Assembly: GCA_963965975.1 (NCBI GenBank)
Contig: OZ014414.1
Span: forward strand, 4,997,501-5,061,500
DNA: 64,000 bases
Origin: Xestospongia bergquistia
Taxonomy: Eukaryota > Porifera > Demospongiae > Haplosclerida > Petrosiidae
Direction: 5' to 3'
This document shows positions 1 to 64,000 of this stretch, piece by piece (within the stretch, counting starts at the first letter, position 1; the number at the start of each line of letters is the position of its first letter). The translations under genes were made by a program, and so were the position numbers. The notes under the pieces are model-generated. The model had not been told where the DNA came from, did not search any database, and worked only from the letters and a program-made list of their open reading frames with translations.

Positions 1-1257
1 AAATTTAACAACATTGATGTTATACAGTTGATACTATTAATACAACATACAACGATATGACACAATAACATTACGATGGTTGAGCACGTTCTAAAATTAG
101 ACTCTTTGACCCACAAAACTCATGTACTTAGCTACATGACAGCCCTATATCTACAAGCTTATTATGTTAAGGGACACAAGTTAACAATCTGTGATAAATT
201 ATATATTACAGGCTTGGAGAATAGCTTAGGTTTTTCTAAAAATTACACAACTACTCCTCATTCTAGTAAAACTGTAGTCTGAATGTACAAAAACTCCTTC
301 AATGCATCAATCAGGCTCCCAGTCCAAAACACAGATGTTATGTTAGAAACATTTTTCACAAAGTTATGGCATTACTATTCTAGCTATAATAATGAGTAAC
401 AGTCAAAGGCTCTTCATAACTGAAAAAATGGACTTTCATATTATATAGTTATATGAATACACATTATGGTGCTGGCCATGGCATTACATTAAGTCAATCT
501 CCCAAAAAAAGCTATGTGTTAGTACATATTATACACACAACTATGTACATCAACTTTGATATCACAAGGCTCTATGAATGTAGTCATATTTATAGAAGAC
601 AATACATAATATATGTATTATTACACAAAAACTCTCTAATTCAAGATGCTAGACCTAATGACTTCAATGCAGCTACGTATACATAAATCTGGATCTGACA
701 AAAGTTAGAAGATGCCTCGTTAGTATTAATATTTGTACTACAAAAGCTTGACTACCAAATAGCTACAAGACTATGGATGCAGTCACATAACATATAAGAT
801 AGAGACGCAAATACTAATTTTAAATACCTTAACTAGCTATAGGACAAAGGCTACCAACATTGTTTTGTAGTTACAAGAGTTAAGAGGAAAGTTTTACATA
901 TATCTACATTGTGTACAATTACTCTGACCCGAGTGGTCTTCTCTCTCTTTTACTGCTAAAAATCGAAGCCAGCATATATGGTTTCTTCGTCGCTGTCTTG
1001 GTGATAATTTCTGATCGTTGTAACATTTTCTGTTCGTAATGTGAGCGAGACTTGGCAAGATAGCTTGACTGGATCCAACTAACTGTAGACACTAGCAGCA
1101 GCTTCTCGTCAGCACTGCCAGACGTCGTCTGTCTTCTTGTTGAAATGAAGCGGTTCAACTAGAGTATACTATCTTTACCACTAAAAAATTGGCGCCACTA
1201 AGCGGGTTGTCAAACTTAGCATGCTCAGTTTACGCATCATGATAAGAAGACTACAAG
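1..1257. other. AT-rich stretch without a recognisable gene
   Basis: No domain or splice-consistent coding exon was found on either strand. The longest open segment is 79 codons on the minus strand (919-1158), rich in Ser, Arg and Lys. I do not recognise it, and its codon use is not convincingly coding. It could be a first exon of something outside the window. Treat the stretch as intergenic. Confidence 0.5.
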
Positions 1258-1563
1258 AAAAATAAATAAATATTGTAAAATTAACCTCAACAGATAGTGA
1301 GCATTTAGTTTACTGAACGAGTCACACGATAACATAATAATAAGATCTTACGAAATAATTAACTGATATTGCAAAATTGAATGTATTAAAGGGCGTTCTC
1401 TATTATCTTGAAAAATAAATAAATATTGTAAAATTAACCTCAACAGATAGTGAGCATTTAGTTTACTGAACGAGTCACACGATAACATAATAATAAGATC
1501 TTACGAAATAATTAACTGATATTGCAAAATTGAATGTATTAAGGGGCGTTCTCTATTATCTTG
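1258..1563. repeat. Exact two-copy tandem duplication, 153-bp unit
   Basis: Copy 1 is 1258-1410 and copy 2 is 1411-1563. Read side by side they differ at one base (AAAGGG versus AAGGGG near the end of the unit). The junction is immediate, with no spacer. The unit has no open reading frame. Near identity means a recent slippage or unequal-exchange event, or an assembly duplication. Confidence 0.93.
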
Positions 1564-1979
1564 TTCTATGGCTTACGATGAGGAGCTGCAGGTAGTGCAG
1601 GAGGATAGAGAGAATTGAAACAGAAAGAGATTGCATGATCATAGTAGAGATAGTAATGCTGTTAAGATGAAGATTAAACCTCTGACTATTCCATTCTACC
1701 TAAAGAAAATCGTGTAAGTGGTTTCTGGCAGTCGCACATTCAATTAGTATTGTATGATTATATATGAAAAGCCATTACAAAATTTAGAATTCTACATCAT
1801 CAATGTCAGCTCTTCTTTAAAAAAGACAACAAAACCACAAGAAGTTTATATAATTATAATAAACAAATGATCTTGTATATAAAGCATTATTATAGCAATA
1901 TCTTTGAAGGAACATTAAAATTAAATATTAAAACTGTTGGTAAAAGATTTACTATCTTATTTATTTGATTATTTAGACA
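1564..1979. other. Unassigned AT-rich spacer
   Basis: This lies downstream of the SRCR pseudogene when read on the minus strand. No coding exon, repeat or regulatory signal could be supported here. Confidence 0.5.
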
Positions 1980-3095
1980 TCACAGAGTAAAAGGACAGGC
2001 CCAAAAAGGACCAAGTTCTTTATTCTCTTTGTCTACCACAGCTGACTCAGGATATGGAACTGTTTATGGAGCAGGAGGATAAAGTGCAGGATTATAAGGA
2101 GCGGGTATTGATGGGTTAAAGGATAGAGGAGGCTCTTGAGCTGTGGTTGAAGATGCTTGAGGTGTGTCTAGCCTTGCTAAGGAGATGAGAGGATGGTTTG
2201 TAGTATTCATTGAGCTACGATGATCTGATGGTGTCCAAGTTCAGCCCACATTACAGAATGGATTTCTGACGTTGCGGAATGGATTCTCAGGTAAATTAAT
2301 CTTTCCTTTTTATGTTGGTCTCTAATAAATAGTACTATAACACCAACAATAATCACAAATCCAACAACACTTCCAATTGTAGCCCCATCAATAGTTCCAG
2401 TATGATCAATTGTGTCTAGAAAATATTTTGTAATAATATCAATTTAAAAAAAAAAACTTACAAGAACAAGATCAAATGGTGTTACTACTACCAGTAGTAC
2501 TAGCTGAATCTACGGGGTTAAACAAAACATGACTATTAAATTATCATATTAAATGGTACGCTAGTACTATTAAAATGCGGCATGTTACTATAGCAACAGT
2601 GACTAAATAATGTATTGTCGCTATGGCAACAGTGACTAATAATGTATTGTCACTCTAATTTAACTGTATTAAAACATCTACTTTACAACAGGTAATGGTG
2701 ACATCTTCATTATGTCCACAGTTATAATCTTCACTGCCAGGACATCTCTGACATGTTGTTAGACAACTATCTCCAAAATCACAATCTAGATCATCCAACC
2801 AAATCAATTGAGAAGTGTTTCCTTGTCTATGGAGATAACAACTGATCATGTAGTCTGTTACTCGCATAGACAGATGCTCATATCGATAATAGGTATTATA
2901 AGCTAATTGTTTACATGTTGCTATAGCTTAATATAATCCAAAAGAGTCATCACAAACTGTTCCCCATCGTCCATTACGGTACACTTCAATCAGTCCTTCA
3001 TTGACATAGTTGCCTCCTGTGAGACGTACCATACCATTATATGGGTTGTTCCAGATTTGAGTAGAATCTGTGAGATTACCAAAGTAACTGTTACT
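1980..3095 (-). pseudogene. Decayed single-pass receptor with one SRCR domain
   Basis: Three exons can be traced, with phases that fit. 2687-3095 carries a near-complete scavenger receptor cysteine-rich domain: a VRLTGG start, RWGTVCDD, the IWLDDLDC core, and a closing CGHNEDVTITC. 2462-2509 is a Ser/Thr linker of 48 bases. 1980-2415 has a hydrophobic membrane segment (about 2330-2400) and a cytoplasmic tail with two NPF motifs and Pro/Tyr-rich sequence. Splice sites are canonical, including a GTAAGT donor at 2461 and a CTAG acceptor at 3096. Disabling changes are TAA at 2928-2930 inside the SRCR fold, TGA at 2472-2474, a frame shift just after the membrane segment near a run of A, then TGA at 2241-2243 and TAA at 2064-2066. 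SRCR proteins of this layout are abundant in sponges, where many are membrane receptors. Retained introns indicate a duplicated gene that died, not a processed copy. Earlier exons (signal peptide, further domains) were not found. Confidence 0.8.
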
Positions 3096-4338
3096 CTAGA
3101 ATATCTGTGTCATATGTGTGTCATATAGAGTATATATGATATAGCTTTACTAAAATGTACAGACTTGCAGTCATTCTAAAAAGATTCTTTAAAAATTAAT
3201 TTATTGACATAAGAGTTTAACAAAAGGTATTATAATATAGTTATCTAAAATCTTTGTCGCATTGACTGAATTCTCTTAATTATCTTTGTAGCTGTGGAGA
3301 TGTCAATGCATTATAATCAAGATATTGCCAATGAAAGCAGGATAGCTCCTTAGAAAGAGAATGAGAGAGGAGAGGCGATATACATGTACACTTACAGAGT
3401 AAGTACAATACCTGACACTTTAAATTTACTTTGTTGGTAGATCATAGAACAATTGATAAATTTAATTTTAATTACACAATCAGCTACTGAGGATCTGTCC
3501 TTTCCAATTTTCCGAATTACAGTTATTTACAGTATTTCTGTCACACCTCTCCTCCTCCTCTAAAGTGAGACCCGTGCCAAGAGAGACTGTACTTTCTGTT
3601 TAGTTGAATCTCCATTTTTAATAAGTTTCTGTTGATCTGTCATACTGTTGTCCTTGAAGGAATAAGGTATGATCCTATTAATAATTTCTTTATGTGTTCA
3701 CAAATAAGAGAGTTTGGGGTTATATGCAATGACTATGTCATGAAGGCTTATAGTCCAAAGAAAATCTTGTTCATTGTTTATTAGTCTTATATGCAAGCTT
3801 GCTGTATTAAACTGGTCATTATTAAGGTTAATACTATGTGAGACTAGTTCAGTAAATTGGACTTTCCTTAGTGGATGACCAGATGCTCAAACGTGACCTT
3901 TCTTAGTGTATTGTTCAGATGCTTCTTCTTTTAATGTGAGAATGTGAGTTAAGTCCAATATCTTTGCATTTAAACCACATTTTACTAACCAATCAGAATG
4001 CTTGAAACCTATTGCATCATCAGCTTAGCTGCACAAATTATTATCAATAGTAAAGCCTAAAAAAAGATGTGACATTAAGAATAAAAGTATAATTGTTCCA
4101 AAGTAATCCTTGAAGTTATCACAAGCATAAGGTGATTACTACTTTTGAGAATAACTTTTTGACTGGAATCTGCCATTCTGTCTATAAGTTACAATGTCAA
4201 GGAATTCGACTAAAGTCACCAGACATCCTTTCTTACATTAAAAGTAAGTGGATGTCTCGGTGTGACCTCAATCCACAGTATAATTTGGACAAATGTTATT
4301 ATAATTATTTTACAATATAAGTGGATCATTGATGTAAC
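3096..4338. other. Upstream flank of the SRCR pseudogene, no clear gene
   Basis: AT-rich. A 62-codon plus-strand ORF at 4132-4320 resembles no family known to me. Part of its 3' end (around 4270-4320) recurs in degraded form near 10445-10505, so it is probably dispersed-repeat sequence. Missing SRCR exons may lie here, but I could not identify any. Confidence 0.4.
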
Positions 4339-4837
4339 ATGTAAGTATTTGTATTTAGCTGTATTTAAATACTTTTTTTGAGTATTTGTATTTGTATTTG
4401 TATTTTGAACTTTCGAAATAAGAAGTATTTGTATTTCAAATACTTTGTGAAATCTTCAAATAGTCCCTTTTAAATAGTTTGTTTCTTCTGCATAATTATG
4501 TGTAAGATCTATGGACACCTATAAGTACCAACAAGTACACTGTCTGTGATATAGGATTAATGTTGCCTAACCGACAAAACATTTGAAGAACTTATGTTTA
4601 TTAGATGCAATCAAAAATATGTAATGATTATATAGTTGATTACATGTAAAACGAAATAATGGAGGTGTTATGGATAGTACAAAGAAGTATTTGAAAAGTA
4701 TTTAAATACTTTTCAAAGTATTTGTATTTGCATTTGAAATACATTCCTGCTAGAAGTATTTGTATTTGTATTTTGTATTTCATATTTTGAGAGTATTTGT
4801 ATTTAAATACTTTTCAATGTATTTGACCCCATGCCTG
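4339..4837. mobile_element. hAT-type MITE, copy 1 (5' end degraded)
   Basis: A non-coding element built of short inverted GTATTTGTATTT/AAATAC blocks. It is homologous over its length to the copy at 9798-10264. The right end reads GACCCCATGCCTG and closes with CTG, matching the other copy. The left end has diverged, so no target duplication can be seen here. No transposase is encoded; such elements are moved in trans by a hAT transposase. Confidence 0.75.
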
Positions 4838-6841
4838 TATTGGACTATACACAGGTGATGCTTGATTGGTTGATAGGAACCTCCTTTTTTTCATAGAAAA
4901 TTCTAAAATTCTTGGACTAGTCTGTGTGCATAATGGTCTAGTTAGACTGTTAAACAGCATTATAAAGTGCTGAGCTGGCAAATATTAATTTCCACGTCCT
5001 TAAAACATTGAGCATACCTATCAATAATAATTAATACATGAAAATCATTTGATAAAAAGCAGCTATATAGCTGTGTCCTTAATGAGTGTTCATGGGCAGA
5101 GATTTGTCTCACAGCACCCACTACACACTAAATTGTAACTCTCTTTAAAAGTCCTTTTGTATGGACCTAATGTATATATATATGATAATAATATTATAGT
5201 TAGCATTTCTATTATGATATGTCAATACATTATGTTAACAGTTAAACTGGACATTTACTGTAGTATTATAATTATAGCTTCTTTCCAGGACTAACTATAG
5301 TTTACAATGTGTAGTGATGTCCAGTACTACCATATCTTGTCTCTTGTATTAACTAGCAATCCTATATATCCCAGGATATACTAAGTAGTCCCTAAGACTA
5401 GACCAATGTCAACACTGAGAATCCTTAAATTGATACTGGTTGTGTTTAGTACATGTATGTTCCTCAATACCAAGTATCACTGGTATATCTTGATATGATC
5501 CCAACTCAAGAGATATACACATTCCTTAGTGCTAAGTATTCATACTAACTGTAGTATATCTTGGAATGGTCAATTTATTAGCCCAGTAAATATGCATCCC
5601 TAAACACTAGTACCACTGGAAACGTAGTACATCCTGGGATGGTGAGTGTCAGTAATCAAATGCATACCTATGTATCACTTAATATTGAGTATCCCTTTGT
5701 ACTTAGTGCATTGTCATTTAGAGAAAAGTTAATTGTATGAGTAAATCTACCAGGACCATTACTGATAACATTTTCAACAAATACTTCTTTTTGCTTGTCA
5801 TTTTCCCTTATCAATATTTCTAAGACAGCATGTGAAGGTTTCCAATTTGTTTTAGTGAATTTTCTTTTTAACCATCATCACAGTGCCTATTCATTATATT
5901 CATGTATTTTTGATATAAACTTATGTGAACTTAACACTATAATTATAGTAGTCATATAAATTTAATTTACATATACACAAATAGTTATGTGCTATGAAAG
6001 ACTTTTTCTATTGTTTCTAAACATTTTTATTCTAGTTAGTGAAAAATCATGTGTACATTAGTCAATAATCTGGAATATTATGACATCATGGCCTGTGAAC
6101 AATGCCATTCCTATTATATTGGATTTCTTTCCTAAACATCTAGCACCTCAACTTTTCATGTTTTAAGTGGATTTGTAACATTTACTGAATAGAACAAAAT
6201 ATTTCTCTCTAGCTTATCATTAGCCTGAGATAAACCAAGTATGTGATGTATAAAATTATTTTAGTAATCAAGATATATATGAGTAATCATAAAACATACC
6301 AACATCTTTTAGTCTCACATTTTAGCACGTATGAAGCTACTCTGACAATTCTTGTTTAGCCTGAGTATGCATGGATTCATACATTATGAGAAAGTTATTT
6401 TTCATGGCACAGTACATCATAGTATTTTGTATAATCAGATGTGTACACTCCTTTCATTATAAGGTTAGTCATATAGATCAATGAACAAATAAATTATGCA
6501 CTTTACATTTCCGAGTAGATTTTTTGGACTTCAAGCATTATTATTATTCAGATATAGGTAACTTGTTTTTCAACTATCCCTTTGCTTTCAAAGTTCTTTG
6601 ATGTCTTTCTTAGCTCAAGTAAAGGTTGCTGTGTAGTTATGTTGCTTAACAGTTAGGGAACTACTGACTAGATTTAAAGACTGTTATTCAGTAGGTCATT
6701 GCCTATCTATACTTTAATTCATAATACTGCTATTGAGAGTATAATTTGTTTATAGTTTCTTTGGTCTTCACTCTGATCTAGTTTATTGCTGTTGTACAAT
6801 TCATGAGCTTATAGGACTGGGTATACAATCAATTATGTTGT
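4838..6841. other. AT-rich spacer with a faint minisatellite
   Basis: No gene found. Between about 5310 and 5720 a loose unit of roughly 90-110 bases recurs three or four times, recognised by variants of 'agtaccactggaa...gtagtacatcctgggatgg'. It is too degenerate to bound exactly. Exons of the INTS2-like gene that begins at 6842 might extend into 6500-6840, but none could be proved. Confidence 0.4.
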
Positions 6842-8359
6842 GTTACTGAGCCACTCCATCCCATCTTGCCACCACTTATTGAAGAGTATGTTCAGGCTGT
6901 TCATCTTGGCTGTCTCTCCTCATCTCGTACTCCAAAAGACATTGCAACCATGACTGTTGTCCAGGTATGAATGTAACTTGTTTTAAAGTAAGTGGCAAAT
7001 AATTTAATATTTTTCGTATCCGGACTTCTTTTACAACTGAAGAGGTATTTGATAATAAAGCCACACCCACAGGACAAAACTTGTTATCTCAAATATTAAA
7101 TTTATATTTCTATCAGGACACATATCTCGGAAATTTGAAACAACTATGTAAGTAGATGCATGGGTGTATACATGGATGATGGACATGTAGACAGAAGGAT
7201 GAATTAATAGAAGTGACAAAACACATGTATAAAAATCCTTACAATTTGTATTTTTGTTCTAGTGATGTTCTGAACTGTTAATGGTACAGCTGGTGGTACA
7301 CTCTCTCCCAAGGCTTATAGTCCTAATATATTGTTACAATTACCAGTGAAGAGATTGTTACAACATGTAGCAACTCACCAGGTCAGTATGGTTGCTATGA
7401 CAACACTATATTTTCTCCAAGCACGGAATGACTTGCTATTATTATCTTTCTCTCAAACACACATTCACAATCAGGAAGTTTATCAGACTATATATTCTTC
7501 TCTACCTCATTTAATCATTTCCTATTTTCCGTACCTTTGTCTTCCAAAGGACTGGATAAAACAAGACACACTTCATCAAGGTACCTAAATTATTTACCAC
7601 ACCCATAATATCTGTCCATTTTGGTCATTATTATTAACATGTATTTGCATATGTCGATGTATTATGTACATGTATAGGTCCTAATCTTTTCAAAGCATTT
7701 TTTAATGTTATCCCACCTTTTGTGTCTTCCAACGTCCTCAGTTATCTCATTTACCACTGTGCTTGCATCTACGTTGTGTCATCTTCTACATGATAATGTC
7801 AGCAAAAGGTTACAGCAGCTGTACTTGTCATTGTGGACAAGACTTAAGTCAATTACATTACAAAGGTGAGAATGTTAAATAGTGTTGTTTTAGTATGGAA
7901 TAAAAATATATATCTGGTTGATTTTGATGTCTTTTACGGCAATTTTTTTAAATATTCAGATTTATATACATGTGCCAGATACTATAAGTTTAACCCCTTA
8001 TAAAACTTGCTAATTACATGTACAGTATTTTTATGTTAAATTTTTCATAATATTTAGGTTGTGGGTGGAGACAGTTAATGGCCTTCGGCCTGCCAATCAA
8101 AGGACACACCCACCCTATACCCATCAAAATCTTGTTGAAGATCCATTAATTATGTTAATATGTGATACTTGTGTTTTCAGGTATATGGTGAGACTGATTC
8201 TCATAAATTGAAGTTTGTTATTTTATGACAAATATTCTACAGTCTTTGAAATCCTTTTAAGAATTTTAACAGCTTACTCATCAGCTTCTCGCATGTGGCG
8301 ATTAGAATACACCCACATTCTAAATTGTACAACCATAGCAATGCCAGAAACATCTTCAG
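6842..8359 (+). pseudogene. INTS2-like (Integrator complex subunit 2) exon remnants
   Basis: Successive plus-strand exons read like the C-terminal half of Integrator subunit 2, an all-helical scaffold of the nuclear snRNA 3'-end processing and transcription-attenuation complex. Exons: 6842-6964 (LPPLIEEYVQ), 7290-7380 (LLQLPVKRLL), 7475-7580 (SYFPYLCLPKDW), 7678-7865, 8058-8180 (LWVETVNGLRP ... DPLIMLICDTCVFR) and 8243-8359 (LFEILLRILTAYSSASR). The last two resemble the family's 'LWVMTVNAL' and 'DPLIVLRCDQRV' blocks as I remember them. GT-AG sites flank each exon, and some junctions keep phase (7380/7475 and 7865/8058). Others do not: within 7678-7865 the likely frame changes near 7745, 8180/8243 does not join in frame, and the next segment stops at about 8734. 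So this is probably a dead duplicate. Assembly indels in a live gene are the alternative. Confidence 0.5.
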
Positions 8360-8365
8360 GTATTT

Positions 8366-8640
8366 AATTCCTAGTCTCATTCCCATACTGTCCAGTCTTA
8401 TTCCCATACTGTATGTTCTAATCTCATATCATGCAGTCTCACTCCCATACTGTACATTCTCAATACAATATTGTTTATTCTGAATCACATCTTATTCCTA
8501 TACCATCCGTTCTTAATTTTCATACTATGTTAGCCTCACTCCCATACCATCCAGTCTCAGTCCCATAACATTAATTCCAATCTCCATACCATTTCCTTAT
8601 TCCAAAGTAATCCAGTCTTACTTGTTTCTATACTACCATT
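8366..8640. repeat. Degenerate ~24-bp tandem repeat in an intron
   Basis: Variants of 'tctcattcccatactgtccag' recur roughly every 20-30 bases. They lie just after the last INTS2-like exon. The repeat is imperfect and has no coding potential. Confidence 0.55.
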
Positions 8641-8790
8641 ATTTTACAGTGTATTCATTCTAATTCCCAATAATTCATCTCATGTTACTCTAGGTCAACA
8701 ATTAAATGCAGACAAGACTGATCGTGTTTCCTAACCTTGTTATACTTAAATATATATTATCTTCTATCCTCTTATTTTGTATGTTATTAG

Positions 8791-9566
8791 GAGCAACAAG
8801 AATGTTGCAACATACTGAAACTAATGATTTTGAGTTAGAAAAGTTGCAACTAGTAAGGGAACAATCAATTCAACTGAGAGAAGGTATCGTCAGTAATCTT
8901 GTACTGATATAGGTTGTTGTCATTAAACTATCATTATTACTATATTGTATAATTATTATTACACAGATCTATTTAAAGGAATGTTGATAGTAGGAAAGAA
9001 CCCTTCCAAGTGTAATGCTTCTAAAAATGACCAGTTATCGCTGAAAGGGCTAAAAATTTCAATACCAGCACAAGTTATCACACCTGTAAATGCTTCATAT
9101 GAAATTACTGCTACTGGATTGTGGGTTGGCAAGTTTGAAATTCCTGAAAATACCAAACTTGTCAGTGGGGTGTGTCATATATAAGTATCTAGCTTATTTC
9201 AGCTTAATAGACCAGTTACAGTTCAACTAGAGCATTGTGCTAACATAACTGATAAGAAACAAGCAAAATATCTCAGTTTTGTTGTTGCTAAATCTGGTCC
9301 ACCTTTCAAGTTTGAATATCTAGAAGGAGGATCATTTTGTCCTGGTTCACAATATGGGACTATACATCTCAAAAAATTTTCATACCTAGCTATAGTACTC
9401 TGTACTATAGATGGGCACATTGGGTTTAGGAAGAGTATTTCAAGGAGTTGCAATTAGCGTGCCATTTTGGATCTAGGAGTATTTCTAGGAGGTGCAGTTG
9501 GTGGTGCCACATTGGGTCTAGGAGCAGGTGTAATCAGTAGTGCCATTGGATATCATTATGCAACTA
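8791..9566 (+). pseudogene. ZU5-like domain gene remnant
   Basis: An exon at 8791-8883 (charged, coiled-coil-like, 'LQLVREQSIQLREG') joins in phase 1 to an exon at 8967-9566. The second exon reads through a conserved domain, 'LSLKGLKISIPAQVITP' then 'PVTVQLEHCANITD', 'SFVVAKSGPPF' and 'GSQYGTIHLKKFS'. This is the beta-sandwich ZU5-like arrangement I associate with large sponge and cnidarian proteins. A Gly-rich hydrophobic segment (about 9470-9560, membrane-like) follows, then a GTAAGT donor. Two stops interrupt the single frame: TAA at 9182-9184 inside the domain and TAG at 9455-9457 before the hydrophobic segment. Both were checked to be in the same frame. A short sequence around 9418-9445 is repeated at 9508-9535. 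Probably a pseudogene. Binding partner and location are unknown. Confidence 0.65.
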
Positions 9567-9797
9567 GTAAGTATATACTGATCAGTTATACATGTATGGA
9601 ATAAAATGTTTAAAACAATTTTGGGTGAGTCAGCAATTGTATGCTTTATGCTATGAGTTGTAAGTTTGAATTAAACTCTAAAATATAGTTATACAGATAT
9701 AATACTGATCTTCCTAACTGCGACTATAGAACTTACAAAGTAATAAATTTGGGGGCATAGATGATACAATTCATAGTTGTTCAAAATACCTTTATAT

Positions 9798-10264
9798 CAG
9801 GCTAATACAAATACATGAGTATTTGTATTTAGCTGTATTTAAATACTTTTTCTGAGTATTTGTATATTTTGAAATTTTGAAACAGGAAGTATTTTTATTT
9901 GAAATACGTTGTGAAATCTTCAAATACTCCTTTTCAAATTATTTGTTTCTCAGCATAGCAGGAAAAGATTTTTGCCCCAATTGATGTTGCCTAACTGACA
10001 AAACATTTGAAGAACTTGTGCTTATTAGATGCAATCAATAATTTGTAATGATTAGTTGATTACATGTAAAAGCAAATAATGGGGATGTTCTGGGATAGTA
10101 CAAAGAAGTATTTGGAAAGTATTTAAATACATTTCAAAGTATTTGTATTTGTATTTAAAACACATTCTTACTAGAAGTATTTGTATTTGTATTTTGTATT
10201 TCATGTTTTGAGAGTATTTGTATTTGTATTTAAATACTATTCAATGTATTTGACCCCATGGCTG
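9798..10264. mobile_element. hAT-type MITE, copy 2, with 8-bp target duplication
   Basis: The element runs from CAGGCTAATACAAATACAT to the closing CCCCATGGCTG. Its inverted ends start CAG and finish CTG. It is flanked by the identical octamer CTTTATAT at 9790-9797 and 10265-10272. An 8-bp duplication with CAG-type ends is the signature of hAT transposition. The interior repeats GTATTTGTATTT and its complement and encodes nothing. Confidence 0.88.
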
Positions 10265-10272
10265 CTTTATAT

Positions 10273-11449
10273 GGACCATATATTCTTATGCAGTAAATGT
10301 TTATCACTTTAAATTATTATGTAATCATCAAAATTTCTTACATAGGTAATTGCAAAATGGAAGTCTGATTTTGGTATTCAAGAATTGAATTGTCCATTTT
10401 TTTGAATTGTCCATTTCATTTTGCTATTAACACTCCCTCATCAAGAGAACAGGAACTCAATTCATGATATAATTTGTACAAGTGTTATTATATTTTACAA
10501 TAAGTAGAAAAAGAGTAGGGTATGCATCATAAGAACATTCCAAACTAATCTTCTATTTGGAATTTCAATTAAGATTATACACTAAAGTGTCGCTGTGGTA
10601 GACTTTTAGCCTTGATTTAATCTCACGTGGACTGCAAGATGATTATTGATGACTCAGCATTTCTCTTCAATCAAAGGGAAAGACTGCCTTTTAATGCGTT
10701 TACTGGGTACTTTGCACTCTAATTGACAAAAGGTCCAATACTTTCCAACTTCTTAGTAAAAGTTAGTGATCCTCCAATGACAGCTATGGTGCTAGTTCGT
10801 GCTCAATGTATCGACAAAGATAACTGCCAAAAGTTAGTAAAACTGTCATAACTTTCCAAAGTATTTTTCTGTTTGGTGGTTACCAGTGCTATATTTTCCG
10901 AGTTAAAGCAATTCAAACCCATTTGCCCGGGCAACAAACACACTGACAGACTACAGTAACCCTCGCTATGCGCCCACGCACAGCGAGGTTAATGACTACT
11001 ATAAAATGATAGTAGTAAAAAATTATAAATTAATTCATTATCTATCAATCCATCCACTAATCAATCCATCCATTCATTCATTCATCAATTCTTTCTATCA
11101 TTTTTCAATAAAAATAAATATTGGCATTGTTATAAATATAAGTCTATAAGAATATGACATTACTGTCCATAATTTCAAAGGAATATGTCAGTAAATAAAT
11201 AAACAAGCCTTGAAAGTTGCACAGGAAATGTTGTCCTTGGTGCAAATAGCTATATATATATATATAGAGAGAGAGAGAGTAACTGCACACTGATTGATCT
11301 ACATATACTATATTAATACACTTTTAAGTATACAAACAATCAATAGCTAGAATTAAGAAGGATTATGTTATTGAAGAACATACTACAACTAACCACAGCT
11401 CTAACTCTAATAGATAATGTTGATGCTTCTCTTTATATATAGAGGTTGA
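10273..11449. other. Non-coding spacer with simple repeats and a GC hairpin
   Basis: No gene found. It holds a hairpin at 10961-10988 (CCTCGCT...AGCGAGG), a run of ATCC/ATTC repeats at about 11040-11095, and a (TA)n(GA)n tract at about 11251-11279. The stretch around 10600-10990 is less AT-rich than its surroundings and could be an old SINE-like insertion. I saw no convincing A/B box pair. Confidence 0.4.
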
Positions 11450-11949
11450 TGCTAAACATGATTTACTGTGTAACTATGCAAGTGAATTCCATGACGCATT
11501 TTTGCAACTAGTTATATTGGAATGAGAATTCTTACTAGGAGTTCCACTCCAGTTCAGTTTAATATCATATCTTCTACTGAATACAGCTATGCTGGAACGA
11601 CAGCAGTTAATGGTGCTACACTTGTCCTTGTACCATCAAGTTTACAAGTGTGAGAGTTAAGTTATGATTATTGTCATCATGGACTAGATGTAGATCATTC
11701 CTATAGGTATCTCTGTTGTTATTGTTGGACATACTGATGAACTAGGTTCAACTTATTTAGCTCTACCATGTCATGGTCAACCTACAGATGAGAATGTTTA
11801 TTATGGAATATCACGTGAAACTAAAGTAAACAATGTTTATGGACAAATCCTATTAGTTGGTTGTAGAGATAACACAACAGTTACTATTACACCCACACAA
11901 AATATACAACTACCTCAGAATATGACTACATTGAATTTTAGCCACTAAT
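11450..11949 (+). pseudogene. IgGFc-binding-protein-like domain, decayed copy 1
   Basis: Two stretches belong to the N-terminal domain family of IgGFc-binding protein (mucin-like extracellular adhesins, expanded in sponges and cnidarians). About 11485-11660 reads 'STPVQFNIISSTEYSYAG' then 'VLVPSSLQV' and ends in TGA. 11706-11949 reads 'VVIVGHTDELGSTYLALP', 'VNNVYGQILLVGCRDN', 'TVTITPTQNIQLP'. The second is open to TAA and follows a TATAG acceptor, so an intron lies between. The upstream part (NYASEFHDAF) is in another frame with a TGA. No full gene can be assembled, so the copy is truncated and damaged. Confidence 0.6.
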
Positions 11950-12679
11950 AAGTACATTACAGAATGAGGACAATTAGTTTAAAGTAATGAATAAGTTTTT
12001 GTGCAATGTTAAATTTAATCACTGTATTGCATGTATTATTATAATTTACATGCTTTATATTATAATGTTAAATGCTATGTAACTGTATAATAAATATATG
12101 ACTACACTAATGTACTCACATTGTTCAGTATATTTAATTCTACCATGTCATGATAACCTATATATAATTTTGTTTATAATATAATATTGCATGAATCTAA
12201 TGAATACAAAGTAATGGGAAAATGTTATGAATTGGCTGTGAATGTAGTTATCGTAGAACTAGACAAAATATAGAACTGACTAAGCTCAAAAAATACAACA
12301 ATATATTAGTGTTATGAACAATGTTAAAACTGGTAGCAATAATACTGTTACATTACATGCAATTGTACCAAATTTGTTAATATCATTGCGACTACATTAA
12401 GAATGCACCATTTCACATTTGTTTTACAACACAAAGGAGTTGATATACCATGATTTAGTTCAATTAATAACAAGTTATTGTCACTTAAAATGAACCAAAA
12501 TAGCAGGATATTAAAATTAGAACTTGTAATTGAAATTATGAATATAACTGACAGCTGTATTAAAACTTGAGATAATTGAGATGATGAAGTTACTTCAGCT
12601 AATCATAATATTCAGTCTTATAGGTAATGTTATTAATTAATGTTAATAACAATATCTATAATAATATAGTTGTTAATAA
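11950..12679 (+). pseudogene. Very decayed IgGFc-like sequence
   Basis: Around 12121-12200 and on to about 12480, patches resemble the 11706-11949 exon at the nucleotide level (for example 'ctaccatgtcatgataacct' against 'ctaccatgtcatggtcaacct') but with many stops. The rest is AT-rich spacer. Confidence 0.35.
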
Positions 12680-12969
12680 TGCTGAGGTTGGGTTTTCTAA
12701 CTATGCAAGTGAATTCCATATTGGATTCTTGAGACAATATAAAACAATTCAATAATATTGAAATGATTGTTCTTACAAAGATTTCTAGTCCAGTTCAATT
12801 TAACATCTCATATTTAACTGGATACAATTATGCTGGAACTATAACAGTTAATGCTGCTACCTTTGTTACTATACCATCAAGTTTAGAAGTTAGAGAGTCT
12901 AATTACACTTTTCGCCACCTTGGACTTCATGTTACTATTTACAGTATTAGTTATTATTACCATATAGGG
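12680..12969 (+). pseudogene. IgGFc-binding-protein-like domain, decayed copy 3
   Basis: This begins with the same NYASEFH block as the copy at 11.48 kb, now EFHIGFLRQY, then shifts frame. An open segment at 12763-12972 reads 'SSPVQFNISYLTGYNYAG', 'TFVTIPSSLEV', 'YTFRHLGLHVT'. It corresponds to the 11485-11660 segment of the first copy and keeps more of it. The frame change between EFHIGF and the 69-codon segment, and the loss of downstream exons, mark it as a fragment. Confidence 0.6.
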
Positions 12970-12972
12970 TAA

Positions 12973-13631
12973 ACTAGATGATTGTAGTTTTAGACTTATG
13001 GTCTTGGACTAAAAAAAGCACAATGTATTAGTAATAAACTCATAGTTATTGCTATGATCTTAACAGATTTGCCATTATTAACAAAGTTATAATTGAAATA
13101 TGGTAACCTTATTGATATATCTACAATGTCTGCAGAAAAGGTTAGTACAATTTAAAAGATGACATCATTATGACATCATATCTTAACTCACCTTAGTCTA
13201 TTTGAACTGGACTTCAATTTAGTTGCTTTTATTTTGGAGTTTGAGGCTAAAGGCATGTCTTCAAGTGATGACCACTTGTATTATGGAAGGGGTGTGACTC
13301 TATTGTCAGTAAAAAGATGTAGTATTAGGAATGTTATTAAGAAGAGAGCTGGTTTATTTTTGTTAATATAGTGAGTAAATTAGTTGTTTAAAAAATTACA
13401 GCTTTTGCTATGAATATGTTCAGATTTAAAAATTTTTGTTTAGTTCAATTAATTGAGAGTAATTAGTATGTTATATTAATATATCATTAAAATCGATTGA
13501 CTATATTTGGTGTGATAGTTAGGAGTAAAAAAAATTATAATGTTGATTTTACATTTATATAATAACTTTGCTACATGCAACCTGTATAACCATAATATTG
13601 GTTAAATCAACTAATCAATTTTTACAGTTAT
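12973..13631. other. No gene seen
   Basis: AT-rich sequence following the last IgGFc-like fragment. Nothing supported on either strand. Confidence 0.4.
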
Positions 13632-13633
13632 GT

Positions 13634-13671
<38 letters not shown>
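13632..13671. repeat. (CA)n(TA)n microsatellite
   Basis: An uninterrupted run of CA dinucleotides passes into TA dinucleotides. Confidence 0.9.
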
Positions 13672-13845
13672 GACTGTTATTAGACTACAACAATGAAATT
13701 GATTGGTTGATTTTACTAGTATATGGTTATATACAGGTTGCACATAGCAAAGTTATTAGATACAAAAGTAAGGATATTACAGTTTTCAGAGCATGTCCAT
13801 ATAGTCATCTATATGTAAGTATTAGAGCTTGTTTATACATTTTTA

Positions 13846-14525
13846 GAGTAAACTAAATTCTTTACATTTACTAGGTCTATTTATAACTGCAAGAGATCAC
13901 ATCATGACATTAATATAATGATTTAATGTTCTAAGAATTGTAAGTTGTATAGTAACTATATTTTCAATTCAAACTAAATTCTGTTACATTTACCAGGTCT
14001 ATTTATCACTACTAGAGATCACATGATGACATTAGTATGATGATGTATGTTCTAAGGGTTGTAAGTTGTATACTAACTATATTTTTAGAGCAAACTAAAT
14101 TCTGTTACATTTAGTAGGTCTATTTGTAACTACTAGAGATCACACGATGACATTAATATGATGATGTAATGTTCTAAGGGTTGTAACTTTTATACTATTT
14201 ATATTTTTAGTACTAACTAAATTCTGTTATATTTAGTAGGTCTATTTATAACTCCTAGACATCACATGATGACGTTAATTTTTATGATGATGTAATGTTC
14301 TAAGGATTGTAAGTTGTGTACTAACTATTTTTTTGTGCAAACTAAATTCTGTGACATTTAGTAGGTATATTTATAACTACTAGAGATCACATGATGACGT
14401 TAATATGATGATATAATGTTCTAAGGTTTGTAAGTTGTATAGTAACTATATTTTCAATGCAAACTAAATTCTGTTACATTTACTAGGTCTATTTATAACT
14501 ACTAGAGATCACATGATGACATTAA
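13846..14525. repeat. Tandem array of a ~122-bp unit, about 5.5 copies
   Basis: Copies are marked by 'aactaaattctgttacattta' starting at 13851, 13972, 14093, 14215, 14340 and 14462, a spacing of 121-125 bases. Each unit then has 'ggtctatttataactactag', 'agatcacatgatgacatta' and 'gttctaagggttgtaagttg'. The last unit is truncated after the TGACATTA block. Copies differ by scattered substitutions and small indels. There is no ORF. Confidence 0.9.
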
Positions 14526-15028
14526 ATGGCAAAAATAACCAATTTTTGTTATGGTTGTTACAACCATGAAAGTGGTTACCTCAGTTTCAATTAAAATAAC
14601 CTCAAAAAAATAATTAAATCAACAATAATTTTTTGTAGTGATGCAGACAGAGATCAAACTGACTCCTGGAATACTTTGTGCTCAGAATCCCAGCTTTTAC
14701 CTTAATTCTATACATGTCATGTTTGTCCCGATCAACAATAACTCATACTTTTTTAGGATGTAGTACTGGTGAGTGGTGACGTGACTTGGTAGTGGAAACT
14801 TCAGCTGCTGTTTTCAGATTTTCAGATCATCAATGGTCTTGTAGTACACCTTTTTAGGAATGAGATATTTTGCACATTGAGAATATTTCTTGAACAAAGC
14901 CTCTTTGAATGTTGTCTTAAAATTATGCTACGCCATTTTGTTTTAAATGCAGGAATGAAGTAGATGAGCATGGTGTAGCTGCTCTAAACTATGAAATCAT
15001 CAGAGTAGTCATCAACTATGGTATTATC
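14526..15028. other. No gene seen
   Basis: Contains a small inverted repeat (GGTTGTTACAACC, about 14567-14579). Otherwise unassigned. Confidence 0.35.
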
Positions 15029-15156
15029 TTCAGTGATTGCATGGAGTTGCTTGAGTTTTTAGTGAATTTATGAAGTCCCTAAGTGAAAAAGTAATCACAA
15101 ACTCCCTGAAAGTTTCAGGGATTTCGCAAAATCCCAATATACACAATGTTACTGTA

Positions 15157-15157
<1 letters not shown>
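15029..15157 (+). repeat. Left arm of a distant inverted repeat
   Basis: The sequence through 'ctccctgaaagtttcaggga' to 'cacaatgttactgtaaca' is the reverse complement, at high identity, of 19022-19150. Each arm abuts a long TA tract. The inner hairpin CCCTGAAAGTTTCAGGG is itself palindromic. These look like ends of one repeat family present in opposite orientations. Confidence 0.8.
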
Positions 15158-15370
<213 letters not shown>

Positions 15371-15865
15371 TATATATGTATAAGTCATAATGAATGGAGT
15401 ATTTTTAAATAAACAGACATATAATTGTTTTGTAACATTTATATCCTATAACACAACCTTACACTTCTAGTGAAATTTTTTTTGGTACAAGTGATTATTA
15501 TTTTATTTCCATATAGATCTGCATTAGCAGATGTGGAGTTTAGTGTGCAGAGATAGCTCTTTCCTTAATAGCAATGCTGACAAATGTGGCACTTAAAGTT
15601 AGTTCTTTGCTTTATTTGTGTTTCATATATTATATTGTCATAAGATTATCTCCTTAACTGTGTAATAATAAGATTGTTGCAAGGTGGTCAATGTAATTAC
15701 TGTACTTCTCCCTAATTGACATACTATATTTTCACATTGCCAATGTATACATCATTTCAAGTTTTTATTAGACAAGTATAACCTTATTATTATTAAAGTT
15801 AAGGGGACTTATTACTTCTGAAGGACTCAAAAAGACTAGAGCTAACAAGCTCATAATTTCACTCA

Positions 15866-16430
15866 TGCAATGTGGACAATTTATAGATGCTGAAGATGAA
15901 CATTCTAATTCCAATTCTATTTCTATTGCTAAGTGCAGATTGCAATTACTATGAGCTGTCTCTTAGAATGGAGCTAAGCAACATCTTTCTAGTTAGGGTG
16001 GGGATAGGTGATTATAGTTGTTAAATATTCCATTGAAGGATAAAAATAGGATTGGAATTAGAATATTTTTGAAACATTCAAAGCAGAATATGAAATTACA
16101 AAGTAGAATTGGATGTCTGCCTTTTGTTTCTGTACAAATTAGTGTTGTAGAGGTCAATAATAAATATGGTTAAATGAGAGTTTTAATGATTAAACATGTC
16201 ATGTCATTTCCTATATAACTTGTCATGATATAATATTGATTTGTTATGTATTTTCTAGTCTATGGAGAGAGATCACTTAGTACTATATCTAGATAAAGAC
16301 AAATATTAAATAGTAATACTATATGTTATATTATACAGTATATGTATAAAATGTACATGTAATTCAGAAGGTGAAGAACTAACAAGTTCAATGTTATATG
16401 AACACTACATAGTACATACATTGACTTCTA
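15866..16430 (+). repeat. Direct repeat, copy 1
   Basis: The sequence from 'atgcaatgtggacaatttat' through 'ttaaatattccattgaagga' to the 'aacaagttcaatgttatatg' region is repeated in the same orientation at 19437-19895, with a few deletions. It has no open frame. It may be part of a larger non-autonomous element whose other parts are the inverted arms nearby. Confidence 0.85.
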
Positions 16431-18965
16431 ATTTTTGCTTAACACTTATGAATTAGGAAGACTATTAATGGCTTGTCACTAGTTAAACGTTGATATTGTA
16501 CTATACTACTTGCTACATTAGTAGTGTGCCTTGTAAGTTCATTTATATTGAATATAAGTATAAATATAGTCTCTGTCACATTGATAATATTGTCTCTGTA
16601 AATGTTCATGACTAGCAGTGAGTTGTTCCTAAGAATCAGATATTTGGACTGGTTTACCTAGAAGAATATTAAATACATAGTAATGTAATAAGTTCATGTA
16701 GGTACATGATGTATGTCATGATCATTACATGATATATGGAGTAAATATATGGTAAGGATAACTTGAAATAAAATACATTTTTTGTTCCTGCTACTCAGTA
16801 GTATTATACTACAAATTCATAATGATATTAATATAAGAAGTTTGTCTATGTTATATCATATTATTAAGAGACTGTAGTTTGTTGTAGTATCTTAGTTACT
16901 TCAGTAACATGGAAAAATGATATATTGAAGTTGTAGCCATCAGAGAATTGCACCAGAAGAAATCATGGGAAAAATTTAGAACTTTTAAGCATTAGGTTTT
17001 ATATAGCCTTAACATATCAAACAAATTCATCACATTCAGTGCAAACAATTGTTTTTTGGCAAAAATAAATTATTATTGACATGTTATGATTATAATTGTA
17101 CTTCATTGTTGAATGCATTCATAGTATCTTGTGATATGTTGAGAGACTAATTTTACAGGTGTTTAAACACACATGAGGGAAGGACCACCATGAAGTTATG
17201 GTTTACTGCATAAATATTTAAATAAAGCTAACATGTGTTACTTCAGAAGTAACAATATTTAGCAGGTCAATGTAAATTTTGGGAAAAGTCTATATTTTGG
17301 TGATAACACTGAATAGCAAATAAATCATAAGTCAATAGTTGTTTCAAGTTTGATAACCACTTATTTTACATAAAGTATATGTCACCTCATATAAAATAGC
17401 TGCGTGCATTAATTCTATTTTTTCAATTTAGGCTCCTATTTTTCAGTTTATATTATTACTTATGTCTTGATAGGACATATATATCTTATGTTATGAATTA
17501 TTGGTTTGTATGATTTGTACACTTCATTTGATATTAAAACAAAAAAAAGTGCCAGTAGTTTCTGTACAAAACATATACATTTACATATGATATACGTATA
17601 TTAACTTGTGAAACACTAAAAGAACTTAGCAACAGGTTAATTAAAATATACGGTAATAAATTAAAGATATTAAATAAGGATTTCCTATTTTTGTTAAGTA
17701 CAGATGGTGCAAAGTATATTACATCAAACCATTTAGTTATATACCATTAGTCATACTTGCTAAGAATGATACTATATGTCATGTTCACATACATAACTGA
17801 TGGCTATTGTTCTAAATTATAACAGCTTCCTTGGTTAACCAAATAGATTTGCCTGTCAGTATTAGAAATACATACAGCAATAGGATGTATCAGAAATAGA
17901 CCAAATTATTAGGAGAAAACTGAACTTATCAATACATGTATATAAAGGTTGAAATTGTCATATGTACATTAAATCTCATTGGTGCTCTCTTTAAGTTTTG
18001 AGAACAACAAAAAATTTATATAATTCTATTATAATCTATATATGTAACTACATTCATAGCAATGGAATGACCTTGGTTCCAAATAGGTATTAATTAAATT
18101 CCACTAAGTTACCCTGTGAGGAGAGACAGCAATACTCTTTCATGGGAAATGGGTGCAATGAATTTATTTAAATATAAGGTCAATGAATACCAGTATTAAA
18201 ATAATTAGCATCTAGGTGGTTTGTAAATCCAAATGCTTTATAACTGAAACATTATATATATATACATATGTATATATGTGTTTACAACTAGTGACATATG
18301 TTGTACCTATACTGTGTATGATGACTTCGGTTATCAGAAGATGGTAGTGTAGTCTGTAGAATGTTATAATACTCACCTCATGGTCATTACATGGATATAT
18401 GAATCAGTATTGGTATCAATATCACAATAATTATCATTATCAGTATCGTTCATTTCATGTTTAATAAAACTGATGGATAAACACATGTATTTGTGGAAGC
18501 CATATTATACTTCACATGATCAATCAATGCTGACACTATTAGCATGATGATATTTAAGTGCTCCACCTACCTCAGTTGCTACTGAAAGGTTATTCAATAG
18601 TGCATCAGACATATGTACTAACTCAAGAAACTGCCTCTTACCAAAAAAGGTTGAGAAATTTCTCTTCTTAAGCCAAAATTTATGATTTGTTAATTATGAC
18701 TATTAGTTTTAATTGTTTTATATAATTTGTTTCTTTCTTCCTCTTCTTCCTTGGATACATCATTTTGTCTTGAATTTTGGATAAAATATCAGATAAAATT
18801 TAAACACATTTATCAGTATTGAATATTCATCTATCATAAGTAGTACATACCTTTAGAATAGTATTGGTCACGTTCTTTCAGGTACAAAAAGTTGTATGTT
18901 ATGCAACAATTGGAAAAAATTGTTGAGAAATTGTAATACATTGAAACTTGTTTATAGTTATATTG
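16431..18965. other. AT-rich, no gene seen
   Basis: I read both strands for domain motifs and spliced exons and found none. A short TA-rich microsatellite lies near 18250-18280. Confidence 0.45.
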
Positions 18966-18974
18966 GCGATTAAA

Positions 18975-19021
<47 letters not shown>
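18966..19021. repeat. (TA)n microsatellite
   Basis: An uninterrupted TA run next to the right inverted arm, mirroring the position of the TA tract beside the left arm. Confidence 0.9.
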
Positions 19022-19025
<4 letters not shown>

Positions 19026-19150
19026 ACAGTAAGATTGTGTATATAGGGATTTTGTGAAATCCCTGAAACTTTCAGGGAGTTTGTGAAATCAATTTTTCAC
19101 TTAGAACTTCATAAATTTACTAAAAACTCTAGCAATTTCATGAAATCACT
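19022..19150 (-). repeat. Right arm of the distant inverted repeat
   Basis: Reverse complement of 15029-15157, including the CCCTGAAACTTTCAGGG palindrome. See the left arm. Confidence 0.8.
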
Positions 19151-19436
19151 GAAATGAGGCTCCAGTTATTTTGCGAAATCACTAAATGTGATACATTGGT
19201 AGAAAATTCATCATTGTTTAAGTGTTGTAAGGAACTTTATTCATAAATGATTACAATGATAAAATAACAATATTGAAACACACTACCATTAGTTTTAATA
19301 TCGCTACATAATTCACATTTTCATACACAATCATCACAATGAGACATCTTTGATGAAACAGTAATTCAGCTAATTCTTATTTTGACAACTGAGACTGCTG
19401 TGACACCTGCTGTTACAAAGTCTCTTTGCTTTATAA

Positions 19437-19895
19437 CATGCAATGTGGACAAATTTATGGATGCTGAAGATGAATCCAATTCTATTTCTATTGCTAAGTG
19501 CAGATTGCAATTACTATGAGCTGTCTCTTAGAATGGAGCTAAGCGACATCTTTCCATTTAGGGTGGGGATAGGTGATTATAATTGTTAAATATTCCATTG
19601 AAGGATAAAAATAGGATTGGAATTAGAATATTTTTGAAAACTTCAAAGCAGAATATGAAATTATAAAGTAGAATTGGATGTCTGCCTTTTGTTTCTGTAC
19701 AAATTATTGTTGTAGAGGTCAATAATAAATCTGGTTAAATGAGAGCTTTAATGATTAAACATGTCATGTGGTTTCACTTAGTACTATATCTAGATCTAAA
19801 AGATAAAGACAAATATTAAACAGTAATACTATATGTTTATTATAATTTAAGAACTGACAAGTTCAATGTTATATGCACACTACATACATTGATAT
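19437..19895 (+). repeat. Direct repeat, copy 2
   Basis: Second copy of 15866-16430, same orientation, about 3.57 kb away. The copy ends abruptly where the copia gag fragment begins, so the retroelement fragment lies at its edge. Confidence 0.85.
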
Positions 19896-20352
19896 ATATA
19901 ACACTTCGCAATAACACTGCTACCTTGATTAGCTCACTAACGTTCTCTTCAAGGGCAGTTAACTGGTCTACTAGTTCACCTAGCTGTCTCAAATGGTCAC
20001 GAATTGATCCTCCTTTTTTCATTCGAAGACCATACAGTTGCATCAACACGTTAACTTTGTTACTGACTGTCTTTCTCTCGAATAATTGACACAGTGTATC
20101 CCACAGTTCTTTTGGATCTTTGCACTTCATAACTGGTGGGATGTTTCTCTGTCCTATACATTGAAGTATGGAGTAGAACGCTTTCTGTCTATTAGCCTCA
20201 TACCCTTGAGCAGAGGAACTTGCTGTACCGGTAACAAACTCCCATTGGCTAGCTGCCTTCAATGCATGAGTCACCTGGAACTTCCAGACTTGCCAATCTT
20301 TATCATTGTTCAATTGAGGTATGTTACCAAAACGTCTGTCCTTATTACTCAT
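19896..20352 (-). pseudogene. Ty1/copia Gag fragment (UBN2/Retrotran_gag_2 type)
   Basis: An ATG at 20352 opens about 150 codons of copia-type capsid: 'NNDKDWQVWKFQVTHAL' (the usual N-W-x-W-K motif), 'KDPKELWDTLCQLFER', 'LMQLYGLRMKKGGSIRDHL' and 'LGELVDQLTALEENVSE'. Homology stops near codon 150 at the boundary with the flanking direct repeat. The later in-frame residues (about 19840-19895) are host repeat. The zinc knuckle, protease, integrase and RT are all absent. The Gag part itself has no stop, suggesting a fairly recent 5' fragment. Confidence 0.85.
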
Positions 20353-20369
20353 GGTTCAGCTAGAGGATC

Positions 20370-20383
20370 CTGGGCTCATAACC
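20370..20383 (-). promoter_or_regulatory. Copia-type primer-binding site (internal tRNA-iMet)
   Basis: On the minus strand, 18 bases before the Gag ATG, the sequence GGTTATGAGCCCAG occurs directly after a terminal ACA. Copia elements prime with a half-molecule of initiator tRNA-Met, whose anticodon arm pairs with GGTTATGGGCCCAG. There is one mismatch here. The LTR would lie at higher coordinates, from 20384 up, but its outer end could not be fixed. Confidence 0.65.
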
Positions 20384-20726
20384 TGTACTAATATTGTTTA
20401 ACAAAGTATTATTGATTTCTTAAAGGAACTCCGTTTACAAGATGGAAAGTCAAAATATATAGACAGTATACAGGATGTGGTTAAACTAAGTAAACATACA
20501 TTTAATTAAGCAACTAAGAATCATAATAATAATACATTCATTACATATACAGCATATCGACAATTGACAAGATGGTGTTGAGGTCAGCTGGGAAAAGAGG
20601 TACAACTTGTTCTTCCATCCTCTGCAGTGACAAAAATACGGGAGACATTTCCCAAACAGAGTGGTCACCATGTAGGATTTAAATACCCTGAATTGTCGTA
20701 ATGACTTTTCAACATTTACATGCATA

Positions 20727-22521
20727 TTAATTATCTTGAAATCTTTTCTTATGTTCCAATACTTCTTTCCCTTTCTCGAGATGGAAAAAGCTATCACTTA
20801 ATGGTGGTGGAACTATATCCATGCTGGTGTCATGCCTTTCATTTGCCCTGGCTAATTCAATGGCTTCTTTTAGAATTTTCTTGATATAGTCTACATATAA
20901 AAATAAATAACAGATGACAAATTACATAATATAAATGAACTCACTGAAAGTTGGTGCATCTTGTATTTTTTTACTACATATCCTCTTGATGCAAGACCCA
21001 AATAAAGCAAGAATCAAGCATTCATCAATTTGTTATTACCCATCATAAAAACTAATTACACACCAGACAAACAAGTAGCTGTTGATGAAGCAGTAATCAC
21101 CTTTACAGGTCAGGGAATACTTTAAAGGAAAACCTAACCTATGGGGTATAAAAGCTTATGTATTGTCTGACAGCAAGTCTGGATATGCACAACCTACTTA
21201 TATATTATGGTAAAGATACTTGTCTTATTGAGAGACCAGACTTATCTCATACATGCAAAGTAGTTCTAACACTCCGTTACTATCTGAAAAACAAGCAATA
21301 TGACTTGTATACTGATAGGTTAATCAAAACTCTAAAACCACAGACACTCTTGTTTCATCAATAATGAATAATTTTCAGTTGGTTATAAAAATAATACTGC
21401 ATTATTACAATGTATTGCTTCATTTTCATACTATATATAAGTATACCTTTTAATACATCAACGGCTCTTCTGTAATATTCCTTATTCTGACAGTAATAAA
21501 ACAATATTATATATTTCTTAATTGCCAAAATAAAATGAGTACACTTACAGTGAACTGATGAAAAATATTTGGGATGTATGGGCAGCTTTTGAAGTCAACG
21601 TCTTGAAACATGTGATTGCAAGTAAGTACTGGGTCATGTTCCCTCATGTTCATCATCAAAATTTCAGTAGTCCGTTTTGCTCTAGTCAATAAATATTGAT
21701 CTTCTTTAACTCTTGTGTCAGAATCTGTCCAGTTCTTGTGTCTGTCCTAATTCTGTTAGTAATTGTGTTTTGTCGTCAGACATCTTTTTATAATCCTCAT
21801 GACAAATGAAGTACATGTGTTTTGTAAACATTATAACACTCTCCTAATGAAATATACTAAAGAAATATAAATACATGTGCTCATTAAGATGTTGCTAGCT
21901 TACCTTTTATCTCTCTCTGTCCAGGATGGTACAATGTGTTCTACATTTGAATCAATCACACTGCTGTAATAAGTAAATGGAAGTGATGATAAGTCCGAAG
22001 TCTATCCACCACTTAAATCTTCTTCCTATAAACACTTATGTGGACATGGTAAGCCGTATTGTTGAAGTTAAATGGACCATGTACATAATTACAGTAATAC
22101 GTTCTTCAGAAACAATTATCATAGTAATAGAGTATAATAGTTATACATTAAAGGAGGAACAGCTATTACTGGTTCTACGTCACTTAACTCCAGTGGTTCA
22201 GCTACTAAACAATAGAATATAATGGCTATACATTAAAGTACTTACCAGTCTTGTTTTTTTGTTCTTGGGTCTTCATCTAGTAGGAACAACATACTTAATT
22301 TTAGTTCCTCAGCTACTAAGTATAATAGTTATACATTAAACTGCTTACCAGTCTTCTGTTTGGGTTTTCCTGTAGGAGGAGGGACTGGAGTAAGAGTGAC
22401 TGGATTGTCATGAGGGCTTGCACCAGAAATCATGTCTAATCATAGACATTTATATGTATAACTGTAGTACTAACTATAAAACACACTTACCTCCATTTGT
22501 AAAAACATTTGCTTTTGTCAT
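20727..22521 (-). CDS. Seven-exon gene, 200-residue protein of unknown family
   Basis: Exons (high to low): 22491-22521, 22349-22435, 22246-22276, 21904-21960, 21549-21741, 21447-21486, 20727-20890. Donors are mainly GTAAGT/GTAAGC, acceptors end in AG, and every junction keeps phase. The total is 603 bases, or 200 codons plus TAA, with no internal stop. The start is the ATG at 22521, with an in-frame stop upstream. The N-terminal 40 residues are Pro/Thr/Lys-rich (TPVPPPTGKPKQK). The middle is polar with a Cys pair (LTCNHMFQDVDFKSCPY). The C-terminal third is a charged helix (YIKKILKEAIELARANE). No signal peptide or membrane segment is seen. I do not recognise the family. The phase agreement across six introns argues for a real gene. 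It could also belong to a transposon, since the last intron (20891-21446) carries a piggyBac scrap and a pogo remnant lies just upstream. Confidence 0.65.
21075..21364 (+). pseudogene. piggyBac transposase fragment
   Basis: Plus-strand pieces of the piggyBac catalytic core: 'VDEAVITFTG' (first catalytic Asp region), 'KPNLWGIKAYVLSDSKSGY' in a second frame, then 'YGKDTCLIERPDLSHTCKVV' and 'YDLYTDRL' (second Asp region) in a third. Frame changes between them show it is dead. It sits inside the last intron of the 200-residue gene, on the opposite strand. Confidence 0.75.
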
Positions 22522-22529
22522 TTTACTAC

Positions 22530-23960
22530 TCAAAGAAGCCTTTTTTGTTTATCTTCCTCTTCCGCTCTTCTTTCTTCAATAATTCATCCCTTTTCTTTCT
22601 CTTCTTTAAGCATTTGTCATTTCTCAACATTAGTTAACACTAAACCAGAGCCGTTAGGTTTGGTGGACAGTTGGCTTGGATGTGTTGGAATTGTGAATTT
22701 TCTGAGGATTTTTACTATACTTGGTGCATTTGGAAATGGTACAATAGATTGATCTTCATCACTACCACTAGAATTAAAACAATGTGACTCTATGAGCATT
22801 TTACTTGAGACTTTAGGGCTGTACAATGGATGATAAGCTAAATTAGACTTCTTCACAACATCTATAGGCTGAAACTAAGTACCCTCTAGCACGAAAATCT
22901 CATATACCTGTCGTTTCAAACCCATCAATGATATTTCTAAATGTCATGGCCCGAGACCATGCCTCAGAAAAGTGCTTGAAAAATTCATACCTATATACAT
23001 ATCTTCCTGGATTCTTAACAGTAAAATTGTGACACACATCTCTCCAAGGTAAATAAGTGGTGAAAAGGCTCCCTTATCCAGCAGCAAACATCGTAATCTG
23101 TTGCTCTGATGCTGCTTGAATAAAATCTGGGTAGTAATAACTGGAGTGGTCATCTAAAATAACTAATAATGGATGTAACGGAGCATAAACAAAAAAATGG
23201 TTGAAGAACCAATCTAAAAACAGATCTCTGTCAATCCACCAATTTGCTGACAAACCATATAGTGAGTCTGGCACTTCACAAACTGTCAATTTTGGATTGA
23301 GTGTCTTTCTATTGAAATAACAAAAGGTGGAAGAGCGTAGGCTGAGGCACTAGTGTGAACAAGCACAGTAATCTGGGATTTGGTGTCACTTGTAAAATGA
23401 GAAACAGCTTTTGTTCCTACAGTGCAAACAACTTTAGGAGTTTTAGGAGCGAGGAACAAAGCCAGTCTTGTCACAGTTGAAGATGTTGCTAGCCATATCA
23501 AAGATGTTATTAGCTGCAAGTGTCTCTTCAAGCTTATCAAAGTAGCACTCTATCATATGTTCATCAGTGGCAATGGCTTTTGCTACTGACAATGGTACAG
23601 CTATTCTTAATGTCAGTGAAGTGTGTCCTCTAAAAAAGGCTTTCTGCCACCTGTTGGAAACTTACACTTTGAAACAACAACTTCTTGAACAATACTCAGC
23701 ACATGCTTTTGAGTATATGCGTAACCTATTCTACAATGAACATCAAGGAACCTCACTAGCTCCTCCTCCTCTCCAACAGTTAAGTAAGGCTTAGGGACAC
23801 ACTTGGAATCATGTTAAGATTTGTCTACAGAGTGATCATGCAAAGTTGAACGTAGCACTCCATAGATATCAGCAGCTCGTCTATAAGATTCACCTTGTTC
23901 AACAGCAGCAATAGCCTCTCCAACACAACCTTGTCATAGGTATCTCAGGAGTGAGTAGTG
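22530..23960 (-). pseudogene. pogo/Tigger-type (Tc1-mariner, DDE_1) transposase remnant
   Basis: On the minus strand the ORFs follow the order of a Tigger/Jerky-like transposase. 23286-23540 has 'VAPKTPKVVCTVGTKAVSHF'-type sequence and 'SDTKSQITVLVHTSASAY'. 23074-23289 has 'SANWWIDRDLFLDWFFNHF' and 'LLVILDDHSSYYYPDFI', containing the second catalytic Asp. 22617-22856 has 'CFNSSGSDEDQ' and the typical Lys/Glu-rich C-terminus, continuing out of frame to about 22530. The N-terminal helix-turn-helix part (23560-23960) has many stops. The segments are in different frames, so the copy is inactive. Confidence 0.78.
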
Positions 23961-24039
23961 CTAGTGTTAAAATATTCAAATTTTTAAAAAAATCAGTAAA
24001 ATGGAAAATGTTGAACTGAGAAGCAGGTCAAAAAAACAA

Positions 24040-24695
24040 TTACACTGACAAATATAACAATATACTGAATTTAGTTACGTACACGAACTCAATGCTTCTG
24101 TGAATGGGGTTGATTGTATTCCCATGTTGCTGACTTCGCCTTTTTAAGCACTTGTCTACATCACGTTTTCCTTGAATGTCACATGATACACTTCGACCAC
24201 AAGTTGTAAAAAAGAACTTGTATGGGTCACCCTTAACTTCCTGAGTGAAAGGATTAATCATTTTCCAAGCATGGTTAAATTTTGTCTTATAGATTCTGTT
24301 TTTCAGCGCCAATTTTTGCTCATTTTAAAGGTCCAGGGCTGTCTCATTCTCTGAATCATCAGAATCCATCTCTCATCACATGGAAAAAACAACACATGTG
24401 CTGTGTTGGGCGTGAGCCAAAACAAAGTGGTTGTACGACTAAGAATAATGATGAAGGCATGATACTCATGCCCGAGGCGTGACACTTGGAAGGTATGAGT
24501 CAGACAATCGTCATCATCTTTAGGAACTAAATCACCAATGAGCAATGGCAAGTAACAACTCAGACAGCACATTTCAGATGCTAAATATATTTGATTATTG
24601 CAAGATTGCTGAGAAGATGCCTCACAGTAGTAACTGCCTACAATAATTTTGATTACACAATAATTATTAACTGAGTGAATAAATGAAAACCACAA
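24040..24695 (-). pseudogene. Transposon ORF family, N-terminal zinc-finger part and inverted middle part
   Basis: 24040-24312 encodes 'KTKFNHAWKMINPFTQEV' followed by 'CGRSVSCDIQGKRDVDKC' with a CxxC and terminal His, a BED/C2H2-like finger. 24303-24695 contains 'EMCCLSCYLPLLIGDLVPKD' followed by an Asp run. This matches the middle region of a large uncharacterised transposase-like protein common in cnidarians and sponges (known to me only as repeats). The next part of that protein lies on the opposite strand from 24885, so an inversion separated them. Confidence 0.5.
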
Positions 24696-24884
24696 TTAGT
24701 AAGTCTCAGATAATTCAAGAAAGACTAGAAAGAAAATGTTTAACTGAAGGAGACATTTTGTCAGTTGTAGCTTTGAGAAATATCTCAAGAAATATGTACA
24801 AATTTGTACAATCTCTTCGATACTCAATATTGGAAACAAAGTAGGCAGCTAGTAGTACCAAAGCACCACATCCCATTACTTACA

Positions 24885-25830
24885 TTATAATCATTAAAAA
24901 TTGGCTGAATTTCTTGGTTTTGTTAAGTATTATAGACTACCTACTAGCTCCTGTTGTTTCACATGATGTCACTAGTTACCTCAAAGTGTTAATTGAAGAT
25001 CACCACTCTGAATTCTCAGATTGTATCCATGAAGTTCCATTATACCAAAATTTCATTTCATGGTTCATTACCCTTGACATGTAAATGTAATCATTAAGTA
25101 TTGATATAATAATTATATTTATACATCTAAATGTGGTCCTCTTGTGTGGTTTTGGTGTTTTGGTATGAAGCATAATTACTTTAAAAGTTTAGCTCAGAGA
25201 ATAATGCTTCAGAAATATACCCAAAAGCCTTGCTAATCATCACCAACGACTAATGTATCTGTACTTAAATGGTGAGGGTGTAATGAGCCTAAAGAAGCAG
25301 GCAATGTCAGGCAGGACCAGGTAAATAACTTTAATACCATAATACTTCTTATACAATATGTAATAGAACAGAAGGTTCCAGTTAATGATGTACCTTATTC
25401 TGCTGAAGTGAATGTGTTAAGAGAGGATTTGACAGCCTAATCCATCATTACCAGGTTTCATTATCACCTAAGTTATGCTAATTATTCCTTGTAAATTTTA
25501 GATTATCATGGATTTAAGTCAATGTAATAATTTATAAAGCTGGTGGTGTTGTGCTGCTTGAAATGGAACTCAGTCCTGTGTTTGGAAAAATATGCAACAT
25601 TCTTGTTTTCGACGTTGGTACTTTTTAGTATGTGAAAAACTGATAACTATACATTTTAATTGTCACCTTATGAATATCAAGTCATACACCCAGATACACC
25701 ATCATTTATTATATGTGTACCATCATATCTTGTTGATCACAGTGTTCTTAGGTTATATAAACAGTTTAGTTCTTATTTTGTAACACAAAAATATTACCTT
25801 ATTGAACAGTTTAAGTTTAATGCACATTGT
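24885..25830 (+). pseudogene. Same transposon ORF family, C-terminal half, opposite orientation
   Basis: Blocks in order on the plus strand: 24925-25085 'LLAPVVSHDVTSYLKVLIED'; about 25135-25330 'GPLVWFWCFGMKHNYFKSLA' followed by frame-shifted 'ASHHQRLMCLYLNG'-like sequence; 25560-25830 'SPVFGKICNILVFDVGT', then 'HPDTPSFIICVPSYLVDH'. These follow the order of the uncharacterised transposon protein whose middle region is at 24.3-24.7 kb on the minus strand. Multiple frame changes and stops are present. Catalytic residues cannot be named. Confidence 0.5.
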
Positions 25831-25990
25831 GAAAATGATACACAATATTTGGTGTGATATGGTGTGTATAACACTCTATGTCTTGTGCATGCCAATGGTC
25901 ATAAATATGGGTATAACAAACTTCACTTTTTACAGTGATATGTTGTGTTTCTTCGAATCTATTGACGTCACTATTCACTGACTTATTGTA

Positions 25991-26412
25991 TTCACCAAAT
26001 CCTGAATCCAATAAGTCAGGTTACAACAAAGTCATAAAAGGTAAGGCTTAAAAATTCATTATTTTATGCATATTTTTAAAAACTTAGAACAGCATATTTT
26101 CTAAGTCATATAGTGCTAGGATCATTTGTACCAAGCCAATGATGTTTGTTATAAGGTTTGGAATTTTTTCTTTTTTATTAAGAACAGTTATTAAACATAG
26201 ATATATACTATGTAACTTAAATGGCATCTATTAGTTTTGAGATATCATCAAACCATGTTGTTTTTCATTGAACTGATTATTGATGAGATTTGGGAACAGC
26301 ATATTTTCTAAGTTTTTAGCTTCCAAAAATATGCATAAAATAAGTGAATTTTTAAGCCTTACCTTTTATGAATTTGTAGTAAGCTGACTTATTGGATTCA
26401 GGCTTTGGTGAA
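25991..26412. mobile_element. TA-flanked MITE with ~90-bp terminal inverted repeats
   Basis: The left arm from TTCACCAAATCCTGAATCCA to about 26077 pairs with the right arm 26325-26412, ending TGGATTCAGGCTTTGGTGAA, with few mismatches. TA is present on each side (25989-25990, 26413-26414). TA duplication and long inverted ends suit a Tc1-mariner-type non-autonomous element. The interior is non-coding. Confidence 0.85.
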
Positions 26413-26780
26413 TACTCAGTGTATTTGGAATATTTGTTATATTACAACAATGAAGTGCATGGAAACTTGTGACGTTCACATTCTAAATCTGATCCAAAAT
26501 GAAACATAAGGCTAGTTCTCAAGTTTTGCAGAAGAACAATGATCCAAACTAGAAACATAGTTGCTGTAACATCTAGTAGGTAAGGAAGCATGCTCTTCTC
26601 TGCCTCGAGTAGTGACAAAGTTATTATAGTACTTGAAAATCTCACTTTTTATAGACATCTTCAATGACATTATAGATAGAACATGCTAGAGATTTAAAAT
26701 TCAATATCAAAGACACACTTTATTTTTATATTAGATTGTTCAAGAGTTAATACTTTTAATTAATCCTTTATTAACAGAAT

Positions 26781-26813
26781 TGCGCATGCGCATTATATTT
26801 TAGTATGACGTCA
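26781..26813 (+). promoter_or_regulatory. NRF1-like and CRE-like palindromes (candidate promoter)
   Basis: TGCGCATGCGCA (26781-26792) is a perfect 12-base palindrome matching the NRF1 consensus. TGACGTCA (26806-26813) is a full cAMP-response element, 13 bases on. In an AT-rich context both perfect sites together are unlikely by chance and resemble a housekeeping-type promoter. Strand is set by the small spliced ORF downstream. Confidence 0.5.
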
Positions 26814-26931
26814 TTAATTTAGTAACACCTCAAGAGAAAGAAACGTGTGTTGTGTTAGTAGTTGTTTAGCTTTTCTAACATTACAAACGTCTAATGAAAC
26901 TACTCAACAATGGTTTGGAAGTGTCTCTGCT

Positions 26932-27386
26932 ATGTTTTTGAACAGTTTCAAGATAAATGAGTAAGTTTTTGAATGCGTTGTGGAATTGTGACACCTTTAG
27001 TATACACGCGTTAGTATGTTAATATACTTTTATTGTTGTATACTTATATATAACGAATATATGTTAGTAAATGTTGTTTATATTTGCTATATTAGAGCTT
27101 GTTTGAAGACAAAGCAAATTTACTCTATTTTTTGTCTTATTATAAAGTAGGAAGTAATCCATTTCTAGCTTCAATGTGTAGTATAAATACTTTTTACATT
27201 CCTAACATATCCAGTAGATGTATGTGAACTGTGTTCTTTTGTTGTAGCACATGTTACAGTTACTCCATCTATCTTCCTTCATCTGATAGTGTGGCATTAC
27301 TTGGTAATGAACGTAAGGGACTGAAAAGGATGGCCATGAGACTGACAACTATTTTACTTACCACAAGTTATGACACTGTGTCTTAG
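26932..27386 (+). CDS. Possible two-exon micro-ORF, 46 residues
   Basis: An ATG at 26932 is followed by 29 coding bases, a GTAAGT donor at 26961, a TTTTGTTGTAG acceptor before 27248 and 139 bases to TAG at 27384-27386. The phases match. The second exon reads 'SIYLPSSDSVALLGNERKGL', which looks protein-like. An earlier ATG at 26910 gives a different 16-codon frame. The family is unknown. It might be the truncated 5' end of a duplicated gene, given the candidate promoter 120 bases upstream. Confidence 0.3.
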
Positions 27387-28715
27387 GAAAGACTTTCCAT
27401 TTCTTTCTGAAGGTACATATTATGACATGATGTATTCATCTACTATTAACAACATCTACTAAATATTTATAACATACGGAAAACATCGTGATTTCTTAGA
27501 GACAGTAGTCTTAAAAGGACATGGAAATATTTTTTTCTCCCCTTTAGTCTTAACCCTTTACGTGCTAATTATTTGCGTGGGCGCATTCGGTAATTATTAA
27601 ATTATTTTGCCTTGAGGTATCAAGCATGCTTTTGTTTTGCTTTCTGTTTTATTCCTGTTATTTGAATATTTGAGATGATGTAAGATAAATTATTGAGGAC
27701 ATATTGTCTGCAAACAATAGCAAAGAGAAGTAGCAACTACTTCAGTCCTTCTACATTGTAATCTAACTGTTTTGCTGTATGTGTGGGTGGAAAATTAAAT
27801 TCCACTATTCTCAAAATTAATTTTTGACAGTAGCCACTGTATTTCCGTTTATATCTTGTTTCTTTAGCAACACTTGCATTTATCCAAGGTATCAAACAAT
27901 TCAGCATTATCTATACTTTAAAATGGTATGAAAATATGAAAATGACAGAAACGACTCAAATGGTCCCTTTTTGCTTATCTAGTCACAAATAGTATAGTTT
28001 AATCCAACTATTATCATGTAAGCACCATTTACTGCAGTAATACTAATTAACATTGAAACATTTTTCCATCAAGCCAAAAAAAGTGATTTGGCTTGAGTCT
28101 TCTGATGTAAGTTTATATTAAGATTGTGGTATACCCTTAAAACAATGTTCTATCTTTTTATTAAATAAACTTTCTATTGAACTGTTGTTGAGATGTGGCA
28201 ATGTGCAATGTACTACACTACAGCCTAGTAACAGTCGAAAGATTATTAATTTTAACCCCTGGTATTGCATAAATTTGCTAAAAGTTTTTAAAATTTAAGC
28301 ATCAAAAATATGCCCAATGGAAACAATTTTTAACCTCTTGGAATAATGTATACAAGTGTCCATAACTCAACAAATACTGAGTGCTCAATTCTGTGGATGT
28401 AGACCTTGTATTAAAATGAAGTTCCAGTTCACAATGTTTTAAACTAACTCTCTACTCTACTTGGAATGCAGCAAACGTTTTGTTTATGCTATATCATATT
28501 GTAGACTTGTTTTCCCTGTCAATTGGGCATTGAACCTTAGTTATCTTTAACTTTTCAATTACATCATTTCCTAAAAATTAGCAAAGTTTCTTCCAATAGA
28601 GCAAAAGTAACGATAACTATCTCCAATTAACTGTAACTAGCTAAAGCTATAGTGGAGAGTAAATCATAAACTATTAGCAGCAAAAAATTTAATTAAAAGT
28701 AACTAGTACTAAAAT
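27387..28715. other. AT-rich stretch with degenerate unit-flank repeats
   Basis: No coding exon supported. Short blocks such as 'cactacagcctagtaacagt' and 'ttttaaccc(c)tggtattgcataa' (about 28210-28335) recur in better-preserved form at 29830, 33730, 36190 and 43560. The stretch is therefore probably the oldest edge of the repeated-unit cluster. Confidence 0.45.
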
Positions 28716-28904
28716 TTAATGTTGAAATGGATAGACAAAGTCAATATTGGAATAATTGTTTCTTGAAGAAACAGATATTCCCAGAAACAATCTCTTAAGG
28801 TATCTTAGAACAGTTATAGGAGGATCACACAGCTTGCATTTAACACTCTCTTCACCAACTAATTCAAAAAACTCCCAAACTGCACTTTGAAAATGTTTAG
28901 CCAT
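28716..28904 (-). pseudogene. BED zinc finger of a hAT transposase (fragment)
   Basis: The ORF begins with Met and reads 'SAVWEFFELVGEESVKCKLC', the start of a BED finger (W-x-F-F then CxxC) as found at the N-terminus of many hAT transposases. The His pair and everything downstream are missing. The ORF continues into unrelated sequence. Confidence 0.65.
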
Positions 28905-28939
28905 TGCTTTGTCTGTTGAGCATGTGTTATCACGTTAAG

Positions 28940-30404
28940 GACGTGGCTTCGAACCGAATATTCGAATACCTCAGAATTATTGAAATAATTAGTGTAACAA
29001 TCAATTATTTGAATATTTGCACTATTCATTTCAACCCTACTAAAGTTTAATTGTAAATATCACACATGTATATACAACTGATTGTTAGTTAGTACACTTA
29101 TCTATAATAATATGAAGCGCTCTCTGTCAATCAAAGACTTGACAATTTCTTTAATGTCAGCCATAATTCACTAAACTTGAGTTGAGAATAACAGAAATAA
29201 AATTCACCTTCACACCTTGACTTAATTAATTAATTTAATCAATGTTGAAACTTGGGTGGGGCTTGCCAAAGTGCAGCACCACAACTTTGAACATGTCATT
29301 GATTCCTTTGGAACTATTTTCATAACTTTTTAATGGTAATGTTTACAGTCATTTTAACTGCTGATCTTGGGCTTTTTCCTATGGAGAATCTAGATGAACG
29401 TAGATATTATCACACTTATTGCATGCTATATTATATATACTCACGTGAAGAGCAGCACCATCTTGACAGCAGACCAACTCCCCTATGCCAATGCACAAAG
29501 CGAAAGGGCATTTGGTCTGCCTAATCCTCTACCTCTTCCCACTGTCAGAAGTTTATGAAAAATGGAAATACATATGCAACAGTGACAAATATCTGTAATT
29601 GTGCTTACTGATAATTCCTCGAAATGTTGTCAGGATAAAAGAAGCTGTGTTGAAGATAAAAAGGAACAATCATGACACAATTGGTTACATAAGTTACAGT
29701 CCTTTTCATCCACCTCCTCCTTCTACCATTATGGGGGCAGTCTCCCCCCATACATCACTTAAGAATTAAATTGTTATTGAACTCTTGCTGAGAATTGTCA
29801 CTAGAATATAGAAATGTGCACTGTATTATACTACAGCCTAGTACCAGTCTAAAGTTTACAAATTTTAACCCCTTGTATTACATAACTTTCCTTAGATTTT
29901 ATATGCTTTAAGCACTAAAATACACACCAAAGAAGTTAATTTTTAACCTCTTGTCTATCATAACTTTACCTTTAAAAGTATGCATAAAATAATTCTGATG
30001 TCAGAAGTCCACATTCTTATGATTGTGGAGTTCTAGCTTTAATGGCTTCTATTAGTGCGCACTAGGTTTGACACTGCTTCCTGAGTTGGAGCAAAACGTT
30101 CCTGGCAGCGTGAATGAGAGCACTCATCTCCATGTTGGCTTGTGCCTCATCTCCATGTTAGCTTGTGCTATTCACTTCCACAGATGCTGGAATGGATGCA
30201 CTGGCTCACACCTTGCAAGATGTGAGCAAAGTGATCGAAGAACATGCAGTGCTTGCTCTCTTTGAGGACCAATTTTCCATTTTCACAAGTAAACCTATAA
30301 GAATAGATCGTGTACAGAAATATAAATCAGTGTGTACTTACACCGCTCACTCCCTTCGTCCATTATATAATACAAACTGTTGGCGTTTGGCCCAAAATAA
30401 GCTT
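28940..30404 (-). repeat. Repeated unit U1, distal part (left of the piggyBac insertion)
   Basis: Continuation of U1 on the far side of the piggyBac element. 30330-30404 completes segment A, and 30068-30296 is the start of segment B. There the minus strand reads 'LKESKHCMFFDHFAHILQG' in one open stretch ending at a TAG shared with the sister copies. 29530-29760 is a diverged segment D. B is truncated soon after, at about 30060, where it joins a 'ttctagctttaatggcttct' block also present at 43450 and 57065. U1 is the most diverged full unit. Confidence 0.65.
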
Positions 30405-30408
30405 TTAA
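30405..30408. repeat. TTAA target-site duplication, left
   Basis: TTAA directly abuts the CCC terminus of the piggyBac element. Its partner is at 33251-33254. The uninterrupted sister sequence (AAGCTTTTAAGCTCTC, about 38360-38375) has a single TTAA. Confidence 0.95.
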
Positions 30409-30419
30409 CCCTTTCCGCG

Positions 30420-30445
30420 CCACCGACGCATTTATGCGTCGGTGG
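30420..30445. repeat. 26-base subterminal palindrome of piggyBac
   Basis: Two perfect 12-base arms around TT, eleven bases inside the left end. The core GACGCAT(A/T)AATGCGTC recurs near the end of the second piggyBac at 51.88 kb. A transposase-binding site is a reasonable inference. Confidence 0.85.
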
Positions 30446-30630
30446 CTGATTGTTCACCAGCGCCGACGACGCATTTATGCGTTTCGTGTATATAACATCT
30501 CGTACGTTGATCGATTTACCCAGAAACTTCAGTATTTCACAGAACATGACCTTTTTTCCAATTTTACTTTAATAAACCACTCCCTTATACCGTAAAACAC
30601 CTTAGTTAGCAGCTGTGAAAACATTACACA

Positions 30631-32599
30631 ATGGCAGATAAGTTGACCACAGAAGATGTTATTATAAGGCTGTTTAGTGATGAAGATGAGAGCGATTTTA
30701 GTGACATTTTTGATGAAGACTTAGGTATTATAATATTTAATTATATTTTATTTCAATAAAGCAAAAAAATTATATATATATATAGATGATGAAATTGATG
30801 TAGTAGCTGATAATATTGTTGTGGTTGATGAGACTGAAAAAGAACAATTGAATGGTAAGCTAAAAATTACTTTGCAATATATTGTATTATCATTATAAAA
30901 CTTACCTGTAATAGTAAGTGGTAGTGGAAGTGTACGTGAAGGTCGTGATAGGCGTGGCAGGGGACGTGGAGGTGGTGGTAGAGGACGAGGTGGTTGTTAC
31001 AGTGGTGTTAGGGGACGAGGTGGTTGTAGTAGTAACGGGAAAGGAGGTGATGGAGCTGAACCGTGGATACCAGTGGATGACCTCCAAGCTGACATTCCAC
31101 CAACAGCTATCCCATTCATGGAACAGCCAGGACCAAAAATTTCACTATCGGCAGACTCTTCCCCACTGGATTTCTTTTCTCTTTTCTTTAATGACGTAAT
31201 AATTCAGATGCTTGTTGATGGTACAAATGAGTATGCTGGTGATGTTATTGCTGAGAAGGAGAGAGGTGGAAAATTAACTCCAAAATCCAGATGGGTGAAG
31301 TGGAGACCAGTCACCACAGAAGAAATGAAGGCAGTCCTGGCGGTTATTATAAACATGGGGGTAATGCACTGCCCGGAACGAGCTAGCTATTGGAAGACAT
31401 CATGGGAGAGTTATATACCGTTCTTCCATGATGTTCTTCCACGTAACAGGTTTGAAGAGATCTTCTGGATGTTACATCTACAAGAAGACACAACATCAAC
31501 AAGACTACGACGAATTGACAAAGTTAAGCCTCTTCTCGATCAACTGCTTACAACATTCCAGAGTGTTTTCTACCCTGGACGTGAGATTTCAGTGGATGAA
31601 ACAATGGTTGGTTTCAAGGGTAGGGTTGGTTTCCGCCAATATTGTCCACTGAAACCGATTAAATGGGGCCTCAAGTCCTTTGTTCTTGCTGATAGTGCTA
31701 CAGGGTTTATTCTCAATATAATCCCGTACACTGGAGGTGAGACAAAGGACATATATCTGTCAAATTGTAACCCTGAACTCCCAAGCCTCACCCAGATAGT
31801 GTTGGCTCTTGTTGAAAATTATCTTCACAAGGGTCATCATATTTATGCTGACCGGCTCTATTCTAGTGTCCCTTTGGTTGATGAGCTAGAGAGGTGTAAC
31901 ACTGGTTACACTGGGACATTAGTTAGGACTCGGCAACAGCTTCCAAGTGTGGTAAGAGGCAAAAGTTTCAAATTGAATAAGGGAGAAACTAAGGCGTGGA
32001 GAGATGGAAAGAAATTGGTGTTGGCATGGAGGGACAAAGGGAAGCCAACAGTAATGATCTCCACTGTCTATCAGGGGTCAATGACGACAGTTCGAGGTCG
32101 CCGTGGAGAAACCAGGGAGAAACCTCTGGTTGTTGACAAGTACAACCAGAGCATGGGTGGAGTTGATATAGCTGATCAGTATGGATGTTACTATTCATTT
32201 GGAAGGAGGAGTATCAAGTGGTGGAGGAAGCTCATGTTCTGGTTGCTGGAGGTCAGCCTTGTGAATTCTTATATCCTCTATAAGGCAACTTCCTCAAATC
32301 ATTTGTCACATTCTGACTATCGGCGTAAGCTTGTAGTTGGATTGTGTGAGGGGTAGCCTGTAGGAGATGTAAGACGACAGCTCATGCGGCCTACCAGGTT
32401 GGAGGAGAGGTTCGAGGGACGTCATTATATTGAACGAGGACAGTCAAGACGTAGGTGTATTGTATGCAACAATGCTAAAAGAGGACAAAGACATGACACT
32501 ATCTTTTATTGTAAAACATGCACACATAATCCACCATTACACCCTGACATTTGTTTTGAACGTTACCACGAACTTGTTAATTATCATTTAGCTACATAA
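30631..32599 (+). pseudogene. piggyBac transposase, three exons, one in-frame TAG
   Basis: Exon 1 is 30631-30724, exon 2 is 30786-30854 and exon 3 starts at 30915. Phases agree (1 and 1). The N-terminus is acidic (DEDESDFSDIFDED). A Gly/Arg-rich segment with repeated RGRG follows (30930-31050). The DDE_Tnp_1_7 core then carries all three catalytic Asp contexts: SVDETMVGFKG, IYADRLYSS and GGVDIADQY. The frame meets TAG at 32354-32356, then continues open in the same frame to 32599. That last part holds the cysteine-rich zinc domain (CIVCNNAKRGQRH ... CKTCTHNPPLHPDIC) that binds the transposon end in this family. So the only visible lesion is one nonsense codon between the core and the zinc domain. 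The core alone is about 545 codons with its exons. The protein is expected in the nucleus. The promoter lies in the 220 bases between the left end and the ATG. Activity is unlikely without the C-terminal domain. Confidence 0.9.
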
Positions 32600-33250
32600 A
32601 TAAACTATATAAATATTACTTACTTGTCACTGTTTGTACTGTGTTGTATTGCATTGTATAACTATTGTCTTGAAATTGTGGTTTGTAATTATGATACATC
32701 TTACTAGAAGCTTCACATGTCTTGCTACAGACAAAAGCAACATACTAAAGCTGAAGCTTTTTGTTCATCTAATAACCTTACACTGTAGCTAGTGATCACC
32801 TATTTCACTATCCTCAAAAATGCCTAATTGCTCTATTTTACAACCACAAGATAAGTACATTCCAAAAACAGAAGGCCACGCCCACTCAAAGAACTAGTAC
32901 TACAACGCAAAAAAACACTGCAACGAAGAAATAAGAAACATTCTACTCATTCCTACTATCATCTAAGTCTATTTCAAATAAACAAAACATGGGGACTCTT
33001 GAAAGATGCTTTATACGTCATTTACAATGTGTGCGTAGTTATAACATAATGCTTACCTTGTAGACGACGAATACACAATTCATTAGAAGAACAAAACATC
33101 CAGGTATCCATATTGAAGCAAACGTGAAACAGCTAAACTTCTAGGAGACAGTTTAGAGATGATACAAGAGCTTAAACGCAACCACTCCAACCCTGAAAAT
33201 ACTCGTGCGTTGGCAGTAGTTACTTGCTTTATGCGCATGCGCGAAAAGGG

Positions 33251-33254
33251 TTAA
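33251..33254. repeat. TTAA target-site duplication, right
   Basis: Matches 30405-30408; see the piggyBac element. Confidence 0.95.
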
Positions 33255-33508
33255 GCTCTCTACAGGGAGAGATCCCTCAGAATCAAGAGCTAGTTCTCTA
33301 TCTTCAACGACTACGAAATCCATTTCTGTAAAACATCGCAAGAACGATTTAATTCAGGTATCTTCGCCTCATTGACTGTGAGCATGTTTATGGAACCACT
33401 TCTAGTGCCAGTGATGGCAGAAGCATTGGTACTGCTAAGAGCAGCTGCAGTCATAGTACTACATGTCAAACTAGTCGCAGTGTTTCCAGTACTAACATCA
33501 CTATTCAT
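33251..33508 (-). pseudogene. Segment A of unit U1, cut by piggyBac
   Basis: The first part (33311-33508) is a Ser/Thr/Ala-rich ORF starting MNSDVSTGNTATSLTC and ending IPELNRSCDVLQ. It then changes frame at a TTTTACAG to a second open stretch starting with Met (MDFVVVEDRELALDSEG). The piggyBac element breaks this after LPVES. The rest of A (AYFGPNANSLYYITDEG) is seen intact at 38256-38438. The first ORF is duplicated at 35770-35966 with amino acid changes (TGTRSG to SGSRSG). No family is recognised. TTTTACAG before AAATGG could be a splice acceptor, so the two open parts may be separate exons. Confidence 0.5.
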
Positions 33509-34055
33509 TTCAACACTACTAAAGTTTAATTGTTAATATCACACGTGTATATACAACTAATTGTTAGTTAGTACACTTATGTATAATACAATGAAATGCT
33601 CTCCGTCAATCAAAGACTTGACAATTTCTTTAATGTCAGCCATAATTCACTAAACTTGAGTTGAGAATAACAGAAATAAAATTCACCTTCACACCTTGAA
33701 TTAATTAATTTAATTAATGTTGAAACTCGGGTGTACCAATCTAAAGTTTGCAAAATTTTAACCCCTTGTATTGCATAACTTTCCTTCGATTTTCTAAGTT
33801 TTAAGCACTAAAATACACACCAAAGAAGTTAATTTTTAATCTCTTGTCTACCATAACTTTACCTCTAAAAGTATACATAAAATAATTCCTTTAGCTGTTA
33901 AACTTTTGTTTTTAAATCAATGGTTGCTTCTCCTTTTGGGCTTTTTTCAATGCAGAAGCTAGAATAACACAGATATTATGACACTTATCGTTTCCTATAT
34001 TATATATATATACATATCCCTAGAGCGGCAGCATGATATCAACAGAGTAGCTACC

Positions 34056-34390
34056 CTACACTCTTTGTGCCTGTGCACAAAGCGAAATTGCAGTTAGTCT
34101 GTCTATAGCTCTCCCTCCACTTTTTTTCTCCGTCAGAAGTCTATACAAGTGGGAATGCATATGCAACAGTGACAACAAGCTGTAATTGTGCTTACTGATA
34201 GTTTGTTGTAGTGCTGTGAGCACAACAATATCTGTGTTGAAGAAGAAATGAAACAATCATGACACAATTGGTTACAGAACTTACAGTTCTTTTTACCTCC
34301 CTCCTTCTTCTGCCATTACGGGGACATTCCCTCACCATACATTGCTGCAGAATTAAACAAACACAATAATATAATAATGTACATGTTTGT
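34056..34390 (-). pseudogene. Segment D of U2 (cysteine-rich)
   Basis: Two overlapping frames are open. One reads CMVRECPRNGRRRREVKRT and then joins, through a 53-base GT-AG intron-like stretch with a good pyrimidine tract, to 'ILLCSQHYNKL'. The other, open without splicing in U3, carries CxxC-type cysteines. Here that frame has a stop (CCGTAATGG where U3 has CCAACATTGG). The copy is therefore either spliced or dead. Confidence 0.4.
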
Positions 34391-35379
34391 GCATCCATTT
34401 GTGTTTGCTCATGTTGTAAGCATTACTTGTTGCAGAAATGCATGCAATGGACTATAGCTGTAGTATTGACTTACTGGGAGAGGAACAGGAGAAGGAGGAT
34501 GAGAAGGAATAATGGCAGGATCAGCAGACGGAGGAATGAGAGAATCAGAAGACTCGTGAACGGGAGGATCTCAATGAAGACGAATGAGAGGATCAGAATT
34601 TTCTGAGACAACATCCATCAAAGGGTTCTAAATTGCCAGAAAGATCACAATAATTGTGTGATATTTTAATCAAATCTCACGCACGTCATCTAAAAGATTC
34701 TCATCCTTGCGGACCTCGCTCATCAGCAGTAAAAAAACAAACAAACAGTAACACCAGTGACGCAAACACTTGTAGAAACCTACAATTTTCAGCTGCTCAA
34801 TCAAAAAGTCAGCAACGAAGCCTGGCAGCCTCTAGGTGACACTTATTGCAACCTATATTATATATATATCTATCACTAGAGCAGCAGTGTGATAAAGCAA
34901 AAATCATATCAATAAAATTATATGTAAATAAAAAATACATCAGTAAAATTGCCTAATGTTGAATATAATTTCCTTTAATATTGTATATTTTAGTCTGTGC
35001 TGGTACCTAAATTAAAAGGAAGTGACATTGCTGCATAACTTATATATAATGTTGCAGCTTACTTTTTTACTGTAGTTACTTTTATGGCATCAGACTAACT
35101 AACCTATGCTTGTTGTGCCTATGCATGAAGTGAAAGGGCAGTTAGTCTCCCTATATCTCTCTCTCCATTTTTTTCGACTGTCAGAAGTCTTTGCAAATGG
35201 GAGTACATATGCAACAGTGATAAATACCTCTAATTGTGTTTACTGAGAGTTTGTCAGTGTTGTGAATTTTTCGTAAATGTGTGACTGCCATACAAGGAGG
35301 TTTTGCCAGTGTTTGAGTATTTTTTGGCAACAACCGTCAATGCACATTGACTGGCAGCACAGACGAGGTCACTGTTACT

Positions 35380-35661
35380 CTAAAATTTATCTTTAGTGAG
35401 TGATGATGACCTCTCAGACCAAACACGTTGGCACCTTTGACAGCCACAACGATTGAGAATGTCCAGTATTTCTTGCTTTCTTTGGTGAGCCAACATTTGA
35501 AAAATAACAGAATCGCTTAGTTGTAAAATGCTCCGGTTAGTCAACATGTACAAAAGACTTACCCTCGCCCTCCAAAAGCAGAACAGCGTGGAGCGCACAC
35601 TTGGTTTCACACTGCTTGCTGAGTTGGAGCAAAACATTCCTGGCAGCGTGAATGAGAGCAC
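35380..35661 (-). pseudogene. Segment B of U2
   Basis: An open stretch of 93 codons. The first part is in a different frame from U3 and U4 because 8-10 bases of the 'cagcagttcctcc' block are missing. It then reads 'QEILDILNRCGCQRCQRVWS' and 'ERSSSLTKDKF'. After KDKF it stops, where U3 and U4 continue. A damaged copy. Confidence 0.5.
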
Positions 35662-35705
35662 TCATCTCCAAGTTGGCTTGTGCCTCATCTCCATATTAGC
35701 TTGTG

Positions 35706-35966
35706 CTATTCGCTCCCACAGCTGCCGGAATGGATGCACTGGTTCACACCTTGCAAGATGTGAGCAAGGTGATCGAAAAACATGCAGTGCTCTCTTTGAG
35801 GGCGATTTAATTCAGGTATCTTCGCCTCTTTGACTGTGAGCATGTTTATGGAACCACTTCTACTGCCACTAATGGCAGAAGCATTGGTACTGCTAAGAGC
35901 AGCTGCAGTCATAGTACTACATGTCAAACTAGTCACAGTGTTTCCAGTACTAACATCACTATTCAT
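35706..35966 (-). pseudogene. Fused A-B ORF of U2, 86 codons
   Basis: The Ser/Thr/Ala-rich start MNSDVSTGNTVTSLTC runs in frame through IPELNR directly into the B-type sequence 'HCMFFDHLAHILQGVNQC', ending CGSE-stop. The stop codon position (TAG after GSE) is shared with all other B copies. The fusion arose by a deletion of about 330 bases relative to U3 plus U1. No recognised domain. Confidence 0.5.
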
Positions 35967-36591
35967 TTCAACACTACTAAAGTTTAATTGTTAATATCAC
36001 ACGTGTATATACAACTAATTGTTAGTTAGTACATTTATGTATAATACAATGAAATGCTCTCCGTCAATCAAAGACTTGACAATTTCTTTAATGTCAGCCA
36101 TAATTCACTAAACTTGAGTTGAGAATAACAGAAATAAAATTCACCTTCACACCTTGAATTAATTAATTTAATTAATGTTGAAACTCGGGTGTACCAATCT
36201 AAGGTTTGCAAAATTTTAACCCCTTGTATTGCATAACTTTCCTTCGATTTTCTAAGTTTTAAGCACTAAAATACACACCAAAGAAGTTAATTTTTAATCT
36301 CTTGTCTACCATAACTTTACCTCTAAAAGTATACATAAAATAATTCCTTTAGCTGTTATACTTTTGTCTTTTAAATCAATGGTTGCTTCTCCTTTTGGGC
36401 TTTTTTCAATGCAGAAGCTAGAATAACACAGATATTATGACACTTATCGTTTCCTATATTATATATATATACATATCCCTAGAGCGGCAGCATGATATCA
36501 ACAGAGTAGCTACCCTACACTCTTTGTGCTTGTGCACAAAGCGAAATTGCAGTTAGTCTGTCTATAGCTCTCCCTCCACTTTTTTCCTCTG

Positions 36592-36843
36592 TCAGAAGTC
36601 TATGCAAGTGGGAATACATATGCAACAGTGACAACAAGCTGTAATTGTGCTTACTGATAGTTTGTTGTAGTGCTGTGAGCACAACAATATCTGTGTTGAA
36701 GAAGAAATGAAACAATCATGACACAATTGGTTACAGAACTTACAGTTCTTTTTACCCTCCTCTTTCTCCTGCCAATGTTGGGACATTCCCTCACCATACA
36801 TTGCTGCAGAATTAAACAAACACAATAATATAATAATGTACAT
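36592..36843 (-). CDS. Segment D of U3, 83-codon cysteine-rich ORF
   Basis: The ORF lies inside U3, after the C segment. After the in-frame MYGEGMSQHWQEKEEGKK, which follows a TTCTGCAG acceptor, the ORF reads 'NCKFCNQLCHDCFISSS' (C-x2-C-x3-C-x2-C), 'ILLCSQHYNKL' and 'CCHCCICIPTC'. The cysteine spacing suggests a small zinc-binding module. No known family fits. The same block is recognisable at 34.2, 29.6, 41.8, 43.95 and 56.5 kb. A 53-base GT-AG intron could be removed from it in the alternative frame, so the true reading is open. Confidence 0.4.
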   Translation of the reverse strand: MYIIILLCLFNSAAMYGEGMSQHWQEKEEGKKNCKFCNQLCHDCFISSSTQILLCSQHYNKLSVSTITACCHCCICIPTCIDF

Positions 36844-37583
36844 GTTTGTGCATCCATTTGTGTTTGCTCACGTTGTAGGCATTACTTGTTGCAGAAATGC
36901 ATGCAATGGACTATAGCTGTAGTATTGACTTACGGGGGAGCAACAGGAGAAAGAGGATCAGAAGAAGGAGGTATAGGAGGATCAGAAGAAGGAATATGAT
37001 GATCTGAGACAACATCCATCATAGAGTTCTAAATTACCAGAAAGATCACAATATTTGTTTGACATTTTAGTCAAATCTCACTCATGTTGTCTAAAAGATT
37101 CTCATCCTCAGGAACATCGCTCATCTGCAGTAAGAAACAAACAAACAGTAACACCAGTGACCCAAACACTTGTAGAAACTTTCAATTTTCAGCTGCTCAA
37201 TCAAAAAAGTCAGCAACGGAGCCTGGCAGCCTCTAGGTGATACTTATTGCAACCTATATTATATATATATATCTATCACTAGAGCAGCAGTGTGATAAAG
37301 CAAAAATCATGTCAATAAAATTATATGTAAATAAAAAATATGTAAGTAAAATTACCTAAAGTTGAATATAGTTTCCTTTAATATTGTATATTTTAGTCTG
37401 TGATGGTACCTAAATTAAAAGGAAGTGACATTGATGCATAACTTATATACAATGTTTCAGCTTACTTTTTTACTGTAGTTACTTTTGTCCCTTCAGACTA
37501 ACTAACCTATGCTTGTTGTGCCTGTGCATGAAGCGAAAGGGCAGTTTGTCTCCCTATATCTCTCTCTCCATTTTTTCCGACTG

Positions 37584-38096
37584 TCAGAAGTCTTTGCAAA
37601 TGGGAATACATATGCAACAGTAATAAATACCTGTAATTGTGTTTACTGAGAGGTTGTCAAAGTGTTGTAAATTTTTCGTAAATGTGTGACTTCCATACAA
37701 GGAGGTTTTGCCAGTGTTTGAGTATTTTTTGGCAACAACCGTCAATGCACATTGACTGGCAGTACAGGCGAGGTCACTGTTAATTTCAAATTTATCTTCA
37801 GTGAGTGATGATGACCTCTCAGACCAACCACGTTGGCACCTTCGACAGCCACAACGATTGAGAATGTCCATTATTTCTTGCTTTCTTTGGTTATTGAGGT
37901 GGCGAGCCAACATTTGAAAAATAACAGAATTGCTAGGTTGTAAAATGCACCAGTTAGTCAACATGTACAAAAGACTTACCCTCACCAGCAGTTCCTCCAA
38001 AAGCAGAACAGTGTGGAGCATGCACTGGGTTTCACACTGCTTGCTGAGTTGGAGCAAAACGATCCTGGCAGCGTGAATAAGACCACTCATCTCCAT
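37584..38096 (-). CDS. Segment B of U3, 170-codon ORF
   Basis: The longest open copy of B, inside U3 downstream of segment A. It begins MEMSGLIHAARIVLLQLSKQ, an amphipathic helix. It continues 'LLLEELLVRVSLLYMLTN', then 'VIFQMLARHLNNQRKQEIMD' and 'ILNRCGCRRCQRGWSERSS'. A Thr/Lys-rich part follows and it ends in a short Cys-rich tail. The U4 copy (40866-41258) stays open over 130 codons with conservative changes, so the frame has been kept in at least two copies. A GTAAGT and CCTAG pair 47 bases apart lies within the ORF, with a TTGACTAAC branch-like site, and removing it would change frame. Just upstream a 23-base block is tandemly duplicated. No recognisable fold, signal peptide or membrane segment is seen. 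Confidence 0.45.
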   Translation of the reverse strand: MEMSGLIHAARIVLLQLSKQCETQCMLHTVLLLEELLVRVSLLYMLTNWCILQPSNSVIFQMLARHLNNQRKQEIMDILNRCGCRRCQRGWSERSSSLTEDKFEINSDLACTASQCALTVVAKKYSNTGKTSLYGSHTFTKNLQHFDNLSVNTITGIYYCCICIPICKDF

Positions 38097-38255
38097 GTTG
38101 GCTTGTGCCTCATCTCCATATTAGCTTGTGCTATTCACTCCCACAGCTGCTGGAATGGCTGCACTGGCTCACACCTTGCAACATGTGAGCAAGATGATCG
38201 AAGAAGATGCAGTGCTCTCTTTGAGGACCAATTTACCCATCTGTCACAAGTAAAC

Positions 38256-38535
38256 CTATAAGAGTAGATCGTGTACAGAAATATAAATCAGTGTGTACTT
38301 ACAGCGCTCTCTCCCTTCATCCGTTATATAATACAAACTGTTGGCGTTTGGCCCAAAATAAGCTTTTAAGCTCTCTACAGGGAGAGATCCCTCAGAATCA
38401 AGAGCTAGTTCTCTATCTTCAACGACTACGAAATCCATTTCTGTAAAACGTCGCGAGAACGATTTAATTCAAGTATCTTTGCCTCTTTGACTGTGAGCAT
38501 GTTTATGGAACCACTTCTAGTGCCAGTGATGGCAC
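38256..38535 (-). CDS. Segment A (second part) of U3
   Basis: From the Met at 38438 the ORF reads MDFVVVEDRELALDSEG, 'SLPVESLKAYFGPNANSLYY' and 'ITDEGRERCK', followed by a TGTAAGTA donor. The acidic/hydrophobic pattern is protein-like. The upstream Ser-rich part (38450-38535) is cut short by the pogo element at 38538. This copy is uninterrupted across the TTAA where U1 carries piggyBac. Family unknown. Confidence 0.45.
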
Positions 38536-38537
38536 TA

Positions 38538-40248
38538 CTGTAAATCCCTTTATTTATGTGTCCCTTTATTTTAGCAATTTGAGCATTTTACATCATAAAA
38601 CATCCTTTTATTTTGGCGATTTGAAAATTAGCATTAGTATACAGAACAGCTGAAAACAGTTTAGGATGCATGATTATTAGAGTTCAGTCAGTGATAGAAT
38701 CCATGATGCTAGCCTTTACAAATCCTTCTATGATGACGTCACTGGAAATATGTGAAACAGCTTCAATGAGCCATCTGGCATGTAGTGGCTTAAGAACTGA
38801 TATGCGAAGATCCGGTTTGATATTTTCTAGCTCTACTCCATCACCCAACTGTTTTTTGACTAGATCTGCATACCAACTAATGAAGCAAACCTTTAGTTCC
38901 TGTTTGAACACTTGGTTAACCGTAAGGTCTAGTGGCTGGAGTTCTCCAGTGCAATTAGCTGGTATAAAGATGCATTTGATGTGATTTCTTTCCAGTAATT
39001 GAAGTATGCTATTACAGCAAAAACGTCAAAAAGAGCAAGAGCAAAAGATCCTTCTCTAAGTCCAATCTTTCTCTGGTGGACTGCACTTAAGGGACAAGAA
39101 CAAAGTCTATGAAGTGTAGCATAGTATCATCTGTGCTCCAATGGGTCTCTGAGTGATGAATGTCCCATCCAGGAGGAAAAATAATGTCAGGATGGCATTT
39201 GTTTGCTTTTCCACAGTAGATCAAGTGTGGAGGGAGAAGAAACCCAGACATTGTGCATGACAAAAGAACAGTCATCTCTCTCTTATCTTCCTTCCCGATA
39301 ACATTAACTTGCTTTGACCCTTCCTCTGTGCACTCACTAGTAGGCACATATTTAGCACCAGTCTGGTCACAATTTATAATCAGCTCAGGTGGGATATTGT
39401 GATCTTTAACGCAATCAACAATACGCTTGAGACATGCCAGTTTTATCTAAGAGAAGTTCACGGGAACCTTACGAGCAGCCTTTGTTGCCTTTTGCTTAAC
39501 ATAATTCATCCTGGTCATAAGAGAGTCTGCCCATTTCTTTCCTAATTGGATTGTTACCCCATGTGCTCACACAACAGAGAAGGATTGTTGTGCTCAACAA
39601 TTCCCCTAGCAGCAGCTATAACAGTAGCTCTATTGACAATTCCACCGGCTAAGCGCAACTTTCTGATATAATCTTGAACACTTGAATCTAAATTTCCCAG
39701 CTTGAGTGGTCCTCCACGGAGGTGGTGCTCAAGTCTTGTGACTGGCTCGCCTGTACGGTTCTGTCTTAAGGCTTCGTAGTAGCGTTTTTTAAAACCCCGC
39801 ACAGTACTCTTGCTCAGAGGCTTTCCCACTTCCCTAGAAAACCTTTCTATAGCTGCCTTGTTGCCTGATTCTGCTGCAAACTTCCCGATTTTAGCGCGAA
39901 GTTCAGGCGAGTAGAACGTGTAAGTACCTCGTGGTTGTTTGCGTCTATCTTGAGACTCCATGGCTTCCACAACGTTGGTATTCGCTTTAGCTACCTTATG
40001 CTCTTTCTCTTTCGTCTCATCCTTGGATGGATCAGGTAGATACGGCTTGCTAGAAACACTCGAGAACCAGCGGTAGAGAGACATTGTCGTTCTGCACGCG
40101 TAAAGTCATGCAACGTGCGCTGCAGTTTAGTAACACGTGGAAATCACGTGATTAATTAAATTTTTAACCATTCATTAATTTTAGCGACTAGGAAGAAATC
40201 GTGAAACTCGCGAAAATTAAAGGACTACATACATAAAGGGATTTACAG
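38538..40248 (-). mobile_element. pogo-type element, 1711 bp, TA-flanked
   Basis: Ends are CTGTAAATCCCTTTAT (left) and ATAAAGGGATTTACAG (right), an inverted match extending imperfectly for about 40 bases, with TA on each side (38536-38537, 40249-40250). It contains one transposase gene on the minus strand. The left flank is segment A of a repeated unit, but the right flank is the B-C spacer of another unit, so the two flanks were not contiguous in any other copy. Confidence 0.88.
38684..40084 (-). pseudogene. pogo-type DDE_1 transposase remnant
   Basis: Met at 40084 opens 176 codons: a Lys/Glu-rich lead, then 'RGTYTFYSPELRAKIGKFAA' and 'ERFSREVGKPLSKSTVRGFK', which fit the helix-turn-helix DNA-binding region of pogo-like transposases, up to 39554. 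39087-39347 holds 'VNVIGKEDKREMTVLLSCTM' and 'PDIIFPPGWDIHHSETHW' of the DDE domain. 38684-38911 holds 'NQVFKQELKVCFISWYADL'-type C-terminal sequence. The parts are in different frames with several stops between (39350-39550, 38915-39085), so the enzyme is dead. Confidence 0.8.
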
Positions 40249-41485
40249 TAGTAAAATTGCCTAATGTTGAATATAGTTTCCTTTAATATTGTATATTTTG
40301 GTCTGTGCTGGTACAGAATTAAACAAACACAATAATATAATAATGTACATGTTTGTGCATCCATTTGTGTTTGCTCACGTTGTAGGCATTACTTGTTGCA
40401 GAAATACATGCAATGGACTATAGCTGTAGTATTGACTTATGGGTGGTGGAACAGGAGAAGGAGTATGAGAAGGAATAATGGCAGGATCAACAGATGGACG
40501 AATGAGAGGATCAGAATTTTCTGTGACAACATCCATCAAAGGGTTCTAAATTGCCATAAAGATCACAATAATTGTGTGATATTTTAATCAAATCTCACTG
40601 ACATAGTCTAAACGATTCTCATCCTCGCGGACATCACTCATCTGCAGTAAAAAACAAACAGTAACACCAGTGACGCAAACACTTGTAGAAACTTAAAATT
40701 TTCAGCTGCTCAATCCAAAAGTCAGCAACAGAGCCTGGCAGCCTCTAGGTGACACTTATTGCAACCTATATTATATATATACCTATCACTAGAGCAGCAG
40801 TGTGATAAAGCAAAAATCATATCAATAAAATTATATGTAAATAAAAAATACGTAAGTAAAATTACCTAATGTTGAACATAGTTTCCTTTAATATTGTATA
40901 TTTCGGTAACAACTTTCAATGCACATTGTCTGGCAGTACAGGCGAGGTCACTGTTAATCTCAAATTTATCTTTAGTAAGTAATGATGACCTCTCAGACCA
41001 AACACGTTGGCACCTTTGACAGCCACAACGATTGAGAATGTCCAGCATTTCTTCCTTTCTTTGGCGAGCCAACATTTGAAAAATAACGAAATCGCTAGGT
41101 TGTAAAATGCACCGGTTAGTCAACATGTACAAAAGACTTACCCTCGCCAGCAGTTCCTCCAAAAGGAGAACAGTGTGGAGCGTGCACTGGGTTTCACACT
41201 GCTTGCTGAGTTGGAGCAAAACATTCCTGGCAGCATGAATGAGAGCACTCATCTCCATGTTGGCTTGTGCCTCATCTCCATATTAGCTTGTGCTACTCAC
41301 TCCCACAGCTGCCGGAATGGATGCACTGGTTCACACCTTGCAAGATGTGAGCAAGGTGATCGAAAAACATGCAGTGCTCTCTTTGAGGACGATTTATACA
41401 ATTTGTTAAGCTGTCCTCTTTTGTTGTGCCTTGGCATACACTGAATCCCTCACTTCCTTTCCACTATAGAATTTGTTAAGAAGTA
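40249..41485 (-). repeat. Repeated unit U4, partial (B and C)
   Basis: 40866-41258 is segment B and 40440-40660 is C. Both are on the minus strand, in the order expected for the family if the unit runs from 41.4 kb down. D is missing. It is cut by the pogo element on the left. The right end (41385-41450) carries 'cgatttatacaatttgttaa', shared with the copy near 57.27 kb instead of segment A. Confidence 0.7.
40866..41258 (-). CDS. Segment B of U4, 130-codon ORF
   Basis: It begins MEMSALIHAARNVLLQLSKQ and continues 'LLLEELLARVSLLYMLTN', 'FVIFQMLARQRKEEMLDILN', 'RCGCQRCQRVWSERSS' and 'KDKFEINSDLACTARQCAL', then runs into the B-C spacer. It differs from U3 mainly by conservative substitutions and the loss of the HLNN insertion. 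Function unknown; see U3. Confidence 0.45.
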   Translation of the reverse strand: MEMSALIHAARNVLLQLSKQCETQCTLHTVLLLEELLARVSLLYMLTNRCILQPSDFVIFQMLARQRKEEMLDILNRCGCQRCQRVWSERSSLLTKDKFEINSDLACTARQCALKVVTEIYNIKGNYVQH

Positions 41486-42166
41486 TTAAATTCTACAATT
41501 ATATAAATAAGCATTTCCTCTCACTTCCATCTCATGGACTTTTCTTCTAATGATCCCATTAAGCTCATTCCACTTTTGTCGAGCTAAAAGAGCTGACGGG
41601 CAATTTTGATCAAATAGACAGAGCACAGGGAAAATTTTCACTTTACAATCGTTGTTTTTATGGAAGTAGATCAATCATAATGTCTGTTAGTGGACATCAA
41701 TAACATTTAATTAATTTTTGTATACTTTTAATACAATTGCTTACAGAACTTACAGTTCTTTTTACCTCCCTCCTTTTCCTGCCAATGTTGGGGCATTCCC
41801 TCACCATACATCGCTGCAGAATTAAACGAACACAATAATATAATAATGTACATGTTTGTGCATCCATTTGTGTTTGTTCACGTTGTAAGCATTACTTATT
41901 GCAGAAATGCGTGCAATGGACTATGGCTGCAATATTGACTTATGGGGGGGAGGAACAGGAGAAAGAGGATCAGAAGAAGGACGAATGGGAGGATCAGAAG
42001 AAGGATGAACAGAAGGATCTGAGACGACAACATCCATCAAAGGTTTCTAAATTGCCAGAAAGATCACAATAATTGTGTGACATTTTAATCAAATCTCACT
42101 CATGTCGTCTAAAAGATTCTCTAAAAGATTCTCATCCTCGCGGACCTCACTCATCTGCAGTGTTCT
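41486..42166 (-). repeat. Partial unit U5 (D and C only)
   Basis: 41735-41880 is segment D (KNCKFC block, lacking its second half). 41940-42150 is C, with 'RKDENLL'-like lead and Ser-Asp-Pro repeats. 41486-41700 is unassigned. The unit abuts the Ty3/gypsy integrase fragment at 42.16 kb. Confidence 0.55.
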
Positions 42167-42745
42167 GTGGCACAGGTTGAGAGCATAGTAATTAGTGTTT
42201 TGTTGAATCAACAACTCCATCTGATTGAGGGTGATAATGTGTTGTCTTTGATTTGTTTATTCGAAGGATATTACATATTTGTTGTAGCAGTTCTGATTCA
42301 AATTGTCTACCTTGATTGGAATGAAGTTGCTCTGGAAGACCAAAACGGCAGAAGAATTTGTCCACCAGTGCTCGAGCTACTGTAATAGCTTCTTGGTTTA
42401 GAATAGGGAATGCCTCCATCCAACGAGTGGAATAATCTCCTATGACCAACAGATAGGAGTTCCCAGCATCACTCTCTGGCAATGGTTCTAGTATATCCAC
42501 CGCTACTAATTGCATTGGGTAGCCTGTTTTAACCGGCTTTAGTGCTGCCTTCCGTTTTAGAGGAGGAGTTTTGCTAGCAGCACACACTGAGCAGGTTTGA
42601 CACCATCATCTAACATAGTTCCAGTGGCCAGGCCAGTAAAATCTTTGCTTCAATCAACTTAGTGTCTTTTCTTCACCTAGGTGACCTGCGACAGCTCCAC
42701 TGTGTAGTCCCTCAAGAATTTCTGGATGTAATTGTCTAGGAGCAA
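42167..42745 (-). pseudogene. Ty3/gypsy integrase fragment
   Basis: Minus strand: an HHCC zinc module (LHSGAVAGHLGEEKTL ... QTCSVC, 42590-42740) with two in-frame TGA codons, then the catalytic core 'MQLVAVDILEPLPESDAG', 'YLLVIGDYSTRWMEAFP', 'FGLPEQLHSNQGRQFES', 'THYHPQSDG'. The usual HSDQG motif reads HSNQG, so the second catalytic Asp is changed to Asn. Both ends are truncated. The upstream end is fused to a piggyBac 5' fragment. Confidence 0.9.
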
Positions 42746-43013
42746 CAATTTATTTGCTTTTAATGAAATAAATTATAATTAAATATTATAATACCTAAGT
42801 CTTCATCAAAAATGTCACTAAAATTGCTCTCTTCGTCATCGCTAAACAGCCTTACAATAACATCCTCTGTGGTTAATTTATCAGTCATCGTGTAATGTTT
42901 TCATACCTGTTAACTAAGGTGTTTTATGGTATAAGGGAGTGGTTTATTAAAGTAAAATTGGAAAAAAGGTCATGTTCTGTGAAATACTGTTGTTAGTGCG
43001 GAAAGGGTTATGG
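42746..43013 (-). pseudogene. 5' fragment of the piggyBac family
   Basis: On the minus strand from a CCCTTTCCGC terminus at about 43010, the leader (TTTAATAAACCACTCCCTTA) and first exon (ATG at 42888, MTDKLTTEDVIVRLFSD) match the complete element at 30409. The subterminal palindrome has been deleted. The copy breaks off within intron 1 at the gypsy integrase. The flanking TTAA is damaged. Confidence 0.85.
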
Positions 43014-44155
43014 ACTAACCAAGAATCCATTGAGTTGCTTCTAATATCTCCTTTAGTCTGGGAAGTATCCAAAACCTAATTCTAGCTGCAGTCAACTAAC
43101 TGACAATATTATACGCATAGTATACATATTCCACACAACTGAGCGCATTACATGTATATAACAACGCACAGCACTCTAACTGACTGAAGAAATTAAAAAC
43201 ATTGAAATGTCCATACTAGAGAAGACTAAATTCTAATCTATAAGCAGCAAAACTTTTAAAAAGTAACTTGAACTAAATGGCAAACTTCATACTGGTATAT
43301 ACAACTAATGCACTGTCATATTTGTTTTTATATTCACTACAGTAATACTAATAAACATTGAGAAGTTTTCTCTTCCAGCCAACAAGAACAAGTGACTTGG
43401 CTGTGTCTTCTGATGTAAGAAGTTCACATTCTTATGATTGTGGTGTTCCAGCTTTAATGGCTTCCATTAGTTTTGGGATACTCTTAAAGACATGTTTTGT
43501 TTTAGTGAGCGATTTATTGAACTGTTGATGATAATTGGCACTAGCATATATTAATGTGCACTGTACTATAGCCTAGTTTCAGTACAAAGTATGCAGATTT
43601 TAAATGAACACAATAACTTAATAATGTACGTGTTTGTGCGTCCATGTGTGTTTGCTCACATTGTAGGCATTACTCGTTGCAGAAATGCATGCAATGGACT
43701 ATGGATGAAGTGTTAGTGTAGTCGATTTTTCAAGCATCTATTTTCTTGTTTGGCTTATCATCTGGTTACAAAGTAACAAACAATTCCATCCCCAATGGAA
43801 ACTATTCATTGAAGTAGATCAATCATAATGTCTGTAAGTGGACATCAATAACATTTTAATTAATTTTTATATACTTTCAATGCAATTGCTTACAGAACTT
43901 ACAGTTCTTTTTACCTCCCTTCTTCTCCTGCCAATGTTGGGGCATTCCCTCACCATACATCGCTGCGGCATTTAACGAACACAATAATATAATAATGTAC
44001 ATGTTTGTGCATCCATTTGTGTTTGCTCACGTTGTAGGCATTACTTGTTGCAGAAATGCGTGCAATGGACTATGGTTGCAATATTGACTTACGGAGGGAG
44101 GAACAGGAGAAAGAGGATCAGAAGAAGGACGAACAGGAGGATCTGACACAGTTTC
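43014..44155 (-). repeat. Partial unit U6 and unit flanks
   Basis: 43380-43610 holds unit-flank sequence ('ttctagctttaatggcttct' variants). 43620-43700 and 43880-44060 repeat the C-D spacer and D lead. 44090-44150 ends in C-type GGATCAGAAGAAGG repeats. No ORF is preserved. 43070-43330 and 43730-43800 are unassigned. Confidence 0.55.
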
Positions 44156-45892
44156 ATTGCAGTACTGCAAGATGCTGATCTTGATAAGCAGGATTAACAA
44201 TTTCACTTTCTCACATTCAATTACAAATAGATCCAACAATCAATGTTGTCACCAACTAATGTTTTGTTATATTAATTATTTCAATGGTATTGTGCTGCTA
44301 TGTAGTGATTATAACCTACTATTGTCATCCCTATCATGCTCTTGTTTCTTTAGATTTTATAGCAGCATCCTTACATGGTTTTAATTTTTGTAGAAAAAAA
44401 TTTTATTTTTAGTTATTATTATTAGCTAGATAAGTAAATTAAAATGAATACTGAGTAAAAAAAAATAATTAGATCTACTATATAGTTATTTTGCCTTTTT
44501 TGTGAATTTAAGATTTCAAAAGTGAGCTTAACTCTAAATAAAACTAAAAAAAAGCATTTAGTAACAATTGAATTTACCAGATTGCATTTTCTTTTCATGT
44601 TTTTTAGTCTGAGTCACTTGTACGGACTTACATTAATTTCATCCTGTGTATTTTGATGGAAGTTTTTGACAAAAGTAAACCTATAACTTACTTCTTTTGG
44701 TTTTCCCCTGGATCACTTCATCACTCTTTTTACATAGCAATCAACATATAGTCCACACTAAAAATATGGAAACAACTTACCTTCATTTTTCAGTGGTTTT
44801 AATATTAGTAGGAGCCCTCTTCTGTCCATTATTGAACAAAGTAAAGAAGGAAAAAAAAGGTTTTGTCGTGCAGCAAATTTTGAAATGTATCAGTTTGTTT
44901 ATCTTACCTTTGGAACATAACTATGAACCTCCTAGTTAGAAAATTAAAAAGGGACAAATGATCTCAATCAAATTCATCTTCACTACTATCTTCATCAAAT
45001 TCTATTTCCTATTTGAAAGAATAGAGTCATGTTAAAAATTTAATTTGAGTGCAGAGTAAAATTAGCAATAATACGAATATTATTTTATCATTTCCTTTCT
45101 CTGACTCTTGTACATCATCCTATTAAAAAATATTACTATGGACAAGTCTAACACTTTGGATTAGAGAAGATACAAAGAGTTCATGCAATTATCTTATCTA
45201 TGCATATCAATATAACAATGCTTAAAGCTTAAAGAAATCCATCTTACTATCATAAATAGCTAAAACAAAACAATTCAATATTAAAAGATGTGAGAAGGTA
45301 TAAAACCAAAGTAGCTGGACCAAACAGAAAGTTTGAACTTACATCCTAGACTAACAGTAAACACTGTTAAAACCTTTGTATATCTGTGTTTAATGTGTGC
45401 TAATTTCATTTGTCACTTTCAATTGTCACATATAACAATAGAACAAAATTAAGTGTAGAAACATACCACATATTCTAAAATAATTGTAAGCCTGCATCCA
45501 AAAAGTATGTATAAATGTAATAAACACCTTACATTAGTATAGTTTTAATGTATCAAGTATAAATTATGCTTACAGACTCTCACTTGAATTTCTGTATCAC
45601 CACCATCACTCTTTTCATAATGGAGAAACAAAATAGAAACAATAACTTGTGCTGTTATGCTTATGTATAAATAAATATACTACTACTTCTATTGATTGCA
45701 TGTAGTTAGTTCTTAATACATATATAAAAAGTATTTTAAAAAGTATATACCTCTTCTGATACATTTAAATGTTTTCTTAACTCTTATGTAGCCTGAAATG
45801 AACATAATTGTTAACTTCTATTTCAAGGTTATTCATAATATTTATTGATTTTAACATACTATTTGTTTCCTTTTCATCTCATTAATTGCTGA
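44156..45892. other. AT-rich stretch, possible small acidic exons
   Basis: No gene is established. On the minus strand several short open pieces bounded by AG and GT are acidic, for example about 44950-44990 (FDEDSSEDEFD), 45085-45122 and 45560-45612 (SDGGDTEIQV), and 45753-45790. They may be exons of the gene whose exons lie at 45893-46325, but phases could not be made to fit throughout. Confidence 0.3.
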
Positions 45893-46325
45893 TCAGAGTC
45901 TTTCCTTAGCTAAATTTTTGTCTATAATGACATACTGTCCATTCTCCAGATGATATGTTTGGTATAGCTTCTCTACTTCTTCAGAGTTCACTATATCCTC
46001 CTGGATCTTTTTATTTTTTAGCGATTCCTCTTTTGATGTACCTGAGCATTTACCCAATCCCCCACTGCCATAAAACTATGTAGTGAAGGTAATATATGCA
46101 AAATATTGTGTCTTTACTTATAATGTATCTATCTCTACGTGTTATATTATTTATTATTTATAATATGAATAGCTTTATGGATTTAAAAACTTACCTTAGT
46201 GCTCATTACTTTTATTCATATCATCTCATTTAGTAGATTCCAATTTTTGACTGCTAAGTCAGCAGTGGGGGAGAGGTGTCTCATCTTACACGCCTCGTGC
46301 TTCGTTATGGCATTCTTTCTTCCTA
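45893..46325 (-). pseudogene. Two-exon gene fragment of unknown function
   Basis: The exon at 46195-46325 (acceptor TATAG, donor GTAAGT) reads 'RKNAITKHEACKMRHLSPTA' and 'DLAVKNWNLLNEM'. It joins in phase 0 to the exon at 45893-46075, reading 'CSGTSKEESLKNKKIQED', 'NSEEVEKLYQTYHLENG' and 'QYVIIDKNLAKERL', then TGA. The second exon is 60 codons of clean, helix-prone sequence. One TGA (46216-46218) interrupts the first, so either the gene is dead or the exon boundary differs. The first exon's phase requires an upstream exon. No family recognised. Confidence 0.4.
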
Positions 46326-46597
46326 CTATAAACATGTATAATGTGTACTGATAATATATACTATAGAATGCAACAGATGTTTTATTGTTATAATATCATA
46401 CTATAATAATATCTACCCATAATGATATTTAATGTGCATAGCATATAAATCTGAGAATACTTATCAGGCATACAGTCTTTTAAGTTACATAGTTTCATTT
46501 GGTTAAGGACTCTAATCATTCTAAAGTAAAAGTATAGCAATAATTCCATGTGAAAGCAATGCATGTTAAAAGTAATTTGTGAAAGTCTAAGTAACTG

Positions 46598-47301
46598 TTA
46601 AACCCAACAAGTAACTAAGAAAATGAGTTTTCTGCGTGCATTTAACCCAACAGATGGCAATATTTGTATTCTAAATTCTACTATACTACATTTGCAGTGA
46701 CCCTGACTTGTGTGAGTCAAGTTAGGCTGACTCCTCGTATTTAGAATATTCGTTATATTACAACAATGAACCGCATGGCGACTGCTTGAAAGATAACACA
46801 AGAATTTGCTAGAAGATAATGTACATATGTTGAGGCAAATATGTATTTTATATATACACTGTATCAGAATTGCCAATTTCACAGTACGTTGTTCACAGAG
46901 CATGATGACGGCATAAATTGTTTCTAAATCATATATAAATGTTACATAACCTACACATATTCACCTTGGTTAGCTGTGACACCAGCAGCTGCTATATTAA
47001 CACTGTTTGCTTTAGATACGTATATTTTGCTGGTTATAGATTCCCACCCCCTAAGAGGTTTGACGATTTTTCCGTCAGTAACCAGTAGGCCTATAAATAA
47101 ATATATTTATACAAAGAATAATATTCTTAAAATGCACTCCCTAATCATTCTTCTTTTCATGTAATATGCAGCAATATTATCTGGTCACCTGAAAATTGCT
47201 TTATTGCAAAGGAGTCACCCAATTTCTGTTGTGTGAATTGTCCAGTTCTCTTTTGTCTACTCTTGTTTGGTCTATTAACATGAATGCAATCACCAATTGC
47301 T
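46598..47301 (-). CDS. Three-exon gene fragment of unknown function
   Basis: Exons 47189-47301, 46965-47090 and 46598-46923, joined by GT-AG introns. Phases agree at both junctions (1 and 1), and the last exon ends at a stop with correct length. Exon 1 reads 'GDCIHVNRPNKSRQKRTGQF' and 'QQKLGDSFAIKQFSG'. Exon 2 reads 'LLVTDGKIVKPLRGWESITS' and 'KANSVNIAAAGVTANQ'. Exon 3 starts 'TIYAVIMLCEQRTVKLAILI'. The tail after that (from about 46845) contains a repeat also found at 26.43 kb, so the original 3' end may have been replaced. The first exon starts in phase 2, so at least one 5' exon is missing. No known domain; soluble, basic N-terminal part. Confidence 0.5.
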
Positions 47302-47559
47302 CTAATAATTAAATAAGTTAATATCAATTAAATAAATACGTCACTTTGGATCAGTTAGCAGTTATACAGATATCATATTTTGGCACTGTTTTCACTTATA
47401 ATACCTTAAATCAAAACTTCACTTATACTTGCAGCATAAAAAGGGAAATGATAATGTTGGTAGTTTAGTTCCTTAAGGTTGAATTTGTTGCAATCCAGTA
47501 TGGAGCCAGGTTTTGGTTCATAGGCACAAGTACACACTAAAGAAATGTGGAAATGGTGG

Positions 47560-48240
47560 ACAGTCTTATTGGAGATGCATCAATGGAAGGTGTTATTGTA
47601 GCCTCTCGTATGTCTTTTTGCTGATAATAGATAGAGTGGCTCCTGTGTCAACTTCCATCTGTAAGTCGGCATTATTTATCTTCACTTTCACTGTAAGTGG
47701 GTGGTTTTTGCCTGTAGTGAGAGCATGCAAGGGATACTCCACTTCATCTGGTTCAGCAACAATGTTTGTACCATGTGGAGTCGCCGTACATTTACCTTGT
47801 TGACTCCCTGTCTTCTTACGACAAACTTTAGATATGTGTCCTTTCTTGTGACAAAAGTGACATTCTGAGTCTTTAAATCGGCACTCCTTGGGCTCATGCT
47901 TTCTGCCACAATGAAAACACGGTAAAATCTGTGAAAGTGTGTCTTGTCTCTTGGGTCTCTGCGATTGCCAAAGCTTGCAGACTTGGTATATCTTTGTAGC
48001 ACCTTGAAGTTCTTTCACCTGGCTGTCTGCTGATTGTAGTGCTAGAAGGATTTTCATGGCACTCTTGTATGTGAGATCTTCCTCACCAAGTAGACGAAGC
48101 TGTCAGCATTCATTGCCTATTTCGCAAACAATACGATCACGGAGCATTGGTTTAAGCATATCTCCAAAATTACAAAACTCAGCCAGCTTTTTCAGCTCAG
48201 CTACGTATGAAAAAATTAAGTATTGAGAAACAATGATGCT
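47560..48240 (-). pseudogene. Ty3/gypsy Gag-protease fragment
   Basis: Minus strand from about 48215: the capsid end 'ELKKLAEFCNFGDMLKPMLR' and 'DRIVCEIGNEC', a TGA at 48100-48102, then an open 154-codon stretch (47593-48057). That stretch has two zinc knuckles (CFHCGRKHEPKEC and CHFCHKKGHISKVC) and the aspartic protease start with the catalytic DTGA in 'MEVDTGATLSIISKKTY'. The rest of protease, RT and RNase H are missing. It lies downstream (minus strand) of the LTR and primer site at 49.65 kb, consistent with the same element. A piggyBac scrap at 48.45 kb lies between. Confidence 0.88.
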
Positions 48241-48452
48241 AAAAAAATTGAAAAGAAAAAAAATTAAAAATAAAATAAAAAAGTAATAATTGGTCAATTT
48301 GTCTACTACTGTCATTTTCCATTTGAATGCATGCATGTAAGAATGAAGGGGTTGGTTCATGTCTGGGATTGTCACAAGCACAAGAATCAATCATTTATTG
48401 GAAACATTAACACTTTAGCTTATTTTTGTGACTATTCTAGAGGGTTATTAAA

Positions 48453-48532
48453 GATGGGTACAACCAGAGCTTGGGTAGAGTGGACAAAGCAGACCAATAT
48501 GGTGATTATTATTTATTTGCAAATATGTATTG
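48453..48532 (+). pseudogene. piggyBac transposase scrap (third Asp region)
   Basis: A short plus-strand stretch 'YNQSLGRVDKADQYGDYYLF' matches the 'NQSMGGVDxADQY' motif around the third catalytic Asp of piggyBac, then stops. Nothing else of the element is visible. Confidence 0.6.
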
Positions 48533-48570
48533 ATATTGCTTTAATACTATTACTTATTTGTACATGATAT

Positions 48571-49648
48571 ACGAGTTGTCGATGGCAACCTCAAACAACC
48601 ATAATATTATAATTTATAATTAATTAGTTCATAGCATCGTTCAGTAAATATATGATATCATGTCTTTCTGCTTTTGTATAGTCATTACATACAAGGTATC
48701 ATCATCATGTTGTCCCTCGTTCAATGTAATGTTGTTCCTGAAATCTTTCCTCTACACATATAAGGTGTCTTCTAACCACCCCTTCAGCTAACCTATTACA
48801 AAGAGCTACTGCAATGTTTCGTCTGTATCAGTTTATCAATATTACAAATTACTTTTTGCTTACTATGCTGAGATTAAGTACTTTAGTATCTCAGACATGC
48901 TGACAACAAGAAAATCAAAACTTCCTATTATGAAATATTAAATTCCAGAATTTGAAGTATTCATATTCCTTTTGTATTACAAAGGTGTCACAAGTTCTAT
49001 AAGGAGAAGTACTTCAAATTTGCTCATACACATTGAAAATCCTAATTATATAAGCAATGATCATTCCTATTACAACATGTACATATCACTACTTTATCAA
49101 ACAATTGTATGCATTTCAATTTTTGATTGATGACTTCATCTTACTATCATTTATCTGAAACTTTTTAAAACAGATATATATTGCAAATTTGCATAGAAAG
49201 ATATTAATCAGTGTGCTAGATCAGATTCAACTTAGCAATATTTAAGTCAGGAATTGGTTCCATGAGGTGAACGATACTACCTCAACAAGGACTTATATTT
49301 GTCTTTTAGTGAATATGTTTCTTTTATGCCTTCTTAGCACTGCTAAAACAGGCTACAAAGCACTTGTTGATATGACTGTATTAATATTTATAACAATAAA
49401 ATGTGAGGGATGACTCAAGAACTTTCACTTTTAGGAATTTTTAAAAAAAAATTTTTAATGGGTACATGTTTGAGAGAGAATCATAACACGGTTTCGACAG
49501 AAATCTACCACCGGTAGCAGTTGCCATGTTGGTTTTTATTGGTTATTGTGACATTATATTGTGGATGAGTCATCTTTTTGGGGTTGTTACATCACTTGAC
49601 AACTCCTGAAAATAAGCATGGAAAGTTGAATGTTTGTTCAATGATTGA
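48571..49648. other. No gene seen
   Basis: AT-rich. On the minus strand it would be the 5' untranslated and early gag region of the gypsy element, but no Gag homology could be read before 48215. Confidence 0.4.
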
Positions 49649-49666
49649 ATCCCACTGCTGCCACCA
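49649..49666 (-). promoter_or_regulatory. Gypsy primer-binding site, tRNA-Leu type
   Basis: On the minus strand TGGTGGCAGCAGTGGGAT follows the LTR terminus (...CCTTCACA) after two bases. Its complement ends in CCA and agrees, with one mismatch, with the 3' end of animal tRNA-Leu (AATCCCACCGCTGCCA-CCA). Ty3/gypsy elements prime from a tRNA 3' end at this position. Confidence 0.7.
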
Positions 49667-49668
49667 AA

Positions 49669-50427
49669 TGTGAAGGATTAAATAGAAGAGGTCTGGTGCT
49701 ACACAAGCACAACTAGTCACCAAGTTGACAGGGTAATTTTAATATTACAAAAAGACTATTTTATTACAATAAGAACAGAGTTTAAATAGTACACAGGACA
49801 TAGAACAAGTGCAAATGAAAAAGTAACACTAGTGAAAACTAGCGCTAAGAAATATATATCAACACACTTAACATAAATTACAAGAACAATAGAGGTGCAA
49901 GTAACATCTATTAACAACAATTGCTAATCAATGACACAATAGAGGTGTCAGTAACAGTCATTAACAATAATCCAAATAAATGATAATTACAGAATGGCTA
50001 AGACCACAAAGTGGTTGAATGCTATTCTACATCTAGTTTCTTCCACATTAGGGATGTGGAACATTCTCCTCAATTTACGCCTCTCCGCATGAGGGAGCGT
50101 GGAGGTGAAAGATTTTTTCAGGAGAGCCGAGGTGCTCTCCTGGCGTGGCTAATATAAAGTTAGGAAACTAGGCCAAACACCATTGATATGTGAGACTGAG
50201 CCTTCTGAAATATAACTCAAATAATATACTAAACACTTATCACACACAATAATAACTAACACATCAATGAGTCCATCACAGGCAAAGCATAACAGAGCTT
50301 CTTCCTGTGAATTGCAGCTTAGCATAATAGAGCATTTTTGGAGCATAGTCTCCCAAACCCTACACTATGACCAGTACTGGGTGTAGATTCAATAGGAACG
50401 AAGTCATCCAACCTCTGAGGCCTTCTA
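49669..50427 (-). mobile_element. LTR of a Ty3/gypsy element (5' LTR, inner end at 49669)
   Basis: Bounded inside by the terminal CA (TG at 49669-49670 on the plus strand) next to the primer site. Homologous to 57541-58013. Relative to that copy it has about 210 extra bases at roughly 49999-50207 that include a GC-richer hairpin-like stretch (GAGAGCCGAGGTGCTCTC). The outer terminus could not be fixed because the following sequence is piggyBac. Confidence 0.7.
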
Positions 50428-51621
50428 TATAAGGGCAATCACAACCTGGGCAAGCATAGGGAGATCAGGATTTACAGAAAACAAATACTTTTTTCGCATC
50501 TCGCTTCCAGTATAGGGAAAAATATTTAGAATATATCCCATTCTACTGTCAGCAAGAACAAATGCCTTCGGGCCGTATTTGGTCGGTTTCAGTGGACAGT
50601 ATTGTTTAAATGAAACCACACCCTTGAACCCAACCATACTTTCATCCACTGAAACGTCACACCCAGGATAGAAAACTCTCTGGAAAATCACAAGTAGCAA
50701 TTCGAGGAGAGGTCTAACCTTGTCAAGTCTTTGTGTTAAAGTTTTGGTTCAGGAAAGTGGAGCATCAAAAAGACTTCTTCAAATCAGTTCCTTGGGGAGA
50801 CATCGTGGAAGAAAGGAATGTAACTTTCCCACGACATCTTCCAATATGCTTCCATGTCCCAGCAGTGGAGGACGCCCATATTTATAATAACAGCCAGGAC
50901 CCCCTTCATCTCGTTAGCAGTCACTTTCCTCCATTTCCTCCATCGACTCTTGGGTGTCAACTTCCCTGCCCTATCCTTCTCAGCAATTGTCCTCTCTGCA
51001 AAAGTGTTTGTTCCACATTTGGACAATTGTGTCATCAAAGAAGAGGCTGAAGAAGTCAGGTGGAGTTGAAGTGGTTGTCAATGTCATTCTTGGTCCTGGC
51101 TGTTGGAGAAACAGTAGTGGTGTTGGTGGTGTGTCCATTGATATGTCATTGATGGGCGTCCGGGTGTTGTCAATGTTCTTGGTGTTCCACTGCCGGCATA
51201 CAACTCCACCTCCCCTTGTACGACCCCTACCACATGTTGCATAACTTGTTCTACGAGTCCCATGACCCTGATCATGATCTATACGGTAATAATGAGAATT
51301 ACCTATTCAGTTAGTATTTAGTAAGTATTATTTTCAGTATTTATATAGTTAGTTTTCTGCTTACCTCCAACTAAAATTGGAGATCTACTACGTTCATCAT
51401 CACTACTTGTAATAGCAATAGTAAATTACAGCGCAAGAGAAACCATTATAAAATGTAGGTCGGGGTCATGGACTGGCATACTATCATCACCACTTTCCTC
51501 ATCACTATCTACTGTTATAGAATTTTTTTAGAATTTTTTATGTGTTTATAAGAATGATTGTTAACTTACCTTCATCAAATACTTCTGAAATATCAGAGAA
51601 ATCATCATTGCTATCATCCAT
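50425..51621 (-). pseudogene. Second piggyBac transposase, truncated
   Basis: The minus strand begins MDDSNDDFSDISEVFDE at 51621 with a GTAAGT donor after it. A Gly/Arg and Pro-rich region follows (51084-51300), then 50784-51038 ('KCGTNTFAERTIAEKD', 'GKLTPKSRWRKWRKVT', 'VLAVIINMGVLHC') and 50425-50700 ('VFYPGCDVSVDESMVGFKG' with the first catalytic Asp, 'YCPLKPTKYGPKAFVLAD'). It ends before the second Asp, at the LTR. It is 60-70% similar by eye to the complete element, with frame changes between blocks. Divergent and dead. Confidence 0.85.
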
Positions 51622-51829
51622 AATTTCCACTACACATAACTTTTTCTCCATTTTACAAAGTTGTTTTTTGAATATTGTTGCTATTGGAAACGAACCGTAT
51701 ATTCTAACTTACCGTCCAACTTCCTGTGGGCTGTGTTAGTAAAATTAAAGTTCCATAATCCTACTAAGATGTGAGCTAAGTTGTGAGGATATTAAGCTTC
51801 ATACTAGCTAGAAGAGAGGGAGGTAAGTG

Positions 51830-51900
51830 CATAGACGCATATATACGTCTTTGGCGCTACTGGGCAATGCAATGATCGACGCATAAATGCGTCTATGCAT
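51830..51900. repeat. Terminal palindromes of the second piggyBac
   Basis: GACGCATATATACGTC, TTGGCGC and GACGCATAAATGCGTC lie upstream of the second transposase on its 5' side. They correspond to the subterminal palindromes at 30420-30482 of the complete element. The exact CCC terminus and TTAA are not identifiable. Confidence 0.55.
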
Positions 51901-52028
51901 ATCCAATTATTTAGAATGATATCTAATGTAGGATTTTTTGCAATTATGGAGTTAATTAACAGCAATAATTATTATTACAATTTTCATTGTAATGGAGGGT
52001 GTGTCCATACTGAGACAGCATGTTTCAG

Positions 52029-52412
52029 TCACTGAATTGGCAATAAACCTTTCACCTTATTTGCAAACTGCAGTAAACCTTTTGCCTTATTAGAAAAATC
52101 CAATAAACCTTTTGCATTATGCACCAAATGAAAGAAACCTTTCACCTTATGCGCAAAATGCAATAAACCTTTTGCCTTATGTGCAAAATGCAGTAAACCC
52201 TTTTGTCTTATGAGCAAATATCAATATGTTTAAACATCATTCAAATAATAAGAGAAATTAGAGAAGATTTCACAAACATTTTAGTCACTGAATTTGCAAT
52301 AAACCTATTGTCTTATGTCCAAAATGTGAACTTTTCACCTTATGTGTAAAATCCAATAAACCTTTTGCCTCATGCGCAAAATTAAATAAACCTTTTTCTT
52401 CATGGGCAAATT
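52029..52412 (-). repeat. 30-bp tandem repeat encoding a 10-residue repeat
   Basis: About six copies of CAATAAACCTTTTGCCTTATGCGCAAAATG-type 30-mers run from 52041 to 52217, with three or four more at 52300-52410. Because 30 is a multiple of three the minus strand stays open for 62 codons (52029-52217) as repeats of the type AKGLLHFAHK, basic and amphipathic. Both blocks are followed by 'aataataagagaa' and 'ttagagaagatttcacaaac', so block plus flank was itself duplicated. It resembles no TE end in the window. Coding status is unproved. Confidence 0.75.
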
Positions 52413-52495
52413 GTAAATGTTGTTCAAATAATAAGAGAAGTTAGAGAAGATTTTCACAAACATATTTCATGATGTTGGACACTCTTGCAAAGAAA

Positions 52496-52864
52496 CTACC
52501 TGCATGATGCTAGGCTCTCAGGTTCTGGCACAGAATCAGAACTACCTACACATGAATTCAAGTAGTTACAGTTAGACCACAAGTTCTTACTTGTGATTTC
52601 TTTGATGTTGGAAAACGCAGTCACGGCCGAGGTTGTTTGACCTGTTATGCAATAGTACTGTTCAGATGTTAATTTTGAATGTGACACGTGTTCAGTTAGG
52701 AAGGATGGAGCAACAGCTACTGTGTCCAATCTTCCTGACGACGTCATGGAACAAGTGAGTGTTGTTATGTTGGGAAAGAACGGTATTCCCAGTCGGTTTG
52801 TGAGGAAGTGCACCAGGTCACAGTAGTTGGTTAATGGCGACCCATGGCTAGTTGAAATGCTCAC
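52496..52864 (-). CDS. Ser/Thr-rich 122-codon ORF, unknown
   Basis: Met at 52864. The sequence is protein-like ('LTNYCDLVHFLTNRLGIPFF', 'TSSGRLDTVAVAPSFLTEHV', 'LTSEQYYCITGQTTSAV') and ends with a CAG-GTAGTT donor-like site at about 52500. No signal peptide or domain recognised. It may be a first exon with the rest lost in the repeat region downstream. Flanks show no transposon signature. Confidence 0.35.
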   Translation of the reverse strand: MSISTSHGSPLTNYCDLVHFLTNRLGIPFFPNITTLTCSMTSSGRLDTVAVAPSFLTEHVSHSKLTSEQYYCITGQTTSAVTAFSNIKEITSKNLWSNCNYLNSCVGSSDSVPEPESLASCR

Positions 52865-54200
52865 TCAGACTTTATTTAAAAACATTTAAAATAACGTTGC
52901 ATCATCCCCATCAAGAACCATAACTGCTGGTCCATGTGTAACTGTATTATGTACAACTTTAAAAATGTATCTAGTTTCTTTTTTTCTAAAATTTAGGAGG
53001 TCTTTTTTTCCCACTACCTACTTCTCCTTTAATGTAAGTTCCTTCCCTCTTCTTTTCCTTCCTCCTTTCCCTATATTTTTTGTTAGTTTCTTTCTATAAG
53101 TTCATTAATCATAATAACAACATCTCATAATATGCTTACTTTAAAAAATTTCCGATAATGTTTCGGACAAAGAGTGCGTTTAGTTCATGCTTTGCACGTT
53201 TTCACAGGACACTTGGACTTACCCATTGGTGATATTTCTGTACCGGTTCCTGTGTGTATACAACATAGTTTGATTGATAGTTTCATTTGACTAACTTTTA
53301 TTAAGGGCCAACAAAACCTACAAAACTTCATGTACAGTTACATAAAATGATAACGACATAAGTTAACTTTTGTTAATGTACTCACACTGTTATCGCGTGC
53401 TGTCTCTCGGCACCCCCTGCCTATGCACGGAGGTTGACCACACTGGAAGTACTATGATATAGAGTGAATTAATCCCCAGTATTGACAGTTTAGGTTCTTA
53501 CTTCTTCACTGCTACTGACTTGGTTTCATCATCTTCTTCCTCTTGTACAGGCTTTAATGTTACTTATGTTAAGCATTTCAATACATATATTCTTATGTCT
53601 TCAATGTCAGTCTATGTTATCAATGTCAGTCAATGTTATATTAAGTTTTAATGTAATAAGATGGATCGTTATAAAAATTGCTGTCTTACCTCCTCTCTAC
53701 TAGTTTCAGGTATTGTAGTCTGTTGTATAGATTAACAGTGTTAAAGGTAGCTGCATTTCCTACCAAGGACTATGTTTTCATTCACTTTTTCTTCCGTTAC
53801 AATCAAAAATTTGAAAGGTGTGAAGTTTGGAGGGAATTTCCTGTTATGAATGCAATTATCATCTCCCTTTATTGTTAATCTCACATGATCACTGACAGGA
53901 GGTCTTGGTACTACTACATTAAGACAAAAAGTAAACAACTTTCAACTGTACTAGATGTTTGTTAAATGTTAAGATAATTAATGAAATATTATTATTTCTT
54001 TCAGCTGGAGGTATGAAATTAAGCGAGTCCCATATGCTCAACATGTACTAGTCCCTCCGTTAACTAATGACTATTGTGTAAATTTACTGTTTCAAATACT
54101 GTCCACATCATTTTTATCTGGGATAGTGTTTTGCTTTCCTGTTTTTGCCGCAATTTTTGGCACTATCAAGTTGGCCAGCCAGTGTTTTTCCAATTCCTGC
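52865..54200. other. Unassigned, transposon-like flank of the SET gene
   Basis: A 65-codon minus ORF (53741-53938, 'VVPRPPVSDHVRLTIKGDD') looks protein-like and may be an exon associated with the SET gene. The rest is AT-rich with no supported feature. Confidence 0.35.
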
Positions 54201-54214
54201 ATCACTTGTTTAAG

Positions 54215-55340
54215 TGTAATACTGACCTTTCTTGGCCCATTTTGCAGGGCCAGGCTCCATGACTTCTTCCAGTAGCTTCCTACGCATGGTCACATCCAAG
54301 ATTTTGTGGAGGTCTATTAGGTGGTTTGATAGTTTTATAAAGCTTTACCACTTGAACACCCAGGTACAGGACAAAAGTAAGCCCTCCTGTACTTCTAAAA
54401 CGTGGTTGATTTAGGTTTGGAATAAACTGCCTCACCTTGCATATTCTCTCAACATAGAGCCAAGGCCATTTGGGGTCTCGATAACAGTAATCCCAATGGA
54501 GTTCCTCATTCTATTGTATTGGTCTGGAAGAAAAAAAGCCAATTCTGTATTTCCCCCCAAAAAAGACTGGTGTAAATGGCTTAATGTTTGGGGTTGTTGA
54601 ATGGTTTATCTATATGCCAAATTGATTGTATCTTCTTGTTCCATCAAAATGCATTGTTTTGCTGTTAAATTTTGCTTTAACAGAAGCACAGATTTCCTCT
54701 TCCTGTTTGTACTTCAACTCACGCAATTTGTATTGTTGAGTTGAGTACACACCTGTTGTCTTGTACTCACAAATGAAGGAACCTTCGGGGATATCCTGAA
54801 GAGCAAAAACTCCCCTTCTTTTATCTAAGACAATTGTCATGAAAAGTGGGAATTTATCTATGCCTACATCCTTGCATATTCTAATTTCCAGTGGTGCCTC
54901 AAGGCCACAGTTTAGAGCATCTATTGCTATCTCCTTCAGTGTAACTACATGTCTATTATTATGACTAATACAGTGACAGAGTTATTTACTTGACATGTGA
55001 AAAACACCTTAAGAGATGGCTTTGAATTTTCGTCACTAGAAACTTGAGTAATAAAATCAAAGTTTATAGAAATTGACAAGAAGTTGCTTACATTCGTCTT
55101 TAGGCAATGATTATTGTTCACTATCTGCAAAATGGAACATAATGGCATAAACTCTAAGCACATCCATAACCTCATTATATCCCATCATTTACATTAACAT
55201 TAAGTGCAAATGTAACAAACCTGATCCTTCATTACTGTCCACTTCTACTCTTTCCTCAATTTCCATAAACGTGTCTTCATGATCACTTTCACTCCTCTCT
55301 AAATCATCACTTTTTCCTTCATTATCTTCTGGTCTAATGT
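54215..55340 (-). pseudogene. SET-domain gene remnant (KMT5A-like)
   Basis: Exon 55219-55337 is acidic (PEDNEGKSDDLERSESDHED). Exon 54436-54944 carries a SET domain: 'VFALQDIPEGSFICEY', then 'INHSTTPNIKPFTP' (the NHS cofactor motif), 'YRIGFFSSRPIQ' and 'NEELHWDYCYRD' (the catalytic EEL-x-x-DY motif). SET enzymes methylate lysines using S-adenosylmethionine. Two in-frame TAG codons, at 54610-54612 just before INHS and 54511-54513 before NEEL, break it. The frame is otherwise continuous over 170 codons. A further piece at 54215-54320 ('TMRRKLLEEVMEPGPAKWAK') resembles sequence I associate with repeated, transposon-borne proteins, so the SET gene may have travelled with an element. Only partial gene structure is established. 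Confidence 0.68.
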
Positions 55341-55639
55341 TTAGAGGTAAAACTACACTTCATATATCAAGATCTTACTTCATTTTTTAAAACAAATTTC
55401 CCAACATTGCTAAATTTAAAAAATATGGCTAAACCTAAAACCTGATATATAGAATCTCTGTGCTCTTGTCCTTTCTTTTGCAGGATGATCATGTAGTCAT
55501 GGGATCTCCGAGCAATCATTCATACTTGAAGGTACAGAAGGATTTGAAACTACACACATAAAAGTTGAATGAGTTTTCTGTTTGTGATGTAAACTCAAAG
55601 AACCTGATTTTAAGTCAATGTCACTTGTCATCACTTTGA

Positions 55640-57330
55640 GTACAGTCAGAATTAATGAAATAATTATTGTAACAAACAATTATTTGAATATTTGCACTAT
55701 TCATTTCAACACTACTAAAGTTTAATTGTAAACATCATACATGTATATACAACTAATTGTTACTTAGTACACTTATGTATAATACAATGAAACACTCACC
55801 ATCAATCAAAGACTTGACAATTTCTTTAATGAAGAAATGAACATGAATTTACGAAACTTACCAGAATAGCAGGTGCAAAAAGCATATATCAACTTGAATT
55901 AATTAATTAATTATAATTAATGTTGAAACTTGGATGTGGCTTGCCAATGTGCAGCAACACAACTTTGAACATGTCATTGATTCTGCTTCTCTTGTTCTCT
56001 GTGGAATTATTTTTGCTATTATCATTATTATTATCATGAAATGTTACAATTATTAGTTTATAATGTACAATTAACATTATGCAAAAAATCTAAGTATATT
56101 ATACTAAAATTAAATTAAAATTATATTAATGTAAAAAAATTTATATGTAAAGAAATTCTTAATGTTGTATGCAGTTCTCTTTGATATTATATATAATAGT
56201 CTGTGCTGGTACCCATATTAAAAGGAATTGAGATTGCTGCATGACTTATATATAATGTTTCAGCTTACTTTTTAATGGTAATGTTTACAGGCTTTGTGGC
56301 TGCTGATCTTGGGCTTTTTCCTGTGGAGAATCTAGAAGAACACTTGTCGCACACTATATTATATATACTTACCCCAAGATCATCAACATATTGCCTCTGC
56401 ACAAATTGAAAGGGCAGTTAGTCTGCCTAAACCTGTCCCTCCACCTCCTCCCATCATCAGAAGTCTATGAAAATGGAAATACATATGCAACAGTCCAAAA
56501 TTAATAGTTGTAATTGTGCATACTGATAGTTCATCCAAGTGCTGTGTGCACAACAATATCTGCGTTGAAGAAGAAATGAAACAAACATTTTCATCCCCCT
56601 CCTCCTTTGACCATTGTGGGGACAGTCTCCCACCAGACGTCACTGCAGTGTTTGCTGACATTGTAGGCATTACTTGTTGCAGGAATGCATGCAATGGACT
56701 GAAGACTTAACATTTTTTTATTATCTCGATTGTCAGCCATCAAGAAACGAACAAGAAACTTAGCAGGTGTAAAACATAAAATGCACAGTGAAGTAATTAT
56801 TTTTTATGTGTAACTTCCTTAGATATTCCAACTACTGAAATACACTCAAAAAAGAAGCAATTTTTAGCAAAAGGTGAAAGATCGATGGGGTGCTTTGACC
56901 TGACTGTGGTGGGCTGCCTTCGTGTCTGCACTGTGATATATGTTTTTATATTTACTACAGTAATACTAATAAACATTGAGAAGTTTTCCCTTACAGCCAA
57001 CAAGAACAAATGACTTGGCTGTGTCTTCTGATGTAAAAAGTTAACATTCTCATGATTGTGGAGTTCTAGCTTTAATGGCTTCTATTACGCGCACTAGGTT
57101 TCACACTGCTTGCTGAGTTTGAGCAAAACATTCCTGGCAGCGTGAATGAGAATACTCATCTCCATATTAGCTTGTGGTTATTCACTCCCACAGCTGCTGG
57201 ATGGGTGCACTGGCTCACACCTTGCAAGATGTGAGCAAGGTGATCGAAAAACATGCAGTGCTCTCTTCGAGGACGATTTATACAATTTGTTAAGCTGTCC
57301 TCTTTTGTTGTGTCTTGGCATACATTGACT
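55640..57330 (-). repeat. Outlying copy U7 of the repeated unit
   Basis: 57070-57285 is segment B's start, with only one copy of the 23-base block that is doubled elsewhere. 56383-56694 is segment D ('CFISSSTQILLCTQHLDELS'). 55700-55960 is the non-coding tail ('ctaaagtttaattgtaaaca', 'caaagacttgacaatttctt'). A is absent. The 57.27-57.33 kb end carries the 'cgatttatacaatttgttaa' block shared with U4. Frames are broken. It is 12 kb from the main cluster. Confidence 0.7.
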
Positions 57331-57540
57331 TGTCATCTTTTGGGGTTGTTACATGACTTGACAACTCAAGTTCCTATTAAAAGTTGGTTTCATTTTCAGT
57401 AATGATACTGTACATTTTTTAGTACTTGCAGAAGTAGTTTTGCTTGTCTCAGTATAATTCTAAATAATTCTAAACATAATTCTAAATAATTCCTTTTAAG
57501 CATTTTATGTAGGATTAGAAGCATAATAGAATTTGGGCTG

Positions 57541-58013
57541 TGTGAAGGATTAGATAGAAGAGGTCTGGTGCTACACAAGCACAACTAGTCACCAGTTGAC
57601 AGGGTAATTTTAATATCACAAAAGACTATTTTATTACAATAATAACAGAGTTTAAATAGTACACAGGACAAAGAACAAGTGCAAATGAAATAGTAACACT
57701 AGTGAAATCAAGTAACATCTATTAACAACAATTGCTAATCAATGACACAATAGAGGTGTCAGTAACAGTCATTAACAATAATCCAAATAAATGATAACTC
57801 AAATAATATACTAAACACTTATCACACACAATAATAACTAACACATCAATGAGTCCATCACAGGCTGAGCATAACAGAGTTTCTTCCTGTGAATTGCAGC
57901 CTAGCATAATAGATCATTCTTGGAGCATAATCTCCCAAACCAGTACTGGGTGTAGATTCAATAGGAACGAAGTCATCCAACCTCTGCCAACCTACTGAGG
58001 CCTCCTATGTGGT
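57541..58013 (-). mobile_element. Second copy of the gypsy LTR, probably solo
   Basis: Homologous to 49669-50427 in the same orientation, starting at the same TGTGAAGGATTA and lacking the ~210-base internal segment. On its inner side the sequence is CAGCCCAAATTC, not a primer site, so it is a solo or truncated LTR. Confidence 0.7.
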
Positions 58014-59080
58014 GTCAGTTCCTGAACTCCAATATCGTGAATAATAACTACCTCTGATGTACTTATACGTCTGATCCCAAGTGTCATCACTCCTTAGTGT
58101 CTTTAAACTATCTGATGCGGAGATAGCTAAATTAGCAGCTAAAGCCAGATCTATCTCTCTACTTTGGAGCTGATCAGATAATGATTTGGTAAATTAAGAC
58201 AATGGGCATGACAATGAGCATAGATAGTTTGTGAACCAATTTTCTACTGCGCTGCTAAACCACTACAACAACCAGTCGTTACTGAAACGTCGTCATACCC
58301 CTAAGAAACAATCATATAACATCCAAGTTGTAGACTGTTAGAGTGTCCAGTATATACTGAGAGAAATGCTCAGCAGTTAAATTAGAAGCTATGACAAAAG
58401 TGAGAAAACACTCGACTATTGAATGAGTATTATTACCATCAAGGTAATGAATGACAAAGGAGTGTTGTTGTTTCATCAGATAGTATGGAGCAATACTCAG
58501 CTTGCTAAACGGAGGTACATACCGTTATCTTACCATATTGACCATCATGTTGATAATATTATTTTGTATTCTAGGAGATGTGTAAACACCATTTCTGGGA
58601 CCATGAAAAAAATTATCTGTATAACTGGGTCATGTTTAGCCACAAGAGAGAATCACCTTAAATTTACCCTTATTCAAGGACTCACTGGATTCATCACGTT
58701 CCTGGAAAGACATTTCTTGTCTGGTACAAAGTAGTAGTACCTCAGCTCTGCTTTATTGTTACCTAGTTGTTCTGCAACTGACCCAGTTTTTGAAGTAGCT
58801 CTGAACTGCTTTCATTCTACAACTGCTTCCTTATGAGAAATACAGTTGTTATGGCTGAGAAGCAATTCCCTTAGAACCTTCCATTCACGAAACCCTGAAG
58901 TAGTAACAGCTTCTTCAGGCCTACTGGTGCAAGTGCTTGTTGAGCCAAACAAGCAGCAATAACCAGCATCTTTTTTTATAGAGTATTTCAGCCACAAATA
59001 TTGTTGAAACCATTCAGAGTTGAATGATCTTGCCTTGCCTGAAAAGTATGTTCCATAACATAACAGTAACATCCAATATT
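58014..59080 (-). pseudogene. hAT transposase remnant (TTF finger / DUF4371 type, ZMYM1-like)
   Basis: N-terminus to C-terminus on the minus strand: 58812-59072 has the TTF-type finger pattern 'RSFNSEWFQQYLWLKYSIKK' and 'DAGYCCLFG', then 'SGFREWKVL'. 58420-58740 has DUF4371 pieces in shifting frames, including SPRIQN and a following LSDETTT. 58170-58340 has 'SGLAAQ', a stop, then 'YAHCHAHCLNL', the diagnostic motif of this transposase group. Many stops and frame changes. Confidence 0.8.
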
Positions 59081-59168
59081 TCCGCCCTACAAGATTAAAA
59101 CAGTGTCACTAAATGGACTTTACAACAACTAGTGTATATGTGATGCATCATCATCATAAAAATTGTCT

Positions 59169-59709
59169 TTACCAAGATAGCCATTGGCCTTTCACTTTGA
59201 GTCGTTCCCATGACTTTTCTCTATGTACTTCTGCCTCTTTTTGGGATTGAGTAATGTATGTCTTTAATACCTGTGCCTGGGGGACACCAAGCAAGTCTTT
59301 CTCCTTCGAGAGATACCTCAACTGCTCATAGAAGGCTTTGACCGTAACGGGACAATGTTCCTGGAGATGATTCTCGATCACCTTTAAGGAATTTAAAGCA
59401 ATTGTCGAGAAGACTGCAATCCAAGACAGTACTGATACTAGTGTTGTGGCCATTCCTTCTACAATAATCGAGGAACACTATTAAATAAAAATAATACATT
59501 AATCAGTAGATCCATCTGACCACATTTGTCTTACTTTGGTTGAGTTGGAGAGTCTTCTTTACTGTGGCAGGTGTTAGTGGAGCCCCTCGACATTCATGAT
59601 TGAAGGGATGTTCATAAAACTTTTTCATTTTCTTCATCTCGTCTGTTAGCTCCTCAGACATCCAGGAATCTGAGACAAGTCTCTTTCTATCCTTCTTAGA
59701 TTTCTGCAT
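59169..59709 (-). other. Two adjacent minus-strand ORFs, unassigned
   Basis: 59503-59709 (68 codons, 'DSWMSEELTDEMKKMKKFYE') and 59169-59453 (94 codons, 'EHCPVTVKAFYEQLRYLSKE') are both protein-like, basic and helical. They lie in the same orientation with 49 bases between. They may be two exons of one transposon-associated protein. No family recognised. Confidence 0.35.
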
Positions 59710-60863
59710 TTAAACCAATTTCAATGGTTATTCTTCACTTTTTAATGAGGTCTCAGTAAATGATTCACACTGCTGGTGTTCTGAGTGCTCAATAGCTTCC
59801 ATGTCAGTTACAACTTTCTAGTGACGTAGCTTCCGTGTCATTTACATCAGATAAAATTTCTAGTGACGTTGATTCTCCTGATTTTGGCCTTATATTGTTG
59901 AGAAACTCATCCTTTGAACTCATCCTTTGTCATCCTCAAACCTTTGACAATGCTCATAATGTAGGCCTCAGCATTACCTCTTTCTATCATCATTTCCTTG
60001 TGTTAGATAATATTAGCTTCTCTTTTCTTAGCAGTACAAGTTCAGTTGATGTTGCATAATAGTCGGCAAGACCTAGTGACCTTCTTTTCCAAGATATCGT
60101 ACTACTGTTGTATATCCTTGGCAGTTGGAAGACTCCAATTATCTGTGCAAAGCTGTCAGTGTTTTTTATGAAATAATTATCAGACAAGAGGTCTAAGGAA
60201 TGCAAACAGTATTAATCCTACTGGAAACCTGAAAGTTCCTACTTCACTAACTAAATTGATCCTTCATATAAGATATGCCACCTACATTACTCATAGGCAA
60301 AGGGATTGTCCATTCTTATCTGACTGATGACTGCATGTGTTAAAATGCCCAGAAAATATGACAAGATAGAAGGTAGGAAAAGATCTTACATATTAGAAAT
60401 TTCTGCCATTGTTTTTCCTAAAGACGAAAGTTTTACACAAGAAGTCTGCAAGCTCATATTAAATGAACAAAACCTGCCATTTCATTGTCTATGTCAAAGT
60501 CCAGTCTGATTATTCTCTTAGAAAATGTTGACCATGTTATCAGCAAATTAGGCTACTAGATAATGAATCCTCATTTTACAATAATTATCTGTGGCTAACA
60601 ACAAAATTTGTTAGAGCATATAAACAAACAAGATTAAATGAGCTATTGAAGAACTTGAAAGTGAACATAAACATGTAAAATTTCAGAAGTCTCATCAGAA
60701 ATTATGAAATTGGAGGAATCTTTTTACTTAACACCTATTCCACCTGAGGCAATGATGGCTACCAAAGTTCTTAAAGCTGCTGGAAACTATGCTCTAAAAC
60801 AGTGCATGACATGAGCCAGTGCTATTCAGTAAAGATGCTCTGTAGCCATTTTGTGTTTTTCAC
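59710..60863. other. Mixed unassigned sequence
   Basis: Several 60-75 codon ORFs exist on both strands, for example 60327-60509 on plus. None has recognised motifs or splice support. Confidence 0.35.
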
Positions 60864-63360
60864 TCAGACAGTGTCCCTGTCCATATCTCCCAAACCGGGT
60901 ACAGTGTCCGTGTTGACAGTTTGAAAGATTGACCGTGAGCCACGGAGGCACCTAATAGAGGATTTCAAAATGATGAAAGAAAACCTGCATCTTAAAAAAT
61001 TAATTGTGTGACTATATAGTGTTCGGTGCTTTTCCGAGTATAATAGAGAAATTCTCTTAAGGAATCGAGTAGCAATAGGACCCATCCCCCTCGAAGTTGA
61101 AAACACCAGAGGGGAGAAGGTCCCATGATCGACCTCTCTTATCCTCTCATCATACTTTCTTTTCTTCTCATTTTCTTTGATGGTATAGCAACCCCTCCGC
61201 AGCCACATCAAGCCTGGCACCATCATCCGACGACGCAGTTTTCAAACGAAGAGTTTCACCTGACAGTGGCTGCAGAGGAGGCTCCTTGGAGACAACCGGG
61301 CAGACCTCCTTCAGCAAGATGGCAGTAAGGTCTCGTAGGGTATTGTGACGTAAGGTCGGAAACCCATCATACGGACAAGTGAGGCTATGATCCACACTGA
61401 ATGACTTCCCACAAACGCAATTAGAGGGGAGATCAGGGGGTCTCCATCCATATCTAAGACTGAGAGCATCTCTAAATGCACCCTTGTGCAGATCGAAACC
61501 ATGTTCTTTTAATGGTAAAGTTGATAGCCAAACTGAAGCCCCCTTCTTATTCGCCATATATTCATATATACATATATTCTCAATAGCCATAAGCTTCACT
61601 GAGCTGGTTAATATAATCCCACCATCTTCTGATCTCCAGCAGGGAGCCCGAACTAGTAGCATCATCTGCATACCATAGCTGTTTAACACTCACTCTACTG
61701 GATAGCTCTTTAATAAGGGGAACTGTTGCTACCGCAAACATTGCCATTGCCAATGGGTCTCCTTGTGTAGTACCCTTGTGTAGTGACCCCGTCAATAAAT
61801 AAAGAAGTATCAGTACGGTACATATTAATGAGAACCCTCCCTAATGAGGGAAAGTGGTAGAGAATATTCCTAAGAGCAAGCCCCCTATTTAATGCGTTAA
61901 AAGCATTTGACGCATCAATAAATAGTAGACCATCATCATCCCCAGCTTCATTATAAAGATGGCTAACAGCATGTATGATAGCCTCAAAACGTCGGATCGA
62001 ATAACAGATAATATAGCTTTACCAATTAATCTCCTACACACTTCACCAACACCAATAGGTCTGACCCCAGGGTTTTTATCTAACGCTATGAGTCTACCTG
62101 CCACCAGGGCATCAATGCTGTTAGGATCAACATAACAGGTACATAATTTTCTAGCAACACATGCAATAGACTCACAGAGATCCTCTGATTCCCCCGCAAA
62201 GGATGAACACGCTTTCTTCCAACTAGAGGCATCCATTCCGGAGGGACCAGCAGCACCGTCCATCTTTAAGATTGAACAACCCATCAATCTGATCAAAAGC
62301 CACTATATGAGGATCATGATCAGGAGGTGGTGTGACCTGGAGAAGAGACATAGACGGTACAACATGAGAGGGATCAGGATGTTTCATGAGGAGAGCATCA
62401 TGGACAGTTCCACACGAAGGATCATCACTAGATAGAGGATTAGATAGAGAAAGTGGTTGGCCAGATTTAGATTGTGACTCATCAAGAATACGTAGTGCAG
62501 CTCTGACCTTCCCCTCAAACATATTATGGGTGAAAGAATTGAGAAGGTCAGATTTCTTATCATGACGAATACCACTGTTAAATTTCTTCTGTATGGTTTC
62601 TCCTTTAAATAAGTCCATAAATAGACCATCTTTCCATAACTGTAAACGGCGTTCAATGCCACAACATGATCTTTCAATTTCGAACGACGATGAGGTTTCT
62701 GTAAGAGTGGCAGAGGAATTAGGAACACCGTTTTCAGCGCTATGCCTTCCATGGCTGAATCCTCGGAGTAGGAATGAAATAAACGTGACATCACCGTGCT
62801 TACCATACGGAACCTTGAAGAGGTTGGGAGTCCAATGAACAGCCTTTCAATACCATCTGTTGATCACAGAAATACACTCATTACCAGAAAGGACACCCCA
62901 CACGAAGTTAGGGTCAGACATAGTCTTGAACGAAGGTAGGTCAACCACCGAGTTGTGAGAAGACAACGAGAATGCTGGCGAAGTATGGTGGGGTGACACT
63001 GCGGAAGGCTGAGCAGGAACAGGAGAGGGAGACAGAGCACGTGATGCCGAGTATGTTGGGTAGGGAACGGGAGACGGCGACTGTTTAGCAGGTAAGTTGG
63101 CACAGTTGCCAAGCTTCGAGGGTAGACAGGACGTACAAAAATGACCACTCTTCACACAACAACAGTTATGACAGTAGCCTTTCTTGTTACAACGACAACA
63201 TGCTCTACCACTACCACATGCCATATTCTCGTCTGTATAAATTTCAGACCCTTTTGATTGATTTGTGCATAGACACAAAGACTGTAAGGCAGTTGGTCTG
63301 CCGATATCATGTTTCTGCATATACCATGCAATAACTGTAATAATATCTGCGTTCATCTAG
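60864..63360 (-). pseudogene. Non-LTR-like reverse transcriptase element
   Basis: Minus-strand order. 62847-63356: N-terminus with a Cys-rich region (ACCRCNKKGYCHNCCC, HFCTSCLPSKLGNC) and Pro/Ser linker. 62384-62806 and 62223-62618: pre-RT region (SALESIALK-like block, 'SFTHNMFEGKVRAALRILDE'). 61889-62296: RT blocks 'MDGAAGPSGMDASSWKKACS' and 'LIALDKNPGVRPIGVGEVCR'. 61580-61795: 'KGTTQGDPLAMAMFAVATVP' and the catalytic WYADDAT. 61168-61560: 'LPLKEHGFDLHKGAFRDALS' and a Cys-His region CVCGKSFSVDHSLTCP. 60864-61226: C-terminal 'VREVDHGTFSPLVFSTS'-type tail. The blocks lie in three frames, with breaks near 62600, 62290, 61800 and 61230. The element type is common in cnidarians and sponges. A nuclease-like role for the Asp-rich 'DDGARLDVAAEG' part is my inference. 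Confidence 0.82.
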
Positions 63361-64000
63361 CTCTGCATTAGAAAAAGCCCAGAAGCATCATCAAACATCT
63401 AATTAAAAGAAATAAAATTTAATAGTAACTACAGTAACTTTTTAATGCAAATTTTCAGAGGTAAACATTATGGTAGCCAAAAGGTTAAAATTTGCTTCTT
63501 TTCTGTGTATTTGGGTGCCTAAAATTAGAAAAATTAAGGAACATTATGCAAGACAAGAACAATAATAATATTTATGAACTTAAAATACCTGATCTGGTAA
63601 TTCAAGTCATCTTACAAAATAGCATTTATTATATTTCAAACTAATGTTTCTTTTTATAACTTAGTTTATAATATAAGTGGTAAGTTTGTACAACTTTAAA
63701 TTCATAACTGGAAAGTTGGTATACAGGAAGGAAATGACACCTGTATATAGATAGATAGATTGATAGATTTAGGAGGGATCTATCCAACTCAATGCCAGTA
63801 AAGAGAGTATATTTAGAAAGGTGTTTTCAATTAGGCAGTAAAGATGGAGGATCTATACATTCAGTAAAACACTGTTCATAAAAGAGTTCTGGAAAACATT
63901 TCAAATTTCATAAAATAAGTGTGGATAAAATTTCATCAGGAGATGCCAGAACATTTGATATCACTGGAAAAAAGAATCTCAAGAAATGAAGATACTATGA
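63361..64000. other. AT-rich end of the window, no gene seen
   Basis: Includes a short (GATA)n-like tract at about 63750-63767. Nothing else supported. Confidence 0.4.

What the first reader, a model, noticed from the sequence alone, without database searches (positions are those of the whole stretch)
28940..44155. Tandem ~2.5-kb gene-like unit of no recognised family
The same ordered minus-strand segments (Ser/Thr-rich plus acidic A, helical B with CGCxRC, Ser-Asp-Pro repeat C, CxxC-type cysteine-rich D) recur in three adjacent units and several partial ones. Open frames survive in more than one copy (B at 37584-38096 and 40866-41258; A at 33311-33508 and 35770-35966). Amino-acid substitutions between copies are often conservative. 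No integrase, transposase or RT belongs to the unit itself. It could be a lineage-specific multigene family or the cargo of an unknown element.
Basis: partly seen in the sequence, partly recalled or inferred. Interest (0 to 1): 0.78.

Follow-up and report, generated by a model that had tools for sequence, protein, structure and literature searches.

The report
Decayed gene-fragment array in duplicated DNA
The repeated unit is a cluster of broken, no longer constrained gene pieces, one of them a TDP-43-type self-assembly domain, carried in a stretch of DNA that was copied between several chromosomes; it looks like an ordinary gene graveyard rather than a working new gene family or a new mobile element.

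Summary
The repeat is real: 33345-35801 and 35803-38226 match at 92% over 2483 columns, with further units nearby. It lies inside an interchromosomal segmental duplication: window ~20.0-50.4 kb recurs on C13, C1 and partly C7, main pieces 89-97% identical. Fragments number tens in about ten clusters (lower bounds). A2 (MDFVVVEDRELAL...) is a piece of a TDP-43 N-terminal-domain gene (PF18694): sub-threshold here, above cut-off in a 70%-identical relative that exactly lacks a 47-bp intron. It was inserted between A1 and the next segment; sites without it survive. A1 and B are internal pieces of a longer protein (~850 codons, frameshifted, at C1:20.10 Mb) without Pfam match; no intact copy was found. 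C and D belong to a separate upstream block and look non-coding. Substitutions between array copies look neutral. A piggyBac element and an older pogo-type remnant interrupt units. Verdict: decayed gene-family fragments amplified by tandem and segmental duplication. Open: what the ancestral protein was, and whether an intact copy survives.

The parts
20000..50400 (.). Stretch that recurs, in blocks, as a segmental duplication at C13:2958217-2995706, C1:100110-132903 and, in part, C7:6011843-6028020; 20000 and 50400 are the ends of the queries used, not mapped borders
   Evidence: Main pieces 89-97% identical, one 252-bp piece 99%
33345..35801 (-). Tandem unit a (E3, broken B, C, D, spacer, A1)
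   Evidence: 92% to 35803-38226 over 2483 columns; 90.9% to C13:2981406-2983918
35803..38226 (-). Tandem unit b
   Evidence: its extended form 35803-38601 is 95.5% identical to C13:2981031-2983824, so C13 has one unit where the window has two
38455..38534 (-). A1 fragment (Ser/Thr-rich part, SAITGTRSGSINMLTVKEAK...) upstream of the A2 insert
   Evidence: 91% to A1 of 35770-35990; frame
38227..38460 (-). About 232-bp insert A2: start of a TDP-43 N-terminal-domain coding sequence (begins with Met) plus a 47-bp intron
   Evidence: Between GAATTAAATC and CCTCAAAG the gap is 234 nt here and 2 nt at 35813-35801; PF18694 E=0.003, 17.9 bits, below the 27.1-bit cut-off
38256..38302 (-). 47-bp intron GTAAGT...TTATAG inside A2 (a second copy at 30295-30341)
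   Evidence: Absent exactly from the relative in C3:5387700-5388080; positions
37587..38120 (-). B, open frame of 178 aa (with CGCRRC)
   Evidence: homologous to C1:20100347-20101228
40869..41282 (-). B, open frame of 138 aa in the third unit
35361..35701 (-). B of unit a, with deletions, a frameshift and a stop
35770..35990 (-). A1 joined directly to E3 (site without the A2 insert), across the a/b boundary
33251..33532 (-). A1 plus the first half of an A2, cut at TTAA by the piggyBac element
30054..30408 (-). Second half of the same A2, then E3 and a B fragment
30405..33254 (+). piggyBac-type element with TTAA on both sides, 485-codon open frame at 30899-32356
   Evidence: DDE_Tnp_1_7 E=3.2e-84; site without it at C13:2983915-2983918
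38684..40105 (-). pogo/Tigger-like remnant (name recalled from the DDE_1 family) interrupting the third unit
   Evidence: DDE_1 E=2.8e-6 in 38684-39025; like frames in the matching block at C13:2975644-2977014
36654..37140 (-). 'Acidic', C (Ser-Asp-Pro) and D (Cys-rich) segments: part of an upstream repeat block
   Evidence: No third-position excess in C and D (the acidic segment was not tested); block recurs apart from A1/B
42192..42605 (-). Retroelement integrase fragment (rve) between units
   Evidence: PF00665 E=3.7e-10

Best explanation
This is a decayed ('graveyard') array of fragments of what were probably at least two host genes or gene parts: one coding for a TDP-43 N-terminal-type domain at its N-terminus (A2), and a longer one of unknown family whose internal part gave A1, E3 and B. 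Shown: fragments are repeated in tandem; a ~232-bp piece of a TDP-43_N sequence with its intron sits between A1 and E3 in some copies and is missing in others; the whole neighbourhood recurs on C4, C13, C1 and C7; pogo-type, gypsy-type and piggyBac elements landed at different times; the array copies show no sign of purifying selection. Inferred: A2 as the inserted part rather than lost from the others; unequal exchange and ectopic recombination or repair as the duplication route; the ancestral product as a scaffold that self-assembled through its TDP-43-type head-to-tail domain; no product today.
For: Tandem repeat 92%. Segmental duplication: window 25.6-41.5 kb vs C13:2974242-2990000 in five main pieces, four at 94.1-97.6% and unit a at 90.9%, apart from inserted elements; 20.0-25.6 kb and 41.6-50.4 kb match C13, C1 and C7. 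Low copy number: 50 rows for the B DNA, of which 20 cover only a short dispersed repeat at query 427-513 (40 of 46 candidates scored); 28 rows for the B protein (32 of 32 scored). No constraint: between four pairs of array copies syn/nonsyn 7/14 (neutral expectation of syn 6.3), 5/11 (4.9), 2/10 (3.4), 2/12 (4.1); codon-phase counts flat for A1, E3, A2, D, C and the spacer. A2 = TDP-43_N: E=0.003 in the window, 2.4e-6 (27.8 bits, cut-off 27.1) for the C3:5387679-5388332 frame, which is 70% identical to A2; the low-confidence model of the C3 domain has human TDP-43 N-terminal-domain chains as its best 4 of 114 Foldseek hits, none significant. Sites with and without the insert, and exact absence of the 47-bp intron in C3.
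Against: Fifteen of 28 B-protein rows have no stop inside and four are full length, two of them in this window. B against the C1:20.10-Mb copy has somewhat more synonymous change than neutral (16-19 vs 12.9-13.8; P = 0.03, 0.14, 0.15, 0.21, 0.24, not independent), while the two wrong frames do not, so older constraint on B is likely. One of six A1 pairs gave P = 0.03. B codon-phase counts are uneven (117, 71, 100; p = 0.004), though third positions are not the fastest. The window A2 itself is below the Pfam cut-off, and a PDB sequence search with the C3 domain found no TDP-43 (one unrelated hit, E=0.58). No intact parent gene was found, so 'host gene' versus 'extinct element' is not settled. 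Transcription was not testable.
Confidence: 0.8

Rival explanations
1. A living lineage-specific multigene family: each unit is a multi-exon gene (A1, A2, E3, B, C, D) still making protein.
For: Four of 28 B-protein rows are full length and stop-free; splice sites of the 47-bp intron kept in the copies that have it; weak older constraint on B.
Against: Array copies show no constraint; E3 and B are in different or stop-broken frames in the window units; the reading frame of A1 meets a stop inside the A2 insert; unit a has deletions, a frameshift and a stop in B; C and D show no coding signature.
Confidence: 0.1
2. Remains of an extinct transposable element whose protein included A1-B and the following ~490 codons.
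For: No intact copy of the long protein was found; the C1:20.10-Mb copy is one continuous stretch of about 2.5 kb; copies lie on several chromosomes.
Against: No common termini: copies compared end at different places with shared internal deletions (13 stretches); the spread of the window copies is explained by segmental duplication of >30 kb; no transposase, reverse transcriptase or integrase match in the A1-B or later pieces; low copy number.
Confidence: 0.12
3. Ordinary satellite or simple tandem repeat with chance open frames.
For: The frame lengths themselves are within chance.
Against: Pieces match, as protein, divergent copies with 41-77% identity, and A2's relative matches a curated protein family above cut-off.
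Confidence: 0.03

Closest known systems
TDP-43 (TARDBP) N-terminal domain, Pfam PF18694
   Same: A2 aligns to profile positions 13-49; its C3 relative aligns to 13-66 above the curated cut-off
   Different: In the window it is a truncated fragment in a decayed context; whether RNA-recognition motifs ever followed it was not searched for
Segmental duplications (duplicons) with pseudogene clusters, as described in vertebrate genomes (recalled)
   Same: Low copy, interchromosomal, tens of kb, main pieces 89-97% identical, rich in nested transposons and gene fragments
   Different: Here in an unnamed 146-Mb genome; the ancestral gene behind A1/B is unidentified
DIX domains of Axin and Dishevelled
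   Same: Passages of PMC5491494 say that the TDP-43 N-terminal domain resembles DIX domains in fold and head-to-tail polymerisation
   Different: The Pfam scans of A2 and its relatives returned no DIX family

Membership tests
TDP-43 N-terminal domain (PF18694) | Score above the curated cut-off of 27.1 bits | tested here: not met
   Window A2 17.9 bits, E=0.003. The relative C3:5387679-5388332 scores 27.8-29.8 bits, above the cut-off
TDP-43 N-terminal domain (PF18694) | Clear homology to a member above cut-off | tested here: met
   A2 vs C3:5387784-5387924 70% identity, E=1.6e-14; 84% over 146 bp of DNA
TDP-43 N-terminal domain (PF18694) | Ubiquitin/DIX-like fold | tested here: inconclusive
   Model of the C3 domain has mean pLDDT 47.8; best four Foldseek hits are human TDP-43 NTD, E 0.2-0.72
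Protein-coding multigene family in current use | Purifying selection between array copies | tested here: not met
Protein-coding multigene family in current use | Transcription | not testable with these tools
   No RNA data held
Transposable element | Shared termini of copies | tested here: not met
   Copies of the C1:20.10-Mb stretch start and stop at different places; only the 13 stretches put together from fetched loci were compared
Transposable element | Own transposase, integrase or RT | tested here: not met
   Pfam scans of the A1-B and later pieces
Segmental duplication | Low-copy blocks over 1 kb and over 90% identical at non-allelic places | tested here: met
SET-domain proteins (considered for the part after B) | Match to PF00856 | tested here: not met
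   No family at E<=10 (proteins 1 and 2); no PDB sequence at E<=10

The most novel reading that the evidence does not exclude
The fragments are the relics of an unrecognised protein family: a TDP-43-type head-to-tail self-assembly domain coded by a first exon, followed by a long exon (Ser/Thr-rich A1, helical B with a CGCxRC motif, and about 490 more residues) that no Pfam model recognises. It was once under selection and expanded, then died across this genome, with intact members surviving in related species.
Probability: 0.2. Interest if true: 0.5.

Novelty: new member of a known kind. Interest (0 to 1): 0.25.

Why it matters
It turns a seemingly new gene-like unit into a readable history: tandem duplication, insertion of a TDP-43-type exon, copying between chromosomes, and insertions of pogo-, gypsy- and piggyBac-type elements that can be ordered by sites without them in the sister copies. 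It also points to several TDP-43 N-terminal-domain sequences in this genome (8 rows, 7 over the cut-off on their own score) and to a long protein of no known family worth looking for in related species.

Tried and rejected
SET domain for the stretch after B: suggested by eye, not supported. Codon models with IQ-TREE stopped with an error and gave nothing; phase counts and a simulation replaced them. A first BLAST run with unsupported scoring gave empty lists, repeated with other scoring. Viral contigs: no relative of B or of the later stretch. PDB by sequence: one unrelated hit at E=0.58 for the C3 domain, six unrelated hits with E 0.08-1.4 for B. NCBIfam: nothing at E<=0.1 for 5 proteins. Structure of B: mean pLDDT 43, all helical, not interpretable, so not searched further. 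Structure of the C3 TDP-43_N domain: mean pLDDT 47.8. Promoter/terminator scan of 38000-38400 is built for bacteria and says nothing here. Papers: 1 paper, unrelated; 8 of 87 listed; 4; 6 of 45 listed; 1; all seen as search listings only, except PMC5491494, of which I read passages. None of the titles and abstract starts listed described this array; that is no proof that it is unpublished.
Full report
Observation. The window is C4:4997501-5061500 of an unnamed 146.46-Mb genome in 21 contigs. Self-comparison confirms the tandem repeat: 33345-35801 and 35803-38226 are 92% identical over 2483 columns; further units or parts of units lie at 40314-41444 and 41657-44146, and partial ones at 28.2-30.4 and 55.6-57.3 kb. 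Frame length alone means little: simulated sequence of the same composition reaches a median of 119 and a 95th percentile of 166 stop-free codons in this span.

Larger setting. The unit is not free-standing. Window 25626-41523 matches C13:2974242-2990000 in five main pieces: 97.6, 96.7, 95.5 and 94.1%, and 90.9% for unit a; units a and b both match the same C13 stretch, so C13 has one unit where the window has two. Main blocks also match C1:105001-128686 at about 90-97%, with lower values where different units are paired. The left neighbour 20000-25600 matches C13:2990026-2995706 (96%), C7:6023398-6028020 (94%), C1:128330-132903 (93%) and C1:40619-43761 (94%). The right neighbour 41600-50400 matches C13:2958217-2967100, C1:100110-105437 and C7:6011843-6014472 in pieces. 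This is an interchromosomal segmental duplication of more than 30 kb; its borders were not mapped. Further left, pieces of 8000-19900 recur at C1:136.5-142.4 kb and C13:3034-3038 kb, mixed with many dispersed repeats.

Copy number. The B DNA gives 50 rows genome-wide; 20 of these cover only query 427-513, a short dispersed repeat. The B protein gives 28 rows at E<=0.01: 15 without a stop inside, 4 of them full length (two in the window, two on C13). Counts are lower bounds by the tool's own statement.

What A2 is. The frame MDFVVVEDRELALDSEGSLPVESLKAYFGPNANSLYYITDEGRERC matches the TDP-43 N-terminal domain, PF18694, at E=0.003, below the cut-off. A relative 70% identical to it at C3:5387784-5387924 lies in a 218-codon frame that passes the cut-off (27.8 bits against 27.1; 29.8 bits). 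The family search finds 8 rows in the genome, 7 over the cut-off on their own score and one with its neighbour, none in the window. A structure model of the C3 domain is poor (mean pLDDT 47.8), yet its four best PDB matches of 114 are human TDP-43 N-terminal domains; none is significant (E 0.2-0.72). A PDB search by sequence did not find TDP-43.

Insert and intron. Aligning 14 sequences around the A1-E3 junction shows the site without A2 (C4:5033165-5033420, C1:124230-124440, C3:5386930-5387100) and with A2 (C4:5035560-5036100, two places on C13, C1:119500-119950; others are partial or cut by the piggyBac element). In the window the gap is 234 nt at 38470-38226 and 2 nt at 35813-35801. The insert resembles C6:6893485-6893661 (91.5% to the window A2). 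It carries a 47-bp stretch GTAAGT...TTATAG that is exactly missing from the C3 relative: this is most simply an intron that was spliced out before that copy was made (inference).

What A1 and B are. In C1:20100347-20101228 A1, E3 and B form one 294-codon frame without A2. Homology to other copies runs from about C1:20101420 to 20098870, about 850 codons broken by frameshifts. Pfam gives no credible family for any piece; the hits listed are far below cut-off. Searches with the later stretches give 31 and 22 rows, none a full copy in one open frame; reading seven of the fetched clusters shows stops, short pieces and shared internal deletions. A divergent or intron-rich intact gene could have been missed. 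On C3 a frame like the TDP-43_N ones (5381028) stands upstream of an N-A1-E3-B-later series (5381427-5382700) in the same orientation; a frame of the same kind at 5379007 scores E=0.0048, below cut-off. I infer a gene with a TDP-43_N exon followed by a long exon; this is not shown.

C and D. They belong to a block that lies upstream of A1 and recurs with and without it. Their substitutions show no third-position excess, and two different frames of D give nearly the same pN/pS (0.62 and 0.67; B and A1 give 0.63, A2 0.78, C 1.16). I read them as non-coding.

Selection. Fitch counts by codon position: A1 55/56/64, A2 10/13/16 and B 117/71/100 in their reading frames (B p=0.004, first positions highest); by phase of the reference, E3 26/26/32, D 49/36/51, C 33/29/18, spacer 60/50/52 (all p>0.1). 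Against neutral simulation, four pairs of array B copies show no synonymous excess, while five comparisons with the C1:20.10-Mb copy show 16-19 synonymous changes against 12.9-13.8 expected (P 0.03 to 0.24, not independent) and the two wrong frames show none. So B was probably once constrained and no longer is within the array. A1 comparisons gave P 0.03 to 0.60 over six pairs, A2 0.30 to 0.58 over three, D 0.12 to 0.95 over six frame tests.

Timing by inserted elements. The pogo-type remnant at 38684-40105 is also on C13 (2975644-2977014), so it predates that duplication. A gypsy-type element (named by eye from its frames) stands on C13 between about 2977104 and 2981031, with GTTTT on both sides, where the window has a single GTTTT at 38597-38601, so it came later there. 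The piggyBac element, TTAA-flanked at 30405-33254, is absent from C13 at 2983915-2983918 and splits one A2, so it came later here.

How it works. Shown: tandem repeats, A2 present or absent between A1 and E3, duplication between chromosomes, no detectable constraint between array copies. Inferred: unequal exchange and ectopic recombination or repair as the route; the ancestral product as a self-assembling scaffold, because the TDP-43 N-terminal domain polymerises head to tail (passages of PMC5491494). The array itself most likely makes no product.

Verdict. A real but ordinary feature: a decayed gene-fragment array in a segmental duplication. What remains open is the identity of the ancestral A1/B protein and whether an intact copy exists outside what I could read.

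Noticed in passing
30405-33254: piggyBac-type element with an open 485-codon frame (DDE_Tnp_1_7, E=3.2e-84), TTAA on both sides and a site without it in the C13 duplicate, so it came after that duplication.
   Followed up: partly
C13:2977104-2981031 (L022, L023): Gypsy-type element (named by eye) with long open frames inside the C13 duplicate, GTTTT on both sides, absent from the window at 38597-38601.
   Followed up: partly
50425-51306: Second, broken piggyBac-like copy on the minus strand, about 72% identical to 31247-31742 of the first.
   Followed up: no
54610-54981: SET-domain fragment (PF00856, E=3.3e-6) on the minus strand; a similar frame lies at C1:107483-107845 next to a piggyBac-like fragment (by eye).
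   Followed up: no
L013, C1:374331-375797: 489-codon frame with a P-loop-like GPPGVGKTTF stretch in the middle of a fragment cluster; not scanned.
   Followed up: no
C4, C13, C3 and C7 clusters: Clusters on C4 (5.03 of 9.83 Mb), C13 (2.98 of 6.49 Mb), C3 (5.2-5.4 of 11.48 Mb) and C7 (4.28 of 8.32 Mb) lie near contig middles, which could mean pericentromeric DNA; C1 clusters and C7:6.02 Mb do not fit.
   Followed up: no
window 13836-14525: Tandem array of about 121-bp units that recurs in arrays on C12, C8, C10 and C4.
   Followed up: no
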